A stretch of DNA of 64,000 bases from contig NZ_SAUZ01000010.1 of assembly GCF_004022215.1 (NCBI RefSeq), positions 1 to 64,000 on the forward strand. The letters run 5' to 3'. Numbering within the stretch: the first letter of the stretch is position 1; each line of letters starts with the position of its first letter. The notes under the pieces are model-generated. The model saw nothing but the letters and a program-made list of their open reading frames with translations. It was not told the DNA's origin and made no database searches. Shown here in pieces: positions 1 through 64,000 of this stretch. The stretch is from Paenirhodobacter populi (GTDB lineage: Bacteria > Pseudomonadota > Alphaproteobacteria > Rhodobacterales > Rhodobacteraceae). The position numbers and the translations under genes were made by a program.

Positions 1-396
1 CGGGTGTGGCAATCCATGACCAGCGCCAGTGCGAGCCATCCCGCCCCGCCCAGACCCGGCACACGTCGGTCGACCAGCGTTCGGGGCCGTGGCCACGGAC
101 GGGATCGCCTCGATGCGAGGGCGCATCGCCATTGGGCTCGGACCGATGGCGATCCAATGGCTCATTCCAGCAGGGCCCGGTATTTTTCGCGCACGCAGCT
201 CCAGCATGGCCTCGCCATAGGCCTCCTGCAAGTCCTTCAGCTGCTTCTCATATTGCCCCCGAATGTCGAGCGGGTTCGCCCGCAGGGAACTCTCCATTCC
301 GCGCTTCGTGGCACGCCGACAGATCCGGCAAGCGCAGCCAGAGGCCTTCTCGGAATGAGGCGGATCAGAAAACAGTTCGGGGGACTGTTTTCCCGA
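1..396. other. No intact gene; degraded sequence
   Basis: No open frame here resembles a known protein. On the minus strand around 160-300 a short stretch has coding-like composition (helical, rich in Glu, Lys and Leu) that breaks at a run of five A's near 185, so it may be the end of a decayed gene. Its family is not recognised. The stretch leads directly into the transposase remnant and is best read as debris. Confidence 0.4.
369..391. repeat. Perfect 8-bp inverted repeat before the IS5 remnant
   Basis: The arms AAAACAGT (369-376) and ACTGTTTT (384-391) flank a 7-nt loop. The repeat lies just before the sequence that reads as transposase. It could be an element-associated hairpin or a terminator reading left to right, since the right arm ends in T's. 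Its function is inferred only from position. Confidence 0.4.
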
Positions 397-615
397 CGAA
401 TGCAATTCAGACCTGCCTGACGCTGAAAGTCCTGTTCGGCCTGCCACTTCGCCCGACCGTCGGCCTGGTCGCGAGCCTGATCAAATGGCCGGTACCGGAC
501 TATCCGACCCTGCACCGCCGTCAGACGCTGATCGCGGTGCAGATCCCGATCGGTGTGCTGGCCAGCCCTGAACCTGCTGATCGACGGCACGGGCATCCGT
601 TTCCACGGCGAATGA
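397..615 (+). mobile_element. IS5-family transposase remnant (N-terminal portion, frameshifted)
   Basis: One plus frame from about 400 to 565 reads like the start of an IS5-family DDE transposase: AIQTCLTLKVLFGLPLR, a GLVASLIK-type segment, then WPVPDY and a HRRQ motif. About 565 the reading moves by one base and continues as LNLLIDGTGI, the segment that carries the first catalytic Asp in this family, ending at a TGA at 613-615. A few residues between SLIK and WPVPDY appear to be missing. The catalytic C-terminal half is absent, so the element cannot move by itself. It abuts a DeoR fragment, which suggests an insertion followed by deletion. Family call is from recognised motifs only. Confidence 0.7.
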
Positions 616-625
616 ACGATGCCCC

Positions 626-1048
626 ACCACCGAGGCCGTGGCGCAGGCGCTGCCGCAGCACAGCAACCTGACGGTGATCACCAACAACATCAATATCGTC
701 AACATCCTGCGCTTCAGCCCGGGCTGCGAGATCATCGTGGCGGGCGGCACGCGCCGGCGCGCCGACGGTGGCCTCTTGGGCAATCTGACGGCGCAGTTCT
801 TTGGCCAGTTCAAGCCGGATTTCGCCGTCATGGGGTGCTCGGCCGTCGATGCCGATGGTGATATGCTCGATTTCGATCTCTCGGAGGTGCGGGTCAGTCA
901 GGCGATCCTGTGGCAGGCGCGGCGGCGTTTCATCGTGGCGGATCATGGCAAGTTCCACCGGTCGGCACCTGCGCGCATTGCCAATCTGACCGATGTCGAT
1001 ACGCTGATCACAGACAGGCACTTGCGCCCGCGCTGGAAAGCGGTGTGA
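626..1048 (+). pseudogene. C-terminal fragment of a DeoR/GlpR-family regulator
   Basis: The frame opens with TTEAVAQALPQHSNLTVITNN-type sequence, which matches the effector-binding half of DeoR regulators (phosphosugar-sensing, ISOCOT-like fold). It runs through a CEIIVAGG segment, an FVAVMGCSAVD-like segment and ADHGKFHRSA to a TGA at 1046-1048. The N-terminal winged-helix DNA-binding domain is missing; the preceding bases are transposase-like. About 140 residues remain of roughly 255. Without the DNA-binding domain it cannot act as a repressor. The gene it once controlled is not identifiable here. Confidence 0.75.
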
Positions 1049-1209
1049 GGCGGTACGGATCGCACCGGACCTACCTTACGAGACGTGAGGCCGCTCGACC
1101 CGTCAGCCGAGGCAGGTCGCGGCAATAGCCATGCCGCCTTTGACATGCCGGGGGCAATCGTCGTCAGCAGCAGCCATGATCATGAACGCCATCAGCTTCG
1201 TGACCTGTT

Positions 1210-1440
1210 ACCGCCTATATGCTTGCCACGCTCTTGACGGAGGCGGATGTGCCGCCGGGGGATGTCAACGTGGTGACGAGCTCTGCCACTTCCGAAGTGG
1301 TCGACGTCATGATCGACGATTTGCGCGTGTGGGAAATCTCCTTCATCGGGGCGACGAGCGTGGGCCGGATCTCGCTGCGCAAGGCGGCCGATCAAGTCCT
1401 CAACTGCTCGATGGAGCTTGGCTCTGGTCGAGCAGCGGTC
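1210..1440 (+). pseudogene. Aldehyde dehydrogenase fragment (succinate-semialdehyde dehydrogenase-like)
   Basis: From about 1216 the frame reads LATLLTEADVPPGDVNVVTSS, then a degraded ISFTGS-type loop (here ISFIGATSVGR), then RKAADQVLNCSMELG. These are the NAD-binding and pre-catalytic segments of GabD-type aldehyde dehydrogenases. Only about 75 of some 480 residues remain, and neither the catalytic Cys nor the N-terminus is present. It is a scrap between the DeoR tail and the AraC gene and supports a deletion-rich left edge. The exact substrate class cannot be assigned from this piece. Confidence 0.7.
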
Positions 1441-1678
1441 AGAATTCCGGTACTCCCAGAGACGCGGGCAGGTGGCGAAATGTGCAGGGCCAGGTCAGAG
1501 CAGCCGGGCTGGTGCCGGTCGAGATAATCTCAAGGCTTCGGGGATGGTTCTGGGTCAGCCGTGCCGGAAGCTGCGCAGACAGCCCAAAACATATCCGCCG
1601 ATCGCAAGATTTTTCTTGGGCCAAGGCGCCTGACCTGCAAGAATAAGCCATTGTGCAGGCTGCCAGGGGAGGGGTGGT

Positions 1679-2683
1679 ATGCTCAATGCCGATATGCCCC
1701 TTCTGGCCATGCCGGAGGCTGTGAATGGCACGTCCCGTGACTGGGACGAGGTCAATGAGTTCTGCCGCAGGGTCTATATGCCCTATCGGCTTCGGACCTC
1801 GGGCCGGCTGATCCGCCCCGCGGCCACCTTGCAACGGGCCGAGGTGGCGCGCATCAAGGTCACGCGGTTTTCTTACGGGGTGCCGGTGCATCTGGATCAG
1901 TTCGATCCCGAGGCGGGGAATATCCTTGTTCTGACCACGCTGAACGGGGCGCTGCGGCACAAAGAGACCGAGGAAACCGTCGCCCATACCGGCGCAGGCG
2001 AGAGTTTTGTCGTCGATTGCAGCCGCACCGATTACTGGCTTGATGCCGATCCCGACCATTTCCAGCTGAACCTGACCATCCCGCACCAGGCGATGGCCGA
2101 GGTGGCGCATCGCTGGTTCGGTTTCATCCCCGACGACCGGCTCTGGACGAAGCGGACCGGGTTTGGCGGGCCGGGCTCGCGCTGGCATGCGTTGCTGGTC
2201 TATCTGACCCAGACCATCCGCTCGGGCGCGGACCTTGGCCCGCAGGCGCCGCTCGCGCGGCATCTGGAGGAGATGATCTGCCTCGACCTGCTGTACCACT
2301 GGGCCGAGCGCGCCGGGGTGCAATTGCAGGCCGGCGCCCGCGCCGCCGCGCCGCATTATGTGCGCGAGGCCGAGATGCTGATGGAGAGCCTGGCGCACGA
2401 AGCCCCGACCATCGGCGAGGTTGCGCGCCGGATCGGTGTCTCGGCGCGCACCCTGTCCGAGGGGTTCCAGCGCTTTCGCGGCATCGCGCCGCGCGACTTC
2501 CTGCGCGCGCAAAGGCTGGGCGGGCTGCGCAAGGCCCTGCTGGCCGCCGGACCGGAGGAGACCGTCACCTCGATTGCGGCGGCCTGGGGCTACGTGAATT
2601 TCGGGGCGATGGCCGGGCAATACCGCGCACGCTTTGGCGAGCCGCCGTCGGCCACGCTGGCGCGTGCCCCGGGGCGCCGCTAG
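1679..2683 (+). CDS. AraC-family transcriptional regulator
   Basis: A 334-residue regulator. Residues about 30-190 resemble the AraC-binding-like (PF14525 type) ligand domain. Residues about 235-330 form the AraC DNA-binding domain, with a first helix-turn-helix near 243-262 ([19 protein letters not shown]) and a second near 285-310. The chosen ATG is preceded by a strong GGGGAGGGG ribosome-binding sequence. It is transcribed toward the esterase gene 107 bp downstream and probably activates it and the convergent BVMO gene. Ligand unknown; a ketone, ester or alcohol intermediate would fit the context. Confidence 0.9.
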
Positions 2684-2702
2684 GGCGGGAAAATTCGCTT
2701 CC

Positions 2703-2717
2703 GATCCGGGACAGAGG
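2703..2717. promoter_or_regulatory. Operator-like sequence before the esterase gene
   Basis: GATCCGGGACAGAGG lies about 75 bp upstream of the esterase ATG. Nearly the same sequence (GATCCGGGACGAGG, 6762-6775) occurs upstream of the BVMO gene. The sharing suggests a common binding site for one or both AraC regulators that flank the two enzymes. No protein-binding evidence is available from sequence alone. Confidence 0.4.
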
Positions 2718-2790
2718 CTGCCGAAACCGGATAGCGCAATGCGCGCGCGTCCCGCAGTCTGAAAGTCACCATCGACTTAGGGAGGAGAAG

Positions 2791-3984
2791 ATGGCCGATT
2801 TGTCATCCGCGCTGGACGCGGTTCTGAAAGATGTGACCACAGGCCCGGTGCGGGTTCCCGGCGTGGTTGCCATGATCACTGATCGCGAGAAGAACATCTG
2901 GGAGGGGGCGGCGGGCGACAGTCGTCTCGGCGGCGCTGCGATGGGTCTCGACAGCGTTTTCGCGATCTTCTCGACCACCAAGGCGATCGCGGGCACCGCC
3001 GCGCTGCAATGTGTGGAGGAGGGGCTGCTCGATCTTGATGCGCCGGCGAAGAATTACGCGCCCGCCATCGGTAAGCTTCAGGTTCTGGAGGGCTTCGACG
3101 CCGATGGCCAGCCGAAGCTGCGCGCGCCGAAATCCGACATCACCACGCGCCAGCTTTTGCTGCACACCGCCGGGTTCGGCTATGATTTCTTCAATGAAAA
3201 CTATCGCCGCATGGCCGAGGAACATGGCCAGCCCAGTGTCGTGACCTGTTCGCGCGCCTCGATCGAGACGCCGCTTCTGCGCGATCCGGGCGAGGTCTGG
3301 GAATATGGCACGAATATCGACTGGGCGGGGCAGGTGGTCGAGGGAATCCGCGGCAAGCGCCTTGGCGAGGTCTGCCGCGAACGGATCTTCGACCGCCTCG
3401 GCATGGAGGAAATCGGCTTCACCCGCTCGGAGGCGATGAAGGCGCGCACCGTGACCATGCATGCGCGAAACGCCGACGGCAGCCTGACGCCGCTGGACGA
3501 TTTCGCGCTGCCCGACGCGCCCGAGGTGGATTGCGGCGGGCACGGGCTTTATTCGACGGTGGGCGAATACATGAAATTCATCCGCATGTGGCTGAATGAC
3601 GGTGCCGGACCGAACGGCCGCGTGCTGAAGCCCGAGACCGTCGCATGGGCGGTGAGGAACGGGCTGGAGAGCCGCCACAAGGTCGGGATGCTGCCCGGCG
3701 TGATCCCGTCTCTGTCGAATGATGCCGAGTTCTTCCCGGGCCTGAAGAAGGGGTGGTCCTACACCTTCATGACCAATGAGGAACAGGCTCCGACCGGGCG
3801 CCCGAAAGGCGCCATCGGCTGGGCGGGCCTTGCCAATCTGTTCTACTGGATCGACCGGCAAAACGGCATCGGCGGCTATTGGGCGACCCAGATCCTGCCC
3901 TTTGGCGATGCGACCTCGTTCACCGGCTATCTGAATCTGGAATCGGCGGTCTATTCCGCGCTGCAAGGCGCCAAGGCGGCCTGA
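2791..3984 (+). CDS. Serine hydrolase, class C beta-lactamase/esterase family (EstB-like)
   Basis: A 397-residue protein of the PF00144 family. The nucleophile motif S-x-x-K is STTK at residues 61-64. A Tyr-containing second motif (WEYGTN) follows in mid-protein and a C-terminal [10 protein letters not shown] segment also fits the fold. No signal peptide is evident, which favours a cytoplasmic esterase over a periplasmic beta-lactamase. GGGAGGAG precedes the ATG. Its neighbour across an AraC gene is a Baeyer-Villiger monooxygenase; such enzymes make esters or lactones from ketones and are often paired with an esterase. The inferred role is hydrolysis of the BVMO product. Confidence 0.85.
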
Positions 3985-4001
3985 GACCGAGACCCTGGGG
4001 A

Positions 4002-4023
4002 GGGCCGCCAGAACCGGCGGCCC
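4002..4023 (+). terminator. Hairpin after the esterase gene
   Basis: Perfect 8-bp stem GGGCCGCC/GGCGGCCC with a 6-nt loop, 18 bp after the esterase stop codon. There is no T-tract, so it may act as a weak terminator or an mRNA 3' end before the second AraC gene. Confidence 0.5.
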
Positions 4024-4050
4024 GCTTCCGCTCTCCCTTGGGGCGAAGGC

Positions 4051-4974
4051 ATGACAGTCGTGCCTGCGCCTCTCAGAGAAATGGGGGCTGAAATGCAGGA
4101 TACCGTTTCACCCGACCGGCTGCCCGAATGGGTGCCGGGCGATCTTCTGTTGCATGGCGACGACCGCGGCTGGCGCCGGGTCGGATTGCGCCGCTATCAC
4201 TATCTGGGCCAGGACAGCGTGGTTCCCGCGCTGTCGGATTTCATGCTGGTCTCTTACGGCAAAGGGGTGACGCCGATGCAGCGCCGCTTCGGCGGGCGCT
4301 GGACCACGGATACGCTGGGGCCGGGCGCGGTCTCTCTTCTGACCCGGGCGCAGCGCGCGGAATGGCGCTGGAGCGAGCCGATCACCGTCACGCATCTCTA
4401 TCTCGCGCCCGGTCTGCTCGCCGAGGTGGCGGGCGAGGCGATGGATTGCCATGTGCGCGAGGTCGAGCTGGCCGATGTGCTGCGCACCGATGATCCGGTG
4501 ATGACCGGAGTGATCGAGGCCATCGCGCAGGAGGCCGGGCAGCAGGGGATCGGCGGTGCGCTTTACGTGGAATCGCTGAGCCGGGCGCTTTGCGTGCATA
4601 TCCTGCGCCGCTATGCCTCGGTCGTGCTGCCGGCGGGGGTGTCCAGCCATCGTCTCAGCCCGGCCGAGATGCGGCGGATCGGGGACTATATCGAGGATCA
4701 TCTGAGCGAACCCATGACGCTTGGTGACATGGCCACGCAGCTCGGCATGAGCACGGATCTGTTCGCCCGCCGCTTTCGCAAGAGCTTCGGCATGCCGCCC
4801 TACCGCCATGTGATGATGCGCCGGGTCGAGCGGGCAAGGCGGCTTCTCGCCGGGGGGCATCTGGCGGTCAAGGAGATCGCGGCCCTGTGCGGTTTCGCCG
4901 ATCAGGCGCATCTGACGCGCGTCTATATGCGCGAAACCGGGATGACCCCGGCCGCTTTCCGCAAATCGGGCTGA
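4051..4974 (+). CDS. AraC-family transcriptional regulator
   Basis: Up to 307 residues. The N-terminal half is a cupin-like sensing domain and the last hundred residues are the AraC DNA-binding domain, with two helix-turn-helix units (LGDMATQLGMSTDLFARRF and VKEIAALCGFADQAHLTRV). The start is uncertain: ATGs at 4051, 4081 and 4093 are all in frame and none has a clear ribosome-binding site. The gene is convergent with the BVMO gene, with a strong hairpin between them. With the first AraC gene it encloses the esterase, so the two regulators probably respond to substrate and intermediate of the same route. Confidence 0.88.
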   Translation: MTVVPAPLREMGAEMQDTVSPDRLPEWVPGDLLLHGDDRGWRRVGLRRYHYLGQDSVVPALSDFMLVSYGKGVTPMQRRFGGRWTTDTLGPGAVSLLTRAQRAEWRWSEPITVTHLYLAPGLLAEVAGEAMDCHVREVELADVLRTDDPVMTGVIEAIAQEAGQQGIGGALYVESLSRALCVHILRRYASVVLPAGVSSHRLSPAEMRRIGDYIEDHLSEPMTLGDMATQLGMSTDLFARRFRKSFGMPPYRHVMMRRVERARRLLAGGHLAVKEIAALCGFADQAHLTRVYMRETGMTPAAFRKSG

Positions 4975-4977
4975 AGC

Positions 4978-5002
4978 GCGGGCGGGGGATGACCCCGCCC
5001 GC
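4978..5002. terminator. Bidirectional hairpin between convergent AraC and BVMO genes
   Basis: A perfect 10-bp stem GCGGGCGGGG/CCCCGCCCGC with a 5-nt loop fills the 34-bp gap between the AraC stop and the BVMO stop. Position and symmetry fit a terminator shared by both genes. Confidence 0.65.
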
Positions 5003-5008
5003 CCCGTC

Positions 5009-6658
5009 TTATCGGGTCGCAAGGCCGCGATAGCCCTGCGCCGCGGCCTCGTCGCATTTTGCGCGGTAGGTGCCGACGCCGCCGGTATAGGAAAGCACCC
5101 GGCGCGGCTTGCCGGGGATGTTCGAGCCGACATACCAGGAATTGGTGCGCGAGATCAGATTGGCATTCGCCGTCTCGTCATGGTGTCGCACCCAGTCCTC
5201 TTCGGCCTCGGCGGTGGGTTCGACCACGGTCTTGCCATGCGCGCCCATCCAGCCGATCAGGCCCGAGATCCATTCCGTCTGCTGCTGCAGGCAGGTCGTC
5301 ATGTTGCAAAGCGCCGCCGAGGGCGCCAGCGGTGCGGCGGTGATCAGGAAGTTCGGATAGCCATGCACCAGCATCCCCATCGTGGTGCGGATATCGCGGC
5401 TCCAGTCTTCCCGCAGGACATGGCCATCGCGACCGTGGATGTCGATCCGGCTCAGCGCGCCCGAGCCCGCGTCGAACCCCGTGGCGAGGATGATGACGTC
5501 CAGTTCATGCACGGTGCCGTCTTCCAGCCGGATGCCTTCGGGCACGATCTCGGCGATCGGGTTGTTCTTCACGCTGACGGCATGGACATTGGGGCGGTGA
5601 TAGACTTCGAGGTAGTTGGTCTCCAGCGGCACGCGATGGGTGCCGAAACCGTAATCGTCGGGGCCGGGCACAAGAATGTCGATCAGCCGCCGATCCTTCA
5701 GCCGCGCCCGCATCTTGCCGCGCACGAATTCCGAGATCTGCTCGCTCACCTCGGGGTCGAAGAACATCTCGGCAAAGCCCGCGAGCCAGAGTTTCAGCGA
5801 GCCGTCGGCATGGATCTCCTCCAGCACCTCAAGCCGCTGTTCGGGGGTCAGGTCGTTCCAGCTGTGTTTGAAATCATACTCGAACCCGGTGAAGGTCCGC
5901 GGCAGATTCTGCTTCAGTTCGTCGAAGCGCGCCTTGTAGGCGGCGGCCTCATTGGGGCCGTATTTCGGGTTCTTCATCGGCAGCGTATATTGCGGCGTGC
6001 GGATGAAGACTTTCAGCTCGCCGACCTGATCGGCGATGGTCTGGATGACCTGAATGCCGGTCGCGCCATTGCCGACGACGCCCACGCGCTTGCCGGCCAG
6101 CGCGATCGGCTCCTGCGGCCAGCGCGCGGTGTGGAAGATCCGGCCCCTGAACGTCTGCTGGCCCGGGAAGCGGTTTTCCAGCGGCGCCGACAGCATGCCG
6201 CAGCAACCGATCAGGAATTGCGTGTCGAACACATCGCCCTGATCGGTTTTCACCGTCCAGCGGCTGCGGGCCTCATCCCAGCGGGCCTCGGTCACCGTGG
6301 TCGAGAAGAGGCAGTCCCTGCGCAGGTCCAGCCGGTCGGCGATGTAATGCATCCAGCGCTCGATCTCGGGCTGGGCGGGGAAGCGTTCGCTCCAGGTCCA
6401 GTCCTTGTAGAGCTTCTCGTCGAAGAGATACTGGTAGATATAGCTCTCGCTGTCGAATTTGGCGCCCGGATAGCGGTTCCAGTGCCAGGTGCCACCGACA
6501 TCCGAGGCGGCATCCACCGCCAGCACGGACAATCCCTGCTGGCGCAGCTGGTGCAACTGATAGAGCCCGGCCACGCCGGCCCCGATGATCAGCGCGTCCA
6601 GCACGACAGGCGATTTCGTTACGGGCCGCGCGCGGCCCATGTAAACTGCGACATTCAT
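5009..6658 (-). CDS. Flavin-containing Baeyer-Villiger monooxygenase
   Basis: A 549-residue class I BVMO that uses FAD and NADPH to insert oxygen next to a ketone carbonyl. FAD-binding GAGVAG is at 26-31. The GGTW...NRYPG...D signature spans 55-69. The diagnostic FxGxxxHxxxW fingerprint is at 160-170. The NADPH-binding GNGxxG is at 186-191. The open frame extends further upstream, but the ATG at 6658 has a good GGGAGGA site 8 nt before it and gives the usual family length. It shares operator-like repeats with the esterase gene, so the pair probably turns a ketone into an ester and then an alcohol plus acid. The ketone cannot be named from sequence. Confidence 0.93.
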   Translation of the reverse strand: MNVAVYMGRARPVTKSPVVLDALIIGAGVAGLYQLHQLRQQGLSVLAVDAASDVGGTWHWNRYPGAKFDSESYIYQYLFDEKLYKDWTWSERFPAQPEIERWMHYIADRLDLRRDCLFSTTVTEARWDEARSRWTVKTDQGDVFDTQFLIGCCGMLSAPLENRFPGQQTFRGRIFHTARWPQEPIALAGKRVGVVGNGATGIQVIQTIADQVGELKVFIRTPQYTLPMKNPKYGPNEAAAYKARFDELKQNLPRTFTGFEYDFKHSWNDLTPEQRLEVLEEIHADGSLKLWLAGFAEMFFDPEVSEQISEFVRGKMRARLKDRRLIDILVPGPDDYGFGTHRVPLETNYLEVYHRPNVHAVSVKNNPIAEIVPEGIRLEDGTVHELDVIILATGFDAGSGALSRIDIHGRDGHVLREDWSRDIRTTMGMLVHGYPNFLITAAPLAPSAALCNMTTCLQQQTEWISGLIGWMGAHGKTVVEPTAEAEEDWVRHHDETANANLISRTNSWYVGSNIPGKPRRVLSYTGGVGTYRAKCDEAAAQGYRGLATR

Positions 6659-7219
6659 CTGTTTTCCTCCCATTTTGCCGCAAGGACCTCCCCCTCGCGG
6701 CTGACGGCTGCTGCCGTTCAGATTGAAAAGGCTAGCGGAAGGGTATCCGGAGGTCTTGAATGATCCGGGACGAGGTTTTGAACGATCCGGAGGCGGGAAA
6801 GTGCGGGCCGCCCCTTTTGCGGCCAAGGCTTTGTCTGTCGTTCAAGCGAGCCCGTCGAAAGGTCCCGTCCATCTCCAGGTTGGGCATGGAGGTGCGTTGG
6901 CTCGGGTCGGGTGGCGCGATCGCGCGGTTTTCCTGCCCGGTCCGCTTGTTTTTGGTCATCGCGGTGAGGAAGATGAAAATCTTTCGCACGACGATCGGCC
7001 CTCTGGACCTGCGCGGTCTGTATCCGCGAACGCGGATCACGGCCGGGCCCGGAAGTGGAGGGGCGGGATCAGCAGCGCGCCCTTCGCGCGCTTCAATGCG
7101 GGGGGCGCCATTTCGGGCGGCGGGAGCCGATCCGTCATCGCGGTTGACGGGTCATTCCCGGCGATTGCGCGGGACTTGACCCGCGTTGATGATGGGGGGC
7201 GCCCCTGAAGGCATGGGCG
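6659..7219. other. 561-bp intergenic region upstream of BVMO and downstream of nagA
   Basis: No protein-coding frame is convincing here. The left part holds the BVMO promoter and the direct repeats at 6753-6790. The right part, near nagA, contains GC-rich palindromes such as GCGGG-6 nt-CCCGC near 7168 and GGGGGCGCCCC near 7195, which may serve in nagA transcript termination. Otherwise nothing is recognised. Confidence 0.5.
6753..6790. promoter_or_regulatory. Two direct repeats, probable AraC-type binding site of the BVMO promoter
   Basis: GTCTTGAATGATCCGG (6753-6768) and GTTTTGAACGATCCGG (6775-6790) match at 14 of 16 positions and are spaced 22 bp apart, about two helical turns. AraC-family proteins often bind such same-face direct repeats. 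The repeats lie about 95-130 bp upstream of the BVMO start, and part of the unit recurs before the esterase gene. Confidence 0.55.
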
Positions 7220-8317
7220 TCACGGCATGACGCGCCGGAGATCCGCGTCGAGCATCACGAATTCCTCCGGTGCCGTGCCCGCCGCAAGGGTGGGGGCGGT
7301 GCGGCCCATGACATTCGCGGGCACGATCGTCACCGCGCGGATCGCCTCGGCGAGGGGCACGCCCACATGCACCACCAGATTGCGCAGGCAGGTCAGCAGA
7401 TCGACATGCGCCCCGGCAAGCGCGCCCGCCGCATTGACCAGCGCGCCGTCGCGGACCTCGATCCGTTCGCCATACAGCTCGAAATGATCCGGGCCGCCGA
7501 TGGTCGACATCGCGTCGGAGACCAGAAACACCCGGTCCGCCAAGGGCCGCGCGCGCCATGCGATGCCCGCCATTTCCCAACTGACGTGATGGCCGTCGAC
7601 GATCATCCCGGTATGGGCGGTCGAGCCGATGGCCGTGCCCACCACCCCCGGCTCGCGCGAGGTCATCGGCGGCATCGCGTTGTAAAGATGGGTGAAACAG
7701 GTGATCCCGGCGGCCAGCCCGGCCTTCACCTCATCCGCCGTTGCCGCCGTATGCCCGGCCGAGACGATCACCCCCATATCGGCGATGCGGCGGATGGTTT
7801 CCGCGGGCACCACCTCGGGCGCCAGCGTCAGCATCACCGGAACATCAGCGCGGCGCAGGATCTCCAGCGCCTTCAGCGTATCGGCATCCATCGGGCGGAC
7901 ATAGTCGAGCCTGTGGGTGCCCCTGCGCGCGGGGTTGAGGTGCGGCCCCTCGATATGCAGGCCGTAGAACCCCTCCATCCCGAGGCTGTCGACGGCGGCT
8001 TCGGCGGCGCGCAGGATGCGGTCGCCCTCGCAGGTGATGAGCGTCGGCATCACCCAGCCCGTGCCAAGCCGGCGCAATGTCGCGACAATATGGCCGATGC
8101 CGTTCGCGCTGGTGTCGGAGTTCAGCATGACCCCGCCCGCGCCGTTCACCTGCAGGTCGATCCCGGCGGGCATCAGGACGCGGACGTTCAGGTCGGGCGT
8201 TTCGTCCGAGCGGCGGGGGCGCAGCCGGCGGATGCCGCCCGCGTCGATTTCGGCGACATATCCCCTGTGCAGGGCACCGTTCAGGAAGGTTTCCTCGGCG
8301 GCGACAAGACGGATCAT
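7220..8317 (-). CDS. nagA: N-acetylglucosamine-6-phosphate deacetylase
   Basis: A 365-residue NagA: hydrolysis of GlcNAc-6-phosphate to glucosamine-6-phosphate and acetate. The first strand carries GIDLQVNG (Gln/Asn form, as in the single-metal E. coli enzyme) near 52-59. Metal and active-site residues are seen at E123 (HIEGPHL), H189 (SAGHT) and H210 (THLYNAM), with catalytic D268 (LVSDAM). It overlaps the ROK kinase stop by ATGA and is the last gene of a four-gene coupled operon. No deaminase (nagB) is visible; the degraded SIS gene in the same operon may once have done the isomerase/deaminase step. Confidence 0.92.
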   Translation of the reverse strand: MIRLVAAEETFLNGALHRGYVAEIDAGGIRRLRPRRSDETPDLNVRVLMPAGIDLQVNGAGGVMLNSDTSANGIGHIVATLRRLGTGWVMPTLITCEGDRILRAAEAAVDSLGMEGFYGLHIEGPHLNPARRGTHRLDYVRPMDADTLKALEILRRADVPVMLTLAPEVVPAETIRRIADMGVIVSAGHTAATADEVKAGLAAGITCFTHLYNAMPPMTSREPGVVGTAIGSTAHTGMIVDGHHVSWEMAGIAWRARPLADRVFLVSDAMSTIGGPDHFELYGERIEVRDGALVNAAGALAGAHVDLLTCLRNLVVHVGVPLAEAIRAVTIVPANVMGRTAPTLAAGTAPEEFVMLDADLRRVMP

Positions 8318-9288
8318 GGTTCATTTCCCTTGATTGCTGGCGCTTCGGCGTCAGGCTTGATGCGGCTTTGGGCGCGGGCGTAAAGCGCGGCGCCGCGGGC
8401 CCCGGAACTGTCGCCGAAGCGGGCAAGGCGAAGCGGCGGCGGCGTGATCGGGCCGAGCCTGCGGGCGTCAAAAGCGCGGGTCAGGCGCGCGACGACATCC
8501 GGCATGTTCGACAGGCCGCCGCCCAGAACGATGCAGCCCGGATCGAGGATCAGTTGCAGCGACAGAAGCGCCTCGGCCGTCAGATCCGCCCAGATCTCCA
8601 GCACCCGGGCCGCGGGCCGGTCCCCACCCGCCGCCGCCGCGATCAGGTCGGGCGCCGTCACCTCGCGGCCGAGCCTGTGGCACGCCAGCGCCGCCAGCCC
8701 GGTGCCCGAGACGTAGCGTTCCATGCAGCCCGCCTTGCCGCAGCCGCAGGGCCAGACCGGCAGGTCGAATTCCGCCAGCGCGCGGGCCGGCATGCCGACA
8801 TGGCCGATCTCGACGGCGACGCCGTTCAGGCGCGGCGGGAACTCCCCCCGGACGGTCAGCCCCGCGCCCATGCCGGTGCCGAGGATCACGCCCAGCACGA
8901 CCTCCGCCTCCGCGCCCGCGCCGCCATGGGCCTCGGAATAGGCGAAGGCCATGCAGTCGTTCAGCAGCGGAAAGCGCCGCCCGAAGCGGTCCGCAAGCGC
9001 CGCCCCGATGGCGCGCCCGGTGACCGGGATGTTCGAGGCGAAGGCGTTCCCCGTCGCCGGGTCGATCCAGCCCGCCAGCGCCAGCCCGACCGGCAGCGCG
9101 GGATCGGCGGCCATCTCGCACAGCCAGACGATCTGATCGCCAAGCGCGGCGATGAAGCTGTCGAAATCCGCCGTGGGGGTGGGGATGCGCCGGGTTTTCA
9201 CCGTTTCGATCGCGCCGTCGAACAGGCGCGCCTCTATCTTGGTGCCGCCCAGGTCGATCGCGCCGCAAAGCAGGTCGGTTGCCATCAT
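8314..9288 (-). CDS. ROK-family sugar kinase (probable N-acetylglucosamine or related kinase)
   Basis: A 324-residue ROK kinase. ATP-binding DLGGTK is at 12-17, the catalytic base in the N-D motif is D111, and GTGMGAG is near 137-143. The ROK zinc site is complete: H163 plus C181, C183 and C188 in CGCGKAGC. The start at 9288 overlaps the SIS gene stop (ATGA); upstream codons in the same frame belong to that overlapping region and were not used. Adjacent nagA suggests GlcNAc or ManNAc as substrate. ROK substrate specificity cannot be read reliably from motifs. Confidence 0.88.
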   Translation of the reverse strand: MMATDLLCGAIDLGGTKIEARLFDGAIETVKTRRIPTPTADFDSFIAALGDQIVWLCEMAADPALPVGLALAGWIDPATGNAFASNIPVTGRAIGAALADRFGRRFPLLNDCMAFAYSEAHGGAGAEAEVVLGVILGTGMGAGLTVRGEFPPRLNGVAVEIGHVGMPARALAEFDLPVWPCGCGKAGCMERYVSGTGLAALACHRLGREVTAPDLIAAAAGGDRPAARVLEIWADLTAEALLSLQLILDPGCIVLGGGLSNMPDVVARLTRAFDARRLGPITPPPLRLARFGDSSGARGAALYARAQSRIKPDAEAPAIKGNEP

Positions 9289-9527
9289 GCGCTCCGGGCG
9301 TTCAGGGGAGAGATCGTCACCCCGGTCACCACGCGCGTCAGGCCGATGAAGGCCGAGGTTCCCGCGACGCAAAACAGCGCCCGCTCGATCCCCCTTGCGG
9401 CGATCCAGCGGCGGATCTCGGCGGATCTCGCGGCCAACGGCTCCGCCCATGTGCGCCAGATACCCGGCTGCGCGTGGATTTCGCGCCGGATCCCGGAGAT
9501 TTCGGCATCGATCATGGGGGCGATCAT
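9285..9527 (-). pseudogene. SIS-domain sugar isomerase with large in-frame internal deletion
   Basis: Only 80 codons. Residues 1-60 look like the N-terminus of AgaS/GlmS-like SIS proteins (MIDAEI..., then RGIERALFCVAGTSAFIG, the start of the SIS phosphosugar fold). The last 20 residues (LTRVVTGVTISPLNARSA) look like the C-terminal end of the same family. The family is usually about 340 residues, so some 260 codons seem to have been lost in frame. Both ATGA overlaps with its neighbours survive. The product lacks the sugar-phosphate sites and should be inactive, though translation through it may still support downstream expression. Confidence 0.65.
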
Positions 9528-9925
9528 AGGGCAGGTTCCTCGATTGTGCTGACGACCTGTACACCACGGTCGCGGATACGGCAGGCGGTTTCATGGTCGG
9601 ACGGCAGATCGGTCACAAGAACCGACACATGTTCCATCGCGCGGATCCGGTGCAGGCGCGGCTTTCCGAACCCGGCGCTGTCGGCCAGCAGGATGACGCG
9701 ATCGGCGGCATCCATCATGCGGAAATCGGCAAGGCCCGCGTAACCGGACCGCTGGCAGAACCGGATCAGCGTGGGCTCCGAGGTATGCGTGCAGAGCTTG
9801 CCCGCGGCGGAGCGGAGGAACATCACCGGATCGGTTTCGATCAGCCGACAGATCCCGCGCAGCTTGGGCGTCAGCTCCGGCTCGGCGGCGCGCACCATGC
9901 GCAACAGGTCATCGGTCGAGTCCAT
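9524..9925 (-). pseudogene. RpiR-type DNA-binding domain fused to a DeoR-type C-terminal tail
   Basis: A 133-residue frame in two parts. Residues about 10-70 resemble the HTH_6 domain of RpiR regulators (LTPKLRGICRLIE, then LCTHTSEPTLIRFCQRSGYAGLADFR). Residues about 72-133 resemble the end of a DeoR sensor domain (AADRVILLADSAGFG, LHRIRAMEHVSVLVTD). Neither full sensor domain is present; RpiR proteins normally carry a SIS domain of about 200 residues. It heads the nagA operon. It may still bind DNA as a short protein, but it is most simply read as a deletion-derived hybrid. Confidence 0.65.
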
Positions 9926-9965
9926 TGGCCAACTCTTTGCCTGAAGTGACTTCTACGGCGGTGAT

Positions 9966-9981
9966 TTGTTTCGTTCAACAA
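9966..9981. promoter_or_regulatory. Small inverted repeat upstream of the nagA operon
   Basis: TTGTT-6 nt-AACAA lies about 45 bp upstream of the first gene of the operon in an AT-richer patch. It could be the operator of the RpiR-type regulator. Short arms make this tentative. Confidence 0.3.
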
Positions 9982-10202
9982 GGACATGTATCGCAGGATT
10001 TTCATCCCAACAAAATTCCTGAAGGGCATCCCCGGCGGCGCGTTGGACAAGATCGGCGAGCCGGCCGTCACCCGGCCCATGGACGCGCTGGAAACCGTCG
10101 CGGTCGCGCGGTCTGGATGCGGTCTGGTCGGGTAAGGCCGGTCCGTCCGTGCGACGGAGCGGTGCTCTTGGCTCATGCGCTTTTTACATTGGCCGGCCGG
10201 CC

Positions 10203-12581
10203 TCATGCGCCATAGGGTAGCCAGATCGTCTTGACCTGCGTGGCATGGTCGAGCCAGTCGCGCCCCCGCGCCGTCGCATCGTCCAGCCAGTCGAGGGCCA
10301 GTCCGCCGTTCGTCCAGACCTGTTTCAGGTTGCCTGCGGACAGGGCCTCGACCCCGGCGGCGCCCTCGGCGGGACCGTGATACCAAAGCCCGTCGACCGC
10401 GTCGTGATCGGCCAGAACAGCCGCCAGCGCGTCGCGTTCACCGGTCACGAGATTGACCACACCGCCCGGCAGGTCCGAGGTGTCGAAGACCTGATAGAGC
10501 GGCTGCGCGATCAGCGCATGGGCGGGCGAGGGCACCGCCACCACCCGGTTTCCCGTCGCGATCAGCGGCAGGATCAGCGACATCAGCGACAGGAGCGGCG
10601 CCTCATCCGGCGCGACCACGCCGACCACGCCCAGAGGCTCCTTGACCGACAGCGTCAGGTGGCGCGGCTTCGTCGCGTGTATGCGGCCATCGTCCTTGTC
10701 CGCCATGCCCGCGTAATAGAAGACACGCTCCAGCGTCTTGCGAACCTCGGCGCCCGCGTCGGCTCTGCTCACCCCCGCCTGCACCAGCGCGGCGACCAGA
10801 TCGGCTTCGCGCGCGGCGATATTCTCCGCCATGAAGAACAGCACCTGCGCCCGGGCATGCGCATTCGCGGCCCAGCCACCTGCCTTCAGCGCCGCCTCGA
10901 CCGCGTTCCGGATATCCTTGCGGCCCGAGATCGGGGCCAGACCGAGGGCCTCGCCCTTCCGCCCACGCACCACATAGCTTGCGCCGCCGTCGGGACGGGC
11001 CTGCGCGCCGCCGATATAGTTCTTCATCGTGCGGTCGATCAGGCCGGGGCCGACAGCCTCGGTCCCGGTGAAGGCCGTCAGATCGACGGGCGCGGGTTTC
11101 AGCGCGGCGCGGCGCTTGCCCCCGGCGGGGCGCAGATAGGCGGACATCCCCTCGCGCGCGCCCTCGCGGCCGAAACCGCTTTCCTTCATCCCGCCGAAGG
11201 GCGCGCCCGCGTCGAAGATGTTGGTGGCGTTGATCCAGACCACGCCCGCCTTCACCCGCGCCGCAAGCTCGGTGGCCGCGTTGACATTCTCGGACCAGAC
11301 CGAGGCCGCGAGGCCGTAGGCGGTGTTGTTGGCAAGGCTCACCGCCTCATCCACCGTGCGGAAGGTGGTGGTCACAGCGATCGGGCCGAAGATTTCCACC
11401 TGCGAGACGGTGGCGGCCGGCTCGGTATCGGCAAAGAAGCCGGGCGCCACGAAATGCCCGCGGGCGGGCAGCGGACAGGCGGATTGTTCAAGGGTATGGC
11501 CCTCGGCCCGGGCATCGCGCAGCAGCGCCTCGATCCGGGCCTTCTGCCTGCCCGAGACGATGGCGCCCATGTCGGTCGACTTGTCCAGCGGATCGCCCAG
11601 CCGGATCCTGTCCATCCGGGCGCGCAGCCGGGTCAGGAAACGTTCGGCGATGCCTTCTTGCAGCAGCAGCCGGGACCCCGCGCAGCACACTTCGCCCTGA
11701 TTGAACCAGATGCCGTCGACGACGCCCTCGACCGCCGCATCCAGATCGGCGTCGGCGCAGACGATGAAGGGCGACTTGCCGCCCAGTTCCAGCGTCAGAC
11801 GCTTGCCCGAGCCGGCGGTGGCGCGGCGGATCTCGCGCCCGACGGCGGTGGAGCCGGTGAAGGCCACCTTCGCCACGTCCGGGTGCCGCACGATCAGGGC
11901 GCCGGTCTCGCCGCCACCGTGGACGATGTTGACGACGCCTTTGGGCAGGCCCGCCTCGCACAGGAGTTCCGCAAAGGCGGTGGCGGTCAGCGGCGTCAGG
12001 TCGGCGGGCTTCAGCACCACGGTGTTCCCCGCCGCCAGCGCGGGCGCGATCTTCCACGCCAGCATCAGCAGCGGGAAATTCCACGGGATCACCTGTCCGC
12101 AGACGCCAAGCGGTTCATGCCCCGGGAACTCGCTGTCCAGCGCTGCGGCCCAGCCGGCGTGATGGTAGAAATGCCGTATCGCCAGCGGAATGTCGGCAGT
12201 CCGGCTTTCGCGGATCGGCTTGCCGTTGTCGAGGCTTTCCAGCACCGAAAAGAACCGCTCGCGCTTTTGCAGTCCGCGCGCGATGGCATACAGGTATTGC
12301 GCCCGCTCGAACCCCGTCAGCCGCGACCAGCGCGGGAAGGCGGTCTTCGCGGCGGCGACGGCGGCGTCCACCTCGGCCGGACCGGCGGCGGGAATGCGGG
12401 CAAGGATCTCGCCCGTGGCGGGGTTTTCGACCTCGATCGCCGCCTGATCGGCGCCGGAGAAGGCCCCGTCGATGAAATGGCCGAGCCGGCCGCCGCGGGC
12501 CGCGAGCCAGGCTTTCGCATCCGTCACCGCCTCGGGCGCGGGGCCGTAATCCATGCTTTCCATGATGTCCTTGATGCTCAT
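10203..12581 (-). CDS. Double-length aldehyde dehydrogenase of the deoxyribose operon
   Basis: A 792-residue protein. Residues about 30-480 form a complete NAD(P)-dependent aldehyde dehydrogenase with general-base E265 (LELGGKS) and catalytic C299 in GEVCCAGSR. From about 515 to the end a second, partial ALDH-like domain follows without a matching catalytic Cys motif. It is the last gene of the deoC operon, 9 bp after deoC. DeoC releases acetaldehyde, so the inferred role is oxidation of acetaldehyde to acetate or acetyl-type products. The extra domain may be structural, as in other long ALDHs found beside deoC. Confidence 0.88.
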   Translation of the reverse strand: MSIKDIMESMDYGPAPEAVTDAKAWLAARGGRLGHFIDGAFSGADQAAIEVENPATGEILARIPAAGPAEVDAAVAAAKTAFPRWSRLTGFERAQYLYAIARGLQKRERFFSVLESLDNGKPIRESRTADIPLAIRHFYHHAGWAAALDSEFPGHEPLGVCGQVIPWNFPLLMLAWKIAPALAAGNTVVLKPADLTPLTATAFAELLCEAGLPKGVVNIVHGGGETGALIVRHPDVAKVAFTGSTAVGREIRRATAGSGKRLTLELGGKSPFIVCADADLDAAVEGVVDGIWFNQGEVCCAGSRLLLQEGIAERFLTRLRARMDRIRLGDPLDKSTDMGAIVSGRQKARIEALLRDARAEGHTLEQSACPLPARGHFVAPGFFADTEPAATVSQVEIFGPIAVTTTFRTVDEAVSLANNTAYGLAASVWSENVNAATELAARVKAGVVWINATNIFDAGAPFGGMKESGFGREGAREGMSAYLRPAGGKRRAALKPAPVDLTAFTGTEAVGPGLIDRTMKNYIGGAQARPDGGASYVVRGRKGEALGLAPISGRKDIRNAVEAALKAGGWAANAHARAQVLFFMAENIAAREADLVAALVQAGVSRADAGAEVRKTLERVFYYAGMADKDDGRIHATKPRHLTLSVKEPLGVVGVVAPDEAPLLSLMSLILPLIATGNRVVAVPSPAHALIAQPLYQVFDTSDLPGGVVNLVTGERDALAAVLADHDAVDGLWYHGPAEGAAGVEALSAGNLKQVWTNGGLALDWLDDATARGRDWLDHATQVKTIWLPYGA

Positions 12582-12590
12582 CTGTGGGCC

Positions 12591-13550
12591 TCAGCTCAGG
12601 GCGTGGTGGGAGGCGGCGGCATAGCGGCCGGTGACATGGTGTTCGAGTTGCCGCTCGATATCCGCCAGAAGCGACGAGGCGCCGATGCGGAACAGGTCGG
12701 GTTTCAGCCAGTCGTTGCCGGCCTCCTCCTTCATCAGGGCAAGCCAGTTCATCGCGTCCCTGGCGGTGCGCAGCCCCCCGGCGGGCTTGAAGCCGATCCG
12801 GTATCCCGTCCGTGCGCCATAGTCGCGCAGGGCCCGCAGCATGGTCAGGGAAACCGGCAGGGTGGCGTTCTCGGTCTCCTTCCCGGTCGAGGTCTTGATG
12901 AAATCGGCCCCCGCCTGCATCGCCACCATCGAGGCGCGATAGACATTCGTGAGGGTGCCCAGCTCACCCGTGGCAAGGATGGTCTTCAGATGCGCCGGGC
13001 CGCAGGCCGCCCGCATCGCGGCGATCTCGTCATACAGCGCCGTCCAGTTGCCCAGAAGAACATGCGCGCGTGTGATCACGATGTCGATTTCCGCAGCGCC
13101 CTGTTCGATGGCATAGGTGATCTCGGCCAGCCGCTGCGGCAACGGCGTCAGGCCCGCCGGAAAGCCTGTCGCGACCGAGGCGACCGGGATCCCGGATCCC
13201 TCCAGCGCCCGCACGGCATGGGGCACCATCGTCGGATAGACGCAGACCGCGCCGGTGGTCAGGCCGATGTCCGCAACGCCCATCGCCGCCAGCAGGTCGG
13301 GGCGCACCGGCTGCCGGGCCTTGGCGCATAGCCTGCGCACCTTGCCCGGTGTGTCGTCGCCCGCCAGCGTCGTCAGATCGATGCACTGGATCGCGCGCAA
13401 CAACCATGCCGCCTGATGGTCCTTCTTGACGGACCGGCTGGCGGCGAGGGTGGCGGCGCGCCGTTCGGCGGCGGAGCGGTTGACCTGCACCTCGTCGAAC
13501 CAGTCCGGGGCGAGGGCGGTGCCGGGATTGCGCGGGTGGCTGTCTGACAT
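12591..13550 (-). CDS. deoC: Deoxyribose-phosphate aldolase
   Basis: A 319-residue class I aldolase of the long DeoC type that cleaves 2-deoxyribose-5-phosphate to acetaldehyde and glyceraldehyde-3-phosphate. Key residues are visible: D156 (EIDIVIT), Schiff-base K219 (ADFIKTSTG) and K255 (GFKPAGG). The ATG at 13550 follows the kinase stop by 11 bp; the frame extends further upstream but only inside the kinase gene. It sits between the kinase and the aldehyde dehydrogenase, which is the order expected for 2-deoxyribose use. Confidence 0.94.
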   Translation of the reverse strand: MSDSHPRNPGTALAPDWFDEVQVNRSAAERRAATLAASRSVKKDHQAAWLLRAIQCIDLTTLAGDDTPGKVRRLCAKARQPVRPDLLAAMGVADIGLTTGAVCVYPTMVPHAVRALEGSGIPVASVATGFPAGLTPLPQRLAEITYAIEQGAAEIDIVITRAHVLLGNWTALYDEIAAMRAACGPAHLKTILATGELGTLTNVYRASMVAMQAGADFIKTSTGKETENATLPVSLTMLRALRDYGARTGYRIGFKPAGGLRTARDAMNWLALMKEEAGNDWLKPDLFRIGASSLLADIERQLEHHVTGRYAAASHHALS

Positions 13551-13561
13551 GGCAAAGGCCC

Positions 13562-14509
13562 TCATGCGGTTTCGGGAAATGCGCGGCAGAAGGCGTCGAA
13601 GGCCGCCGCCGTCGCGTAGGATTTCTGGGTGCCGCGTCCGGTCACCGAATGGGCGGCATAACGCGCGGCCCGGTTCAGGGCCAGTTCCACATCGCCGGTC
13701 GCCGCCAGAAAATGCGCGAAGGCGCCGATGAAGGCATCCCCCGCGCCGGTCGTATCGACGGGCGCGACCTGAACGGGGGCGATCTTCACGACCCCGTCGC
13801 GCGAAATCAGCCGCGCCCCGCGTCCGCCGAGGGTGACGATCACCGTGCCGATCCCGCGCGCGATCAGGCCGCGGGCGGCGGCCTCGATCTCGGCCTCGGT
13901 GCCGGTGGGCTGGCCGGAGAGCAGCGCCAGCTCGCTCTCGTTCGGGATGAGAAAGCTCAGGTCGCGCAGGTCGTCGACGTTCAGGCCGGCGGGGGCGGGG
14001 GCCGGGTTCAGGATCGTGCGCACCCCCCATTCGGCGGCGCGCCGCACGGTATGGGTGACGGTGGCGAGCGGAACTTCCATCTGCATCAGGATCAGATCGG
14101 CGGCACGCAGGGTTGCCTCGGCCGCGTCGACATCGGCGGGCGACAGATCGGCATTCGCGCCCTTGACGATCAGAATCGAATTCTCGCCCGTCGGATCGAC
14201 GAAGATCGGCGCCACGCCCGAGGATTTCTCTGCCACCCTGCCGACATGGCGGGTGTCGATGCCGTGATCGTCCAGATTGCGGATCGTGTTGTCACCGAAC
14301 AGGTCGGAGCCGACCTTGGTCACCATGCTGACGGCCGAGCCCAGCTTTGCCGCCGCGACCGCCTGATTGGCGCCCTTGCCGCCGCAGCCGATCTCGAAAT
14401 CCGGGGCCTCGAGGGTTTCGCCCGGCGCGGGCATCCGGGTGATGTAGGTCACAAGGTCGACCATGTTGGAGCCGACGACCGCGATGCGGCCGGGTCTGGA
14501 GTGGGTCAT
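13562..14509 (-). CDS. PfkB-family sugar kinase (ribokinase/deoxyribokinase)
   Basis: A 315-residue ribokinase-like kinase. The sugar-binding GCGGKGANQA motif is at 41-50 and the catalytic DTTGAGD motif ends at D258. It starts 3 bp after the mutarotase-like gene and precedes deoC by 11 bp. General ribokinase homology is clear. The neighbouring deoC argues that the physiological substrate is 2-deoxy-D-ribose, giving the 5-phosphate that DeoC needs; ribose remains possible. Confidence 0.88.
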   Translation of the reverse strand: MTHSRPGRIAVVGSNMVDLVTYITRMPAPGETLEAPDFEIGCGGKGANQAVAAAKLGSAVSMVTKVGSDLFGDNTIRNLDDHGIDTRHVGRVAEKSSGVAPIFVDPTGENSILIVKGANADLSPADVDAAEATLRAADLILMQMEVPLATVTHTVRRAAEWGVRTILNPAPAPAGLNVDDLRDLSFLIPNESELALLSGQPTGTEAEIEAAARGLIARGIGTVIVTLGGRGARLISRDGVVKIAPVQVAPVDTTGAGDAFIGAFAHFLAATGDVELALNRAARYAAHSVTGRGTQKSYATAAAFDAFCRAFPETA

Positions 14510-14512
14510 GGC

Positions 14513-15607
14513 TCAGTCCTTTCGGATAAGGGCGATCGCGGCCCGGGCGGCGGCGGCCTCGTCGCGGCCGAGCAGCCCGAGCGTGACGGGAAAGTGCGCC
14601 GTCGCGCCCGGCGGCAGCAGGCGCACGTTGCCCTTGGCCTTTTCGGCGGTGTAGCCCTCGGGCTCGCAGGTGGCCGGCAGCGCGAAGGCCGCGACCTGCG
14701 CATCGCCGTCGTTCAGGATCCAGCGTACGCAGAAGGGCAGGTCCTCCGGTCGCCAACCGACGGAGAAGGCCATGCCATCGGGCAGCTCCATCAGCATGCG
14801 GGTGCGGCCCGTGTCATCGGTGCCGGGCGCGCGGATGTAGAAGACCTGCTCGGGGGAATAGAGGTCGGGTTCATCCAGCACCTCCATCCGCGCGGGGGCG
14901 CGGGCAAGATCGTCGAGCAGCGCGAGAAAATCGGGCGAGGGCGTGACATGCCCCGGCACGGTCCGGCGCACCTGCGTGCGTTCGGGCGTGAAGGGCGCGG
15001 GCTGCACGATCCGCGCCCCGGCGACGAAATCGAAATTCGCGTGGAGCATGTACATCAGCTCCATCGGATGCGCGGAGAGGTTCTCGACCGCCATTTCCAC
15101 GTCGATCAGGCCGCTGTCCGGATGCAGCCGGACCCGGGGCCGCGCCATGTAATGCGGCCCGAAGCCCATGACATATTCGCAGGTCCCGCCAAGCTCGGCG
15201 AAATCTCCGCCCGCGTTTTGGCCAAAGATCAGCGTGGCGCTGTCCATCCGCGCGGTGGGCATCTCGCCGTGCAGGGGATGGTTGTCGGCGGGGCCGGGCG
15301 TGCCGTTGCGCAGCACCCCCGCGTGATAGGCAAAGGCGCCATAGGTTTCGAGGATCGAGGCCCCGGCGCGCGGAAAGGGGAAAACGTTCCCCATCGTCAG
15401 CCGGCGCCCGTCGAAGACCGCGTCCCAGATCATCTGGCCGAGGAAGGGCAGCAGCGTCACATGCCCGCGCGCGTTGCGGATCGTCAGCGCCTCGACCCCC
15501 GAGGGGTAGCGGAACGCCGTGGCGGTGAAGGCGCCGCCTTGCGCGATGATCCGCTCGCCATGCGCGGGAAAGGCCTCGGGCGGCAGGGGAATGCAGATAT
15601 CCGTCAT
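14513..15607 (-). CDS. Aldose 1-epimerase-like protein (DUF4432 family)
   Basis: A 364-residue protein with the galactose-mutarotase-like beta-sandwich character of DUF4432. Recognisable stretches include ALTIRNARGHVTLLPFLGQM near the N-terminus, NHPLHGEMP and a YMLHANFDF segment. The start at 15607 overlaps the permease stop by ATGA, so it is translated with the transporter. It probably interconverts anomers of the imported sugar before phosphorylation. Family activity is poorly characterised, and mutarotation is inferred from fold and operon position. Confidence 0.75.
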   Translation of the reverse strand: MTDICIPLPPEAFPAHGERIIAQGGAFTATAFRYPSGVEALTIRNARGHVTLLPFLGQMIWDAVFDGRRLTMGNVFPFPRAGASILETYGAFAYHAGVLRNGTPGPADNHPLHGEMPTARMDSATLIFGQNAGGDFAELGGTCEYVMGFGPHYMARPRVRLHPDSGLIDVEMAVENLSAHPMELMYMLHANFDFVAGARIVQPAPFTPERTQVRRTVPGHVTPSPDFLALLDDLARAPARMEVLDEPDLYSPEQVFYIRAPGTDDTGRTRMLMELPDGMAFSVGWRPEDLPFCVRWILNDGDAQVAAFALPATCEPEGYTAEKAKGNVRLLPPGATAHFPVTLGLLGRDEAAAARAAIALIRKD

Positions 15608-16614
15608 TTCTGCGACCTCAGGTAGTTGATGGCGATGACCACGACGAGAAAGCCGCCCCAGACCGCGTCGATCAGGAAGTTCGACATGCGCATGATCTGC
15701 AGCCCCGAGGACAGCAGCATCAGCGCGATCAGGGCCAGCAGGACGCCCAGCACCCGGCCCTTGCCGCCCGCCGGATTGGTGCCGCCCAGCACCGCGATCA
15801 GCACCGCCTGCAACAGGTAGGAGGCGCCGAAATCCGCCTTGGCCGAGTTGGTGCGCCCCGACAGCAGCACCCCCGCGATGGCCGAGAGCACCCCCGTCAG
15901 CATGTAGCTGTAAAGGATCATCCGGCCCGAGCGGATGCCGGCAAAGATCGCGGCGCGCGGGTTCGTTCCGATCAGCATCAGGCTGACGCCCAGGGTGGTG
16001 CGCGTCAGCGCGACCGCGACCAGCAGGGCGACGACGATCAGCACCCACAGCGGCGTCGCAAGGCCAAGGATCTTGCCGGTGCCGATCCAGGCCCAGGTCT
16101 GCGGAAAGCCCACGATCGCCGGCCCGCCGGTCAGCACCAGCGCCAGCCCCGCAAAGATCTGTCCGGTCCCCAGTGTGGCCAGGATCGGGATGATCCGCAG
16201 CCGTGCGATCAGCAGCCCGTTGATCACCCCTGCCGCCAGCCCCACCAGCAGCGCGATCAGCACGGCCGCCACGGTATGCATCACGACGCCGGCGCCTCCG
16301 GCACCGATCGCCTCCTGCACGGCGGGGATGCGGAAATAGACCCCGGCGACGATGGCGGCAAGGTTCGCCACCCCGACCACCGACAGGTCGATGCCGCCGG
16401 TCAGCATCGCGATCATCATCGCGATCGACAGGATGCCCAGTTCCGGCATGATGTAGGAGATCGACTCGAAATTGTAGTAACGCAGGAACTTGTCCGGGTT
16501 CATCGCGGTCATCGCGACAAAGATCAGCACGGTGATGACGACAAGCTGCGCTATGGCCGCGTCACTGCCCAGAAGGCGGCGGATCAGGGGCCGGGTTTCG
16601 GGGGTCGTGGTCAT
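15604..16614 (-). CDS. Sugar ABC transporter permease (RbsC/AraH type)
   Basis: A 336-residue integral membrane protein of the BPD_transp_2 (PF02653) family with about ten hydrophobic segments. It includes the conserved MLTGGIDLSVVGVANLAA motif near 90-107 and an ANSAKADFGASY-type loop in the C-terminal half. It starts 12 bp after the other permease gene. It is one of two different permeases in the operon, which suggests a heterodimeric channel paired with the single dual ATPase encoded upstream. Confidence 0.9.
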   Translation of the reverse strand: MTTTPETRPLIRRLLGSDAAIAQLVVITVLIFVAMTAMNPDKFLRYYNFESISYIMPELGILSIAMMIAMLTGGIDLSVVGVANLAAIVAGVYFRIPAVQEAIGAGGAGVVMHTVAAVLIALLVGLAAGVINGLLIARLRIIPILATLGTGQIFAGLALVLTGGPAIVGFPQTWAWIGTGKILGLATPLWVLIVVALLVAVALTRTTLGVSLMLIGTNPRAAIFAGIRSGRMILYSYMLTGVLSAIAGVLLSGRTNSAKADFGASYLLQAVLIAVLGGTNPAGGKGRVLGVLLALIALMLLSSGLQIMRMSNFLIDAVWGGFLVVVIAINYLRSQK

Positions 16615-16626
16615 GGCTCCACCTCC

Positions 16627-17604
16627 TCAGGCCAGTTTCCGGCGATCGCGCCGGGCGGTGATCGCGGTCGCCGTGACGATGATCATGCCGACGACGACAC
16701 GCTGCCAGGTGGTGTCCACCTTCAGCAGGATCAGTGAATTCTTGACCATCACCAGCATGAACACGCCGATCAGGGTTCCGAGCACCGATCCCCGCCCGCC
16801 GAAGATCGAGGCTCCGCCCAGCACCACCGCCGCGATCACGTCGAGTTCGAGGCCCTGAAAATCGCGTGGGTTCGCCTGCCAGATCATCGAGGTGTGGAGC
16901 ATCCCGGCCAGGCCCGCCAGCAGCCCCGCCGTGCAATAGACGAACCAGATCGTGCGGCGGGTGTTGAAGCCGGCGCGGCGCGCGGATTCGGCGTCGGTGC
17001 CATAGGCATAGACCGACCGTCCGATCATCGTGTAGCGCAGCACCAGATGCATCGCCACCGCGAGGCCGAGATAGACCAGCACCATCGCCGTCAGCCCGTA
17101 GCTCGCCCCGTTCGCGGCCTGCACCGTCACGAGATCGTGCTTGCCGAAGGCGATCAGCTCCTTCGGCATCTTGTTGATGTTGACGATCGAGGCTCCCATC
17201 AGCCCGAGCAGCAGCCCTCGCACGATCGAGGCCGTGCCCAGTGTGACGATCAGCGGGATCATGCGGAAGCGCTCGATGATCAGCGCGTTGAAGGCGCCCA
17301 GAACAAGCCCGATCAGCGCCGCCGCGATGAAGGGGAGGAGCACACCGTCATAGTTCAGCTCGACCATCGCGCGCACCACGATGTAGAGCGCGGCGACGGC
17401 GAAGGATGGAAGGGATACGTCGATCCCGCCCGAGATCATCACCAGCAGCACGCCAAGCGCCATGATGCCGATCACGACGTTGGACTTGGCAAGGCTGAAC
17501 AGGTTGTCGAACCCCCAGAACGCGGGATTGACGAGGCCGATCAGCACCATTGCGGCAACCAGCACGCAGGCAATGACGAATTCCGTGGAGTTCAGGATTT
17601 TCAT
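16627..17604 (-). CDS. Sugar ABC transporter permease (RbsC type)
   Basis: A 325-residue permease of the same PF02653 family, with the signature MISGGIDVSLPSFAVAAL near residues 58-75 and about ten membrane segments. The ATG at 17604 lies 8 bp after the ATPase stop. The open frame continues far upstream antiparallel to the ATPase reading, but that part is a shadow. Together with the neighbouring permease it should form the channel for the deoxyribose-like sugar. Confidence 0.9.
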   Translation of the reverse strand: MKILNSTEFVIACVLVAAMVLIGLVNPAFWGFDNLFSLAKSNVVIGIMALGVLLVMISGGIDVSLPSFAVAALYIVVRAMVELNYDGVLLPFIAAALIGLVLGAFNALIIERFRMIPLIVTLGTASIVRGLLLGLMGASIVNINKMPKELIAFGKHDLVTVQAANGASYGLTAMVLVYLGLAVAMHLVLRYTMIGRSVYAYGTDAESARRAGFNTRRTIWFVYCTAGLLAGLAGMLHTSMIWQANPRDFQGLELDVIAAVVLGGASIFGGRGSVLGTLIGVFMLVMVKNSLILLKVDTTWQRVVVGMIIVTATAITARRDRRKLA

Positions 17605-17612
17605 CGGCGGCC

Positions 17613-19106
17613 TCAGGTCAGTGTCTTGAGGGTGTCGTTGATCCGGGTCTCGGTCATCTCCGCCCCGGCCAGCTCGGCGACGAAGCGGCCGCGGTGCATG
17701 ACATGGATCCGGTTGCAGTTGGTGACCAGTTCCGGCACGTCGTCCGAGATCATCAGCACCGCCAGCCCATCGCGGGTGGCGAGGTCGCGGATGATGCGGT
17801 GGATTGTCGCCTTGGAGCCGACATCGACCCCCACCGTCGGCCCGTTCAGGATCAGGACGCGCGCGCCGGTCAGCAGCCAGCGCCCCAGCATCACCCGTTG
17901 CGCGTTGCCGCCCGACAGGTTCCCGGCCGGGGTTTCGGGCGATGGCGCGGCGATCTGCATCGCGGCGAACATCTCCGCGGTCCGGGCGCGGACCGCGCGG
18001 CGGTCCAGAAACAGCCCCCGCCGCAGCCGGTCGAGGATCGAGACCACCAGATTGCGCTCGATCGACTGCGGCAGGAACAGCCCTTCGGTCAGGCGATCCT
18101 CGGGCACATAGGCGATGCCCCGCGCGATGGCCTCCTGCACCGAGCGCGGCCGGGCGGGGCGACCGTCGAGGCGGATCTCTCCGGTCATCCTTGGCTCCAT
18201 CCCGAAGAGCGCGCGGGCAAGCTCCGTGCGGCCGGATCCGATCAGGCCGGAGATGCCGACGATCTCGCCCGGGCGCAGCGACAGGGCGACCCGCTCGACC
18301 GTGCCGGGGACGGACAGGCCGGTCACCTCCAGCAGCGGTGGTCCGTCGGGGATTTCGGGGCGATAGGGATCGTCGGTCAGGTCGAGGCCGGTCATCGCGT
18401 GGGTGATCGTGGCCTCGTCGAAATCGCGCATCGCACCCTCGGCCACCTTGCGGCCATTGCGGAACACCGTCAGGCGTTCGGAAATCTCCAGCATCTCGCG
18501 CATCTTGTGGCTGACGAACAGGATCGCGATCCCCTGCGCTTTCAGGTCGCGCACGATGGTGAACAGCGCCTCGACCTCGTGCCGGGTCAGGGCGGTCGTC
18601 GGCTCGTCCATGACGATCAGCCGCGCCCTGGCAAGGATGGCGCGCGCGATGGCCACGATCTGCTTGCCCGAGGTGGGCAGGCTGCCGACCTCGGCATCCG
18701 GATCGATGGCGACGCCGATGCGCGCCAGCACGTCGCGCGCCATTTCGTGGGCGCGGTGCCAGTCCATGCGGGAGCGGCCTTCGAGCAGATAGGTGTTCAG
18801 CGCCAGATTCTCGGCCACCGTCAGGTTGCCGAACAGCGAGAAATCCTGATAGATCACCTGAATGCCGTGTCCCACCGCGCGGATCGGATCGAGCCGCCCG
18901 ACGGGTTCGCCGTCGATGACGATCTCGCCCTCGTCGGGGGTGTAGATGCCCGACATCACCTTGATGATCGTCGATTTGCCGGAACCGTTCTCGCCCGCGA
19001 GGCAATGGATCTCGCCCGGCCGGATCGCCAGCGACACATCCTCCAGCGCGCGCACGCCGCCAAAGCGCTTGCCGATGTTCTTCAGCTCGATCAGATAATC
19101 CGACAT
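17613..19106 (-). CDS. Sugar ABC transporter ATP-binding protein (RbsA type, two ATPase domains)
   Basis: A 497-residue dual ATPase. Domain 1 has Walker A GENGSGKST near 37-45, a signature region LPTSGKQIVAIARA and Walker B LIVMDEPTTAL. Domain 2 has a degenerate Walker A (GLIGSGRTE), signature NLSGGNAQRVMLG, and ILNGPTVGVD in place of the usual DEPT box. Such asymmetry is normal for RbsA-type proteins. It energises import of the sugar bound by the adjacent binding protein and is separated from that gene by a strong hairpin. Confidence 0.92.
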   Translation of the reverse strand: MSDYLIELKNIGKRFGGVRALEDVSLAIRPGEIHCLAGENGSGKSTIIKVMSGIYTPDEGEIVIDGEPVGRLDPIRAVGHGIQVIYQDFSLFGNLTVAENLALNTYLLEGRSRMDWHRAHEMARDVLARIGVAIDPDAEVGSLPTSGKQIVAIARAILARARLIVMDEPTTALTRHEVEALFTIVRDLKAQGIAILFVSHKMREMLEISERLTVFRNGRKVAEGAMRDFDEATITHAMTGLDLTDDPYRPEIPDGPPLLEVTGLSVPGTVERVALSLRPGEIVGISGLIGSGRTELARALFGMEPRMTGEIRLDGRPARPRSVQEAIARGIAYVPEDRLTEGLFLPQSIERNLVVSILDRLRRGLFLDRRAVRARTAEMFAAMQIAAPSPETPAGNLSGGNAQRVMLGRWLLTGARVLILNGPTVGVDVGSKATIHRIIRDLATRDGLAVLMISDDVPELVTNCNRIHVMHRGRFVAELAGAEMTETRINDTLKTLT

Positions 19107-19144
19107 GGTTCGCCCGGCTTGGATAAGGCCCGCAAAGGGCCGGG

Positions 19145-19167
19145 GAAGGGGCCACGCGGGCCCCTTC
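19145..19167 (-). terminator. Intercistronic hairpin between binding protein and ATPase genes
   Basis: Perfect 9-bp stem GAAGGGGCC/GGCCCCTTC with a 5-nt loop, located 15 bp after the binding-protein stop. In ABC operons such a hairpin often stabilises the binding-protein message or partly terminates transcription so that this protein is made in excess. Confidence 0.6.
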
Positions 19168-19181
19168 GTGACAGGATCCGA

Positions 19182-20228
19182 TCAGAAATCGTATTCGGCC
19201 ATGTTGTCCTTGGTGACGCCAACCCAGCCCGCGCCGTAAAGCAGGTGGGGGCTCTGCGGATCGGGGGCCGACAGCTCGGTATAGCCCGTCAGGCCAAGGT
19301 TCAGACCGGGCTTGATCTCGTCCTTCCTGCCCTCCAGCGCGGCCACGGCGAGCATGTTCATCGCATAGCCCGCGACGGCCGGATCCCAGAACTGGATATA
19401 CTGGATGTCACCGTTCTGCAGGTATTCCCCCGCGACCGAGGGCAGCCCGGTGCCCGCGAAGAACACCTTGTCCTTCAGCCCGCCCTCGGAAATCAGTCGC
19501 CCGGCACCGGCCGAGGTCGGCATCGGCCCGCCCAGAATCCCGGTGATGTCGGGGTAGGTGGTCATTGCCTCCTTCAGCTTGGTGTAGTCGATGGCCGCGT
19601 CGTCGGCGGTCTCGAGCCGACCGCCCACCTGGCTCATGTCCGGAAAATGCTCCTTCTGGTAGGCGACGGCGCCATCGATCCATTCCATCTGGCTCTTGGA
19701 GGTCAGAGATCCCACCGTAGCGACGTATTTTCCCTTTTCACCCATGAACTTGGCGAGTTCCTTCATCAGGTTCGCGCCATAGGCCAGGTTGTCGAAGGCC
19801 TCCAGATCGTAATCGGTGTTCTGGATGTTCGAGGCCTCATGCGTGATCACCACGATGCCGCGGTCACGGGCTTTCTTGAGAACCGGCTCCACCGCCTCGA
19901 CCGAGAAGGGAACGACGCAGATCGCATCGACGCCCTGGGCGATCAGATTCTCGATCAGCTGCACCTGGGCGGCGGCGTCGGCCTGGCTCGGCCCGACCAT
20001 CCAGACATCGTTGCCGGTGTCGCTCTTGAACTGTGAAATACCGTCGCGCATCCGGTCGAACCAGGCGATGCCGTCGACCTTCACGACCGTCGCGATGGTA
20101 TAATGTTTGCCATCCTGCGTCGCGATCAGTTCCTTGTTGACCTTCGAGACATCCACGACCTGATCGGCAAGCACCGGGCCAGCAATCATGGACAGCGCCA
20201 GCGTGGCTGACGTCAGCAGATTCTTCAT
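19182..20228 (-). CDS. Periplasmic sugar-binding protein of the ABC transporter
   Basis: A 348-residue Peripla_BP_4 (PF13407) protein with a signal peptide of about 21 residues ending PVLA-DQ. It contains the sugar-binding-protein pattern DGIAWFDRMRDGI, VMVGPSQADAAAQ-like and GVDAICVVPF segments, and it resembles LsrB/RhaS-type proteins. GGGAGGAAAT precedes the ATG. It is the first gene of the ten-kilobase operon that continues to deoC and the aldehyde dehydrogenase, so deoxyribose or a deoxynucleoside is the likely ligand. This is inferred from the operon, not from the binding site. Confidence 0.9.
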   Translation of the reverse strand: MKNLLTSATLALSMIAGPVLADQVVDVSKVNKELIATQDGKHYTIATVVKVDGIAWFDRMRDGISQFKSDTGNDVWMVGPSQADAAAQVQLIENLIAQGVDAICVVPFSVEAVEPVLKKARDRGIVVITHEASNIQNTDYDLEAFDNLAYGANLMKELAKFMGEKGKYVATVGSLTSKSQMEWIDGAVAYQKEHFPDMSQVGGRLETADDAAIDYTKLKEAMTTYPDITGILGGPMPTSAGAGRLISEGGLKDKVFFAGTGLPSVAGEYLQNGDIQYIQFWDPAVAGYAMNMLAVAALEGRKDEIKPGLNLGLTGYTELSAPDPQSPHLLYGAGWVGVTKDNMAEYDF

Positions 20229-20291
20229 CGGATTTCCTCCCTGCGTACATCGGGGCGCCGCTCCTCAACAGGCCACGATGCGGTTGCGCAT

Positions 20292-20311
20292 ATTGATCTC
20301 ATCGATTCAAT
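20292..20311. promoter_or_regulatory. Imperfect palindrome in the divergent promoter region
   Basis: ATTGA-10 nt-TCAAT lies between the binding-protein start and the DeoR gene, in an AT-rich stretch that contrasts with the surrounding GC. A further TTCATTCAAAAC copy-like element follows. This is a plausible DeoR operator controlling both directions. Confidence 0.4.
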
Positions 20312-20333
20312 ATGATTTTATTCATTCAAAACT

Positions 20334-21116
20334 ATGGTGCCTCTGTCAATCGAAACTTCGGCAGGCGATACGGAGGCGCAACCGGAGGGCGATGTGGCCA
20401 GACCATCGGGCAAGGCGAACAGAATAGCGGCGCTGGACCAGCTCTGCCGGGCCGGGACGATCCTGCATATCGCCGATGCGGCGCGTCGCATCGGCGCGTC
20501 GGAGATCACCATCCGCCGCGATCTTGGCGAAGGGGCGGGGGGGCTTGTCTGTCTGGGCGGCTATGTCATGCGCGCCCAGGAAGGGGCGGAAGGCTACTCG
20601 CTGACCGCCGCCGAAACGCGCGAGGCCGCGGCCAAGCAGATCGTCGCCGCGGAGGCGGCCGCGCTGATCGAGCCGGGCGATACCATCTTTCTGGATTGCG
20701 GAACGACGACACCCTGCCTGGCCGCACGGGTGCCGCAGAACGCGCATATCACTGTGGTCACGCAGGCGCTGAACATCGCCGAAGCCGTGGCGCGGCTGCA
20801 GGGCGTGACCCTGATCCTGCTGGCCGGTCTCTATCACCGCGAAACGGCAAGCTTTTCCTCCGACGAGGCGGTGGCGATGCTGGGGCGGATCAATATCACC
20901 AAGGGCTTCTTTTCGGCCGCGGGCGTGCACGAGACCGAAGGCGTCACCTGCTTTCATTTCCATGAGGTGCCGGTGAAGCGTGCCGCGCTTGCCCGCTCGC
21001 AGCAGCGGTATCTGGTCTGCGACAGGTCCAAATGGGGCAAGTTGCGCCCGGCGACCTATGCGCGGCTCGATGCGTTCGACCGCTGGATCGGCGGGGGAGA
21101 GGGGACCGGCCGTTGA
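20334..21116 (+). CDS. DeoR-family transcriptional repressor of the deoxyribose operon
   Basis: Up to 260 residues. The N-terminal winged helix is around residues 27-65 (IADAARRIGASEITIRRDL). The C-terminal sensor domain includes GDTIFLDCGTTTPCLAA near 118-134 and CDRSKWG near 232. The start is uncertain: a GTG near 20394 has a GGAGGG site just before it and would remove about 20 unusual N-terminal residues. It is divergent from the sugar operon and probably represses it until deoxyribose-5-phosphate accumulates, as for other DeoR-type proteins. Confidence 0.87.
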   Translation: MVPLSIETSAGDTEAQPEGDVARPSGKANRIAALDQLCRAGTILHIADAARRIGASEITIRRDLGEGAGGLVCLGGYVMRAQEGAEGYSLTAAETREAAAKQIVAAEAAALIEPGDTIFLDCGTTTPCLAARVPQNAHITVVTQALNIAEAVARLQGVTLILLAGLYHRETASFSSDEAVAMLGRINITKGFFSAAGVHETEGVTCFHFHEVPVKRAALARSQQRYLVCDRSKWGKLRPATYARLDAFDRWIGGGEGTGR

Positions 21117-21186
21117 CGGCCTCCGATGCGCGGGCCGGCCGGCGTCGCGGCCGTTCGCCCGCGCTGTCGCCGGGGCCTGATACCTG

Positions 21187-21513
21187 TTATCCGCGGGCGT
21201 TCAGGACGGCGTCGAGAAGCCCGGGGAAGCGTTGTTCAAGCTCCTCGCGCCGAAGCGACAGGATCCGTCCCCGGCCCTGCGCCACATTCCGGATGACGCC
21301 AGCCTCACGCAATACCTTCATCAGATGCGATTTCGTCGACTTCGGCACATCCGGATCATTGAGGTGGCACCGGGCCATTTCGATCGGTCCATCGCGCAAT
21401 TGCGCCACGATTTCCAGACGTGCGGGATCGCTGAGCGCGAACAGAACCGCGCCGAGCTGGATCTCGTCTGCATCGGGGTGGGGGAGGTCTGTCGAAGGGG
21501 TCGCTTGCTGCAT
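21187..21513 (-). CDS. ArsR-family transcriptional repressor
   Basis: A 108-residue winged-helix protein. It shows ALSDPARLEIVAQL near residues 25-38 and a recognition region PKSTKSHLMKVLREAGVI near 58-75. No cluster of Cys or His metal ligands is visible, so it is probably not a metal sensor. The start at 21513 lies inside one copy of a 24-bp palindrome, and a second copy lies before the divergent MFS gene. This makes it the likely repressor of itself and the exporter. It could also be extended upstream in frame, but that would run through the operators. Confidence 0.85.
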   Translation of the reverse strand: MQQATPSTDLPHPDADEIQLGAVLFALSDPARLEIVAQLRDGPIEMARCHLNDPDVPKSTKSHLMKVLREAGVIRNVAQGRGRILSLRREELEQRFPGLLDAVLNARG

Positions 21514-21535
21514 GGTTCGAATATAGTTGAACCGT
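21512..21535. promoter_or_regulatory. ArsR operator copy 1 (imperfect palindrome)
   Basis: ATGGTTCGAA-TATA-GTTGAACCGT: same left arm and spacing as the perfect copy at 21555-21578, with three mismatches in the right arm. It overlaps the ArsR start codon, so binding should repress the regulator's own expression. Confidence 0.7.
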
Positions 21536-21554
21536 GGCGAAAGGCCAGTCATAG

Positions 21555-21578
21555 ATGGTTCGAACATATTCGAACCAT
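21555..21578. promoter_or_regulatory. ArsR operator copy 2 (perfect 10-bp arms)
   Basis: ATGGTTCGAA-CATA-TTCGAACCAT is a perfect inverted repeat ending 11 bp before the MFS start codon. Its centre is 43 bp from copy 1, about four helical turns, so dimers on both copies would lie on the same face of the DNA. Confidence 0.8.
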
Positions 21579-21589
21579 AGGAGCCTGCC

Positions 21590-22780
21590 ATGCCGTCCTT
21601 CCTCCGCGTGCAACCTGCCGGGCTGGCGCCCTTCGTCATGGTGGCATCGGGCAGTGCGCTGGTCATGGCCAGTGCAGGCATGCCCTCGCCCTTCTATCCG
21701 GCCTTGCAGGCGCAGATCGGCTTTTCGCCCGCCCTGCTGACCGTCATCTTCGCGATCTATGCGGTCACCGTGCTGGCGACGCTTCTGATCGCCGGATCGC
21801 TGTCGGATCATCTCGGCCGCCGGCCGGTGTTGACCGCCGGGTTCCTGATACTGGCGCTGTTCGCGCTTCTGTTCGGGCAGGCCGGCAGCGTGTCCGCTCT
21901 GCTCGGCACGCGCGCGCTGCAGGGGGTGGCATGCGGCGTCCTGCTCTCCACCCTGTCGGCCACGACCGTCGATCTGGAGCCCGTGCAGGCGCCCGGTCTT
22001 GCGGCGATCTGCAATTCGATCCTGCCGCTGCTGGGCCTCGGCGCCGGCGCGCTGATATCGGGCATCGCGCTGGATGTGCTGCCCGATGCCCACCGGACCG
22101 TCTTCGACGGGCTCGCCGTGATCTGCCTGATTTTCGCGGCCCTTGTCTGGACCCTTCCGGAAACCTCGCCGCGGCATGAAGGGCTCTGGCGCGCTCTGCT
22201 GCCGCGCGTGGGCATTCCGGCTCCGGCGCGATCGTCGTTCTGGCGGATCGCGCCGGCCCTGTTCGCAAGCTGGGCGACGGGTGGGCTGTATCTGTCCCTC
22301 GGGGGGCAGATCGTGGCCCAGGTCTTCGGCCTGCATCACGCGGTCGAGCAGGGGGCCATCGTTGCGCTCCTTGCCGGAGCGGGGGCGGTCGCCTGTTTCC
22401 TCGCCCGGCGCCTGTCGGCACCCACGACCCTGCGCTACGGCACCCTCGCGCTGGCAATCGGGACGGCGCTGACGCTCGGCGCGATCGGGCTGCATGATTT
22501 GCGCCTCTATCTGATCGCCCTGGCCATTGCCGGGACGGGATTCGGCGCAAGCTTCTACGGCGCGGTCCGGTCCGTTGCCCCGCTGGTCGAGGCGGACGAG
22601 CGCAGCGAGCTTTTCGCCGCGATCTTCACGGTCAGCTATCTCGCCTTTTCCGTTCCGGCGGTGCTGGCCGGGGTTCTGGTCCAGACCTTCCATCTGGTCG
22701 GCACGGCGACGGGTTACGGCTGTGTGGTCATTGTCGCGGCCCTTGCCGCCGCGGTCTTGCAGGGCCGGGCCGCCGCATGA
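21590..22780 (+). CDS. MFS transporter, drug:H+ antiporter-1 type
   Basis: A 396-residue membrane protein with twelve predicted segments. The A-motif between helices 2 and 3 reads GSLSDHLGRRPVL near 67-79, and a C-motif-like stretch lies in helix 5. The ATG has TAGGAG 6 nt upstream, immediately after the perfect operator palindrome. Divergent placement from an ArsR repressor suggests an inducible exporter of a toxic or signalling compound. Substrate unknown. Confidence 0.87.
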   Translation: MPSFLRVQPAGLAPFVMVASGSALVMASAGMPSPFYPALQAQIGFSPALLTVIFAIYAVTVLATLLIAGSLSDHLGRRPVLTAGFLILALFALLFGQAGSVSALLGTRALQGVACGVLLSTLSATTVDLEPVQAPGLAAICNSILPLLGLGAGALISGIALDVLPDAHRTVFDGLAVICLIFAALVWTLPETSPRHEGLWRALLPRVGIPAPARSSFWRIAPALFASWATGGLYLSLGGQIVAQVFGLHHAVEQGAIVALLAGAGAVACFLARRLSAPTTLRYGTLALAIGTALTLGAIGLHDLRLYLIALAIAGTGFGASFYGAVRSVAPLVEADERSELFAAIFTVSYLAFSVPAVLAGVLVQTFHLVGTATGYGCVVIVAALAAAVLQGRAAA

Positions 22781-23634
22781 CATGGGCGCAGGCGGTTCGT
22801 GAGCAGGGTCGCGGGCCCTGACCGCATCTTTGCCTTGATCTGCTTCGGCCATGGTCGCCGGATCAGCCGGGCGGTTCTATGGGATGAGGGGCGGTCTGTC
22901 GGAAACAGGGCACGTCCCGTTCATGGCGAGAAGATTGAAGCCTGGATGTCACATCTGGTGCTCAGATATTTCGGAAACTTTACTAAGTCATCTGGTGAAA
23001 ACAAGATCGGGCACCAATCAACATGTGGATTTTCTTGTGCCGACAGTGATCAAGGTGGGCTGGAACACCGGACAGCTGACCCCGCGTAAGCGCCGCCTAG
23101 TCCCGCATCGGAATCCGTCACGGCATTGGCCGTGACAAGGACCGATTGGCAGCCGGTCGTCACTGTCCCGTCGCTCCCCTTGCGCGGTTCGGCGCAGCGG
23201 GACTGGCTTGCTCATGCATCCCACCTGAACCGCTGACCCGCAAACGTGACTGCTCAGAAGGGGTGCCGTAGGATGATCTCGTATCAGCCGGCGTGCAAAA
23301 ACGACCGTTATTGACGTGCCATTTTGCCCCGGCTGGGTGAGATCAGGGGCCGAACCCACGGAACTGATCATGAGGTGAAGGCGGATCAGAAACGATCGAG
23401 GCTGCTTCAGCGCGCCATTCAGGATTTCCAGCTGTCATGCGATGGAGGGCAGGCGCAGGCTTGCTCATCCCGACCTCTTAACCCTCTGATGCACATGTGA
23501 ATCCTTCCAGACGGTGCGTTCTGTGACAAGGCCCCGTCAGGGCAAAATTATTGCATTTCGGTCATACGCATGTTGCCAATGCCACAAAATAAGTGTTGCA
23601 TCTGCGTCAGATGATTTCGGCAACCGGAGGCAGG
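22781..23634. other. 854-bp region without a recognisable gene
   Basis: No frame on either strand resembles a known protein, and base composition is more mixed than in the flanking genes. A 14-nt sequence AGGCGGATCAGAAA at 23379-23392 also occurs at 358-371 next to the IS5 remnant, so this may include decayed element ends. The last 80 bp, AT-richer, probably hold the promoter of the kinase gene that follows. Confidence 0.45.
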
Positions 23635-24624
23635 ATGCTTTACGCAGGGGATGTTCTGTCGAGGCTCGAGGGCGGGCTGCGGACGGCCTTGCCGGCATGG
23701 GGGGTGGCAGCCGATGCCTCGGTCCGGCTGCTGACGATCTCGGAGAACGCGACCTTCCTTGTCGAGGAGCCATCGGGGGCGAAGCGCGTATTCCGCGTCC
23801 ACCGCCCCGGCTATCATTCCAAGGTGCAGATCGAGAGCGAGCTTTCCTGGATTGCCGCGTTGCGCGCCGAAGGTGTCATCGACACGCCCGCGCCGGTCGC
23901 GGCATTGGACGGCACGCTCCTGCGGGCCTTTCGCGACGGGAACGAAGAACGTTTTGCCGCCTGTTTCGAATACATTCCGGGGCATGCGCCCGATGCCGAC
24001 GCGGATCTTGCGCGCTGGTTTCGCGTGCTGGGGGCGATCACCGCGAAGATGCACGCCCATGCGCATCGTTTCTCACCGCCCGACTGGTTCGAGCGCAAGC
24101 ATTGGGACTGGGAAACCACCATCGGTCCCAAGGCATGGTGGGGCGACTGGCGCCTCGCCGGGCAGCTCGATGTCGAGGGGCATGCGGTGATCGCGGCGGC
24201 GGCCGAACGGCTGAAGGAATTGACCGACGCCTTCGGTCACGGCCCCGACCGCTTCGGTCTGGTGCATTGCGACATGCGGGCCGCGAACCTTCTGGTCTCG
24301 GGTGAACGCCTGTTCGTCATCGACTTCGACGACTGCGGTTTCAGCTGGTTCGGCTATGACTTCGCCGCCTCGGTCAGTTTTATCGAGGACGACCCGACCC
24401 TTCCCGCGCTCCGGCAGGCATGGGTCGAGGGCTATCGCTCGGTCGCGCCGCTCGCCCCCGAGGTCGAGGCGATGCTGCCCGCCTTCGTGATGCTGCGCCG
24501 CATCCAGCTGACGGCGTGGCTTGCCACCCATTCTGAAACGCCCACGGCCGCCGCACTGCCGGATTACGCCAATGGCACGGTCGCCCTTGCCCGCGCCTTT
24601 CTGGAGCATGAGGGCAGGAGATGA
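23635..24624 (+). CDS. APH-family small-molecule kinase (hydroxylysine kinase-like)
   Basis: A 329-residue phosphotransferase of the PF01636 fold. The catalytic loop HCDMRAANLL has D213 and N218, and the metal-binding VIDFDDCGF has D230. GGAGG sits 5 nt before the chosen ATG. Its stop overlaps the start of a class III PLP enzyme (ATGA). In other organisms a kinase of this family phosphorylates 5-hydroxylysine and an adjacent PLP phospho-lyase removes the phosphate with ammonia. The pairing here supports that type of two-step elimination, though the exact amino alcohol is not known. Confidence 0.82.
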   Translation: MLYAGDVLSRLEGGLRTALPAWGVAADASVRLLTISENATFLVEEPSGAKRVFRVHRPGYHSKVQIESELSWIAALRAEGVIDTPAPVAALDGTLLRAFRDGNEERFAACFEYIPGHAPDADADLARWFRVLGAITAKMHAHAHRFSPPDWFERKHWDWETTIGPKAWWGDWRLAGQLDVEGHAVIAAAAERLKELTDAFGHGPDRFGLVHCDMRAANLLVSGERLFVIDFDDCGFSWFGYDFAASVSFIEDDPTLPALRQAWVEGYRSVAPLAPEVEAMLPAFVMLRRIQLTAWLATHSETPTAAALPDYANGTVALARAFLEHEGRR

Positions 24625-25910
24625 CGGGAAAGACGCAGATTCTGAACCTGAACCGCTTCGATCCGACTGCGCCCGGGGAAAAAAGCGCGCTGCTTCAGGC
24701 GCGCCAGCGGCATGCGGGGCGAAGCTCGGTCCTGTTTTACGCGGAACCGATCGAGATGGTGAAGGGCGAGGGGGTCTGGCTGACGGCGTCGGATGGCCGG
24801 CGCTATCTGGATGTCTACAACAACGTGCCCTCGGTCGGGCATTGTCACCCCCGCGTCGCCGAGGCGATCGCCAGACAGGCCGCCACGCTCACGACACATA
24901 CGCGCTATCTGACGAAGATCGTTGAAAACTATGCCGAGCGGCTGCTGGAAACCTTGCCGGCCAGCCTGTCGAATCTGGTGATGACCTGCTCGGGAACCGA
25001 GGCGAACGACCTTGCGATGCGCATCGCCGAGGCGGGGACGGGCGGTCGCGGCTTCATCGTGACCGAGGCCGCCTATCATGGCAACTCTGCCGCCGTGAAC
25101 GAGATTTCGCCTTCGGCATGGAAATCGCGTGGGCCTGCCGCGCATGTCCGTCTGGTCCCCGCCCCGAAGGAGCCGGGCTTCGACCGCGCGGTGGCCGCGG
25201 CCGCCGCCAGCCTGAACGAGGCCGGAATCGGTGTCGCCGCGCTCATCGTCGACTCGATCTTCTCGAGCGACGGGATCTTTCCGGACCCCGCGGGTTTTCT
25301 TGCGCCGGCGGTCGCGGCCGTGCGCGCGGCGGGCGGCCTGTTCATCGCGGACGAGGTGCAGCCCGGCTTTGGCCGCACGGGCGCCGGGATGTGGGGGTTC
25401 GGTCGCCACGGCGTCGAGCCTGACATCGTGACGATGGGAAAGCCGATGGGCAACGGTTTCCCGATGGCGGGTGTCGTGACCCGACCCGACCTGCTGGCCG
25501 GGTTTTGCGAGGAGACGGGCTATTTCAACACCTTTGGCGGCAATCCCGTCGCGGCGGCGGCCGGGCTCGCCGTTCTTGACGTGATCCGTGACGAGGGCCT
25601 GATCGAGAATGCGAGAGAGGTCGGCACCTACTTCCGCGATGGCCTTCTCGATCTTGGGGAACGGATTTCGGCCATGGGGGAGGTGCGCGGCGCGGGGCTG
25701 TTCATCGGCCTCGATTTCATTGATCCCGAAACCGGCGCGCCAAACGCCGCCAAGGCCAGCCGCACGATCAACGCATTGAAGGACAAGGGCATCCTGATCG
25801 GCGCCGCCGGGCTTTATGCGAATACGCTGAAGATCCGCCCGCCGCTGCCCTTCAGCCGTGACAATGCCGATTTCTTCCTGAAGGCCCTTGGCGAGATCGT
25901 GACGAACTGA
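24621..25910 (+). CDS. Class III PLP enzyme, phospho-lyase type (AGXT2L-like)
   Basis: A 429-residue fold-type I PLP enzyme. D244 (FIADEVQPGFGRTG) should bind the pyridine nitrogen, and K274 in TMGKPMGNGFP should be the Schiff-base lysine. The GKPMGNG context and the YLDVYNNVPSVGHCHP and YAERLLETLP segments resemble the AGXT2L1/AGXT2L2 group, which act as phospho-lyases on O-phosphoethanolamine or 5-phosphohydroxylysine. An ordinary omega-transaminase is the alternative. The coupled kinase gene favours the lyase reading. Confidence 0.82.
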   Translation: MTGKTQILNLNRFDPTAPGEKSALLQARQRHAGRSSVLFYAEPIEMVKGEGVWLTASDGRRYLDVYNNVPSVGHCHPRVAEAIARQAATLTTHTRYLTKIVENYAERLLETLPASLSNLVMTCSGTEANDLAMRIAEAGTGGRGFIVTEAAYHGNSAAVNEISPSAWKSRGPAAHVRLVPAPKEPGFDRAVAAAAASLNEAGIGVAALIVDSIFSSDGIFPDPAGFLAPAVAAVRAAGGLFIADEVQPGFGRTGAGMWGFGRHGVEPDIVTMGKPMGNGFPMAGVVTRPDLLAGFCEETGYFNTFGGNPVAAAAGLAVLDVIRDEGLIENAREVGTYFRDGLLDLGERISAMGEVRGAGLFIGLDFIDPETGAPNAAKASRTINALKDKGILIGAAGLYANTLKIRPPLPFSRDNADFFLKALGEIVTN

Positions 25911-25933
25911 GGCGGGGGCAGGGCACCCCCGCC
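25911..25933. terminator. Bidirectional hairpin between the PLP enzyme and the SDR pseudogene
   Basis: Perfect 8-bp stem GGCGGGGG/CCCCCGCC with a 7-nt loop immediately after the stop codon. The convergent gene's stop lies 7 bp further on, so both can share it. Confidence 0.6.
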
Positions 25934-25939
25934 GCCGCT

Positions 25940-26709
25940 TCACATCGCATCGAGCGCCGCGGGGGATTCCCGCAACACCTGACCGCCATCGACCACGATC
26001 GTCTGGCCGGTGATGTAGCCCGCCTCGTTCGAGGCAAGGAACAGCGCCGTGTTCGCGATGTCGCGCACCGTTCCAAGCCGGCGCAGCGGAATCGCGGCCT
26101 CCATTCCGGCGACGTAATCCGCCCCCATGCCATCCAGCCCCTCGGTCGCGATATTGCCCGGCATGACGGCATTGACGGTGATCTTCTTCGGCGCCAGTTC
26201 GATCGCGGCGGTGCGCATGAAACCAAGCTGCCCCGCCTTGGAGGCACCGTAATGCGACCAGCCCGGATAGCCGGTGATCGGCCCGGTGATCGACGAGGTG
26301 ATGACGATCCGCCCGCCGCTGCGCTTCATCATTTCGGGCAGCACGGCCGAAACGCTCAGAAACGTCGATTTCAGGTTGGGCGAGATGACATGGTCGAAAT
26401 CCCCGGCGGTCATCTCGCCCAGTTTCGCGGCCGGGAAGATCCCGGCATTCGCGCACAGGATATCGACGCCGCCGAAGCGGGCGACGGCGGCCTCGACCAT
26501 CTTCGCGCAGCCCCCGGCGGTGGAGACATCCGCCGCAACGCCGATCGCCCTGTCACCCGCCAGTGCCGCGACACCCTCGGCATCCGCCTGATCGCGCGAG
26601 ACGACGACGGTGTTCAGTCCCGCCTCGGTAAAGCGGAGCGCGTTTCCCTTGCCGATGCCGTGGCTGCCCCGGTGACGATGACCATCTTTCCTGAAAGTGA
26701 CTCGAACAT
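25940..26709 (-). pseudogene. Short-chain dehydrogenase/reductase with a one-base frameshift
   Basis: The start MFESLSGKMVIVTGAA at 26709 is a normal SDR N-terminus. The glycine motif is then broken: bases 26660-26661 encode only two nucleotides of a codon, and restoring one base rejoins the frame to GIGKGNALRF and on through CANAGIF, ITSSITG, the catalytic YGASKAG and a C-terminal VDGGQ. The full length is 770 nt, one short of a multiple of three, giving about 256 residues if corrected. Catalytic Ser, Tyr and Lys are intact, so the lesion is recent or a sequencing error. An internal start would give only a truncated protein lacking the nucleotide-binding motif. Confidence 0.8.
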
Positions 26710-26839
26710 GCGTGTCTTCCCTGTTGCTGAATTTTCATGCTTCCCGCCATCGTCGCTAAACCTGCGACTTCCATCAGAATTTATGTTGATCTTCACACAT
26801 CACCTCGTGGAAATTCCAACATATGAAGGCATCGAAGCC

Positions 26840-27240
26840 ACAGGGAGTCGGGGGCTGCATCTGACGGGCGGCACCTGTTCGGTTTCGGCCGCCCGCGCCG
26901 ACGGGGCGCTGAACCTGCGTGCCGTCACGCCCCTGAAAGGGCCGATCGACGGCAAGGGCGGCATCACCTGCCCGGACCTCTCGCCGCTGGCGCCCGGATT
27001 CCTGAAATATGTGCAGGATCCCGAAGTCGCGCATACCATCGCTTTGCCGAGGGCATGCTCAACCCCGTCACCCAGATGGGCAACCCTGACTGCTTCAAGC
27101 TGTTCACCAGGGATGAACTTGACGCGATCCAGTGGGACACGCTGGAAGAGGACATGGCGCGTTCGGCCGAATATGACATCGTGCCCGATTGCGACAGGGC
27201 GCTGGACATCCTGACCGCCGCCAAGCGTCTGCGTGGCTGA
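26840..27240 (+). pseudogene. C-terminal remnant of a PotD-like ABC substrate-binding protein
   Basis: One frame from about 26855 reads LTGGTCSVSAARADGALNLRA, then VTPLKGPIDGKGGI, then FLKYVQDPEVAHTIA. Near 27041 the frame shifts and continues as EGMLNPVTQMGNPDCFKLF and DTLEEDMARSAEYDIVPD to a stop at 27238-27240. These match the C-terminal lobe of polyamine-type extracellular binding proteins. The N-terminal half and signal peptide are absent. The adjacent ABC ATPase N-terminus was probably the next gene of the same operon. Confidence 0.7.
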
Positions 27241-27247
27241 GGCGACG

Positions 27248-27994
27248 ATGGCCGAAGACAGGACGGCATCGGAAATTCCGGTGCTTCAGCTTGCCGGGGT
27301 GCGCAAGACCTTTGGCAGCTTCGATGCGGTCGCCGGCATCGACATTAAGATCCGCGAGGGAGAATTCGTCACCATCGTCGGGCCCTCGGAGGCCGGCAAG
27401 GCCGCGCTGCTGGTGATCGACGTCCAGAATACCTACCTTGAAAACCGCGCTCCCGAATGGGCGCCGTTTTGTGCGCGCATGACCGGCACCGTCATCCCGA
27501 ATATCCGGCGGCTGATCGACGCTTTCTGGGACAGGCGGCTCGATGTGATCTTCGCCCGGATCGCCTGCCTTCTGCCTGACGGCCGCGACCGGTCTCTGAG
27601 CCAGCGCAAGCCCGGCTGGAACAACCTGCTGCTGCCCGCGGAGGCGCATGCCTCGCAGATCGTTCCGGCGCTTGCCCCGCGCGCGGAGGAGATCGTCCTC
27701 ACCAAGACGACGGACAGCGCGCTGACGGAAACGAACCTGCGGCTGATCCTGACGAACCTCGGCCTCACCCATGTCATCTGCACCGGGATCTTCACCGATC
27801 AATGCGTTTCGTCCACGGTGCGCAGCCTTGCCGATGAAAGCTTCGACGTCCTGCTGATCGATGACGCCACGGCCGCGGGAACGGAGGCGCTGCATGAACG
27901 GGAACTCGAGGTGCTGAACATGATCTATTGCACGGTCATGACCACCGGCGATCTGATCGGTTTCCTGCCGGGTGCTGGACCGGAATCCGCGTGA
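27248..27994 (+). CDS. In-frame fusion: PotA-type ABC ATPase N-terminus plus isochorismatase-like hydrolase
   Basis: A 248-residue frame. Residues 9-50 are the start of an ABC ATPase (VLQLAGVRKTFGSFDAVAGI, then EGEFVTIVGPSEAGK, a damaged Walker A). From A52 it is a full isochorismatase-family hydrolase: D58 in LLVIDVQ, K153 in LTKTTDS and nucleophile C186 in FTDQCVSST form the expected triad. A GTG at 27233 gives a longer alternative start. The hydrolase part looks complete and could be active with an odd leader; the ATPase part cannot work. Likely formed by a deletion joining two genes. Confidence 0.75.
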   Translation: MAEDRTASEIPVLQLAGVRKTFGSFDAVAGIDIKIREGEFVTIVGPSEAGKAALLVIDVQNTYLENRAPEWAPFCARMTGTVIPNIRRLIDAFWDRRLDVIFARIACLLPDGRDRSLSQRKPGWNNLLLPAEAHASQIVPALAPRAEEIVLTKTTDSALTETNLRLILTNLGLTHVICTGIFTDQCVSSTVRSLADESFDVLLIDDATAAGTEALHERELEVLNMIYCTVMTTGDLIGFLPGAGPESA

Positions 27995-28026
27995 CTGCTA
28001 TGGTCGCCCAAAAATCAGGGGCCCGG

Positions 28027-28791
28027 ATGAGACCGTCCAAAGCCGAACGCCAGAGCAAGATCCTTTCCGAACTGGAACACATGCCCTCGCTGCGCGTCGC
28101 GGACCTCGCGCAGCGGCTGTCGGTCTCGACCGAGACGATCCGGCGCGATCTCGACGAGATGACGGAGCGGGGCGAGCTGAACCGCACCTATGGCGGCGCG
28201 ATCCGCCCGGCCGCCGAGGAACCCGTCGTCAGCGTGCGCCATTCGCTTTTCGTCGAGGAACGCCAGCGGATCGCCCGCGCGGTCATCCCGCTGATCCATG
28301 ACGCCAAGGTGCTGATGATCGGCTCGGGCGCGACCACGGTGCATCTGGCGCGCCGGATCGCGGTCGAGATGAAGGACATCACCGTCATCACCCATTCCTT
28401 CGGTGTGGCCACGGTCCTGTCGATCAATCCGACGATCCGTGTCGTGCTGGCGCCGGGCGACTATCACGCGACCGAGGGGGCAACGGTGGGCGCCCATACG
28501 GTCGAGTTCTTCGGCCGGTTTCAGGCGGATGTGGCGCTGATCGGGGCAAGCGGTCTTGGCCCGACGGGCCCGTCGGATGCGTTGATCGATGTCGCGACGG
28601 TCTATTCGGCGATGTGCCGATCCGCCGCGCGGCGCATCGTGGTGGCCGATCACTCGAAACACGGGCAGATATTCGCGGCGGTCTATGCGACATGGCCGAT
28701 GATCGACACGCTGGTCAGCGATCTTCCCCCCGAGCGCGATCTGGCCGAGGTGTTGCGGCGCTCCGGGGTGGGGATACAGCTGGCGCCCTGA
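28027..28791 (+). CDS. DeoR-family transcriptional regulator
   Basis: A 254-residue regulator from the ATG at 28027, with an AGGGG site upstream; an ATG at 28000 is also possible. The winged helix is RVADLAQRLSVSTETIRRDL near residues 20-39. The sensor domain shows IGSGATTVHLARRI near 98-111 and VADHSKHG near 206. It follows the isochorismatase fusion by about 30 bp in the same direction and probably controlled the sugar or amine operon now largely lost around it. Confidence 0.87.
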   Translation: MRPSKAERQSKILSELEHMPSLRVADLAQRLSVSTETIRRDLDEMTERGELNRTYGGAIRPAAEEPVVSVRHSLFVEERQRIARAVIPLIHDAKVLMIGSGATTVHLARRIAVEMKDITVITHSFGVATVLSINPTIRVVLAPGDYHATEGATVGAHTVEFFGRFQADVALIGASGLGPTGPSDALIDVATVYSAMCRSAARRIVVADHSKHGQIFAAVYATWPMIDTLVSDLPPERDLAEVLRRSGVGIQLAP

Positions 28792-28989
28792 TGATGATCT
28801 GCCTGCCATGCGGCGGAAAGCCATCCGGTCGGGCGGTTTGGAGCGTAAAATAGCGGCATATCGATCTCTCCCCCTGCCGGGTGTTATGACTTTTTTGTGA
28901 TCGGTGATGACGCAGTTGTGACATGACCTCTGTGCCCATGCTACCTTCTGCATCTGCACTTCAGGTTCATGTTTAGCGTCAGGCGTGTT

Positions 28990-30600
28990 ATGGCCATTGT
29001 TGAAAAACTGGACAGTTCCGGTCGGATCTTTGACACCTGCGTCATCGGTTCGGGGCCGGCCGGTCTTGCGGTTGCGCTTTCGCTCGAAGCGAATGGTTGC
29101 CCGGTTCTGCTCCTCGAAGCCGGCGGCGACAAGCGCCGGTCCCAGCCGCCACCTTCGCCCGAGATACGGATCGAGGATCCCTCGGTCCACGCCCCGCTGG
29201 CGGAAACCACGCGCCAGCGCCTTGGCGGCACGTCCTCGGCCTGGGGCACGATCTGCGTGCCCTATGATCCGATCGATTTCGAGCATCGCGACTGGGTGAC
29301 ATCGGACGGCTGGCCGATCCCCTATGACGAGGTGGCGCGCTGGTATGACGAGGCCGGGGCCTTCCTCGGCTTCGGGCCGGAGGCGGGGGGGGCGTTCGTC
29401 ACGGACGACGGTCTCGTGCTCGGCGCGGGACGTCTGGCGAACCGGGCGCCGCTCATGGTCCGGCACCGCGACCGGATCCGCCACTCGCGCAATCTGACGG
29501 TCCTGACCTCTTCGCCGGTCACCGACCTGCAGCTTGCCGAAAACGGCGAACGGGTCCATGCGGCGCGCGTCCGGCTCCGCGACGGCACGGTGCAGGAAAT
29601 CGCCGCGCGCCGTTTCATCATTGCCGGCGGCGGGCTGCGAAGCACCTACCTGCTGCTGCGGCTGGCCAGACAATGGCCGCAGCATTTCTGCGCGGGGCGC
29701 GCGCCGCTTGGCCGCTACTACATGGGACATCTGACCGGGGAGATCGCCGGCATCACCTTCCGCTCGCCGCAGGAGGCGCGGGATTTTCTCTTTCAGGCCG
29801 ATGCGTATGGCGTCTGGACGCAGAAACGGTTCCTGCTGCGGGATGAATGTCAGCGCGAAACCCGCACGCTCAATACCGCCTTCATGCTGCGCCCGCCGAC
29901 GCTCAGCGATCCCGGGCATGGCAGCGGCGCGCTGTCGCTCGCCTATCTTGCGGCGCGCATTCCGGGCGTCGCGCCGATCGCGAAATCGACGCGGCTGACG
30001 CTTGCCGGGCAGAACGGGACGCGCGGCGCATTGCACGCCCATTTCGCCAACGCCCTGCGCCGGCCCGGAGCCACCGCGCGCGAGATCGGCGTCATGGGGG
30101 CGCAATCGCTCAAGGCCAGGCTGCCGATCCTGATCCCGACGCCCTCCGGCCGCTATTCGCTGCGCTTCCACGCCGAGCAGATGCCGAATGCAGAAAGCAG
30201 GGTCCTGCTGTCGGATGCGGGCGATCCCGCCGATCCCGGCCTCGATATCCGCTTCCGCTATCGCGACGAGGATTTCTCTTCGGTGCTGGCGACGCATCAC
30301 GCCCTTGCGGCGGCGCTCGCGGCGGGGGGCAGGGCGAAGCTCGACTTCTACCAGCCGCCCGAGGAGCGCATCGCGGCGATCCGCGCGCAGGCGCTGGACG
30401 GCTACCACCAGATCGGCACGACCCGGATGGGCGACAATCCGCGCGAAAGCGTGGTCGACCGGAATTGCCGTGTCCACGGGCTCGACAACCTCTTCATGGC
30501 GTCCAGCAGCGTCTTCCCCACCAGCGGCAGCGCCAATCCGACCTTCACGATCGTGGCGCTGGCGCGCCGGCTTGGCGACCATATCGCACGGCTTTCCTGA
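28990..30600 (+). CDS. GMC-family FAD-dependent oxidoreductase
   Basis: A 536-residue protein from the ATG at 28990 (an ATG at 28969 adds seven residues). The FAD motif GSGPAG is at 20-25 and a WG-containing LGGTSSAWGT follows near 77-86. The C-terminal GMC_oxred_C domain shows YHQIGTTRMG, with the likely catalytic His, and FPTSGSANPT, with the second active-site Asn. It probably oxidises an alcohol or sugar, with electrons passed to an acceptor. No signal peptide is evident. It has its own 200-bp upstream region and ends at a hairpin. Confidence 0.87.
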   Translation: MAIVEKLDSSGRIFDTCVIGSGPAGLAVALSLEANGCPVLLLEAGGDKRRSQPPPSPEIRIEDPSVHAPLAETTRQRLGGTSSAWGTICVPYDPIDFEHRDWVTSDGWPIPYDEVARWYDEAGAFLGFGPEAGGAFVTDDGLVLGAGRLANRAPLMVRHRDRIRHSRNLTVLTSSPVTDLQLAENGERVHAARVRLRDGTVQEIAARRFIIAGGGLRSTYLLLRLARQWPQHFCAGRAPLGRYYMGHLTGEIAGITFRSPQEARDFLFQADAYGVWTQKRFLLRDECQRETRTLNTAFMLRPPTLSDPGHGSGALSLAYLAARIPGVAPIAKSTRLTLAGQNGTRGALHAHFANALRRPGATAREIGVMGAQSLKARLPILIPTPSGRYSLRFHAEQMPNAESRVLLSDAGDPADPGLDIRFRYRDEDFSSVLATHHALAAALAAGGRAKLDFYQPPEERIAAIRAQALDGYHQIGTTRMGDNPRESVVDRNCRVHGLDNLFMASSSVFPTSGSANPTFTIVALARRLGDHIARLS

Positions 30601-30607
30601 ACGCAGC

Positions 30608-30647
30608 GGGATCGGCACCGCCCGGGTCAGCCGGCAACCCCGATCCC
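30608..30647. terminator. Possible terminator between GMC oxidoreductase and 2-hydroxyacid dehydrogenase
   Basis: Perfect 8-bp arms GGGATCGG and CCGATCCC separated by 24 nt in the 69-bp convergent gap. The long loop weakens the case, but position fits termination of both genes. Confidence 0.4.
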
Positions 30648-30669
30648 GGCAGGCATCTGAACGGTCCTG

Positions 30670-31577
30670 TCAGCGCGCTTCGCCACCCGGGATGCAGGCG
30701 CGTGCAAGCCCCATCGCGATCAGCCGCCGGCTGGCCTCGGGCGTCTTGTAGCCCGCATGGCTCGTGATCGTTGCCCGTGGTTCCGACAGCCACGGATTGT
30801 CCGGCGCAAGCGGCTCGGCGTCAAACACGTCCAGGGCAACATGGCGCAGATGCCGGGCCCGCAATGCGGTCCGCAGCGCGCTTTCGTCGATCAGGCCCGC
30901 CCGCGCGGTATTGACGACGATCGCGCCTTTGCGGAGCATCGCGATCCGTTCGGCATGCAGGAACCCGCGCGTCTCGGCCGTCAGCGCCATATGCAGGGAA
31001 ACCGCATCGGCCCGCGCCAGAACCTCTGCCAGCGGCCGCTGTTCATGGCCTTCGACGGGGCTGCGGTTCCAGACGAGCACCTTCATCCCGAACCCTTCCG
31101 CGATCCGCGCGAAGGCCCGCCCGATCCCGCCGAAGCCCAGAACGCCGACGGTGCGGCCGCCAAGCTCTATCCCCTCGAGGGGGGCCAGTGCCGGTGACGC
31201 AGGTCGCGGTCCATTCCCGCGACCTGACGCGCCGCCGCCAGCAGAGGGGCAAAGGCGTGCTCGGCGACCGCGCGATCCCCGTATCCGGGGCAGGTCTCGA
31301 CCGTGATGCCAAGCCGCGCGGCCGCCGCCATGTCGACATAGCTCGACGCCCCCGCGCCAAGGAAGATGATCCGCTTCAGATCGGGCAGCGCCGCCAGATC
31401 GGCCGCCGAAAAATAGCTGTGCCCGTTCAGCGCGATCTCGCGTCCGGCGGCCAGCCGGGGCAGCTCTCCCGTGGCGGGATCGCCGATATGCAGGTCGAGA
31501 TACGCGGCATGATCGGGCAGGACTTCGGCCAGACGGTCGTGCATGAAGGGCGAGCAGTCGATGAACAGAGGCCGCAT
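30670..31577 (-). pseudogene. D-2-hydroxyacid dehydrogenase with a one-base frameshift
   Basis: The N-terminal part, starting MRPLFIDCSPF at 31577, reads to VAGMDRDLRHRHW and then stops in the wrong frame. One extra G in the C-run at about 31184 would give APLEGIELGG and rejoin the rest. The second part contains the NAD site VLGFGGIGRAF, catalytic Arg in NTARAG, Glu in DVFDAEPL and His in TSHAGYKTPEA. Total length is 908 nt, one short of 303 codons. All active-site residues survive, so the inactivation is recent or a sequencing error in a homopolymer. It would reduce a 2-oxoacid. Its start overlaps the stop of the ABC ATPase remnant by one base. Confidence 0.8.
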
Positions 31578-32880
31578 CAGACCGCCCTTTCGCCGAATTT
31601 CGCGCCGCCGAGGCCATAATCGAGCGTGGAGAGCAGTGCCTTCGTATATTCATGTCCGGGGGCGGCGAAGATCCGGGCCGTCGGCCCGATTTCCAGAAGC
31701 TTGCCGTGATAGAGAATGGCGATCCGGTCGCACATGAAGCGCGCGACTTTGAGGTCATGGGTGATGAAAACCATCGACAGCCGCTATTCTCTCTGGATTT
31801 CGCGGAACAGGCGCAGCACGCCGGACCGGACCGACACGTCGAGCTTGGACACCGCCTCGTCGGCCACGATCAGCCGCGGATCGAGCGCGACCGCCCGCGC
31901 GATTCCGACGCGCTGCAACTGTCCCCCGGAAAGCTCATGCGGAAAACGATCCGCATGGGCCGCGGTCAGCCCGACGCGGGTGAAAAGGCCGGTGATCCGT
32001 TCGCGGATGCGGTCTTTCGGCACCCCCGCCATGCGCAGCGCATCGGCCATCGACCGGCCCATCGTGTAGCGCGGATTGAACGAACTGCCCGGATCCTGAA
32101 ACACCATCTGCAATTCGCGCCGCATCGGGCGCATGGCGCGTTCGGAGATGTGGGTGATGTCCTGCCCGCGATAGGTCAGCCTGCCCGCAGAGGGTTCATA
32201 AAGCCGCAGGAGCGTCCGTCCGAGCGTGGTCTTGCCGGAGCCGGATTCCCCGACCAGCCCGAGGATCTCGCCCTCGCGGATATCGAGGGACACCGATTGC
32301 AGCGCCTTGAAGGGCGGGCGGGCGCCCGAGGCGGGAAAGGTCAGGTCGATGTTCTCAAGCGAGAACAGCGCCGGCGCAGGAGGCAGATCCGCCGCGGGCG
32401 CCGTTTTCGCGGGGGCATCCGAAATCTCGCGCGCGGTCGAGATGAGCAATTGGGTGTATTCGTGCTGCGGATCCTCGAAGATCTGCCGGGCCGGTCCCGT
32501 CTCCAGCACCTCGCCGTAGCGCATCACGGCGATCCTGTCGCACAGCGAGGCGGCGACGCCCATGTCATGCGTGACGAAAATGATCCCCGCATCGAGCCGC
32601 GACCGCAGATCAAGGAACAGATCGAGGATCTGGCGTTCGACGATCTTGTCGAGGTTGGTGGTCGGCTCGTCCGCGACGATCAGGTCGGGCTCCAGCGCCA
32701 GCACCAGCGCGATCAGCACGCGTTGCAGCATGCCGCCCGAAAGCTGGTGCGGATACAGATCCAGCGCCTGTTCGGCGCGTTTGATGCCGACATCGCGCAT
32801 CAGCCGGAGCGCGGTTTCCCGCATGCGGCTGCTGTCGGGGTAACGGCTCGTGCTTTTCAGCCGGCTGCGGTTCAGGATCT
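31577..32880 (-). pseudogene. Dual ABC ATPase of a peptide/opine-type transporter, 5'-truncated and with a nonsense codon
   Basis: The frame holds the C-terminal part of a first DppD-like ATPase (signature LSGGMLQRV, Walker B LIVADEPTTNLD) and a nearly complete second DppF-like ATPase (Walker A GESGSGKTT, signature LSGGQLQRV, Walker B LIVADEAVSKLD). An amber TAG at 31784-31786 lies between EIQRE and RLSMVFITHD, where a Tyr codon would be expected. The remaining 65 codons continue in the same frame to the family end. The first ATPase lacks its Walker A because the sequence joins a flavin monooxygenase near 32881. Not functional as a transporter ATPase. Confidence 0.8.
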
Positions 32881-33755
32881 GCCGGAAATGCGCGAAGATG
32901 CGCGTCGAGGTCGTAACCGGACAGGTCGCCGCAATAGGTGTAAAGCAGCCCGAGCCCCGCAAGCGGATGGATCAGCGACTGGAACTGGTCGAAACGCGCC
33001 TGCGCCTCGGCGCGGGTGGCGCCGGTGTAGATGGTGATCCCCGGCATGACGAGGAGGGCATTGTCCCCGCGCCCGTATTCCGCCGCCCGCGCTTTCAGAT
33101 CGGCATGGAAACGTTGCGCGTCCTCGATCGTGTAAGAGGCGGTATAGACCGCATCGGCATGCCGGGCGGCGATGTCGCTGCCCTGATCCGAAGCCCCGGC
33201 CTGCACGATCAGCGGCCGACCCTGCGGGGTGCGCGCCGAGTTCAGCGGACCGCGCACATGGAAGAATTCCCCTTCGTGATCAAGGATGTGCAGCTTCTCC
33301 GGATCGTAGAAGAGCACCGTTTCCTTGTTCATGACGAAGGCATCGGCCTCCCAGCTGTTCCAGAGCCCCTTCACCACCTCGACGAATTCCGCCGCCCGCG
33401 CATAGCGCATCGGTTTCGCCGGATTTTCCGTTCGGTTGAAGTTCCGCGCCTCCTGATCCGACCAGGAGGTGACGACATTCCATCCCGCGCGACCGCCGCT
33501 GATATGATCGAGCGAGGCGTATTTGCGCGCGACGTGGAAGGGCTCGTTATAGGTCGTCGAGGCCGTCGCCACGAGGCCGATATGATCGGTGGTCGCGGCG
33601 ATGGCAGAAAGTAGCGTCAGCGGCTCCAGTTCGGCGCTCTTCATGTCGTGCGACATGGTGCCTTTGGGCTTGTCCGCGCCGCGGATCGCCAGACCGTCGG
33701 CAAAGAAAATCATGTCGAGCTTTTCGGCCTCGGCCCGGCGCGCGATGGCGACGGC
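32881..33755 (-). pseudogene. Truncated luciferase-like flavin monooxygenase (NtaA/SnaA type)
   Basis: About 290 residues of an FMNH2-dependent monooxygenase of the nitrilotriacetate/dibenzothiophene-sulfone group: AEAEKLDMIFFADGLA, GLVATASTTYNEPFHVARKYASLDHISGGRAGWN (conserved over this whole block) and PLIVQAGASDQGS. The N-terminal ~30 residues are replaced by a stop at 33756-33758. The C-terminal ~100 residues are replaced by ABC ATPase sequence near 32881. Both ends are therefore deletion junctions. Such enzymes usually act with a flavin reductase, which is not visible here. Confidence 0.8.
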
Positions 33756-33756
33756 C

Positions 33757-33902
33757 TATGGCAGCCTGCTCGCGCAGGCCATCGCGCAGGACAGCCTGCC
33801 CATGCCCCATGATCCCGCCCCGGCCTGCCGCCAAGCCCGGTCAAGGAAGCGGGTGTCTATCTGACGACCCAATACTACCGCATTCTCGACCGTTTCATCT
33901 GA
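33757..33902 (+). pseudogene. Unidentified C-terminal fragment on the plus strand
   Basis: From the junction with the flavin monooxygenase, plus-strand frames read AYGSLLAQAIAQDSLP and, after a one-base shift near 33838, VKEAGVYLTTQYYRILDRFI followed by TGA at 33900-33902. The composition looks like real coding sequence and a perfect hairpin follows. I do not recognise the family. It probably marks the end of a gene removed by the same deletion that cut the monooxygenase. Confidence 0.4.
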
Positions 33903-33922
33903 CGGATCGCCCGATTCCGGTT

Positions 33923-33952
33923 CAGCCTGCGGAGGCATGCCCCCGCAGGCTG
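33923..33952. terminator. Strong hairpin downstream of the outer-membrane protein gene
   Basis: Perfect 10-bp stem CAGCCTGCGG/CCGCAGGCTG with a 10-nt loop, 48 bp after the stop of the minus-strand outer-membrane gene and 20 bp after the plus-strand fragment. Likely terminator of the hpaGHI operon. Confidence 0.6.
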
Positions 33953-33999
33953 TCGATGGTCCGCACCGTAACGTCATGCGTGGTGCGGGGCCGGTCCGG

Positions 34000-35151
34000 T
34001 CAGAACGACATCGAATAGATCAGCTTGAAGGTCTGCGTCCGGCGATTGCCGTTGAGCCCATCATCGCGCGAATAAGCGGCGTTGAAATAGCCGTTCGCGC
34101 TGAGCCTGCGGCCGACACCGATGAGCGAGTAGAGATAGCTGTCCTCATCCGAATAGCTGCCAAGGGAATTGTGCAGTTCGTGCTTCAGCCCGATTTCGAC
34201 CTGCGGCGACCATGCGCCCGGAGCGAAGACCGGCTTTTCCAGCCGAAGAATGGCGGAAACGGCGGTATAGTCGACGTCCTGCTTTTGCGAGGTCACGCCC
34301 CTGTTGTTGGTGGCGCCATCCCGCGTGAGCTGTTCGGTCACCACCCCCAGCGTCGGGTGCAGCACCCAGCCGGGGCTCAGGAAGCTCACATCCTTGTCGG
34401 TGAAGGTCCCGACCAGATCGCCCTGATAATACAGCATCGAGGTGTCGCGGTTTTCCCGCACATAGCCGACGGGCGTGGGGATCTTGGTGTCGGAATCTCC
34501 GTTCAGATAGACGAAGCGGTTCACCACCGCCCAATGCTCGTTGAACTTGTAGAGCAGGTCGCCCCGCAGGCCGAGGTTGCCGGCGTTGATCCTGCCGTCG
34601 TTGTTCTTCATGTCGGTATGCGCGCTCTGGCCCAGCAGGCCGATCCCCCAGACGAGGTTGTCGGTCGGCATCCGCAGGTAGGACAGCGTCAGCAGCGCCA
34701 CGGAACTGTCGGAATAGGCGATGTTCTTCGACGAGGTGGCCGATTGCATGCTCAGCCCCGCATAGAGGAAGCTGCGCCCGTCGCCGATCGCCGTCAGGCC
34801 CGAGATCGGGGTGAGCAGCGTCGACACCTTGTCGCGGTAGCCGGTCTGCGGGCCGCCGGCCGCGGCGGTGGCGTAATGCGACAGGCCGCCGTTGATCCGG
34901 CTCTGGGTCGAGCCGAAGGTGTCGTTGGCGCTCCAGATGGTCAGCAGGCCCGCGGTGCCGAAGACCCGCTGGAAGGCGGCCACCCCGGTCGTCGGCGGCC
35001 CCTTGCGCTGCGCGAGGGGCCCTTGTGCGGCGGGGCCTTGTGCCTGTGCCTCTGGTGCGGGCCATGCGGGGCCGGGTGCCTGCTGGGCAAAGGCGGGCAG
35101 GGCCGCCGCCGCGGCAAGAATGCCGCCGGCAATGAGTGATCTTATGGTCAT
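34000..35151 (-). CDS. Outer-membrane beta-barrel protein, possible aromatic-acid porin
   Basis: A 383-residue secreted protein. A signal peptide of about 22 residues ends ALPAFA-QQ, followed by a Pro/Gln/Ala-rich linker. From about 60 to the end the pattern alternates hydrophobic and polar residues, and the last residue is Phe (YSMSF), as in outer-membrane barrels. GGAGGAACTC precedes the ATG at 35151. It follows hpaI by 132 bp in the same direction and is the end of the DUF3500-hpaGHI operon. It may let the aromatic substrate cross the outer membrane. The precise family is not certain; it has some autotransporter-barrel character. Confidence 0.75.
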   Translation of the reverse strand: MTIRSLIAGGILAAAAALPAFAQQAPGPAWPAPEAQAQGPAAQGPLAQRKGPPTTGVAAFQRVFGTAGLLTIWSANDTFGSTQSRINGGLSHYATAAAGGPQTGYRDKVSTLLTPISGLTAIGDGRSFLYAGLSMQSATSSKNIAYSDSSVALLTLSYLRMPTDNLVWGIGLLGQSAHTDMKNNDGRINAGNLGLRGDLLYKFNEHWAVVNRFVYLNGDSDTKIPTPVGYVRENRDTSMLYYQGDLVGTFTDKDVSFLSPGWVLHPTLGVVTEQLTRDGATNNRGVTSQKQDVDYTAVSAILRLEKPVFAPGAWSPQVEIGLKHELHNSLGSYSDEDSYLYSLIGVGRRLSANGYFNAAYSRDDGLNGNRRTQTFKLIYSMSF

Positions 35152-35283
35152 GAGTTCCTCCCATGTTGAACGAAACATTCCGGCAGGTCCTCCCCCGGCC
35201 GAAACATTCAGGTGCAGACCATCGGCCCGTGGCGTGGCCTCGGGTTGGTCTGGTCGGTAGTGACGGATCGCGGCCGGGCCGGG

Positions 35284-36060
35284 TCAGGCCCCGGTGCCGG
35301 CGTATGTCCCGGCCAGCGCGCGCAGCGCACCGGCGAACAGCGTGACGTCGATGCCCACGCCCATGAAGGTCGCTCCCGCCGCCTTGCTGGCCTCGATGAA
35401 GGCGGGGTCGGTGGTCAGCACCCCCGCCGCCTTGCCCGCCGCGCGGATGCGGCGGATGGCGTCAAGGACGGCGTGCTGCACCTCGGGGTGGCCGGGCTTG
35501 CCCAGATGCCCCATGTCGGCGGCCAGATCCGAGGGGCCGATGAACACCCCGTCCAGCCCGTCGACCGCCAGCACCTCGTCCAGCGCGGCCAGCCCGGCGC
35601 GGCTTTCGATCTGCACGATCAGGCAGATCTGATCGTTGGCGGTGGTCAGGTAATCCGGGATCGCGGCAAAGCGCGAGGCGCGCGCCAGCGCCGATCCCAC
35701 GCCTCGGATGCCGTGCGGGGGGTAGAGGCAGGCCTTCACCGCGCGGTCCGCCTGCGCGCCGCTTTCGATCATCGGGATCAGCAGCGTCTGCGCCCCGATG
35801 TCCAGCGCCTGCTTGATCTTCGCCGGATCGTCGTCGGGCAGGCGGATCACCGGCACGCTGTCCGAGGCGGCGACCACCGCCACCTGCGCCGACAGCGAGC
35901 GGATGTCGTTCGGTGCGTGCTCGCCGTCGATCAGCAGCCAGTCGAACCCGGCGGTGGCGGCGATCTCGGCCAGATAGGGATCGGCGAGACCGACCCAGAT
36001 GCCGTGGGTGACCTCGCCGGCCGCAAGGCGGCGCTTCAGGCGATTGAGGGGGGCGGGCAT
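35284..36060 (-). CDS. hpaI: 4-hydroxy-2-oxoheptane-1,7-dioate aldolase (HpcH/HpaI family)
   Basis: A 258-residue class II pyruvate aldolase. Typical segments are GIWVGLADPYLAEIAATAGFD, LLIDGEHAPND (metal/base region), LIPMIESGAQADRAV, RGVGSALARASRF and QIESRAGLAALDEI-like. It should split 4-hydroxy-2-oxoheptanedioate to pyruvate and succinic semialdehyde, the last step of the homoprotocatechuate route. Its start lies 1 bp after the hpaH stop. The promiscuity of this family is known, but the operon with hpaG and hpaH supports the name. Confidence 0.9.
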   Translation of the reverse strand: MPAPLNRLKRRLAAGEVTHGIWVGLADPYLAEIAATAGFDWLLIDGEHAPNDIRSLSAQVAVVAASDSVPVIRLPDDDPAKIKQALDIGAQTLLIPMIESGAQADRAVKACLYPPHGIRGVGSALARASRFAAIPDYLTTANDQICLIVQIESRAGLAALDEVLAVDGLDGVFIGPSDLAADMGHLGKPGHPEVQHAVLDAIRRIRAAGKAAGVLTTDPAFIEASKAAGATFMGVGIDVTLFAGALRALAGTYAGTGA

Positions 36061-36061
36061 G

Positions 36062-36880
36062 TCATTCCTCCGCGAAAGTCAGGGTGACCCGGCCGAAGGG
36101 GCCGAAATCGGCGTCGAAGCGGCTGCCGGGCGGGGCTTCGAGCGGGCGGATGAAGCTGCCCGACAGCAGAACTTCGCCCGCCGCGATGCCCTGCCCGTAA
36201 TCGGCAAGCCGGTGGACGAGCCACAGGATCCCCGTCACCGGATCGTCCAGAACCCCGGCGCCGAGCCCGGTTTCCTCGACCACGCCGTCGCGTTTCACGA
36301 TGGCGCCGATCCAGCGCAGGTCGAAGGCTCCGGGCGCATGGCGCTGCGCGCCCAGCACGATCCCCGCATTGGCGGCATTGTCGGCCACGGTGTCGAAGAT
36401 CCTGCGCGGTCTGCCGGTCGCCGGGTCCGCCCGCACGATCCGGGTGTCGAGGATTTCGAGCGCCGGCGCCACATGGTCCGTCGCCGCCAGCACATCGGCG
36501 CGGGTGACCTGCCGCCCCGACAGCGGGGCTTTCATGACGAAGGCGATCTCCGCCTCGATCCGCGGCTGGATGAAGCGGCCGGCCGGGATCTTCGCGCCAT
36601 CGGCAAAGGCCATGTCGCTCAGCAGGATGCCGGAATCGGGGGTGGTGATGTCCAGCGCCTGTTGCATCGCGCGCGAGGTCAGGCCGATCTTCCAGCCGAT
36701 CACCCCAAGCCCCGCCGCCCGCTTGCGCGCGACGAACGCCGCCTGCACCGCATAGGCATCGTCCAGCGTGATGCCCGGATGCGCGATCGACAGGAGCCCG
36801 ATCTGCCGCCGCTCCGCCTCGGCGCGGAACAGCGCCCCGGCGGCGGTGTCGATTTCGGTCTGCGTCAGGGTGATGCTCAT
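36062..36880 (-). CDS. hpaH: 2-oxo-hept-4-ene-1,7-dioate hydratase
   Basis: A 272-residue member of the MhpD/HpaH branch of the FAH superfamily. Features are DDAYAVQAAF near 35-44, GWKIGLTS near 62-69 and the metal-binding region RIEAEIAFVM near 106-115. It adds water to the double bond of oxo-heptenedioate before aldol cleavage. It overlaps hpaG by ATGA at the start and is followed at once by hpaI, so the three are translated together. Confidence 0.9.
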   Translation of the reverse strand: MSITLTQTEIDTAAGALFRAEAERRQIGLLSIAHPGITLDDAYAVQAAFVARKRAAGLGVIGWKIGLTSRAMQQALDITTPDSGILLSDMAFADGAKIPAGRFIQPRIEAEIAFVMKAPLSGRQVTRADVLAATDHVAPALEILDTRIVRADPATGRPRRIFDTVADNAANAGIVLGAQRHAPGAFDLRWIGAIVKRDGVVEETGLGAGVLDDPVTGILWLVHRLADYGQGIAAGEVLLSGSFIRPLEAPPGSRFDADFGPFGRVTLTFAEE

Positions 36881-37728
36881 TCGTCGGCCACCCCGTTGCG
36901 CAGGGTGCCGATGCCCTCGGCGGTGATCTCGACCTCGTCGCCGGGTTTCAGCCAGATGGGCGGATCGAAGCGCGCGCCCGCGCCGGTGGGCGTGCCGGTG
37001 ACGATGATGTCGCCGGGGGCAAACGTGGTGAAGGTCGAGATATAGGCGATCTGCCGCGCCACCGGGAACAGCATCCGCCCCGTGCGGTCCGACTGGCGCA
37101 ATTCGCCGTTCACCCGGGTTTCCAGCGCGATGTCAAGGATCTGCGCCGGATCGGTGAAGGGCACCAGCCACGGCCCCATCGCGCCCGAGCGATCCCAGTT
37201 CTTGCCCTGCGTCACGTTGAATTTCGCGTGCCGCACCCAGTCGCGGATCGTGCCCTCGTTGCACAGGGTCAGCCCGGCGATGTGGGACAGGGCCTCGGCC
37301 TCGGGGATGCGGCGGCCGCCCTTGCCGATGACCACGGCGATTTCGCCTTCGTAGTCCAGCTGCACGCTTTCCGGCGGGCGGATCAGCGGCTGGCCATGGC
37401 CGACGAAGCCGCGCGCGAACCGCGGGAACAGCGACATATGGGGCGGCGCTTCCTGTCCGTCCCTGTATTCGGCGTTGCGGTCGGGGAAGTTCACGCCGAC
37501 GCAGATGATCTTTTCCGGGTCCCGCACGGGGATCGTATAGGTGAACTCGCCGGGGCCGTGGCTGGCGGCGCGGCCCTGCGCGGCGGCCAGAACCTCTGGG
37601 ATCGCGCCGGCGGCGATGACGTCGCGCAGCGTCGCATAAGGGAATTCGGCGGAGAGGGCGCGCACGCCATCCCCCACGCTCACGCCCCAGAAGGGGCGAC
37701 CGTCCACGGTGAAGGAAACGAGGTTCAT
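36877..37728 (-). CDS. hpaG: Single-domain FAH protein, homoprotocatechuate-pathway decarboxylase/isomerase
   Basis: A 283-residue FAH-family protein with the ligand region QLDYEGEIAVVIGKGGRRI (Asp-Tyr-Glu-x-Glu) and a C-terminal PGDIIVTGTPTGAG. It should perform the 5-oxopent-3-ene-1,2,5-tricarboxylate decarboxylase and/or subsequent isomerase step. In enterobacteria HpaG is a double-domain protein; here it has one domain, and a second FAH protein is encoded at 48248. The ATG at 37728 overlaps the DUF3500 stop. Family members with similar motifs have varied substrates, so the name rests on the operon. Confidence 0.87.
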   Translation of the reverse strand: MNLVSFTVDGRPFWGVSVGDGVRALSAEFPYATLRDVIAAGAIPEVLAAAQGRAASHGPGEFTYTIPVRDPEKIICVGVNFPDRNAEYRDGQEAPPHMSLFPRFARGFVGHGQPLIRPPESVQLDYEGEIAVVIGKGGRRIPEAEALSHIAGLTLCNEGTIRDWVRHAKFNVTQGKNWDRSGAMGPWLVPFTDPAQILDIALETRVNGELRQSDRTGRMLFPVARQIAYISTFTTFAPGDIIVTGTPTGAGARFDPPIWLKPGDEVEITAEGIGTLRNGVADE

Positions 37729-38975
37729 GCGTGATCTCCTTCGGCGGCGTTGCGCGCCCGATGCGCTGCGATCAGCGCGCGGCCGTAATCGTTGCCGTTC
37801 GGGATGCGGCTGATGACGTGGATGTGGAACTTCGCGGGTTCGGTATTGCTCAGCCACATGCCGGAGTGGTGGTCGAATTCCAGCATCACCACCGGGGAAT
37901 GGATGTGGTAGTAGAACGGATCGTCATCGCCATGCCCGCCGATCCAGCTGAAGAAGGTGCGGTCCAGATGATCCTCGATCTGCCTTATCCGGGCGCGGCG
38001 GGGGCCGTCGGGCCAGTGGATGTAGAAGGTCTCGCACAGGTCCAGCAGCGCGTGGCGCTGTTCGGGCGTGAAGTCGCGGGCGCAGGCGCCTTCGACCGGC
38101 ACGATGCGGTTGTCCTGAAACGCCCCGCCCAGATGCCGCTGATCGGCGAAGTTGAACCGCCATGCGGGCATGGCCGGGTCTTCCATCAGGGTGAAGATCG
38201 TCGCCTGTTCCTGCAACGCAGGTGCAAGCGACTGCATCAGCGCCAGCCCTTTCGCCTCTTCCTCCTTGAACATCGCAAAGAATTCACCGCTTTTCAGCAC
38301 GACCTCGTTCGGCTCCGTCCCCATGAAGGTCGGCGAGATCACCATCTGCCGCCCGAGGATCAGCACGTTGAAGCCGACATGGTGGCCGTAGATGTGCCAG
38401 CCCCAGGGTTCGCTGACCGAGGGGTTGCCGAACACCTCGAAATGGTAGGACCACTGGTTCATGATGTTGGTGAGGTCGTAAAGCTCGCCCAGAAACAGGT
38501 TCGCCTTCATCAGGCGGCGGATCTTCTGGAACCCGCGCGCCGAGGTGCAGGAGGAGAGCACATCCCAAAAACAGTCGCGCGACGCCTCGGACAGGTTTTC
38601 CAGCCGCACGCCCTCGGTGTTGAAGACAAGCTCGGGGTTGTACCAGCCGCGCCAGTTGCGGTGGTCGAGCGGCTTTTGCGCCGCCGCGCGTTCCGCTTCG
38701 GTCAGGGTGGCGAGCATCGCCTGCATCGCCGAAACCGCCAGTTCGACGTCGAAGCCTTCGTCCGCCAGTGTGAACAGCCCCGGCTCTGGCGTGCCGTCAT
38801 GGGTGATGCCGATGAAGGGCTCATCCTGCAGCCGCGCCCATTCCGCCTTCAGCGCCACGGCCTGCGGCGTCGCCAGAACCGGCTGCGAATAGGTCACGGG
38901 GTCGAGCCCATGCGACTTGCCGACCCGGTCATAGCTCTCGGGCAGGATGTAATCGCGGTAGTCGGTTGAAGTCAT
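37725..38975 (-). CDS. DUF3500 protein, first gene of the hpaGHI operon
   Basis: A 416-residue protein recognised as the DUF3500 family, whose function is not established. It contains WNPELVFN-like, WSYHFEVFGNPS, HIYGHHVGFNVLIL, MISPTFMGTEPNE-like and SPVVMLEFDHHSGMW segments; the several His clusters would suit a metal or cofactor site. There is no signal peptide. GGGGAGAGCC precedes the ATG at 38975. It is translationally coupled to hpaG, which suggests a role in producing or processing a ring-cleavage substrate. Any catalytic role is inference. Confidence 0.8.
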   Translation of the reverse strand: MTSTDYRDYILPESYDRVGKSHGLDPVTYSQPVLATPQAVALKAEWARLQDEPFIGITHDGTPEPGLFTLADEGFDVELAVSAMQAMLATLTEAERAAAQKPLDHRNWRGWYNPELVFNTEGVRLENLSEASRDCFWDVLSSCTSARGFQKIRRLMKANLFLGELYDLTNIMNQWSYHFEVFGNPSVSEPWGWHIYGHHVGFNVLILGRQMVISPTFMGTEPNEVVLKSGEFFAMFKEEEAKGLALMQSLAPALQEQATIFTLMEDPAMPAWRFNFADQRHLGGAFQDNRIVPVEGACARDFTPEQRHALLDLCETFYIHWPDGPRRARIRQIEDHLDRTFFSWIGGHGDDDPFYYHIHSPVVMLEFDHHSGMWLSNTEPAKFHIHVISRIPNGNDYGRALIAAHRARNAAEGDHA

Positions 38976-39045
38976 GGCTCTCCCCTTGCTCCTCGACCGC
39001 ATCAGGCCCGCTGTCCGGTCCGGCGGCAAGGGGAAGGCGGGAAAA

Positions 39046-39063
39046 CTTCCACATTTCGGAAAA
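39046..39063 (-). promoter_or_regulatory. Regulon motif copy A, before the DUF3500-hpaGHI operon
   Basis: On the minus strand this reads TTTTCCGAAATGTGGAAG, about 70 bp upstream of the DUF3500 start. It is a TTCC-7 nt-GGAA palindrome and the most divergent of five related sites in the cluster (16-bp consensus TTTCCGCAATGTGAAM). Confidence 0.55.
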
Positions 39064-39096
39064 TCCGTAATTCGGCGGAAAAAGGATTATCGGCAT

Positions 39097-39126
39097 AAAA
39101 TAGATTTTGACATGAAAATCTATTTT
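39097..39126. promoter_or_regulatory. Perfect 12-bp inverted repeat, probable GntR operator
   Basis: AAAATAGATTTT-GACATG-AAAATCTATTTT has perfect arms and stands out as AT-rich in GC-rich DNA. It lies 38 bp upstream of the GntR start and 121 bp upstream of the divergent DUF3500 start. It is well placed for autoregulation and control of the hpaGHI operon. Confidence 0.75.
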
Positions 39127-39164
39127 TGTTTCCCTGTGAGGGAAGAATCGTCTCGGGTGTCCAG

Positions 39165-39812
39165 ATGGCCGTCAGCAAGACCGCAGCGCTTTACAGCGAG
39201 CTGAAGGAGGAACTGCTCAACGGCGGCTATGCGCCGGGCAGCAAATTGGCGATCGACTCGCTCGCCACGGATTTCGAGGTCAGCGCCAGCGCGGTGCGCG
39301 AGGCGCTGTCGCGGCTCACCTCGGAGCGGCTGGTGGAGGCGATGCCGCAGCGCGGCTTCACCGTGGCGCCGGTGTCGCGCGGGGATCTGATCGACCTGAC
39401 CGGCGTGCGGGTGGACATCGAGGTGCGCTGCCTGCGCAGCTCTGTCCTGCTCGGCGATGTGGAATGGGAGGCGCGGATTCTGGCGACCTGGCACCGGCTG
39501 TCGAAGACCGGCGCCACGCCCGAGGGCCGCGCCCATCCCGACTGGCCGCGGCTTCATGCGCAGTTCCACGACGATCTGGTGTCGGCCTGCGACAGCCTGT
39601 GGTGGCTGCGGCTGCGCGATCAGCTTTACGTGCAGGCGGAACGCTACCGGCGCATCCTGTTGCCGCGCGCCCGGCTGGAACGCGACATCGAGACCGAACA
39701 CCGCGAGATCATGGATCTGGCGCTGGCCCGCAAGGCCGATGCGGCGGCCGAGGCGCTGAGCGCGCATCTGCAACGCACCGCGCATGATCTGCTGGCGGCG
39801 GGGCTGGTCTGA
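39165..39812 (+). CDS. GntR-family regulator (FadR/FCD type)
   Basis: A 215-residue regulator from the ATG at 39165; an in-frame upstream ATG would run into the operator palindrome. The N-terminal winged helix includes LAIDSLATDFEVSASAVREALSRL near 28-51. The C-terminal helical FCD ligand domain carries scattered Asp/His positions such as HAQFHDDLV and EHREIMDLA that may bind metal. It is divergent from the DUF3500-hpaGHI operon and precedes the IclR gene by 48 bp. It probably responds to an aromatic acid or a ring-cleavage product. Confidence 0.87.
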   Translation: MAVSKTAALYSELKEELLNGGYAPGSKLAIDSLATDFEVSASAVREALSRLTSERLVEAMPQRGFTVAPVSRGDLIDLTGVRVDIEVRCLRSSVLLGDVEWEARILATWHRLSKTGATPEGRAHPDWPRLHAQFHDDLVSACDSLWWLRLRDQLYVQAERYRRILLPRARLERDIETEHREIMDLALARKADAAAEALSAHLQRTAHDLLAAGLV

Positions 39813-39860
39813 AATATCGGCTGCCGTCTGGAGGAGACGGCCTGAAAGGGAGGAGAGACA

Positions 39861-40670
39861 ATGGGGTATCAGGAGACAATTCCGGGTGTCGTGCGCGGCG
39901 AGGTGACCGGCACGCAATGCATCCGGCGGTCCTTTGCGATCCTGCGGCTGCTGGCGGGGGGCGACCATGACGGCGAAAAGCTGGTGGATATCGCCGGCGC
40001 GCTGAAGCTGTCGCATCCGACGACGCACCGGATCCTCAAGGCGCTGGAACAGGAGGGCATCGTCGAGCGCGCGGGCGGATCGCAGCGCTACCGGCTGGGG
40101 GCCGAGGCCGCGTGGCTGGGCGTCGGGCCGTTCAACCGCTGTCCGATCACCCGGCTGTCGGCCATCGTGCTTGAGGATCTGGCGCAGGCGACGGGGGATT
40201 CGATCTTCCTCTCGGTGCCGTCGCACAATGACGCGGTTTACGCAGACCGCCGTCTGGGCAACTGGCCGGTGCAGGCGCGCGGCGTCCATGTCGGGGCGCG
40301 CCGCCCGATGGGGGTCAGCGTCGGCGGGCGGGTGATGCTTGCCCATCTGGGCGAGGCACGGATGAAGACCGTGCTGGCCGAGAATGCGGACCGTTTCGCC
40401 GACTGGAACTGCCCGATGGACCAGGTGTTGCGGGGCATCGAGGACACCCGTGCGCAGGGCTATCTGGTCGATGACAGCCTGACCCGTCAGGGACGCCGGG
40501 CGATGGCCGTGCCGGTGCGCGATGTCGGCGGCCGGGCGATCGGCGCGATCAGCATCATCGCGCCCACGGCGCGTCTGGGGTCAGACCGCGTGGCGCGTCT
40601 GCTGCCGCTGCTGCGCGAGGGCGCGCGGCGGGTGGGAACGGCGCTGTTCGAGCAGCGCATGGCATCGTGA
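39861..40670 (+). CDS. IclR-family transcriptional regulator
   Basis: A 269-residue regulator. The N-terminal winged helix spans about 20-80 (LVDIAGALKLSHPTTHRILKALEQEGIV). The C-terminal GAF-like effector domain spans about 90-260. GGGAGGAG precedes the ATG. IclR proteins commonly control aromatic ring-cleavage genes and bind palindromic sites with TTCC/GGAA-like halves; the five motif copies in this cluster are candidates. Whether this protein or the GntR protein binds them cannot be decided from sequence. Confidence 0.88.
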   Translation: MGYQETIPGVVRGEVTGTQCIRRSFAILRLLAGGDHDGEKLVDIAGALKLSHPTTHRILKALEQEGIVERAGGSQRYRLGAEAAWLGVGPFNRCPITRLSAIVLEDLAQATGDSIFLSVPSHNDAVYADRRLGNWPVQARGVHVGARRPMGVSVGGRVMLAHLGEARMKTVLAENADRFADWNCPMDQVLRGIEDTRAQGYLVDDSLTRQGRRAMAVPVRDVGGRAIGAISIIAPTARLGSDRVARLLPLLREGARRVGTALFEQRMAS

Positions 40671-40687
40671 CCCGCAAGGCGGCCCGG

Positions 40688-40710
40688 ATTTCCGGCATGT
40701 GAACAGAAAT
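40688..40710 (+). promoter_or_regulatory. Regulon motif copy B, before hpaD
   Basis: ATTTCCGGCATGTGAACAGAAAT, ending about 85 bp upstream of the hpaD ATG. The outer five bases at each end are also complementary (ATTTC/GAAAT). It shares the 16-bp core with copies A, C, D and E. Confidence 0.6.
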
Positions 40711-40794
40711 CCCTCCGGCGCTTGCCTGTCCCGCCGCCGCAGGGGGATGTTCATCCCATCGCGGCACGCCTGCCGCCCGAGAGGAGGAGAAAAC

Positions 40795-41802
40795 ATGCAT
40801 ATTCCGGCGCCGGTCCTGAACCCGCCCTTCAACGTCACCCGGTCGAGCCATGTCGTGCTGACGGTGCGCGACCTCGATGCCAGCCGCACCTTCTACACCG
40901 ATCTGGTGGGGCTGGTGGTCAGCGATGCCGACAGCGAGACCGTCTGGCTGCGCGGGCGCGAGGAAAGCGCGCATCACAGTCTCGTGCTGCGCAAGGGCGC
41001 CACGCCGAACTGCCAGCGGCTCGGCTTTCGCGTGCTGACGGATGACGACATCCTGAAGGCGAAGGATCATTTCGACGGCATCGGCGTGCCCGCGCAGATC
41101 GTCGACGTGCCCTATCAGGGCAAGACGCTGCATGTCCGCGACGCGATCGGCATGCCGGTGGAGTTCACCTCCTCCATGCCGTTCCGCGAACGGATGTTCA
41201 TGGCCTATGACCAGTATCGCGGCGCAGCGGCGCAGCGGATCGACCATTGGCAGATACAGGCGCAGAACGTGCGCCGGGCCTTTGATTTCTGGCATCCTTT
41301 GGGGTTCCGCACCTCGGAATACACCTATTCCGAAGAGCCGGGCGGGGGCGTCGACCTCTGGGGCGTGTGGATGCAGCGCAAGGGCAATCCGCACGATCAG
41401 GTCTTCACCAACGGGCCCGGGCCGCGGCTGCACCATTTCGCCTATCTGCTGCGCGACACCGCCGATCTGATGCATGCCTGCGACGTGGCGGGCGCGCTCG
41501 GTCTTGGCCGGCGGCTGGAACGCGGGCCGGGGCGGCACGGGATCTCGGGCGCGATGTTCATCTATTTCCGCGACCCCGACGGGCATCGGATCGAGCTGTT
41601 CAACACCCATTACCAGAACATCGACCTTGAACCGCCGATCGGCTGGAGCCTGAGCAACCCGAAGCGCGCCGATCAGTGGGGCATGCCCGCCCGCGCCAAA
41701 TGGTTCAACGAGGCGACCGTGTTCGAGGGCGCCGAGCCGGTGGAGCCGGATCTGGCCGCCGATGTGCCGACGCTGGAGAAATTCCTTGAGATGACGGACT
41801 GA
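40795..41802 (+). CDS. hpaD: Homoprotocatechuate 2,3-dioxygenase (type I extradiol, VOC fold)
   Basis: A 335-residue extradiol dioxygenase that opens 3,4-dihydroxyphenylacetate to 5-carboxymethyl-2-hydroxymuconate semialdehyde. Two VOC modules are seen. Metal ligands are probably H151 (RIDHWQ), H214 (RLHHFAY) and E267 (HRIELFN). Second-sphere residues fit known homoprotocatechuate dioxygenases: H200 (GNPHDQ), H248 (GRHGIS) and Y257 (MFIYF). GGAGGAG stands before the ATG at 40795, and a regulon motif lies upstream. It resembles the Brevibacterium/Arthrobacter type rather than the E. coli HpaD fold. Metal (Fe or Mn) cannot be told from sequence. Confidence 0.92.
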   Translation: MHIPAPVLNPPFNVTRSSHVVLTVRDLDASRTFYTDLVGLVVSDADSETVWLRGREESAHHSLVLRKGATPNCQRLGFRVLTDDDILKAKDHFDGIGVPAQIVDVPYQGKTLHVRDAIGMPVEFTSSMPFRERMFMAYDQYRGAAAQRIDHWQIQAQNVRRAFDFWHPLGFRTSEYTYSEEPGGGVDLWGVWMQRKGNPHDQVFTNGPGPRLHHFAYLLRDTADLMHACDVAGALGLGRRLERGPGRHGISGAMFIYFRDPDGHRIELFNTHYQNIDLEPPIGWSLSNPKRADQWGMPARAKWFNEATVFEGAEPVEPDLAADVPTLEKFLEMTD

Positions 41803-41827
41803 AGGGCAGGGGCCTGTGGATATTGCA

Positions 41828-41858
41828 AAACGCCGGGCGAGGGGATCGCCCGGCGTTT
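41828..41858. terminator. Bidirectional terminator between hpaD and hpaF
   Basis: Perfect 13-bp stem AAACGCCGGGCGA/TCGCCCGGCGTTT with a 5-nt loop, flanked by A's on the left and T's on the right. This is the best intrinsic terminator in the window and serves both convergent genes. Confidence 0.85.
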
Positions 41859-41873
41859 CATTTTGCGGGCAGA

Positions 41874-42263
41874 TCAGCCCTTGTTCATGTGCTGGTGGAT
41901 CGAATTGGTCTTCCACGATCCTTCCGGATCGGCCTGATCGACGTAGAAGGTGATGCCAAGCCCGCGCCGGGCGCTTTCCTCGCGGAAATGCGCGACGACG
42001 ATCTCATAGGCTTTCGAGAAGAAGGCCTTGCGCACCTCGGCCGGGCGGCCCGCGCCGATGCGGCAGGTGACGTTGACATAGGCATGTTCGGGATTGCCGT
42101 CGGCGATCACGTATTGCGACACGGGCCAGGCCCGCACCCGCACGCCGCCGGTCGGAAAGACATCGGGGGCGGTGCGGAAATGGGCGGCGATCTTTTCCAG
42201 CAACTCGCCGATCCGGCCGCTGGATTCGAGGTTGCTGGAATATTCGACGATGCAATGGGGCAT
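41874..42263 (-). CDS. hpaF: 5-carboxymethyl-2-hydroxymuconate delta-isomerase
   Basis: A 129-residue tautomerase-superfamily protein, close to the family's usual 126. It begins Met-Pro-His, so Pro is exposed as the catalytic base after Met removal. Typical segments are CIVEYSSNLE and IADGNPEHAYVNVTCRI. It isomerises the hydroxymuconate product to the form that HpaG decarboxylates. It is on the minus strand, divergent from the DLH gene across motif copy C and convergent with hpaD. A much longer in-frame extension upstream has no ribosome-binding site and was rejected. Confidence 0.9.
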   Translation of the reverse strand: MPHCIVEYSSNLESSGRIGELLEKIAAHFRTAPDVFPTGGVRVRAWPVSQYVIADGNPEHAYVNVTCRIGAGRPAEVRKAFFSKAYEIVVAHFREESARRGLGITFYVDQADPEGSWKTNSIHQHMNKG

Positions 42264-42387
42264 GACGGCGTCCTGTCTGATAGGGCCCTGGTGGCCTCGC
42301 GCGCATGGCAGCGCGCGGGCGCGCGGGATGCAAGCGCGGGACGCCGATCTGTTCACGATGTGGATGCCCGGCGCCACCCGCCCCCGC

Positions 42388-42409
42388 GTTTTCGCAATGT
42401 GAACAAAAC
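42388..42409. promoter_or_regulatory. Regulon motif copy C, between hpaF and the DLH operon
   Basis: GTTTTCGCAATGTGAACAAAAC, palindromic at its ends (GTTTT/AAAAC). It lies in the 215-bp divergent region, 70 bp before the DLH start and 125 bp before hpaF, and could control both. Confidence 0.65.
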
Positions 42410-42478
42410 CCGCCGCCGCGCTTGTGCCCTCCCATCCCGCGCCGTTCAATCGCCGCAATGACAGGAGGAGGAAGGGCC

Positions 42479-43189
42479 ATGCCCGCAAGAGACATTGCCT
42501 ATAGCCATGCGGGGATCGGGATGCTGGGGCATTTCGAGCCGCCCGCGGACGGCGGCCCCCGCCCGGGCATCCTGCTGGTGCATGGGGCGCATGGTCTGGA
42601 CGATTTCATCATCGGCGTCGCGGGCCGCCTGTCGGCGCAGGGCTATGCGGTGCTCGCGCTCGATCTCTGGGGTGGGCGGGCACGGCCGCAGGGGCCGGAT
42701 GAGGTCGGCGCGGCGCTTGGCGGCTGTGCGCGCGACCGCGCGGGCTGGATGGCCCGGGTCGAGGTCGCCCGCGCCGCCCTGACCGCCCAGCCCGAGGTCG
42801 ATGGCGCGCGCAGCGGCGCGCTTGGCTATTGCTTCGGCGGCAGCACGGTTCTGGAATATATCCGCTCGGGTGGGGCGCTGACCGGCGGGGTCAGTTTCCA
42901 CGCCGGGCTCGACCTTGTGGAGAGCGACTGGAGCGCCGCGACGAAAAGCCCGCTGCTTATCTGCGCCGGTGCCGCCGATCCGATGTCCGGGATCGAGGAT
43001 CTGGGGCGCGTCGCCAGCGGGATGGAGGCTGCGGGCCTGCCATGGGAGCTGAACCTATACGGCAGGGTGAAGCACGCCTTCACCGAACCGGACGACCCCC
43101 GCCGCCCGCCCTTCGCCAAATACGACGCGAATGCCGATCGCCGCTCCTGGGCCGCGATGTCGGACTTCTTTGCGCATCTGTTCGCCTGA
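42479..43189 (+). CDS. Dienelactone hydrolase-family protein
   Basis: A 236-residue alpha/beta hydrolase. The Cys nucleophile C118 is in GYCFGG, D167 in AGAADPM and H199 in KHAFTEP, giving the Cys-Asp-His triad of dienelactone hydrolases. GGAGGAGGAAGGG stands before the ATG at 42479. It heads a small operon with an SDR and an NTF2-like protein. A lactone or ester formed in the aromatic route is the likely substrate; no dienelactone is expected in the standard homoprotocatechuate pathway, so this may belong to an upper, substrate-preparing part. Confidence 0.85.
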   Translation: MPARDIAYSHAGIGMLGHFEPPADGGPRPGILLVHGAHGLDDFIIGVAGRLSAQGYAVLALDLWGGRARPQGPDEVGAALGGCARDRAGWMARVEVARAALTAQPEVDGARSGALGYCFGGSTVLEYIRSGGALTGGVSFHAGLDLVESDWSAATKSPLLICAGAADPMSGIEDLGRVASGMEAAGLPWELNLYGRVKHAFTEPDDPRRPPFAKYDANADRRSWAAMSDFFAHLFA

Positions 43190-43197
43190 GGAATATC

Positions 43198-43980
43198 ATG
43201 GATCTGGGACTTACCGGCCGCACCGCTTTCGTCTGCGCCTCTTCGCAGGGGCTTGGCCTTGCCTGCGCCACCGCGCTTGCCCGCGAGGGGGCGGCGGTCA
43301 CGCTCAACGGGCGGAACGCGGAAAAGCTTGCCCGCGTGGCGCATGACTTGCGCGACACCTTTCCGGGCGCCCGCGTCGATTACGTCGCGGCCGACCTGAA
43401 CACCGCCGGGGGACGCGCAGCGATCCTTGCGCAGTTGCCCGAGGTGGATATCCTCGTCACCAACAACGAAGGGCCGAAACCCGGCGGGCTGGAAAGCTGG
43501 GACGAGGCGGCCCTGATCGGCGCGATGGAGATGAACATGATCCCCGCCGTGCAGCTGATGCGGGCCTATATCCCCGGCATGCGCGCGCGCAAATTCGGGC
43601 GGATCGTCAACATCACCTCGGCCATGGTCAAGAGCCCGCGCTATTTCATGGGGCTGTCGACCGCGGCGCGCACCGCGCTGACGGCGATTTCCAAGGCCGT
43701 GGCGCGCGAAGTGGTGGCCGACAACGTCACCGTCAACAACCTGATGCCGGAAAAGATCGACACGCCGCGGCAAGACGCCATCGCCGCGCATTTCATGAAG
43801 ACCGAGGGGCTGACCCGCGATCAGGTCCGCGCCCGCACCATCTCGACCATCGCGGCGAAGCGCTTTGGCGAGGCGGCGGAGTTCGGCGATGCCTGCGCCT
43901 TTCTGTGCGCGGCGCAGGCGGGCTATATCTCGGGGCAGAACCTGCAGCTTGACGGCGGCACCTACGAGGGGCTGATCTGA
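43198..43980 (+). CDS. SDR-family protein lacking the catalytic Tyr and Lys
   Basis: A 260-residue Rossmann-fold SDR with CASSQGLG (glycine motif) at 13-20, a VTNN variant of the NNAG motif and ITSAM with S141. Where Tyr-x-x-x-Lys should stand the sequence is LSTAA, so L153 replaces Tyr and A157 replaces Lys. The later NLMPEKIDT region also differs from the usual PG motif. The C-terminal GQNLQLDGGT is normal. A recognised SDR subgroup has this kind of active-site change. It may be an enzyme with altered chemistry or a binding protein. It lies 8 bp after the DLH gene. Confidence 0.82.
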   Translation: MDLGLTGRTAFVCASSQGLGLACATALAREGAAVTLNGRNAEKLARVAHDLRDTFPGARVDYVAADLNTAGGRAAILAQLPEVDILVTNNEGPKPGGLESWDEAALIGAMEMNMIPAVQLMRAYIPGMRARKFGRIVNITSAMVKSPRYFMGLSTAARTALTAISKAVAREVVADNVTVNNLMPEKIDTPRQDAIAAHFMKTEGLTRDQVRARTISTIAAKRFGEAAEFGDACAFLCAAQAGYISGQNLQLDGGTYEGLI

Positions 43981-44375
43981 TGGGGCTGATCGCGCACGAC
44001 AGCCCCCTTGGGCAGGAGCTTATGGCCTTTGAAGGGGAACGCCGCCGGGCGCTGATCTCTGGCGATGCGGCGGCGCTCGACCGGATCCTGCATCCGGATC
44101 TGGTGCATGTGCATTCCTCGGGCATGGTGCATGGCAAGGCGGAGTTCATCGCCCATGTCGGGCGGATGGGCGGCTTTGTGGACATCACGCGCGGCCCGGT
44201 CGAGCTGCGCACGACCGGGGCGGACGGCGCGCTGATGACCGGGCCGACGGTGAACCGGGTGCGCCGGCTCGACAGTGGCGAGATCGTCGATCTGACCGCC
44301 TTCGGCACCGTCGTCGCGCTGCGCGGGGGCGATGGCTGGCAGGTGTTGCTGTCGCAGATCACCTTGCGGAAATGA
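43980..44375 (+). CDS. NTF2-like (SnoaL/DUF4440-type) small protein
   Basis: A 131-residue single-domain protein with the NTF2-like pattern: an N-terminal helix (ERRRALISGDAAALDRIL), HPDLVHVHSSGMVHGKAEFI, and a C-terminal beta-sheet with GDGWQVLLSQIT. Its ATG overlaps the SDR stop by one base, so it is translated with it. Proteins of this fold act as small hydratases, isomerases or partner subunits. The His pair in LVHVHSSG could be catalytic. Function in the aromatic pathway is inferred from context. Confidence 0.78.
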   Translation: MGLIAHDSPLGQELMAFEGERRRALISGDAAALDRILHPDLVHVHSSGMVHGKAEFIAHVGRMGGFVDITRGPVELRTTGADGALMTGPTVNRVRRLDSGEIVDLTAFGTVVALRGGDGWQVLLSQITLRK

Positions 44376-44390
44376 TCCGTCCGCCGCCCC

Positions 44391-44417
44391 CTTCCGCAAT
44401 ATGAAACGATGCGGAAG
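44391..44417 (+). promoter_or_regulatory. Regulon motif copy D, before the MFS-monooxygenase operon
   Basis: CTTCCGCA-11 nt-TGCGGAAG is a perfect 8-bp palindrome containing the core CTTCCGCAATATGAAA. It lies 120 bp upstream of the MFS ATG and just after the NTF2-like gene. Confidence 0.65.
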
Positions 44418-44536
44418 TTCCGTTAGGACAGGCGAACGATCCGGGGCAATGTGGCGCAAGTGAAGGCAGGCCGGCCAGGGAGACTCCGCGCAGATGCGGA
44501 AAGACCGGCCCCGCCGAGGTTCTGGGAGGAACTCAC

Positions 44537-45754
44537 ATGTCGACTTTGATCAAGGCCCCGCTGGCGCGGGTGCTGATTGTGTATGGCCTTGGCGTCGCCG
44601 CCGCGATGTGCGTCAGCGAAGCCGTGACCGAACTGGGCAAGATCGCCGCGGAGTTCCATCCCCCCTCGCGGGCTGTCGTCGGGCTGATCATGTCGATGCC
44701 GGCGATGATCGTCGCGCTTGGGGCGTTGCTGGCCGGGTATTTTGTTGACCGGGTGGGCGACAGGCGGATCCTGTTCCTTGGCGTGGTGGTGATGATCTTG
44801 GGTGATCTGTGCGTGATCGTCGCGCCCTCGCTGCACCTGCTGCTGGCGGCGCGGGCGCTGACCGGGGTGGGCTATGTGCTGACCGCCGTCGCCGCCGTCA
44901 CCGCGCTGATCCGGCTGACCTCGGGCGGGCAGCGGACCATGGCGCTGGCGCTGTGGTCGACCTTCGTGCCGATGAGCTTTCTGGTCCCCTTCGTTTCGGC
45001 CGGGATTGCCGGGGCGATCGGGACGTGGCGGGCGGCCTTCGGTTTTCACATCGCCTTCATGACCGGGTTGCTGATCCTGGCCGCGCTGGCCATCCCGCGC
45101 CCCGAGGTGAAGGGCCGCCCCGATCACAGTCGCGGCGTGGGCCGGGTGCTGCGCGCGCCCATGGTCTACCTGCTGGGGATTTCCTTCGCCGGCGACGCCT
45201 TCTTGCAGACCGGGGTGCTGGCGACGCTGGGGCATTACCTTTCGGCGAAATACCACGTCGAGGAAGTCGCGGTGGAACACTGGAACGCGGTGTCGATGAT
45301 CGTGAATGCCGCCGCCTGTCTGGGTGTCGGGATCATGCTGCGCCGGGGCGTGTCGAGCACGGCGATCACCACCCTTGGCCTGATCGTCACCGCCGTGCCG
45401 GGGATCGTGCTTTACAGCAGCCATATCGGCTTCATGCCCTCGATCATCGCGGTCTGGGTGCTGATGTTCGGCTCGGGCCTGCTGGTGGGCATGTGGGCGC
45501 TGGTGCCCGGCGTGGCCCCTTCGCCCGAAAGCACCGGCGCGACCAGCGGGCTCGTGACGCAGCTCACGCTGTTCGGGGTGCTGCTCGGGCCGCCGCTGTT
45601 CTTTGCCGCGCAGGCCGCGCTTGGCCCGGGGCCGATCCTGACGGTGTTCCTGATGTCCATCGCCGTCTGTGCTCTGCGCTATCCGGTCTGCCGCCTTGCC
45701 GACCGTTCGCCCCGCCTTGCCCATGGCGCGCCGGCCGAAGTGCCGGTCGCCTGA
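44537..45754 (+). CDS. MFS transporter
   Basis: A 405-residue membrane protein with twelve predicted segments and the A-motif GYFVDRVGDRRIL near 67-79. GGGAGGAAC precedes the ATG. It follows motif copy D and is followed 24 bp later by the FAD monooxygenase, so it is probably the importer (or exporter) of the aromatic substrate or an intermediate. It is distinct from the TRAP system further downstream, giving the cluster two uptake routes. Confidence 0.85.
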   Translation: MSTLIKAPLARVLIVYGLGVAAAMCVSEAVTELGKIAAEFHPPSRAVVGLIMSMPAMIVALGALLAGYFVDRVGDRRILFLGVVVMILGDLCVIVAPSLHLLLAARALTGVGYVLTAVAAVTALIRLTSGGQRTMALALWSTFVPMSFLVPFVSAGIAGAIGTWRAAFGFHIAFMTGLLILAALAIPRPEVKGRPDHSRGVGRVLRAPMVYLLGISFAGDAFLQTGVLATLGHYLSAKYHVEEVAVEHWNAVSMIVNAAACLGVGIMLRRGVSSTAITTLGLIVTAVPGIVLYSSHIGFMPSIIAVWVLMFGSGLLVGMWALVPGVAPSPESTGATSGLVTQLTLFGVLLGPPLFFAAQAALGPGPILTVFLMSIAVCALRYPVCRLADRSPRLAHGAPAEVPVA

Positions 45755-45778
45755 GACCATACCGATCTGGAGGAAAAC

Positions 45779-47086
45779 ATGCTTGATATCGCCATCATCG
45801 GCGCCGGCCCCGGCGGCCTCGCCACCGCGCTGCGCCTGCATCAAAAGGGCTTCCGCCCGAAGATCTACGAAGCGGTCCCGGACCTGAAGCCGCTTGGCGT
45901 CGGCGTCGACATCAAGGTCTACGGAACCAAGGAACTGACCGAGCTGGACCTGCTCGACCGCTTCCGCGAAATCTCGGTCGAGGCGACGGAATCGATCTTC
46001 TACACCGGTCACGGGCAGGAGATCTTCGGCGAGAAATGCGGCCGCCACATCGGCTACGAGCACGAACAGCGCTTCGTCCATCGCGGCACCTTGCAGTTCA
46101 TGCTGCGCGAGGCGGTGATCGAACGGCTTGGCCCCGATGCGATCGTCTACGGCGCCCGGTTCCAGAGCTTCGAGCAGGACGAGACCGGCGTCACCGTGCA
46201 TTTCGCCCCGCAGGACGGCGTGCCGGCCAGCATCCGCGCGGATGTGGTGATCGGCGTCGACGGCATCCATTCGGCGGTGCGCAAGCAGGTCCTGCCCGAC
46301 AGCAGGCGCACCCATTATTCCGGCATCGCCATGTATCGCGGCGTCACCGTGATGCCGCCCTACCGCGACGGCGGCACGATCCTGCACATCGGCGATCCGA
46401 TCCGGCAGGGCAGCCTGATCGTCTATCCGATTGCCAACAACGTCGACGGCAAAGGCAGCCAGCTCATCAACTGGGTGTGCGAGCAGCACGGCAAGCCCAA
46501 GGGGATCGAGGACTGGTCCGTCCGCGTCGGCCCCGAGGACATCGCCCATGTCTTCGACGAGGTGAAGCTGGATTTCCTCGACGTGGGCGAGATGATCCGC
46601 AACGCGCGCGAGATCTATATCTACCCGCTGATCGACAATGATCCGCTGGACCAGTGGTCCTTCGGGCGGGTCACGCTGCTGGGCGATGCGGCGCATGCCA
46701 TGTATCCGCGCGGTGGCAACGGCGTGTGTCAGGCCTTCGTCGATGCCCGCGTCATCGCGGAAAAGCTGGCCGAAATCGCCGATCCCGTCGCCGCGTTGCA
46801 GGCCTATGAGGGCGCGCGGCGCGAAAGCGTCAACCGGCTGGTCATCGCCAACCGCGGCGAAGGTCCCGAGGTGATCCGCCGTCTGGTCGAGGAGAAATCC
46901 GGCGGCAAGCCCTTTGACGACATCGACGCGATCATCCCGCGCGCCGAGATCGAGGCGCTGTTCATGGAATACCACCGCATGGCCGGGATGAAGCGTCCCG
47001 ACGATGCCGCGAAAGACAATGCCTTCAAGCCGGTCTTCACCGAGGAAACGATGAAGAAGACCGCCTTCAAGGAAGACATCCGCTGA
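45779..47086 (+). CDS. FAD-dependent aromatic monooxygenase (UbiH/salicylate-hydroxylase type)
   Basis: A 435-residue class A flavoprotein monooxygenase. FAD motif GAGPGG is at 8-13, the DG motif is VDGIHSAVRKQV in mid-protein and the GD motif is LLGDAAHAMYPRGGNG near 301-316. GGAGGAAAAC precedes the ATG. It would hydroxylate, or hydroxylate with decarboxylation, an aromatic ring using NAD(P)H and oxygen. In this cluster it is the only visible hydroxylase and so may form the dihydroxyphenylacetate for HpaD. The usual two-component HpaBC pair is absent, which suggests a different starting compound. Confidence 0.85.
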   Translation: MLDIAIIGAGPGGLATALRLHQKGFRPKIYEAVPDLKPLGVGVDIKVYGTKELTELDLLDRFREISVEATESIFYTGHGQEIFGEKCGRHIGYEHEQRFVHRGTLQFMLREAVIERLGPDAIVYGARFQSFEQDETGVTVHFAPQDGVPASIRADVVIGVDGIHSAVRKQVLPDSRRTHYSGIAMYRGVTVMPPYRDGGTILHIGDPIRQGSLIVYPIANNVDGKGSQLINWVCEQHGKPKGIEDWSVRVGPEDIAHVFDEVKLDFLDVGEMIRNAREIYIYPLIDNDPLDQWSFGRVTLLGDAAHAMYPRGGNGVCQAFVDARVIAEKLAEIADPVAALQAYEGARRESVNRLVIANRGEGPEVIRRLVEEKSGGKPFDDIDAIIPRAEIEALFMEYHRMAGMKRPDDAAKDNAFKPVFTEETMKKTAFKEDIR

Positions 47087-47138
47087 TACGGCGCTGCCCT
47101 GGCGCTGCATACTTTCATCCGAAAAGGGAGTGATGAAT

Positions 47139-48194
47139 ATGACGACGAAACCGCGCGTGATCGATGCGAACATGCACTGGCTGCCCGATACGCTGTTCAC
47201 CGACGAGGATCTGCGCGAAAAGATGATGCGCTGCATTCCGCGGCAGAACAACATCCATGTCTCGATGACGCCGATCAAAGGCAAGAACCTCAACCAGATC
47301 ATCATCGAGGAACCCAAGGGCTATGTGAACATCAACTACGCCGAGGGCCAGTACAACATCGAAAGCCAGTTGGCCGACATGGACAAGGCGGGCATCGACC
47401 ATGCGGTGTTCCGTATCCCCGTGTGGCAGGAATGGCTGGATCTGGATTGTTCCAAGCGCATCAACGACGGTCTGGCGGATTACGTCAGCCGCTCGGGCGG
47501 GCGGTTCACCGCGCTGGCCGTCTGCCCGCCCTGGGGCGACAAGACGATGATCGCCGAGGTCGAACGCTGCATCGACCAGCTTGGCTTCAAGGGGGTCCAG
47601 CTTGCCTGCAAATATGGCGACATCTTCCTCGATGACGAGGCGTTCTTCCCCTATTTCGAGTTCCTGAACGACCGCAAAATCCCCGCCGTGGTGCATCACA
47701 CGCCGCTGCCGGTGGATTACAATTCGATCCTGACCTACAACAACCAGCGCCGCCAGTATGGCCGCTGCATCGCGCAGGGCACGGCCGTCGGGCGCGAGCT
47801 GTTCTCGGGCCTGTTCGACCGCTTCCCGAACCTGAAGCTGAGCCATTCGATGCTGGGTGGCGGCTTCTTCGCCTTCGTCGACATGCTGGTGCCGAAGCCG
47901 CGCCATGCCTATGGCGATGCGGTCGACCGTTTCGACACCGGCAATTCCAACCTGCGCGAGCAGCTGAAGAACAACCTGTTCTTCGACATTTCCGGGCCTC
48001 CGCAATGGGGCAAGAAGCAGCTGGAATGCGCGGTCGAGGTGCTGGGCGAGGACAACATCCTTTACGGAGCCTCCTATCCGATCCGCAAGGACTGGTTCTT
48101 CGACGGGGTGCCGGTGGTCGAGGAACTCGACATCTCGGACGAGGCGAAGGCCAAGATCTTTTCGAAGAACGCCGAAAAGCTGTTCGGCATCTGA
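47139..48194 (+). CDS. Amidohydrolase-2 (ACMSD-like) protein with altered metal ligands
   Basis: A 351-residue TIM-barrel protein of the PF04909 family, which includes ACMSD and resorcylate/carboxyvanillate decarboxylases. The first-strand metal motif, normally His-x-His, is DANMH, so N11 replaces the first His while H13 remains. A middle VVHHTP His and a KLSHSM His remain. The strand-8 Asp, normally in a GSDYP box, is replaced: YGASYPIR has Ser. The start at 47139 is chosen because GGGAG lies 8 nt upstream; ATG 47133 and GTG 47130 are alternatives. Family role would be decarboxylation or C-C hydrolysis; the substitutions make the chemistry uncertain. Confidence 0.8.
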   Translation: MTTKPRVIDANMHWLPDTLFTDEDLREKMMRCIPRQNNIHVSMTPIKGKNLNQIIIEEPKGYVNINYAEGQYNIESQLADMDKAGIDHAVFRIPVWQEWLDLDCSKRINDGLADYVSRSGGRFTALAVCPPWGDKTMIAEVERCIDQLGFKGVQLACKYGDIFLDDEAFFPYFEFLNDRKIPAVVHHTPLPVDYNSILTYNNQRRQYGRCIAQGTAVGRELFSGLFDRFPNLKLSHSMLGGGFFAFVDMLVPKPRHAYGDAVDRFDTGNSNLREQLKNNLFFDISGPPQWGKKQLECAVEVLGEDNILYGASYPIRKDWFFDGVPVVEELDISDEAKAKIFSKNAEKLFGI

Positions 48195-48247
48195 ACGACC
48201 TATCGGGCGCCGTAACCGCGGCGCCCCCTTTCCGACAGGGGTTTCCC

Positions 48248-49102
48248 ATGAAAATTGCCCGTTTCACCGAATCCGGCCGGACCCGGATCGGCAAGGTCGT
48301 TGACGAAAGCATCGTCGATCTGACGCCGGTCGTGGGGGAGGGCGCCTCGATGCGCCGGGTCATCGCCGATCTGGCGGCGCTGCGCCCGGCGCTCGAGGCG
48401 TTCGACGGCCCGGCTTATGCGCTGGATGCCGTGCGGCTTGAGGTGCCGGTGCCGGATCCGCAGAAATTCCTCGCCATCGGGATGAACTACGCCAAGCACG
48501 CCGAAGAGGCGCGGCAGGCCGGCATCCCGATCCCGTCGAGCCAGATGTGGTTCAACAAGCAGGTCTCCTGCCTGAACGCGCCCTTCGATCCGGTGGTCAA
48601 GCCCGACGCCTCGGACAAGATGGACTACGAGGTCGAACTGGGCGTGGTGATCGGCAGCCGCTGCCGCCATGTCGCGCGCGAGGATGCGCGAGGCGTCATC
48701 GCGGGCTATGTGATCGTCAACGACGTTTCGGCGCGCGACTGGCTGCCGAAATCGCCGACCTTCACCTTGGGCAAGTCGTTCGACACCCACGGCCCGGTCG
48801 GCCCGTGGATCACCACCGACGACGAAATCCCTGATCCGCTTGATCTGGGGATGAAGCTCTGGGTCAATGGCGAGCTGCGCCAGAACGACCGCACCAACGA
48901 CATGATCTACGACATCTACGACCAGATTTCCTACCTGAGCACGGTGATGACGCTGGAACCCGGCGACATTCTGGCGACCGGCACGCCCTCGGGCATCGGC
49001 GCGCCGAAAGGGATCTTCCTTCTGCCGGGCGACGTGATGCGACTGGAGATCGAGCGTCTGGGCGCGATCGAGGCCACCGTGGTCGCCGAGACCCGCGCCT
49101 GA
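48248..49102 (+). CDS. Fumarylacetoacetate hydrolase-family protein
   Basis: A 284-residue FAH-family protein. The metal region KMDYEVELGVVIG, the NDVSARD segment and KSFDTHGPVGPW are all present, as is the C-terminal GTPSGIG. It lies 53 bp after the amidohydrolase in the same operon. It is a second FAH protein besides HpaG and may supply the isomerase half that bifunctional HpaG proteins carry, or act on a different ring-cleavage product. Family members cleave C-C bonds, decarboxylate or isomerise, so the exact reaction is open. Confidence 0.85.
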   Translation: MKIARFTESGRTRIGKVVDESIVDLTPVVGEGASMRRVIADLAALRPALEAFDGPAYALDAVRLEVPVPDPQKFLAIGMNYAKHAEEARQAGIPIPSSQMWFNKQVSCLNAPFDPVVKPDASDKMDYEVELGVVIGSRCRHVAREDARGVIAGYVIVNDVSARDWLPKSPTFTLGKSFDTHGPVGPWITTDDEIPDPLDLGMKLWVNGELRQNDRTNDMIYDIYDQISYLSTVMTLEPGDILATGTPSGIGAPKGIFLLPGDVMRLEIERLGAIEATVVAETRA

Positions 49103-49120
49103 GGCGCGGCCATGCCGCCA

Positions 49121-49139
49121 TTGTCCGCAATGTGAAAGA
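49121..49139 (+). promoter_or_regulatory. Regulon motif copy E, before the TRAP transporter operon
   Basis: TTGTCCGCAATGTGAAAGA, about 92 bp upstream of dctP. The core matches copies C and D closely, which places the transporter under the same control as the catabolic genes. Confidence 0.6.
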
Positions 49140-49230
49140 CTCGCGCCGCGCGCCTTGGCAGGCGCGGCGCCGCCGACCAAGATCGACGTTCAACCCCGGA
49201 TGGGAGCCGGGGGCAATTGGGGAGGATACC

Positions 49231-50256
49231 ATGAACGCATTCCGTGCGACGCTGGCCGCATCCGTTCTGGCGCTTGCGCCGGGGCTGGGGATGGCCGAAA
49301 CCAGCCTGATCTTCAACACCTACCTGCCGCCGCATGACGAGCTGTATCAGATCGCCGTGCGCGATTTCGCCGCCGCGATCGAGCGGGAATCCGCGGGCAG
49401 TCTCAAGGTCGTCATTCCCGATGCCTCGCTGGCGCCCTCGGACCGGCAATATGAGATGGTCCGCGACGGCATCGCCGATATGGCGCTGGTGTCCTCGGGC
49501 GGGGTGCCGCAGCTTGTGGCGCTGAACCGGATCGCCGATCTGCCGATGAATTCGCCCTCGGCGCGTGCCGCCTCGATCGCGCTGTGGGAAACGTATAACA
49601 CCTATTTCCTGCCCTTCGACGAATTCAAGGGCGTCAAGGTGCTGTCGACCAGCGTGCTGCCGGGGCGGCAGATCCTGTCGCTGCGCCGGACCGATGTGCA
49701 GGAGGTCGGCGACATGTCGGGGGTCAAGCTCTGGTCGCCGCCCGGCGCGCTGAGCGAAACCGTCCGGCTGCTGGGTGCGGTGCCGGTCAACTCGGAATTC
49801 ACCGACCTGCAGGAATATGTGACCAAGGGCACGGTCGACGGCATGGTGATGGCGGCGGGTTCCGCCAGCAGCGCGCGGGTTCTGGATTACGTCACCTCGG
49901 TCACCGAGGTGCCGGGGGGGCTCGGCTCGCTGTCCTTCGCGGTTTTCATCTCGGGCGAGCGGTGGAACGAACTCGACGCGGATCAGCAGGCGGCGGTGCT
50001 GCGCGCGGCCGAGGGCCTGCCGGAACGCACCGGGGCGGCGGCAGATGCGGCCGAACGCGAACTGGACCCGGTGATGGCGAAGATCCCGACGCACAAGCTC
50101 GAAGGCGCGTCGCTGGCGGGGTTCGAGGCCAGGCTTGAGGCCCGGATCGACGACTGGAAGACGCGCGCCGCCGCCAAGGGACTGCAGAACCCCGACGAGG
50201 TTCTGGCCTTCTACCGCGACGTCCTTGCCCGTGAAACCAGAGACAGTCTCGACTGA
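49231..50256 (+). CDS. dctP: TRAP transporter substrate-binding protein
   Basis: A 341-residue DctP-family periplasmic protein. The signal peptide of about 22 residues ends GLGMA-ET. Typical parts are AVRDFAAAIERES, VRDGIADMAL and GVKLWSPPGAL, the last including the region where an Arg contacts substrate carboxylate in this family (here LPGRQIL and RRTDV are candidates). GGGAGGAT lies before the ATG at 49231. With dctQ and dctM it forms a sodium-coupled importer, probably for an aromatic acid used by the cluster. Confidence 0.9.
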   Translation: MNAFRATLAASVLALAPGLGMAETSLIFNTYLPPHDELYQIAVRDFAAAIERESAGSLKVVIPDASLAPSDRQYEMVRDGIADMALVSSGGVPQLVALNRIADLPMNSPSARAASIALWETYNTYFLPFDEFKGVKVLSTSVLPGRQILSLRRTDVQEVGDMSGVKLWSPPGALSETVRLLGAVPVNSEFTDLQEYVTKGTVDGMVMAAGSASSARVLDYVTSVTEVPGGLGSLSFAVFISGERWNELDADQQAAVLRAAEGLPERTGAAADAAERELDPVMAKIPTHKLEGASLAGFEARLEARIDDWKTRAAAKGLQNPDEVLAFYRDVLARETRDSLD

Positions 50257-50325
50257 TCTCGCACGTTCCCTCCGACGCCGCCCGGGTCTTCCCGGGCTGC
50301 ATGGAAGGAACGACTGGAGACCGCC

Positions 50326-50835
50326 ATGATTGCCAAAATCAACCTCTGGATCATCCGCATCTGCACCACGATCGCCGGCATCGCCCTTGTCTTCATGGGG
50401 GCGATCGCCTTTGTCGACAGCATCGGCCGGCCGCTGGGGCATCCCCTGCCGGGGGCCAGCGAATATGTCAGCTTCGCGCTGATGATCTTCTTCTTCGCCG
50501 CGCTGCCGGTGGTGGTGAAGGACGATGCGCATATCCGGGTCGGGCTGTTTTCCGACCTCTACCGGCCGCGCCTGATGCGGATCGAGCGGTACTTCACCGC
50601 CATTCTGGAAACCGCGGCCTTTGCCGCCTTCGCCTGGATGATGTTCGATCAGGCGGCGCGGCTGGAACGTTTCGGCACGCTGTCGGTGTTCTTTGAAATC
50701 CCGATGGCGCCCTGGGTGATGGCGGCGGGCGTGTTCACCGTCGTCGCCACCTGGTTCGCGCTGATCCGGCTGCGCCATCTGGACACCGACCCCCATCCGC
50801 ATCCTCATGCCCTGCCCGACGAGGAAGACACCTGA
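50326..50835 (+). CDS. dctQ: TRAP transporter small membrane subunit
   Basis: A 169-residue protein with four predicted membrane segments (around residues 10-32, 48-65, 90-110 and 130-150), as expected of DctQ. The C-terminal tail is His/Pro-rich (DPHPHPHALP). The stop overlaps the dctM start by one base. It stabilises the large subunit in the inner membrane. Confidence 0.9.
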   Translation: MIAKINLWIIRICTTIAGIALVFMGAIAFVDSIGRPLGHPLPGASEYVSFALMIFFFAALPVVVKDDAHIRVGLFSDLYRPRLMRIERYFTAILETAAFAAFAWMMFDQAARLERFGTLSVFFEIPMAPWVMAAGVFTVVATWFALIRLRHLDTDPHPHPHALPDEEDT

Positions 50836-52130
50836 TGCTGACCCTTTTCGTCCTCTCCGCGCTGGTCGGGCTGATCGCCTTCACGCGGGTTCCCCTTGGT
50901 CTGGCGATGATGTTCGTCGGCACCGCTGGGATCGCCACGATCCATCCGCGCGGCTTCGGGGCGGCGCTGGCCATTTCCGAACAGCAGGTGATGAAGCTGG
51001 CGCTGAACTACCAGTTCTCGGTGCTGCCGCTGTTCATCCTGATGGGGGTGTTCATCGTCAAGGCGGGCTTGGCCGACGAGATGTTCGAGGCGGCGCGCCG
51101 CTGGCTCGGCCGGTTCCGCGGCGGGCTCGGCATGGCCACGATCATCGCCTGCGGCGGGTTTTCGGCGATGTGCGCCTCCTCCTCCGCCTCGACCGCGACG
51201 ATGGCCAAGATCTCGCTGCCCGAACTGGAAAAGGCGGGGTATGACAAGGGTTTCGCCGCCGGGTCCATCGCCGCGGGCGGCACGATGGGGGTGCTGATCC
51301 CGCCATCGGGCGCGCTGATCATCTATGCGCTGCTGACCCAGCAGAGCGTCAGCGCGCTGTTCGTCGCGGGGATCCTTCCGGGACTGGTGCAGGTGGTGAT
51401 CTATATCGGGGTGATGATGGCGATCGCCGCGCTGAAGCCCGACTGGGTGCCGGTCGGCACCCGCTACGGCCGGGCCGAGCGCTGGTCCGCGCTTGGCAAG
51501 ATCTGGGGCCTGCTGGTGCTGTTCGCGCTGATCATGGGCGGGCTGACGCGCGGCTGGTTTACCGCGACCGAGGCGGGCGGCATCGGTGCGGGCGGGGCGT
51601 TCCTGTTCCTCATCTTGCGCCGCAAGCTGACGTGGAAGGTTTTCGTCGACAGCATCGTCGAGGCGGCCAAGATCTCGACCATGATCTTCATCGTGGCGGC
51701 GGGGGCGCTGGTGCTGAACCAGTTCATCAACCTGTCGGGGATTTCGGGAAACACCATCCGGTTCATCCAGTCGCTCGACCTCAGCCCGATGATGATCGTG
51801 ATCTGTTTCGTGGTGTTCTACGTGGTGCTGGGCTGCCTGATGGACGGTTTCGCGATGATCTTCCTGACCGTGCCGATCATCGCCCCGATCATTCAGGGGC
51901 TGGGATTCGATCTGGTCTGGTGGGGGATCGTCACCGTTCTGGTGGTGGAGATCAGCCTGATCACCCCGCCGGTCGGGCTGAACGTCTTCATCCTGAAAGC
52001 GATGCTGCCAAGCCTGCCGGTGCAGCAGATCTTCAAGGGGATCGCCCCTTATGTGGCGGCGGATGTGCTGCGGCTGGCACTGCTGCTGGGCTTTCCGGCG
52101 CTGGCGCTATGGCTGCCCAGCATGATGTGA
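50835..52130 (+). CDS. dctM: TRAP transporter large permease subunit
   Basis: A 431-residue DctM with about twelve hydrophobic segments. It contains the typical FPLGLAMMFVG-like start, MCASSSASTATMAKI, GGTMGVLIPPSGALIIYA and ITPPVGLNVFILK segments. It forms the translocation channel with dctQ. It is the last gene on the plus strand of the aromatic cluster and is followed by a UUCG-type hairpin. Confidence 0.92.
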   Translation: MLTLFVLSALVGLIAFTRVPLGLAMMFVGTAGIATIHPRGFGAALAISEQQVMKLALNYQFSVLPLFILMGVFIVKAGLADEMFEAARRWLGRFRGGLGMATIIACGGFSAMCASSSASTATMAKISLPELEKAGYDKGFAAGSIAAGGTMGVLIPPSGALIIYALLTQQSVSALFVAGILPGLVQVVIYIGVMMAIAALKPDWVPVGTRYGRAERWSALGKIWGLLVLFALIMGGLTRGWFTATEAGGIGAGGAFLFLILRRKLTWKVFVDSIVEAAKISTMIFIVAAGALVLNQFINLSGISGNTIRFIQSLDLSPMMIVICFVVFYVVLGCLMDGFAMIFLTVPIIAPIIQGLGFDLVWWGIVTVLVVEISLITPPVGLNVFILKAMLPSLPVQQIFKGIAPYVAADVLRLALLLGFPALALWLPSMM

Positions 52131-52133
52131 TCC

Positions 52134-52151
52134 CTTCGCGCCTCGGGGCGC
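52134..52151 (+). terminator. Hairpin after dctM
   Basis: A 7-bp stem TCGCGCC/GGCGCGA closes a TCGG tetraloop, a stable loop type, 4 bp after the dctM stop. A second GC-rich repeat follows. This is the probable end of the TRAP operon. Confidence 0.55.
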
Positions 52152-52740
52152 GAGGGGGCGGCCCGGGGGGCCGTGACACCGGCGGTCTGCCACGCTGTCC
52201 CGATGCCGGCCCGGGATCCCCGGGCCGCAACGACGGAAGGCTTGCGCTGCGTCGATCCCCCGCCGTCTTGCCCCGGTCCCGTAACCCGTCCTCGGCGCGA
52301 CGATGCACCATGTGATCGATACGCTGACCACGCGCATCGTTGCGTAGGAATACGGGATGGATGAACGCCTGCCTTCAGGGTTGCTCTCGCAGAAGGATCA
52401 GCCCCTGCGCTGATGCCATATCTGAACCAGACCGGTCATCTGGCCTTGCCTCAGCGCCTCGTGCCGGTCCAGCCCGTCGAGGACGTATCCGAATTCGGCG
52501 ATCCACACCCGCCCGTTACGGATCGTGACGACCGGCCGCTCTCCCACCAGCGCGTGGGCCGAAGGCATGGGGCATCTGCCCCCCACTTCATCGCCGCCAG
52601 TACGGTAACGGGTTCGTCGTCTCGGCGCGGGACATCTTTGCCGCAAGGTGCCTTGCGTGGAAATGGCTGTTCTCGATCTGGAGCAGGATCCCGGACAGAC
52701 GTTCGCGCGGCTGTGCGTTGAAATCTAAGGCCGCCGATTC
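52152..52740. other. 589-bp degraded region, no intact gene
   Basis: No complete gene. Two short minus-strand stretches look like real coding ends: 52398-52560 (RPVVTIRNGRVWIAEFGYVL and EALRQGQMTGLVQIWHQ) and 52597-52740 (LSGILLQIENSHFHARHLA). I cannot assign either to a family. They lie beside an ABC ATPase remnant and suggest that an earlier sugar-utilisation locus stood here. Confidence 0.4.
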
Positions 52741-53083
52741 TATCGGGCGCGTGGCGCTGATCCGCCGCAAGGAACGCCCATCGCGCCTTCGTCGCGGGGT
52801 TTCCGGGATCGCCGGGCATGAACATGCTTGATGCCGCCATCTTCCCGGCCGGGGTGGTGCCGTCCGCCGGGGCGCGGCAGGGGATCTGGAAATCCCGGTG
52901 CGGCTGATCTCGCACGAGCTGGTCGGGGGGCAGGTCATCGTGCGTCTCGCGACGCCGGGCGGGGATCTGAGCGCCGTGATCGACCGCGAGGACGGCGGCG
53001 GCTTTGCCGTGGCGGACAGGGTTTCCCTTCCGGCGCACAAGCTTCATTTCTTCGGCGCGGATGGCCGGAGCGTTTCGCCCTAG
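52740..53083 (+). pseudogene. C-terminal remnant of a sugar ABC ATPase (UgpC/MalK type)
   Basis: Frames between about 52740 and 53083 read AFVAGFPGSPGMNMLDAAI, equivalent to the FVAGFIGSPxMN hinge of UgpC-type ATPases, and then, after a one- or two-base shift near 52870, a TOBE-like domain: LEIPVRLISHELVGG, VRLATPGGDLSAVID, VADRVSLPAHKLHFF. The nucleotide-binding domain is missing. The stop is at 53081-53083. It is a leftover between the TRAP operon and the convergent GntR gene. Confidence 0.7.
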
Positions 53084-53136
53084 CCCTGTCGGGGCAATCG
53101 CCCCCGGGCTGAAGGCGCGCCGCGCCCGGGTGCTGG

Positions 53137-53826
53137 TCAGGCGGCGGGCGTGTCCCCCTGACCGCGGAGCCATGCGGTCAGGCGCAGCCCCTCGGTCTCG
53201 TCATGTTCCCAGGCGGCGGCCGCGGCGGCTTCGGCATCGCCCGCGCGCAGCGCGGCGATCAGCGGCTGGTGCTGGGCGATGATATCCCCGGGGCCGGTCG
53301 CCACATGGGTGTTGCTGGTCGCGATGAACAGCCGGACCTGCTGTTCGACGATGCGGTATTGCGCGGCCAGCCGGCGGTGGCCGCTGCTGTCGATGATGAC
53401 CTGATGCAGGGCGAAATCGGCGTCGATCATCTCTTTCAGGTTGCCCGCCTCGCAGGCCGTCCTCAGCGCCGAGAATGCCGTTTCCAGCGCGGCGCGGATT
53501 TCCGGTTCCCGCCTTTGCGCCGCAAGCCGCGAGGCGAGGCTTTCGAGGCTGCCGCGCAGGGTCCATATCTCCCACACGTCATGCGGGGTGAGCGAGGCCA
53601 CCTGCCAGCCGGTATAGGGGATCTGCACCACGATCCCCTCGACCGTCAGGCGGTGCAGCGCGGTGCGCAGCGTCGCCCGCGCGACGCCAAGCTGATCGGC
53701 CAGCGCGATTTCCGTCAGCCGCTCGCCGGGGCGCGCCTCGCCCGACAGGATGAAGTCGCGCAGGTTGTCCGTGACGATGGATTCGGTCGACTGACGGGCG
53801 ACGGGGCGCAACTTGCTGAGCGACAT
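53137..53826 (-). CDS. GntR-family regulator (FadR/FCD type)
   Basis: A 229-residue regulator. The winged helix includes LTEIALADQLGVARATLRTALHRL near 37-60. The FCD domain follows with HQVIIDSSGHRRLAAQY and QHQPLIAALRAGD. It lies 58 bp after the first amidase gene in the same direction and is the last gene of the peptide-type operon, which it probably controls. A separate promoter in the 58-bp gap is possible. Confidence 0.88.
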   Translation of the reverse strand: MSLSKLRPVARQSTESIVTDNLRDFILSGEARPGERLTEIALADQLGVARATLRTALHRLTVEGIVVQIPYTGWQVASLTPHDVWEIWTLRGSLESLASRLAAQRREPEIRAALETAFSALRTACEAGNLKEMIDADFALHQVIIDSSGHRRLAAQYRIVEQQVRLFIATSNTHVATGPGDIIAQHQPLIAALRAGDAEAAAAAAWEHDETEGLRLTAWLRGQGDTPAA

Positions 53827-53884
53827 GGAACCTCTTTCATCGCCGGGGCGTCCCCGGCGCGGTTATGGCACCGCAACGCCCGGG

Positions 53885-55303
53885 CTAGGGCTGCGGTTCG
53901 GCGATCGACACCGGCGTGCCGCGCGCCTCGATCGATTCTGCGGCCGCGAGGGCTATATCCTCGCGATACCGGCCGGCGACGATCTGGATCCCGACAGGGG
54001 TTCCATCCGCCGTCAGCCCGGTGTTGAGCGTCAGCGCAGGCAGGCCGTTGACCGGCAGGCCGATCATCGACATCTGCGCATCCCATACCCGCCGGTAATC
54101 CGCCGCGCTGCGAAGGTCAAGATCGTCGGCAAAGGGCAGCTCGGCGCAGGGCGGCAGCAGGACGACCGGATAGCTTTCGGTGAATTCGCACCAGGCCCGG
54201 GCGATGCCGATGCGCTGGCTCAGCGCGGCGGAGAATTCCGGCAGCCCGATCGACAGCGCGAAATCCCGTTGCCCGGCAAGGGCGGCGATGGCGCCGGGGT
54301 CGCCCTCGCGGTCGGCGGCGGCGACCAGACCGGCGTAATCGTCGCCCATCCACAGGGTCAGCTGCACGGCGACGGCCTCGCGGATCGGCGGCAGGGCGTC
54401 CAGTTCGTCCACCTGCCAGCCGGCATCGCGCAGCCTTGCCGCCGCGTCGAGAAGCGCCTGTTGCAGCTCGGGCGCGGTGTCCATTCCGTCGGGCTTCAGG
54501 CAGAGCGCCGCCCGCCGCGGCACGGCGGGGCCGGACAGCGGCACGGGCACGGACCACGGGTCCTGCGGATCGGTCTTCGCCATCGCCGTGAAGGCCAGCC
54601 GCAGGTCGTCCACGCTGCGGGCCAGCGGTCCGGACACGGCCATGATCTGGCCGCCGATGGTGCGGTTCTTGCCGGTGGCGTTATGCGCGGCGATCCGCCC
54701 GATGGTGGGGCGCAGCCCGTGCACGCCGCAGGCATAGGCCGGATAGCGCACCGATCCGGCGATGTCGGTGCCATGCCCGATCGAGCCGATCCCCGCCGCC
54801 ACCGCCGCCCCCGCGCCACCCGAGGATCCGCCGGGCGTCAGCGCCCTGTTGCGCGGGTTGAAGGTATGGCCATGCAGCAGGTTTCCGGTGAACCAGCGAT
54901 AGCTGAACGCCGGCGTGTTGGTCCGCCCCAGCGACACCGCCCCCGCGCCCAGAAGGTTCGCCACCACCGGATTGTGGGTTTTCGCGATCAGGTCCTTTTG
55001 CGCCTTCAGCCCGTTCGTCGTGGCATAGCCGATCTGATCGACATTGACCTTGATGGTGATCGGCACGCCGGCCAGAACGCCGGGATCGCGGCCCTGCGCC
55101 ACCGCCGCATCGACGGCGGCCGCGGCCGCCAGCGTATCCTCGGGCCGGCATTCGATCACCGCGTTGATCGCCGGATTCACGGCATCAAGCCGGCCAAGCG
55201 CGGATTTCGCGACCTCGGTCGCCGAGACGGTGCCCGCGCGGACCAATGCGGCGATACGGCTGGCGGGCAGGCTCCAGAGCGGGCCTTCGGGTGTGGATGT
55301 CAT
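53885..55303 (-). CDS. Amidase-signature enzyme (paralogue 1)
   Basis: A 472-residue amidase with the complete Ser-cisSer-Lys triad: K85 (ITIKVN), S160 (TPGGSSGG) and nucleophile S184 (TDIAGSVRYPA); the 24-residue spacing of the two Ser matches the family. There is no signal peptide. It follows ggt by 26 bp. The second amidase at 56948 is clearly paralogous over its whole length. Together with Ggt, an M81 peptidase and a Dpp transporter they suggest breakdown of an amide- or gamma-glutamyl-containing compound. The particular amide is unknown. Confidence 0.9.
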   Translation of the reverse strand: MTSTPEGPLWSLPASRIAALVRAGTVSATEVAKSALGRLDAVNPAINAVIECRPEDTLAAAAAVDAAVAQGRDPGVLAGVPITIKVNVDQIGYATTNGLKAQKDLIAKTHNPVVANLLGAGAVSLGRTNTPAFSYRWFTGNLLHGHTFNPRNRALTPGGSSGGAGAAVAAGIGSIGHGTDIAGSVRYPAYACGVHGLRPTIGRIAAHNATGKNRTIGGQIMAVSGPLARSVDDLRLAFTAMAKTDPQDPWSVPVPLSGPAVPRRAALCLKPDGMDTAPELQQALLDAAARLRDAGWQVDELDALPPIREAVAVQLTLWMGDDYAGLVAAADREGDPGAIAALAGQRDFALSIGLPEFSAALSQRIGIARAWCEFTESYPVVLLPPCAELPFADDLDLRSAADYRRVWDAQMSMIGLPVNGLPALTLNTGLTADGTPVGIQIVAGRYREDIALAAAESIEARGTPVSIAEPQP

Positions 55304-55329
55304 CTTGCGACTCCGTTGGTTTCAATCTC

Positions 55330-56928
55330 TCAGGGCAGCAGCGGTTCGCCTTCGGCGACCGCATCGGACCACAGATGCCAGGGTTCCGCCATGCCTTCGT
55401 TCACGCCGTTCCGGCGGCGCACGGCGCCAAGCGTGGTGAAGCTGTTCGGATGCAGCATCCGCTCGCTCAGCACCACCGGAAAGTCCGCGGCCAGCGCGGC
55501 AAGGGTTTCCGCCCCCAGCCGCGCATCCGCCACCACCACCGGCGGGGCCGACAGGTCGTAGCGCGGCGCGGCGATGGCCTGTTCCAGATCGTAGCCGTAA
55601 TCCGCCACATGGATCAGCGCCTGAAACACGGCGGGCAGGATCTTGCGCCCGCCCGAGCCGCCGATGGCGATCACGTCACCGTCCGGGCCGGTCATCATCA
55701 TCGGCGTGTAATTCGCCAGCGCCTTTTTCGCCGGGCCGATGGCATTCACCCGTCCGGGGCGCGGGTCGAACCAGTTCACCCCGTTGTTGAGCAGGATCCC
55801 CGTCTGCGGCGACACCACGCCCGAGCCGAACAGCGACAGCAGCGTCTGCGTCAGCGATACCGCCATGCCGTCGCGGTCGATGACGCTGAAATGGGTGGTG
55901 CAGCTGGGCAAGGTGCGCTCGGCCCCGTCGCCAAGCTGGCTGAAACGATGCTCCCACGCCTGCGCCATCGCCTTGCAGCTGGCGACGACCTCGGCGGGGG
56001 TGGGGGCGCCCGCGGGCTTCGCGCGGCCGGACAGAAGCCGCAGCGCCAGCGCCACGGTGACGCCGCCGTTCAGCTCGGGCACCAGATGGAGCATGTGCTC
56101 GCGGTAGGGTTCGGTCTTCGCGGGGGCCTCGACGGCGGTGAATCCGGCCAGATCCGCGGCGGTCAGGTAGCCCCCCGCCGCCTGCACATCGGCGGCCAGC
56201 GCCGCGGCGATCTCGCCGGTATAAAGCGCCTCGGGCCCGTCTTCGGCGATCTGGCGCAGGCTGCGGGCCAGCGCCGGGTTCGACAGCCGCGCGACCCGGC
56301 CCGTCACCGCGGCGGGGGCCGAGGGCGGTAGCCCGCCCGGCAGGAACCACGCGGCGCAGGCCTCGTTCCGGCGCAGCCGCGCCATGTCCTGCGCGATCCA
56401 CAGGGTGGTGTGGGCATCGACGATGGGGCCCGCCTCGGCCAGACGGATCGACGGGGCGACCAGATCGGCCCAGGACAGGCGGCCGAACCGCGCATGCGCC
56501 GCCCCGAGCCCGTGCAGCAGGCCCGGGATGCAGACGGATTTCGCGCCGATCACATTGCGGTCTTCCAGCACGTTCGGCCAGCCGAAAAGATCGCCGTCCT
56601 TGCCCTCGACCAGCGGGAAATCGGCCGGGTCCAGCCCGGCGGGCGACCGCGCCCCCGCGTCGATCGTGGTGACCGGCCCGTCCGGGGGGCGCACCAGCAT
56701 CGCGCCCACGCCGCCGATGCCGCTCATCCACGGTTCGAGCACGCCGATGGCGAAGGAGACCGCGACGGCGGCATCGACGGCGCTGCCGCCCGCGGCAAGG
56801 ATTTCGGCCCCGACATGGGCGGCCTGCCGGTTGTGGGCGGTGACGATGCCCCTGTCGCTGCGCGTCGCGGGCTTGGTCAGGCGCAGGCCGCGCGACAGGT
56901 TCGGGGATCGGATATCGGTGAGGGTCAT
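55330..56928 (-). CDS. ggt: Gamma-glutamyltransferase
   Basis: A 532-residue N-terminal-nucleophile hydrolase precursor. It should self-cleave before T344 in SCTTHFSVI, giving large and small subunits; the small subunit shows GILLNNGVNWF and GGSGGRKILPAV, the latter corresponding to the oxyanion and glutamyl-binding loop. The ATG at 56928 is chosen because upstream codons overlap the amidase gene. No secretory signal is visible, so it appears cytoplasmic, unlike typical periplasmic Ggt. It would remove gamma-glutamyl groups from an imported conjugate. Confidence 0.9.
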   Translation of the reverse strand: MTLTDIRSPNLSRGLRLTKPATRSDRGIVTAHNRQAAHVGAEILAAGGSAVDAAVAVSFAIGVLEPWMSGIGGVGAMLVRPPDGPVTTIDAGARSPAGLDPADFPLVEGKDGDLFGWPNVLEDRNVIGAKSVCIPGLLHGLGAAHARFGRLSWADLVAPSIRLAEAGPIVDAHTTLWIAQDMARLRRNEACAAWFLPGGLPPSAPAAVTGRVARLSNPALARSLRQIAEDGPEALYTGEIAAALAADVQAAGGYLTAADLAGFTAVEAPAKTEPYREHMLHLVPELNGGVTVALALRLLSGRAKPAGAPTPAEVVASCKAMAQAWEHRFSQLGDGAERTLPSCTTHFSVIDRDGMAVSLTQTLLSLFGSGVVSPQTGILLNNGVNWFDPRPGRVNAIGPAKKALANYTPMMMTGPDGDVIAIGGSGGRKILPAVFQALIHVADYGYDLEQAIAAPRYDLSAPPVVVADARLGAETLAALAADFPVVLSERMLHPNSFTTLGAVRRRNGVNEGMAEPWHLWSDAVAEGEPLLP

Positions 56929-56947
56929 TTGGGGTCCGGAAGATCGT

Positions 56948-58342
56948 TCAGATGGAAACGGGGTCGATGGGGGCGGGCGGGGCGCCACGATCCGCGATCG
57001 CCTCGCCGGCGGCAAGGCAGAACTCCTCTCGCCCGCGTCCGGCAAGGATCTGCACGCCCACGGGTGCGGTGCCGGAAAGGCCGGTGGAAACGGTCATCGC
57101 CGGCATGCCGATGGCGGGCGGGCCGGCCATGAAATACTGCTGCTCGGTCAGCCAGGCGAAGCCGTTCTTCAGATCGGCATCCACCTCGAACGGCAGTTGC
57201 GACGAGGGCGGCATCAGCAGCACCGGGAAGGTTTCAAAAAACGCCGCCCATTCGCGCACCAGCGCCGCGCGACGGGTCAGCGCATCGCCGAATTCGGTCA
57301 GCCCGACCGGGCCGATCCAGTCCACCGCGCCGCGCATGGCGAAGATCGCGCCGGGGTCGCCCTCGGCCTCGGCCGCCGCTACGATGCGTTCGGGCGCGTC
57401 CGCGACCCACAGAAGGTGCATGATCCGGCTGGCTTCCTTCAGGGGCGGGATGGCGTCGAGTTCCACCACCGTCCAGCCCGCGTCGGCCAGCCGTTCGGCC
57501 GCGTCGCGCAGCGCGGCCTCGACCTCGGGGGCGGTGTCGATGCCCTCGGGATGGGCGCAGAAGGCGGCGAGACGGGGATCGTGCGGGGCGGCCGGAGCCT
57601 CGAAATACCACGGGTCGCGGGTGTCGCGCCCGGCCATCGCCTGAAATCCCAGCCGCACGTCCTGCACGGTGCGGGCGAGGGGACCCTGCACCGACATGAG
57701 CTGAAACCCGATGGAACGGTCCGGCCCGGTGGCGTTGAAGGTCGCGACGCGGCCAAGCCCGGGGCGCAGCCCGTGGATGCCGCAGGCATAGGCCGGATAG
57801 CGGACCGAGCCGCCGATGTCGTTCCCGTGCCCGATGCAGCCGATGCCCGCGGCGGTGGCCGCCGCCGCCCCGCCCGAGGACCCGCCCGGCGTCAGCCGCG
57901 GATCGCGCGGGTTCAGGGTGGCGCCGTGCAGCTGGTTGTCGGTGAAATAGCGCGCGCTGAAGGCCGGTGTGTTGGTCCGCCCCAGCAGCACCGCCCCGGC
58001 ACGCAGGAAATTGTCCACCACCGGGTTGTTTTCCGTGGCGATCAGGCCGGCCTTGCCGCGCAGCCCGTTCGAGGTGGCGTAGCCCGCCTGATCGATGTTG
58101 ATCTTGATCGTCACCGGCACCCCGGCGAGCGGGCCGAGGGCCGCCCCCGCGGCGATCCGGGCATCGACGGCGGCGGCCTGCGCCAGCACATCCTCGGGGT
58201 TGTGATCGACGACGGCGTTGAGCGCCGGATTGACCGCCGCCAGCCGGGCCAGCGCGGCCTCGGCCACCTCGGTGGCGGAGGCCTGTTTCAGCCGGATCAG
58301 GTTCGCGGTCTGCGCCGCGGAAAGGCGCCAGAGTTCGGTCAT
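56948..58342 (-). CDS. Amidase-signature enzyme (paralogue 2)
   Basis: A 464-residue amidase with K80 (VTIKIN), S155 (TPGGSSGG) and S179 (NDIGGSVRYPA) as the triad. It resembles the amidase at 53885 along its length, including the GRTNTPAFS and HGLRPxxGR regions, so the two probably arose by duplication and now differ in substrate range. It starts 10 bp after the M81 gene and ends 19 bp before ggt. Confidence 0.9.
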   Translation of the reverse strand: MTELWRLSAAQTANLIRLKQASATEVAEAALARLAAVNPALNAVVDHNPEDVLAQAAAVDARIAAGAALGPLAGVPVTIKINIDQAGYATSNGLRGKAGLIATENNPVVDNFLRAGAVLLGRTNTPAFSARYFTDNQLHGATLNPRDPRLTPGGSSGGAAAATAAGIGCIGHGNDIGGSVRYPAYACGIHGLRPGLGRVATFNATGPDRSIGFQLMSVQGPLARTVQDVRLGFQAMAGRDTRDPWYFEAPAAPHDPRLAAFCAHPEGIDTAPEVEAALRDAAERLADAGWTVVELDAIPPLKEASRIMHLLWVADAPERIVAAAEAEGDPGAIFAMRGAVDWIGPVGLTEFGDALTRRAALVREWAAFFETFPVLLMPPSSQLPFEVDADLKNGFAWLTEQQYFMAGPPAIGMPAMTVSTGLSGTAPVGVQILAGRGREEFCLAAGEAIADRGAPPAPIDPVSI

Positions 58343-58352
58343 CGGTCTGTCC

Positions 58353-59867
58353 TCAGGCCTGTTCGGGGGTTCTGGTTTCGGCGAAGCTCGGCCCGCCCGG
58401 CATCAGCCGCAGGTCGTCGGGCAGGTGCTTCCACGTCCAGTCGGTGGCGCGCATCATCATCGCGCCCGGCGCGACGGCGGTCAGGATTTCCCCGGCAATG
58501 GGGCCGAAATCGGCGCGGAAGTGGATCGCGCTTTTCACCACGACGATATCCATCGCCTCGGGGTCGATGCCGAGGTAGCGGAACATCTCGCGGTCGGCCA
58601 TCTGCACCTTGGCCGAGGCGACGACGATCCGCACGCCCCCGTGCCGCAGGCAGGCCGAGGGGCCAAGATCCATGTCCAGTTCGCCGAAATAGGGGCCGTG
58701 GGTGCGCAGACGGCCATCCGAGACCGCCTCGACGGTGAAGGTCTCGCGCAGGGGGCTGTCGCCCGCGATCGGCGCGCGGCCGCCGAGGTCGAGCGTGACC
58801 TGCGCGCCGACGCCCGCCTGCTGCGCCGCCTGCGCCGCCGCCGGATCGAAGATCGCGCCGACCGCGGCCGAGGGAACGTCATGCGCGATCAGCGCCCTGA
58901 GGATGCCCATCGTGTCCGAACTGCCGCCCGCGCCGGGATTGTCCTGCGCATCGGCGATGACCACCGGGCGCACGCCCCCGGCGTTCAGCGCCAGCGCCTT
59001 TTCCACCACCGCATCGGGATCATAGAGCGGGCCGGAAAATGCCGTCTCCGCCGCAAGGACCTGCGCGTAAAGCGCATCCGCCGCCGCCTGCGCCTGTCCG
59101 GGCGTGTCGCCATAGGCCCAGACGACGGGGCTGCATTCGGGGAAATCGGCGGCGGCGAAGCCCATCGCGTAGGAAATCGAGGGCACGGCGGTTTCCGCCT
59201 CGATCGCCGCGAGGCCTTCGTAAAGCCCCTTGGCGGGCTGTTCCCCGGTCGCCTGCCAGCAGATCGGCATCATGTAGGGGATGCGGTGCGCGGCCTTGGC
59301 AAAGGGCGCGCCCGCCACGCGGCGTTCCAGCAGCCGATGGGCGCGGCGGCCCGTCTCGGCCATGTCGACATGCGGATAGGTGCGGAAGGCGACCAGCGCA
59401 TCGGCAAGGTCGATCATCCTTTGCGTCACATTCGCATGCAGGTCGAGACTGACGATCACCGGAATGTCGGTCACCGCGCGGATCCGGGCGAGCAGCTCCC
59501 CCTCGCCGTCAAAGACGTGTTCCGCCACCATCGCACCGTGCAGGTCCAGATAGATGGCATCGGCGGGCAGGGCGGCGCGGATCCCGGCGACGATCTCGCC
59601 CGCGATCCGTTCGTAGGTGTCCCGCGCCACGAAGCCCGAGGGGCAGGCCGCCGTCCACAGGATCGGGACGATCTCGTCCCCCGCCGCCCGCGCCGCGTTC
59701 AGGAAACCCGCGCCGGGGATGTTCGCGGTCGGCACCAGCGCCTTCAGCACGTCGGCGCCGCGGCTCAGCGGGGGGAAGCCGCCGCCGTGGGCAAAGGCCG
59801 CGTCATCGGCCAGATCCGGGGCAAAGGTGTTGGTTTCGTGCTGAAACCCGGCAAAGATGATGCGCAT
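58353..59867 (-). CDS. M81-family metallopeptidase (MlrC-like)
   Basis: A 504-residue protein of the family named after MlrC, which degrades microcystin fragments. The N-terminal GFQHETNTFAP is the family signature with a metal His/Glu. YLDLHGAMVAEH and VSLDLHANVT give further metal and catalytic candidates, and a SSDTMGILRAL segment follows. It begins 18 bp after the ATPase stop. Family members are often encoded beside Dpp-type transporters, and many may act on small cyclic or amide compounds rather than peptides. Substrate not known. Confidence 0.88.
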   Translation of the reverse strand: MRIIFAGFQHETNTFAPDLADDAAFAHGGGFPPLSRGADVLKALVPTANIPGAGFLNAARAAGDEIVPILWTAACPSGFVARDTYERIAGEIVAGIRAALPADAIYLDLHGAMVAEHVFDGEGELLARIRAVTDIPVIVSLDLHANVTQRMIDLADALVAFRTYPHVDMAETGRRAHRLLERRVAGAPFAKAAHRIPYMMPICWQATGEQPAKGLYEGLAAIEAETAVPSISYAMGFAAADFPECSPVVWAYGDTPGQAQAAADALYAQVLAAETAFSGPLYDPDAVVEKALALNAGGVRPVVIADAQDNPGAGGSSDTMGILRALIAHDVPSAAVGAIFDPAAAQAAQQAGVGAQVTLDLGGRAPIAGDSPLRETFTVEAVSDGRLRTHGPYFGELDMDLGPSACLRHGGVRIVVASAKVQMADREMFRYLGIDPEAMDIVVVKSAIHFRADFGPIAGEILTAVAPGAMMMRATDWTWKHLPDDLRLMPGGPSFAETRTPEQA

Positions 59868-59885
59868 GTCCTGTCCTTCCTGTCG

Positions 59886-61514
<1,629 letters not shown>

Positions 61515-61525
61515 CCTGTCGCTCC

Positions 61526-62452
61526 TTACAGACGTTTCGCCATGCGCGGGTCCAGCCGGTCGCGCAGCACGTCGCCCAGCATGTTCACGCTGAGCACCGT
61601 CAGCGACACCATCACCCCGGGATAAAGGATCAGCTCCGGCTTCAGCAGGAAGAAGGTGCGCCCGTCGGCCATCATGTTGCCCCACGAGGGCGTTTCCGGC
61701 GGGACCCCGGCGCCGAGGAAGCTGAGGATCGATTCCGTCATGATCGCCGAGGCGAAGATATAGGTGCCCTGCACGATCAGCGGCGCGACGGTGTTGGGCA
61801 GCATGTGGCGCCAGACCATCTTCCACACCCCGGTGCCAAGGATCGAGGCCGCCTCGACATAGGGTTCGTTGCGCACGCCAAGGATGACCGACCGCACCAT
61901 CCGCGCGACGCGCGGGATTTCCGGCACCGCGATGGCGATCAGCACCGTGGTCAGCGTCGCGCCAGAAATCGCCACCAGCGCGATGGCGAGCAGGATCCCC
62001 GGAATCGCCATCAGCCCGTCCATGAAGCGCATCACGATGATGTCCGCCCATTTGAAATAGCCCGTCAGCACGCCGAAGAAGATGCCGAGCACAAGCGACA
62101 CGATCACCGTTCCCGCCCCCACGGCCAGCGAGATCCGCGCCCCGTAGACGATGCGGGAATAGACGTCGCGGCCATAGCTGTCGGTGCCGAGCCAGTGCTC
62201 GGCCGAACTGCCCTGAAGCCGCAGCGCCGGGTTGATGGTGACCGGATTGCCGGTACCGAGGAAGGGCGCGAAGACCGCCATCAGCACGATCAGCAACAGC
62301 ACGATGGCGGAAATCCGGGCGGGCCAGCTTGACAGCACGTCCCGCAGTACCTGCCACGCGCCGCCCTTGCCGGAGCCCTCCATCTCGGGCAGGTCGAGCG
62401 GCGCGTTCGGCGCCACGGCGGAATCGGGTTCAAATGTCATCTGTGCGTCCAT
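61526..62452 (-). CDS. Peptide ABC transporter permease (DppC type)
   Basis: A 308-residue permease with an N-terminal cytoplasmic tail, a first membrane segment near 47-67, the WLGTDSYGRDVYSRIVYGAR motif near 88-107 and the EAASILGTGVWKMVWRHMLPN coupling (EAA) loop. An ATG four codons inside (62440) is an alternative start. It lies 76 bp after dppB, with a GC-rich hairpin in the gap. Confidence 0.9.
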   Translation of the reverse strand: MDAQMTFEPDSAVAPNAPLDLPEMEGSGKGGAWQVLRDVLSSWPARISAIVLLLIVLMAVFAPFLGTGNPVTINPALRLQGSSAEHWLGTDSYGRDVYSRIVYGARISLAVGAGTVIVSLVLGIFFGVLTGYFKWADIIVMRFMDGLMAIPGILLAIALVAISGATLTTVLIAIAVPEIPRVARMVRSVILGVRNEPYVEAASILGTGVWKMVWRHMLPNTVAPLIVQGTYIFASAIMTESILSFLGAGVPPETPSWGNMMADGRTFFLLKPELILYPGVMVSLTVLSVNMLGDVLRDRLDPRMAKRL

Positions 62453-62528
62453 TCTGTTCGAGGCCGGCCCTGCGCGGCCCGGGTCGCTGGAAGACCGGGC
62501 CCCGGCGCGACCGGGACCCGAAGGGGCG

Positions 62529-63470
62529 CTAGTATCGGATGCGCGGATCGAAGAGGCCGTAAAGCAGGTCCACGCTGAGGTTGATGAAGACGTAGATCGT
62601 CGAGAACAGCAGGATCACCGTCTGGATCACCGTGTAGTCGCGCGCCAGGACCGCTTCGAGCACCAGCCGGCCGAGGCCGGGGATGTTGAACACGGATTCC
62701 GTCACCACCACGCCACCGATCAGCATGGTGATCGACACGCCGACGATGGTGACGATCGGCACCGCGGCATTGCCGAGCGCATGGTCCATCAGCACGCCGC
62801 GCTCGGCCAGACCCTTGGCGCGGGCGGTGCGGATGTAATCCTCGTTCATCACCTCGATCACGTTGGTGCGCACGATCCGCGCGATCAGCGCGATATAGGG
62901 GAAGCTGAGCGTCACCGTCGGCAGCACCAGCCGGCTGGCGAATTCGCCGAAGCCCGCCGACATCGGCCTGTAGCCCTGCACCGGAAACCAGCCCAGCTTG
63001 CGCGCGAAGATCAGGATCAGCACATAGCCGATGATGAACACCGGCACCGAAAAGCCGACCACCGATCCCGCCATCACCAGCCGGTCGATCCATTTGCCCT
63101 GTTGCCAGGCGGCGATGACGCCAAGCGGAATGGCCACCGCCACGGCAAGGATCACGGTCGTGATGCTCAGCGCCAGCGTCGGTCCGAAGCGGTCCATCAC
63201 CAGATCCGCCACCGGCTTGCCGGAGACGAGCGAGACGCCGAAATCGCCGCGCGCGATGTTCCCCATCCAGATGAAGAGCTGCTCCAGCAGGGGGCGGTTC
63301 AGCCCCATGCTGGTGCGCAGGTCCTCGAGCTGTTCGGGCGTGGCGTTCGGGCCGGCGATCATCACCGCCGGATCCCCCGGCGACAGGCGCAGCACCAGAA
63401 AGACGATGACCGCCACCATCAAGAGCACCGGGATCGCCGACAGGACCCGTTTGAGAACGAAACCGAACAT
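62529..63470 (-). CDS. Peptide ABC transporter permease (DppB type)
   Basis: A 313-residue permease with six predicted membrane segments. It shows the N-terminal LRLSPGDPAVMIAGPNATPE segment typical of DppB, a GVSLVSGKPVADLV segment and an EDYIRTARAKGLAERGVLMDHAL coupling loop. It begins 4 bp after the binding-protein stop. It pairs with the DppC protein. Confidence 0.92.
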   Translation of the reverse strand: MFGFVLKRVLSAIPVLLMVAVIVFLVLRLSPGDPAVMIAGPNATPEQLEDLRTSMGLNRPLLEQLFIWMGNIARGDFGVSLVSGKPVADLVMDRFGPTLALSITTVILAVAVAIPLGVIAAWQQGKWIDRLVMAGSVVGFSVPVFIIGYVLILIFARKLGWFPVQGYRPMSAGFGEFASRLVLPTVTLSFPYIALIARIVRTNVIEVMNEDYIRTARAKGLAERGVLMDHALGNAAVPIVTIVGVSITMLIGGVVVTESVFNIPGLGRLVLEAVLARDYTVIQTVILLFSTIYVFINLSVDLLYGLFDPRIRY

Positions 63471-63474
63471 CCGC

Positions 63475-64000
63475 CTACTCGGACTTTTCCATGTTCCAGA
63501 ACACCGGGGCCTCGGCGTCGAGTTGCCCGGTCAGACTGGCCGACTTGACGGTGACGTTGTAGAACTCGCCCATCGGGATCATCACCTCGTTGTCGATCAC
63601 CAGCTTGTCGATCTCCTGCCCGATCCGCTTCTGCTCGTCGGGATCGGAGGTGCTGGCAAGCTTGCCGCGCAGTTCCTCGATCTCCGGCACGTCGGGCCAG
63701 CCGAACCAGGACGAGGCACCGCCCGCCGCCACGCCGATGAAGCCGATCGGATCGCCCACGTCGGGCAGCACGTTGGTGGTGGAAAAGACGTTCCAGCCGC
63801 CCTCGGCCACCGGCGCCTTGGAGGCGCGGCGGGCCACGACGCTGGCCCAGTCCATCGAGACCATGTCGACGGTAAAGCCCGCGTCGCGCAACTGCTGCCC
63901 GATGACCGGCCCCTGCGGCGCGAGGTTGTTCAGATCGGTCGCGTGCATCAGCAGGACCGGCGCGCCGTCATAGCCTGCCTCGGCCAGAGCCGCCTTTGCC
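63475..64000 (-). CDS. Peptide-type substrate-binding protein, family 5 (C-terminal part; runs off the window)
   Basis: About 174 C-terminal residues of an SBP_bac_5 protein, continuing past the right edge. Visible are AKAALAEAGYDG, the QQLRDAGFTVDMVSMDW segment and a C-terminal VIDNEVMIPMGEFYN stretch, all typical of the last third of DppA/OppA-like proteins. It is the upstream gene of the Dpp operon seen here and its binding pocket would define the substrate for the amidase/Ggt/M81 set. Confidence 0.9.
   Translation of the reverse strand, partial: AKAALAEAGYDGAPVLLMHATDLNNLAPQGPVIGQQLRDAGFTVDMVSMDWASVVARRASKAPVAEGGWNVFSTTNVLPDVGDPIGFIGVAAGGASSWFGWPDVPEIEELRGKLASTSDPDEQKRIGQEIDKLVIDNEVMIPMGEFYNVTVKSASLTGQLDAEAPVFWNMEKSE

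Follow-up and report, generated by a model that had tools for sequence, protein, structure and literature searches.

An oriented pseudo-palindrome before six promoters of a rare aromatic cluster in Paenirhodobacter populi, a probable operator of the cluster's own IclR-family regulator

That IclR-family proteins control aromatic pathways is already well known, and MhpR of Escherichia coli activates from about -58. The operators of this family were compiled by Suvorova and Gelfand (2021; PMC8222616) in a paper that treats 181 groups and gives GKTYCRYW3-4RYGRAMC as the consensus of group 1. For the FadR subfamily, PMC4494728 gives an operator made of TKGT/ACMA boxes lying 3 nt apart.

The window analysed here, a stretch of 64,000 nucleotides (64 kb) of Paenirhodobacter populi DNA (contig NZ_SAUZ01000010.1), carries a cluster in which, as in clusters of the homoprotocatechuate (hpa) pathway, hpaD, hpaF-type, FAH, hydratase-like and HpaI-family genes are found. 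The DUF3500 gene (37725-38975, minus) heads an operon with FAH1, hpaH-like and hpaI genes that runs down to 35284 and yields Pfam scores of 317.2 (PF12006), 212.1 (PF01557) and 182.1 bits (PF03328); no Pfam match was obtained for 36062-36880, while the product of 36877-37728 belongs to the FAH family itself and scores 158.2 bits against TIGR02303, the equivalog model of the HpaG decarboxylase/isomerase (cut-off 276.4). The plus strand bears a gntR-iclR pair, of which the first gene encodes a GntR/FCD regulator (39165-39812; GntR 61.7 bits, FCD 55.3 bits) and the second an IclR-family regulator (39861-40670; IclR_C 77.6 bits, HTH_IclR 39 bits, both above cut-off). These are followed on the same strand by hpaD, of the homoprotocatechuate 2,3-dioxygenase type (40795-41802; TIGR02295 325.4 bits, above the cut-off of 321.4), by DLH, SDR and DUF4440/SnoaL-like genes (42479-44375), by genes for an MFS transporter, a flavin monooxygenase (FMO) nearest to PDB 3c96 and 2rgj, a decarboxylase-like amidohydrolase and a second FAH (44537-49102), and by the TRAP transporter genes DctP, DctQ and DctM (49225-52130). 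The hpaF-type gene, for an isomerase of the CHMI family, lies on the minus strand (41874-42263; PF02962 125.5 bits; its NF011605 score falls below that model's cut-off). A search of the open-access literature found no paper on this regulon.

The preliminary description placed a 16-bp motif roughly 70-120 bp before a start codon at all five main transcription starts of this cluster. All five copies are present, each matching TTTCCGCAATGTGAAM at 14-15 of its 16 letters (1-2 mismatches), and the spacing applies to four of them, the MFS copy lying 131 bp from its start codon. The copy of the DUF3500 operon (39047-39062, minus; 72 bp from the start codon) precedes a predicted promoter with -35 TTGCCG at 39029-39024, -10 CCTGAT at 39006-39001 and a start at about 38994, and is conserved in five of the six lineages described below. 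For hpaD, the copy (40689-40704, plus; 91 bp; six of six lineages) is followed by -35 TTGCCT at 40722-40727, -10 GGATGT at 40745-40750 and a predicted start at about 40757, and for the DLH-SDR-NTF2 operon (42389-42404, plus; 75 bp; again six of six) by -35 TTGTGC at 42422-42427, -10 TTCAAT at 42445-42450 and a predicted start at about 42457. The MFS-FMO-amidohydrolase-FAH copy (44391-44406, plus), found before MFS or FMO in five of six lineages, precedes -35 TAGGAC at 44424-44429, -10 CAATGT at 44447-44452 and a predicted start at about 44459; the TRAP transporter copy (49122-49137, plus; 88 bp), found in all four lineages with a TRAP operon in the stretch examined, precedes -35 TTGGCA at 49155-49160, -10 CAAGAT at 49178-49183 and a predicted start at about 49190. 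An A/T-rich patch directly 3' of the 16-mer (positions 17-20) is common to the copies. The outer palindromy noticed earlier in several copies is there in those of MFS, hpaD and DLH, but varies across the aligned columns and is no fixed feature of them. The site has a direction, since its inner letters G6 and T12 are non-complementary in most copies.

Orthologues of the cluster IclR are rare, occurring in 3 of 394 genomes of the family (own included) at E<=1e-70 and, at E<=1e-60, only in the own genome among 18 of the genus and among 385 of the class. They were found in Azorhizobium doebereinerae (76% identity), Paracoccus litorisediminis (71%) and three Thioclava plasmids (75%), which are near-identical and were counted once; together with the window and two further genomes, G034 and G039, these make up six lineages. 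All carry the cluster, which in G034 and G039 is rearranged. Searches of the order and phylum with the amidohydrolase (E<=1e-100) yielded no genome other than the own one within the sample searched, and an IMG/VR scan with the flavin monooxygenase returned no relative. In the five other lineages, too, the motif stands before the orthologous operons, including the two lineages with altered gene order: in G034, the FMO and TRAP operons have changed both place and direction, each retaining its site, and in G039, hpaD, DLH and TRAP are rearranged with their sites retained. Exceptions are a degenerate MFS/FMO copy in Azorhizobium (that of G034 lies before FMO), an FMO gene that follows hpaD without a site of its own in G039, and the lack of any recognisable site before DUF3500 in G039, which counts against an IclR activator. 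No TRAP operon adjoins the cluster in Thioclava or in the Azorhizobium stretch examined. Such retention, together with the specificity shown below, supports, at the level of sequence, the earlier proposal of a single regulon, which would comprise six promoters.

Within the window, six places match TTTCCGCAATGTGAAM with at most 3 mismatches, a number that none of 100 shuffles reached (mean 0.50, maximum 3), and a matrix built from 20 non-window sites ranks the five copies 1-5 (scores 20.7-28.1) among about 128,000 positions of the 64 kb. The own genome (4.78 Mb) holds 12 places with at most 2 mismatches, of which 6 lie within this cluster, and 55 with at most 3, so that the 16-mer taken alone is no rarity at such tolerance; any sites elsewhere of the hpaF type (5 mismatches, see below) would escape these counts. 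When a composite model derived from the other lineages was applied to the 55 places, the five named sites obtained 27.8-39.9, the best of the other 50 obtained 20.9, and a TTG at 17 bp was seen in only 1 of those 50; the composite score separates the five from the rest. Each of ten high-scoring outside places that were checked lies inside at least one open frame of 150 codons or more, although in G+C-rich DNA this says little. In 17 genomes of the same genus, all lacking a match to the cluster IclR at E<=1e-60, there are 2-7 places per genome with at most 2 mismatches (73 in total), and in the list, read by eye, no two lie less than 10 kb apart on one contig. The sixth window match (44357-44372, minus), at the 3' end of the gene preceding MFS, was rejected as a tandem site and is probably a chance match, because it lacks a TTG at 17 and has no counterpart at the same place in five relatives. 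Apart from it and some weak hpaF-facing matches, no second strong matrix match lies beside the sites, and a consistent tandem or three-box arrangement was rejected.

When 25 sites were aligned by the motif alone, a TTG was found to start exactly 17 bp after it in 18, while every other offset up to 44 showed TTG in 0-2 sites. This set leaves out window 44357 and G034 15466, the latter with 3 mismatches and without a TTG at 17; adding both makes the count 18/27. A set of 31, with six sites beyond the 3-mismatch limit added (five hpaF, one Azorhizobium MFS), gives 23/31. In the window, four of the five sites have the TTG and the fifth has TAG, and in simulations that kept the dinucleotide composition, 4/5 was not attained at any offset (20000 trials); for 25 sites, the largest simulated count was 6 (5000 trials), a comparison that overstates the case because related sites are treated as independent, a fault from which the window figure is free since its promoters are non-orthologous. 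The TTG is absent at 17 from 7 of the 25 sites, 2 of which have it one base off or shifted. Beyond a spacer of 17 past the TTG lies a weak -10 (T at the sixth place in 19/25, A at the second in 13/25) and, 7 bases past it, a start-like A (17/25) preceded by C (14/25). A standard consensus sigma-70 scan listed none of the six window promoters, whose -10 elements are weak. All 31 retained sites point towards their own gene, and the two dropped matches do not. With the TTG 17 bp on and the weak -10 a further 17 bp on, the motif centre would fall near -60, an activator position; the start, about 60 bp past the site centre, is read from the weak -10 and from a +1 signal that is A in only 2/6 window promoters, a count that speaks against an IclR activator.

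The five copies proved to be an incomplete set. Weak matrix matches were first seen in the hpaF-DLH gap, and a composite model trained without hpaF sites and without the lineage under test located a weaker sixth copy at 42351-42366 (minus), before a predicted hpaF promoter with -35 TTGCAT at 42333-42328, -10 TGCCAT at 42310-42305 and a start at about 42298. This copy differs from the consensus of the preliminary description at 5/16 places and ranks sixth in the 64 kb by composite score (17.3); counterparts were found in Azorhizobium, P. litorisediminis, Thioclava and G034, giving five lineages with an adjacent hpaF. All five have the TTG at exactly 17, a result partly dependent on the model because the model rewards TTG. 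The hpaF copies score below the other sites, with two unrelated places scoring higher in Thioclava and the G034 copy level with background (6.3 versus 6.0), and it is the position of the site and its conservation, not its score, that would carry the case for it. The idea that hpaF shares the DLH site was rejected and is probably wrong, as hpaF has its own oriented copy in all five lineages where it is adjacent.

As regards the protein that reads the motif, the evidence favours IclR over GntR. All 31 retained sites match 13-16 of the 17 letters of GKTYCRYW3RYGRAMC, the group 1 consensus of PMC8222616, and a random 17-mer matches 6.7 letters on average and reaches 13 with a probability of 0.002; the description of the sites as typical of IclR proteins thus agrees with the published consensus. 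An IclR-family protein is encoded beside the sites and has an orthologue in 6/6 lineages, with a recognition helix nearly unchanged in all six at identities down to 47%. The iclR gene has no oriented motif copy of its own, which counts against IclR as the activator, IclR proteins being often self-regulating according to PMC8222616. Because gntR and iclR co-occur in 6/6 lineages and never separate, presence and absence cannot tell the reader apart, and the assignment to IclR is a family-level argument. That the GntR/FCD protein reads the 16-bp motif would suit its place as first gene of a pair found in all six lineages, but we consider it very unlikely and rejected it: FadR-type boxes, as defined in PMC4494728, fit the motif sites no better than random DNA (mean best fit 8.0/11 versus 7.8), and near a GntR gene of Agrobacterium vitis, which lies on a plasmid, has a product of 52% identity and is free of any annotated IclR gene within 10 kb, the best matrix score is 13.5, against 20.7-28.1 in the window. 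A distinct AT-rich inverted repeat (39097-39126; 12-bp arms, 6 bp between), moreover, precedes gntR, and elements related to it are present in the five other lineages; we propose it as a candidate GntR operator.

From the observed sequence, conservation, spacing and specificity of the sites, we infer IclR as the reader, activation as its mode and a pathway compound as its inducer. The motif is probably the operator of the cluster IclR protein, acting as an activator on six promoters. A dimer, or a pair of dimers, would bind the pseudo-palindrome KTYCGCAATRTGRAM in one orientation, centred near -60 and separated by 17 bp from a weak -35 (TTG), with another 17 bp from there to a weak -10, and would most likely assist RNA polymerase at six promoters that are weak by themselves when the pathway compound is present, with uptake, hydroxylation or decarboxylation, ring cleavage and the lower pathway switching on together. 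A pathway acid is the likely inducer, given that the targets consist of transporters and hpa-type enzymes. IclR might instead repress from the same sites and be released by inducer binding, a reading that we find unlikely and retain because IclR proteins of all signs are known (PMC8222616). Activation is favoured over it by the place of the sites, upstream of the -35 and at a constant distance from it, by their single orientation and by the weakness of the core promoters that follow; the 16-mers end 72-131 bp before the gene start, against about -22 for the most frequent site position in PMC8222616. That the copies are chance or non-regulatory repeats, as the 55 genome matches at up to 3 mismatches might suggest, has a negligible probability and is already contradicted by the fixed TTG spacing, which recurs in non-orthologous promoters, and by the composite-score gap to the other 50 places; enrichment and conservation at diverged and rearranged loci speak likewise. 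The IclR activator could also form the second tier of a circuit in which GntR would respond to one compound and act on gntR-iclR by way of the AT-rich repeat, IclR then driving the six promoters, a scheme that we put forward as possible though somewhat doubtful; if it is true, IclR works at all six from a single rigid and oriented position close to -60, and the wiring forms a unit that occurs on chromosomes as well as on plasmids and holds its 17-17 promoter geometry when genes are rearranged.

A rare aromatic pathway, which contains a DUF3500 protein of unsettled role, in this way gains an operator with its likely reader, and six promoters whose -35, -10 and start positions are predicted. The rigid geometry opens the activator reading to a direct test, and the operator may be of use as a biosensor part once the inducer is identified.

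Set beside the known systems, the circuit is conventional and the promoter rule unusually clear. The sites share with the group 1 operators of PMC8222616 the odd-length pseudo-palindrome (nearest to the WTT-11-AAW subgroup) and the aromatic pathway and transport targets, and differ from them in being directional, with G6/T12 non-complementary in most copies. In Table 1 of that paper, the NpdR operator of Rhodococcus, GTTCMRYATMRTGAWS, has similar half-sites and spacing and likewise serves an IclR-family protein of an aromatic pathway; the organism and pathway are other ones, and the likeness extends to consensus letters alone. MhpR of E. coli is likewise a case of IclR-family control of a meta-cleavage pathway, but its tabled motif, GGTGCACCTGGTGCACA, differs, and six promoters are served here. 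Compared with hpa clusters, finally, the present one has in addition the DUF3500 protein, the flavin monooxygenase, the decarboxylase-like amidohydrolase and the IclR and GntR regulators.

The flavin monooxygenase and the amidohydrolase of the operon served by the MFS promoter (both within 45779-48194) were compared with their nearest relatives. The closest structures to the monooxygenase were PDB 3c96 and 2rgj, which are PhzS-like, and the amidohydrolase was closest to 5-carboxyvanillate-type decarboxylases; judged from these relationships, the pathway probably has an upstream substrate other than plain 4-hydroxyphenylacetate. The MFS promoter itself carries, between the motif and the -35 element, an extra palindrome, CGGAAGTTCCG (44410-44423), which is conserved in part in Azorhizobium and P. 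litorisediminis.

In Thioclava (loci L038-L040), the entire cluster is borne on plasmids of 428-444 kb and lacks an adjoining TRAP operon. In the window, the TRAP operon is followed by another GntR/FCD regulator gene (53137-53826, minus strand).

One and the same regulon holds both a DUF3500 protein (37725-38975) and a dienelactone-hydrolase-family protein (42479-43189); another DUF3500 gene lies elsewhere in the same genome (L034; G000:C23:297466-298290). The pairing within the regulon, taken together with the proposal, reported in PMC12388069, that a fungal DUF3500 protein works as a dioxygenase yielding 5-hydroxydienelactone, suggests that the cluster may encode a second ring-cleavage route beside HpaD.
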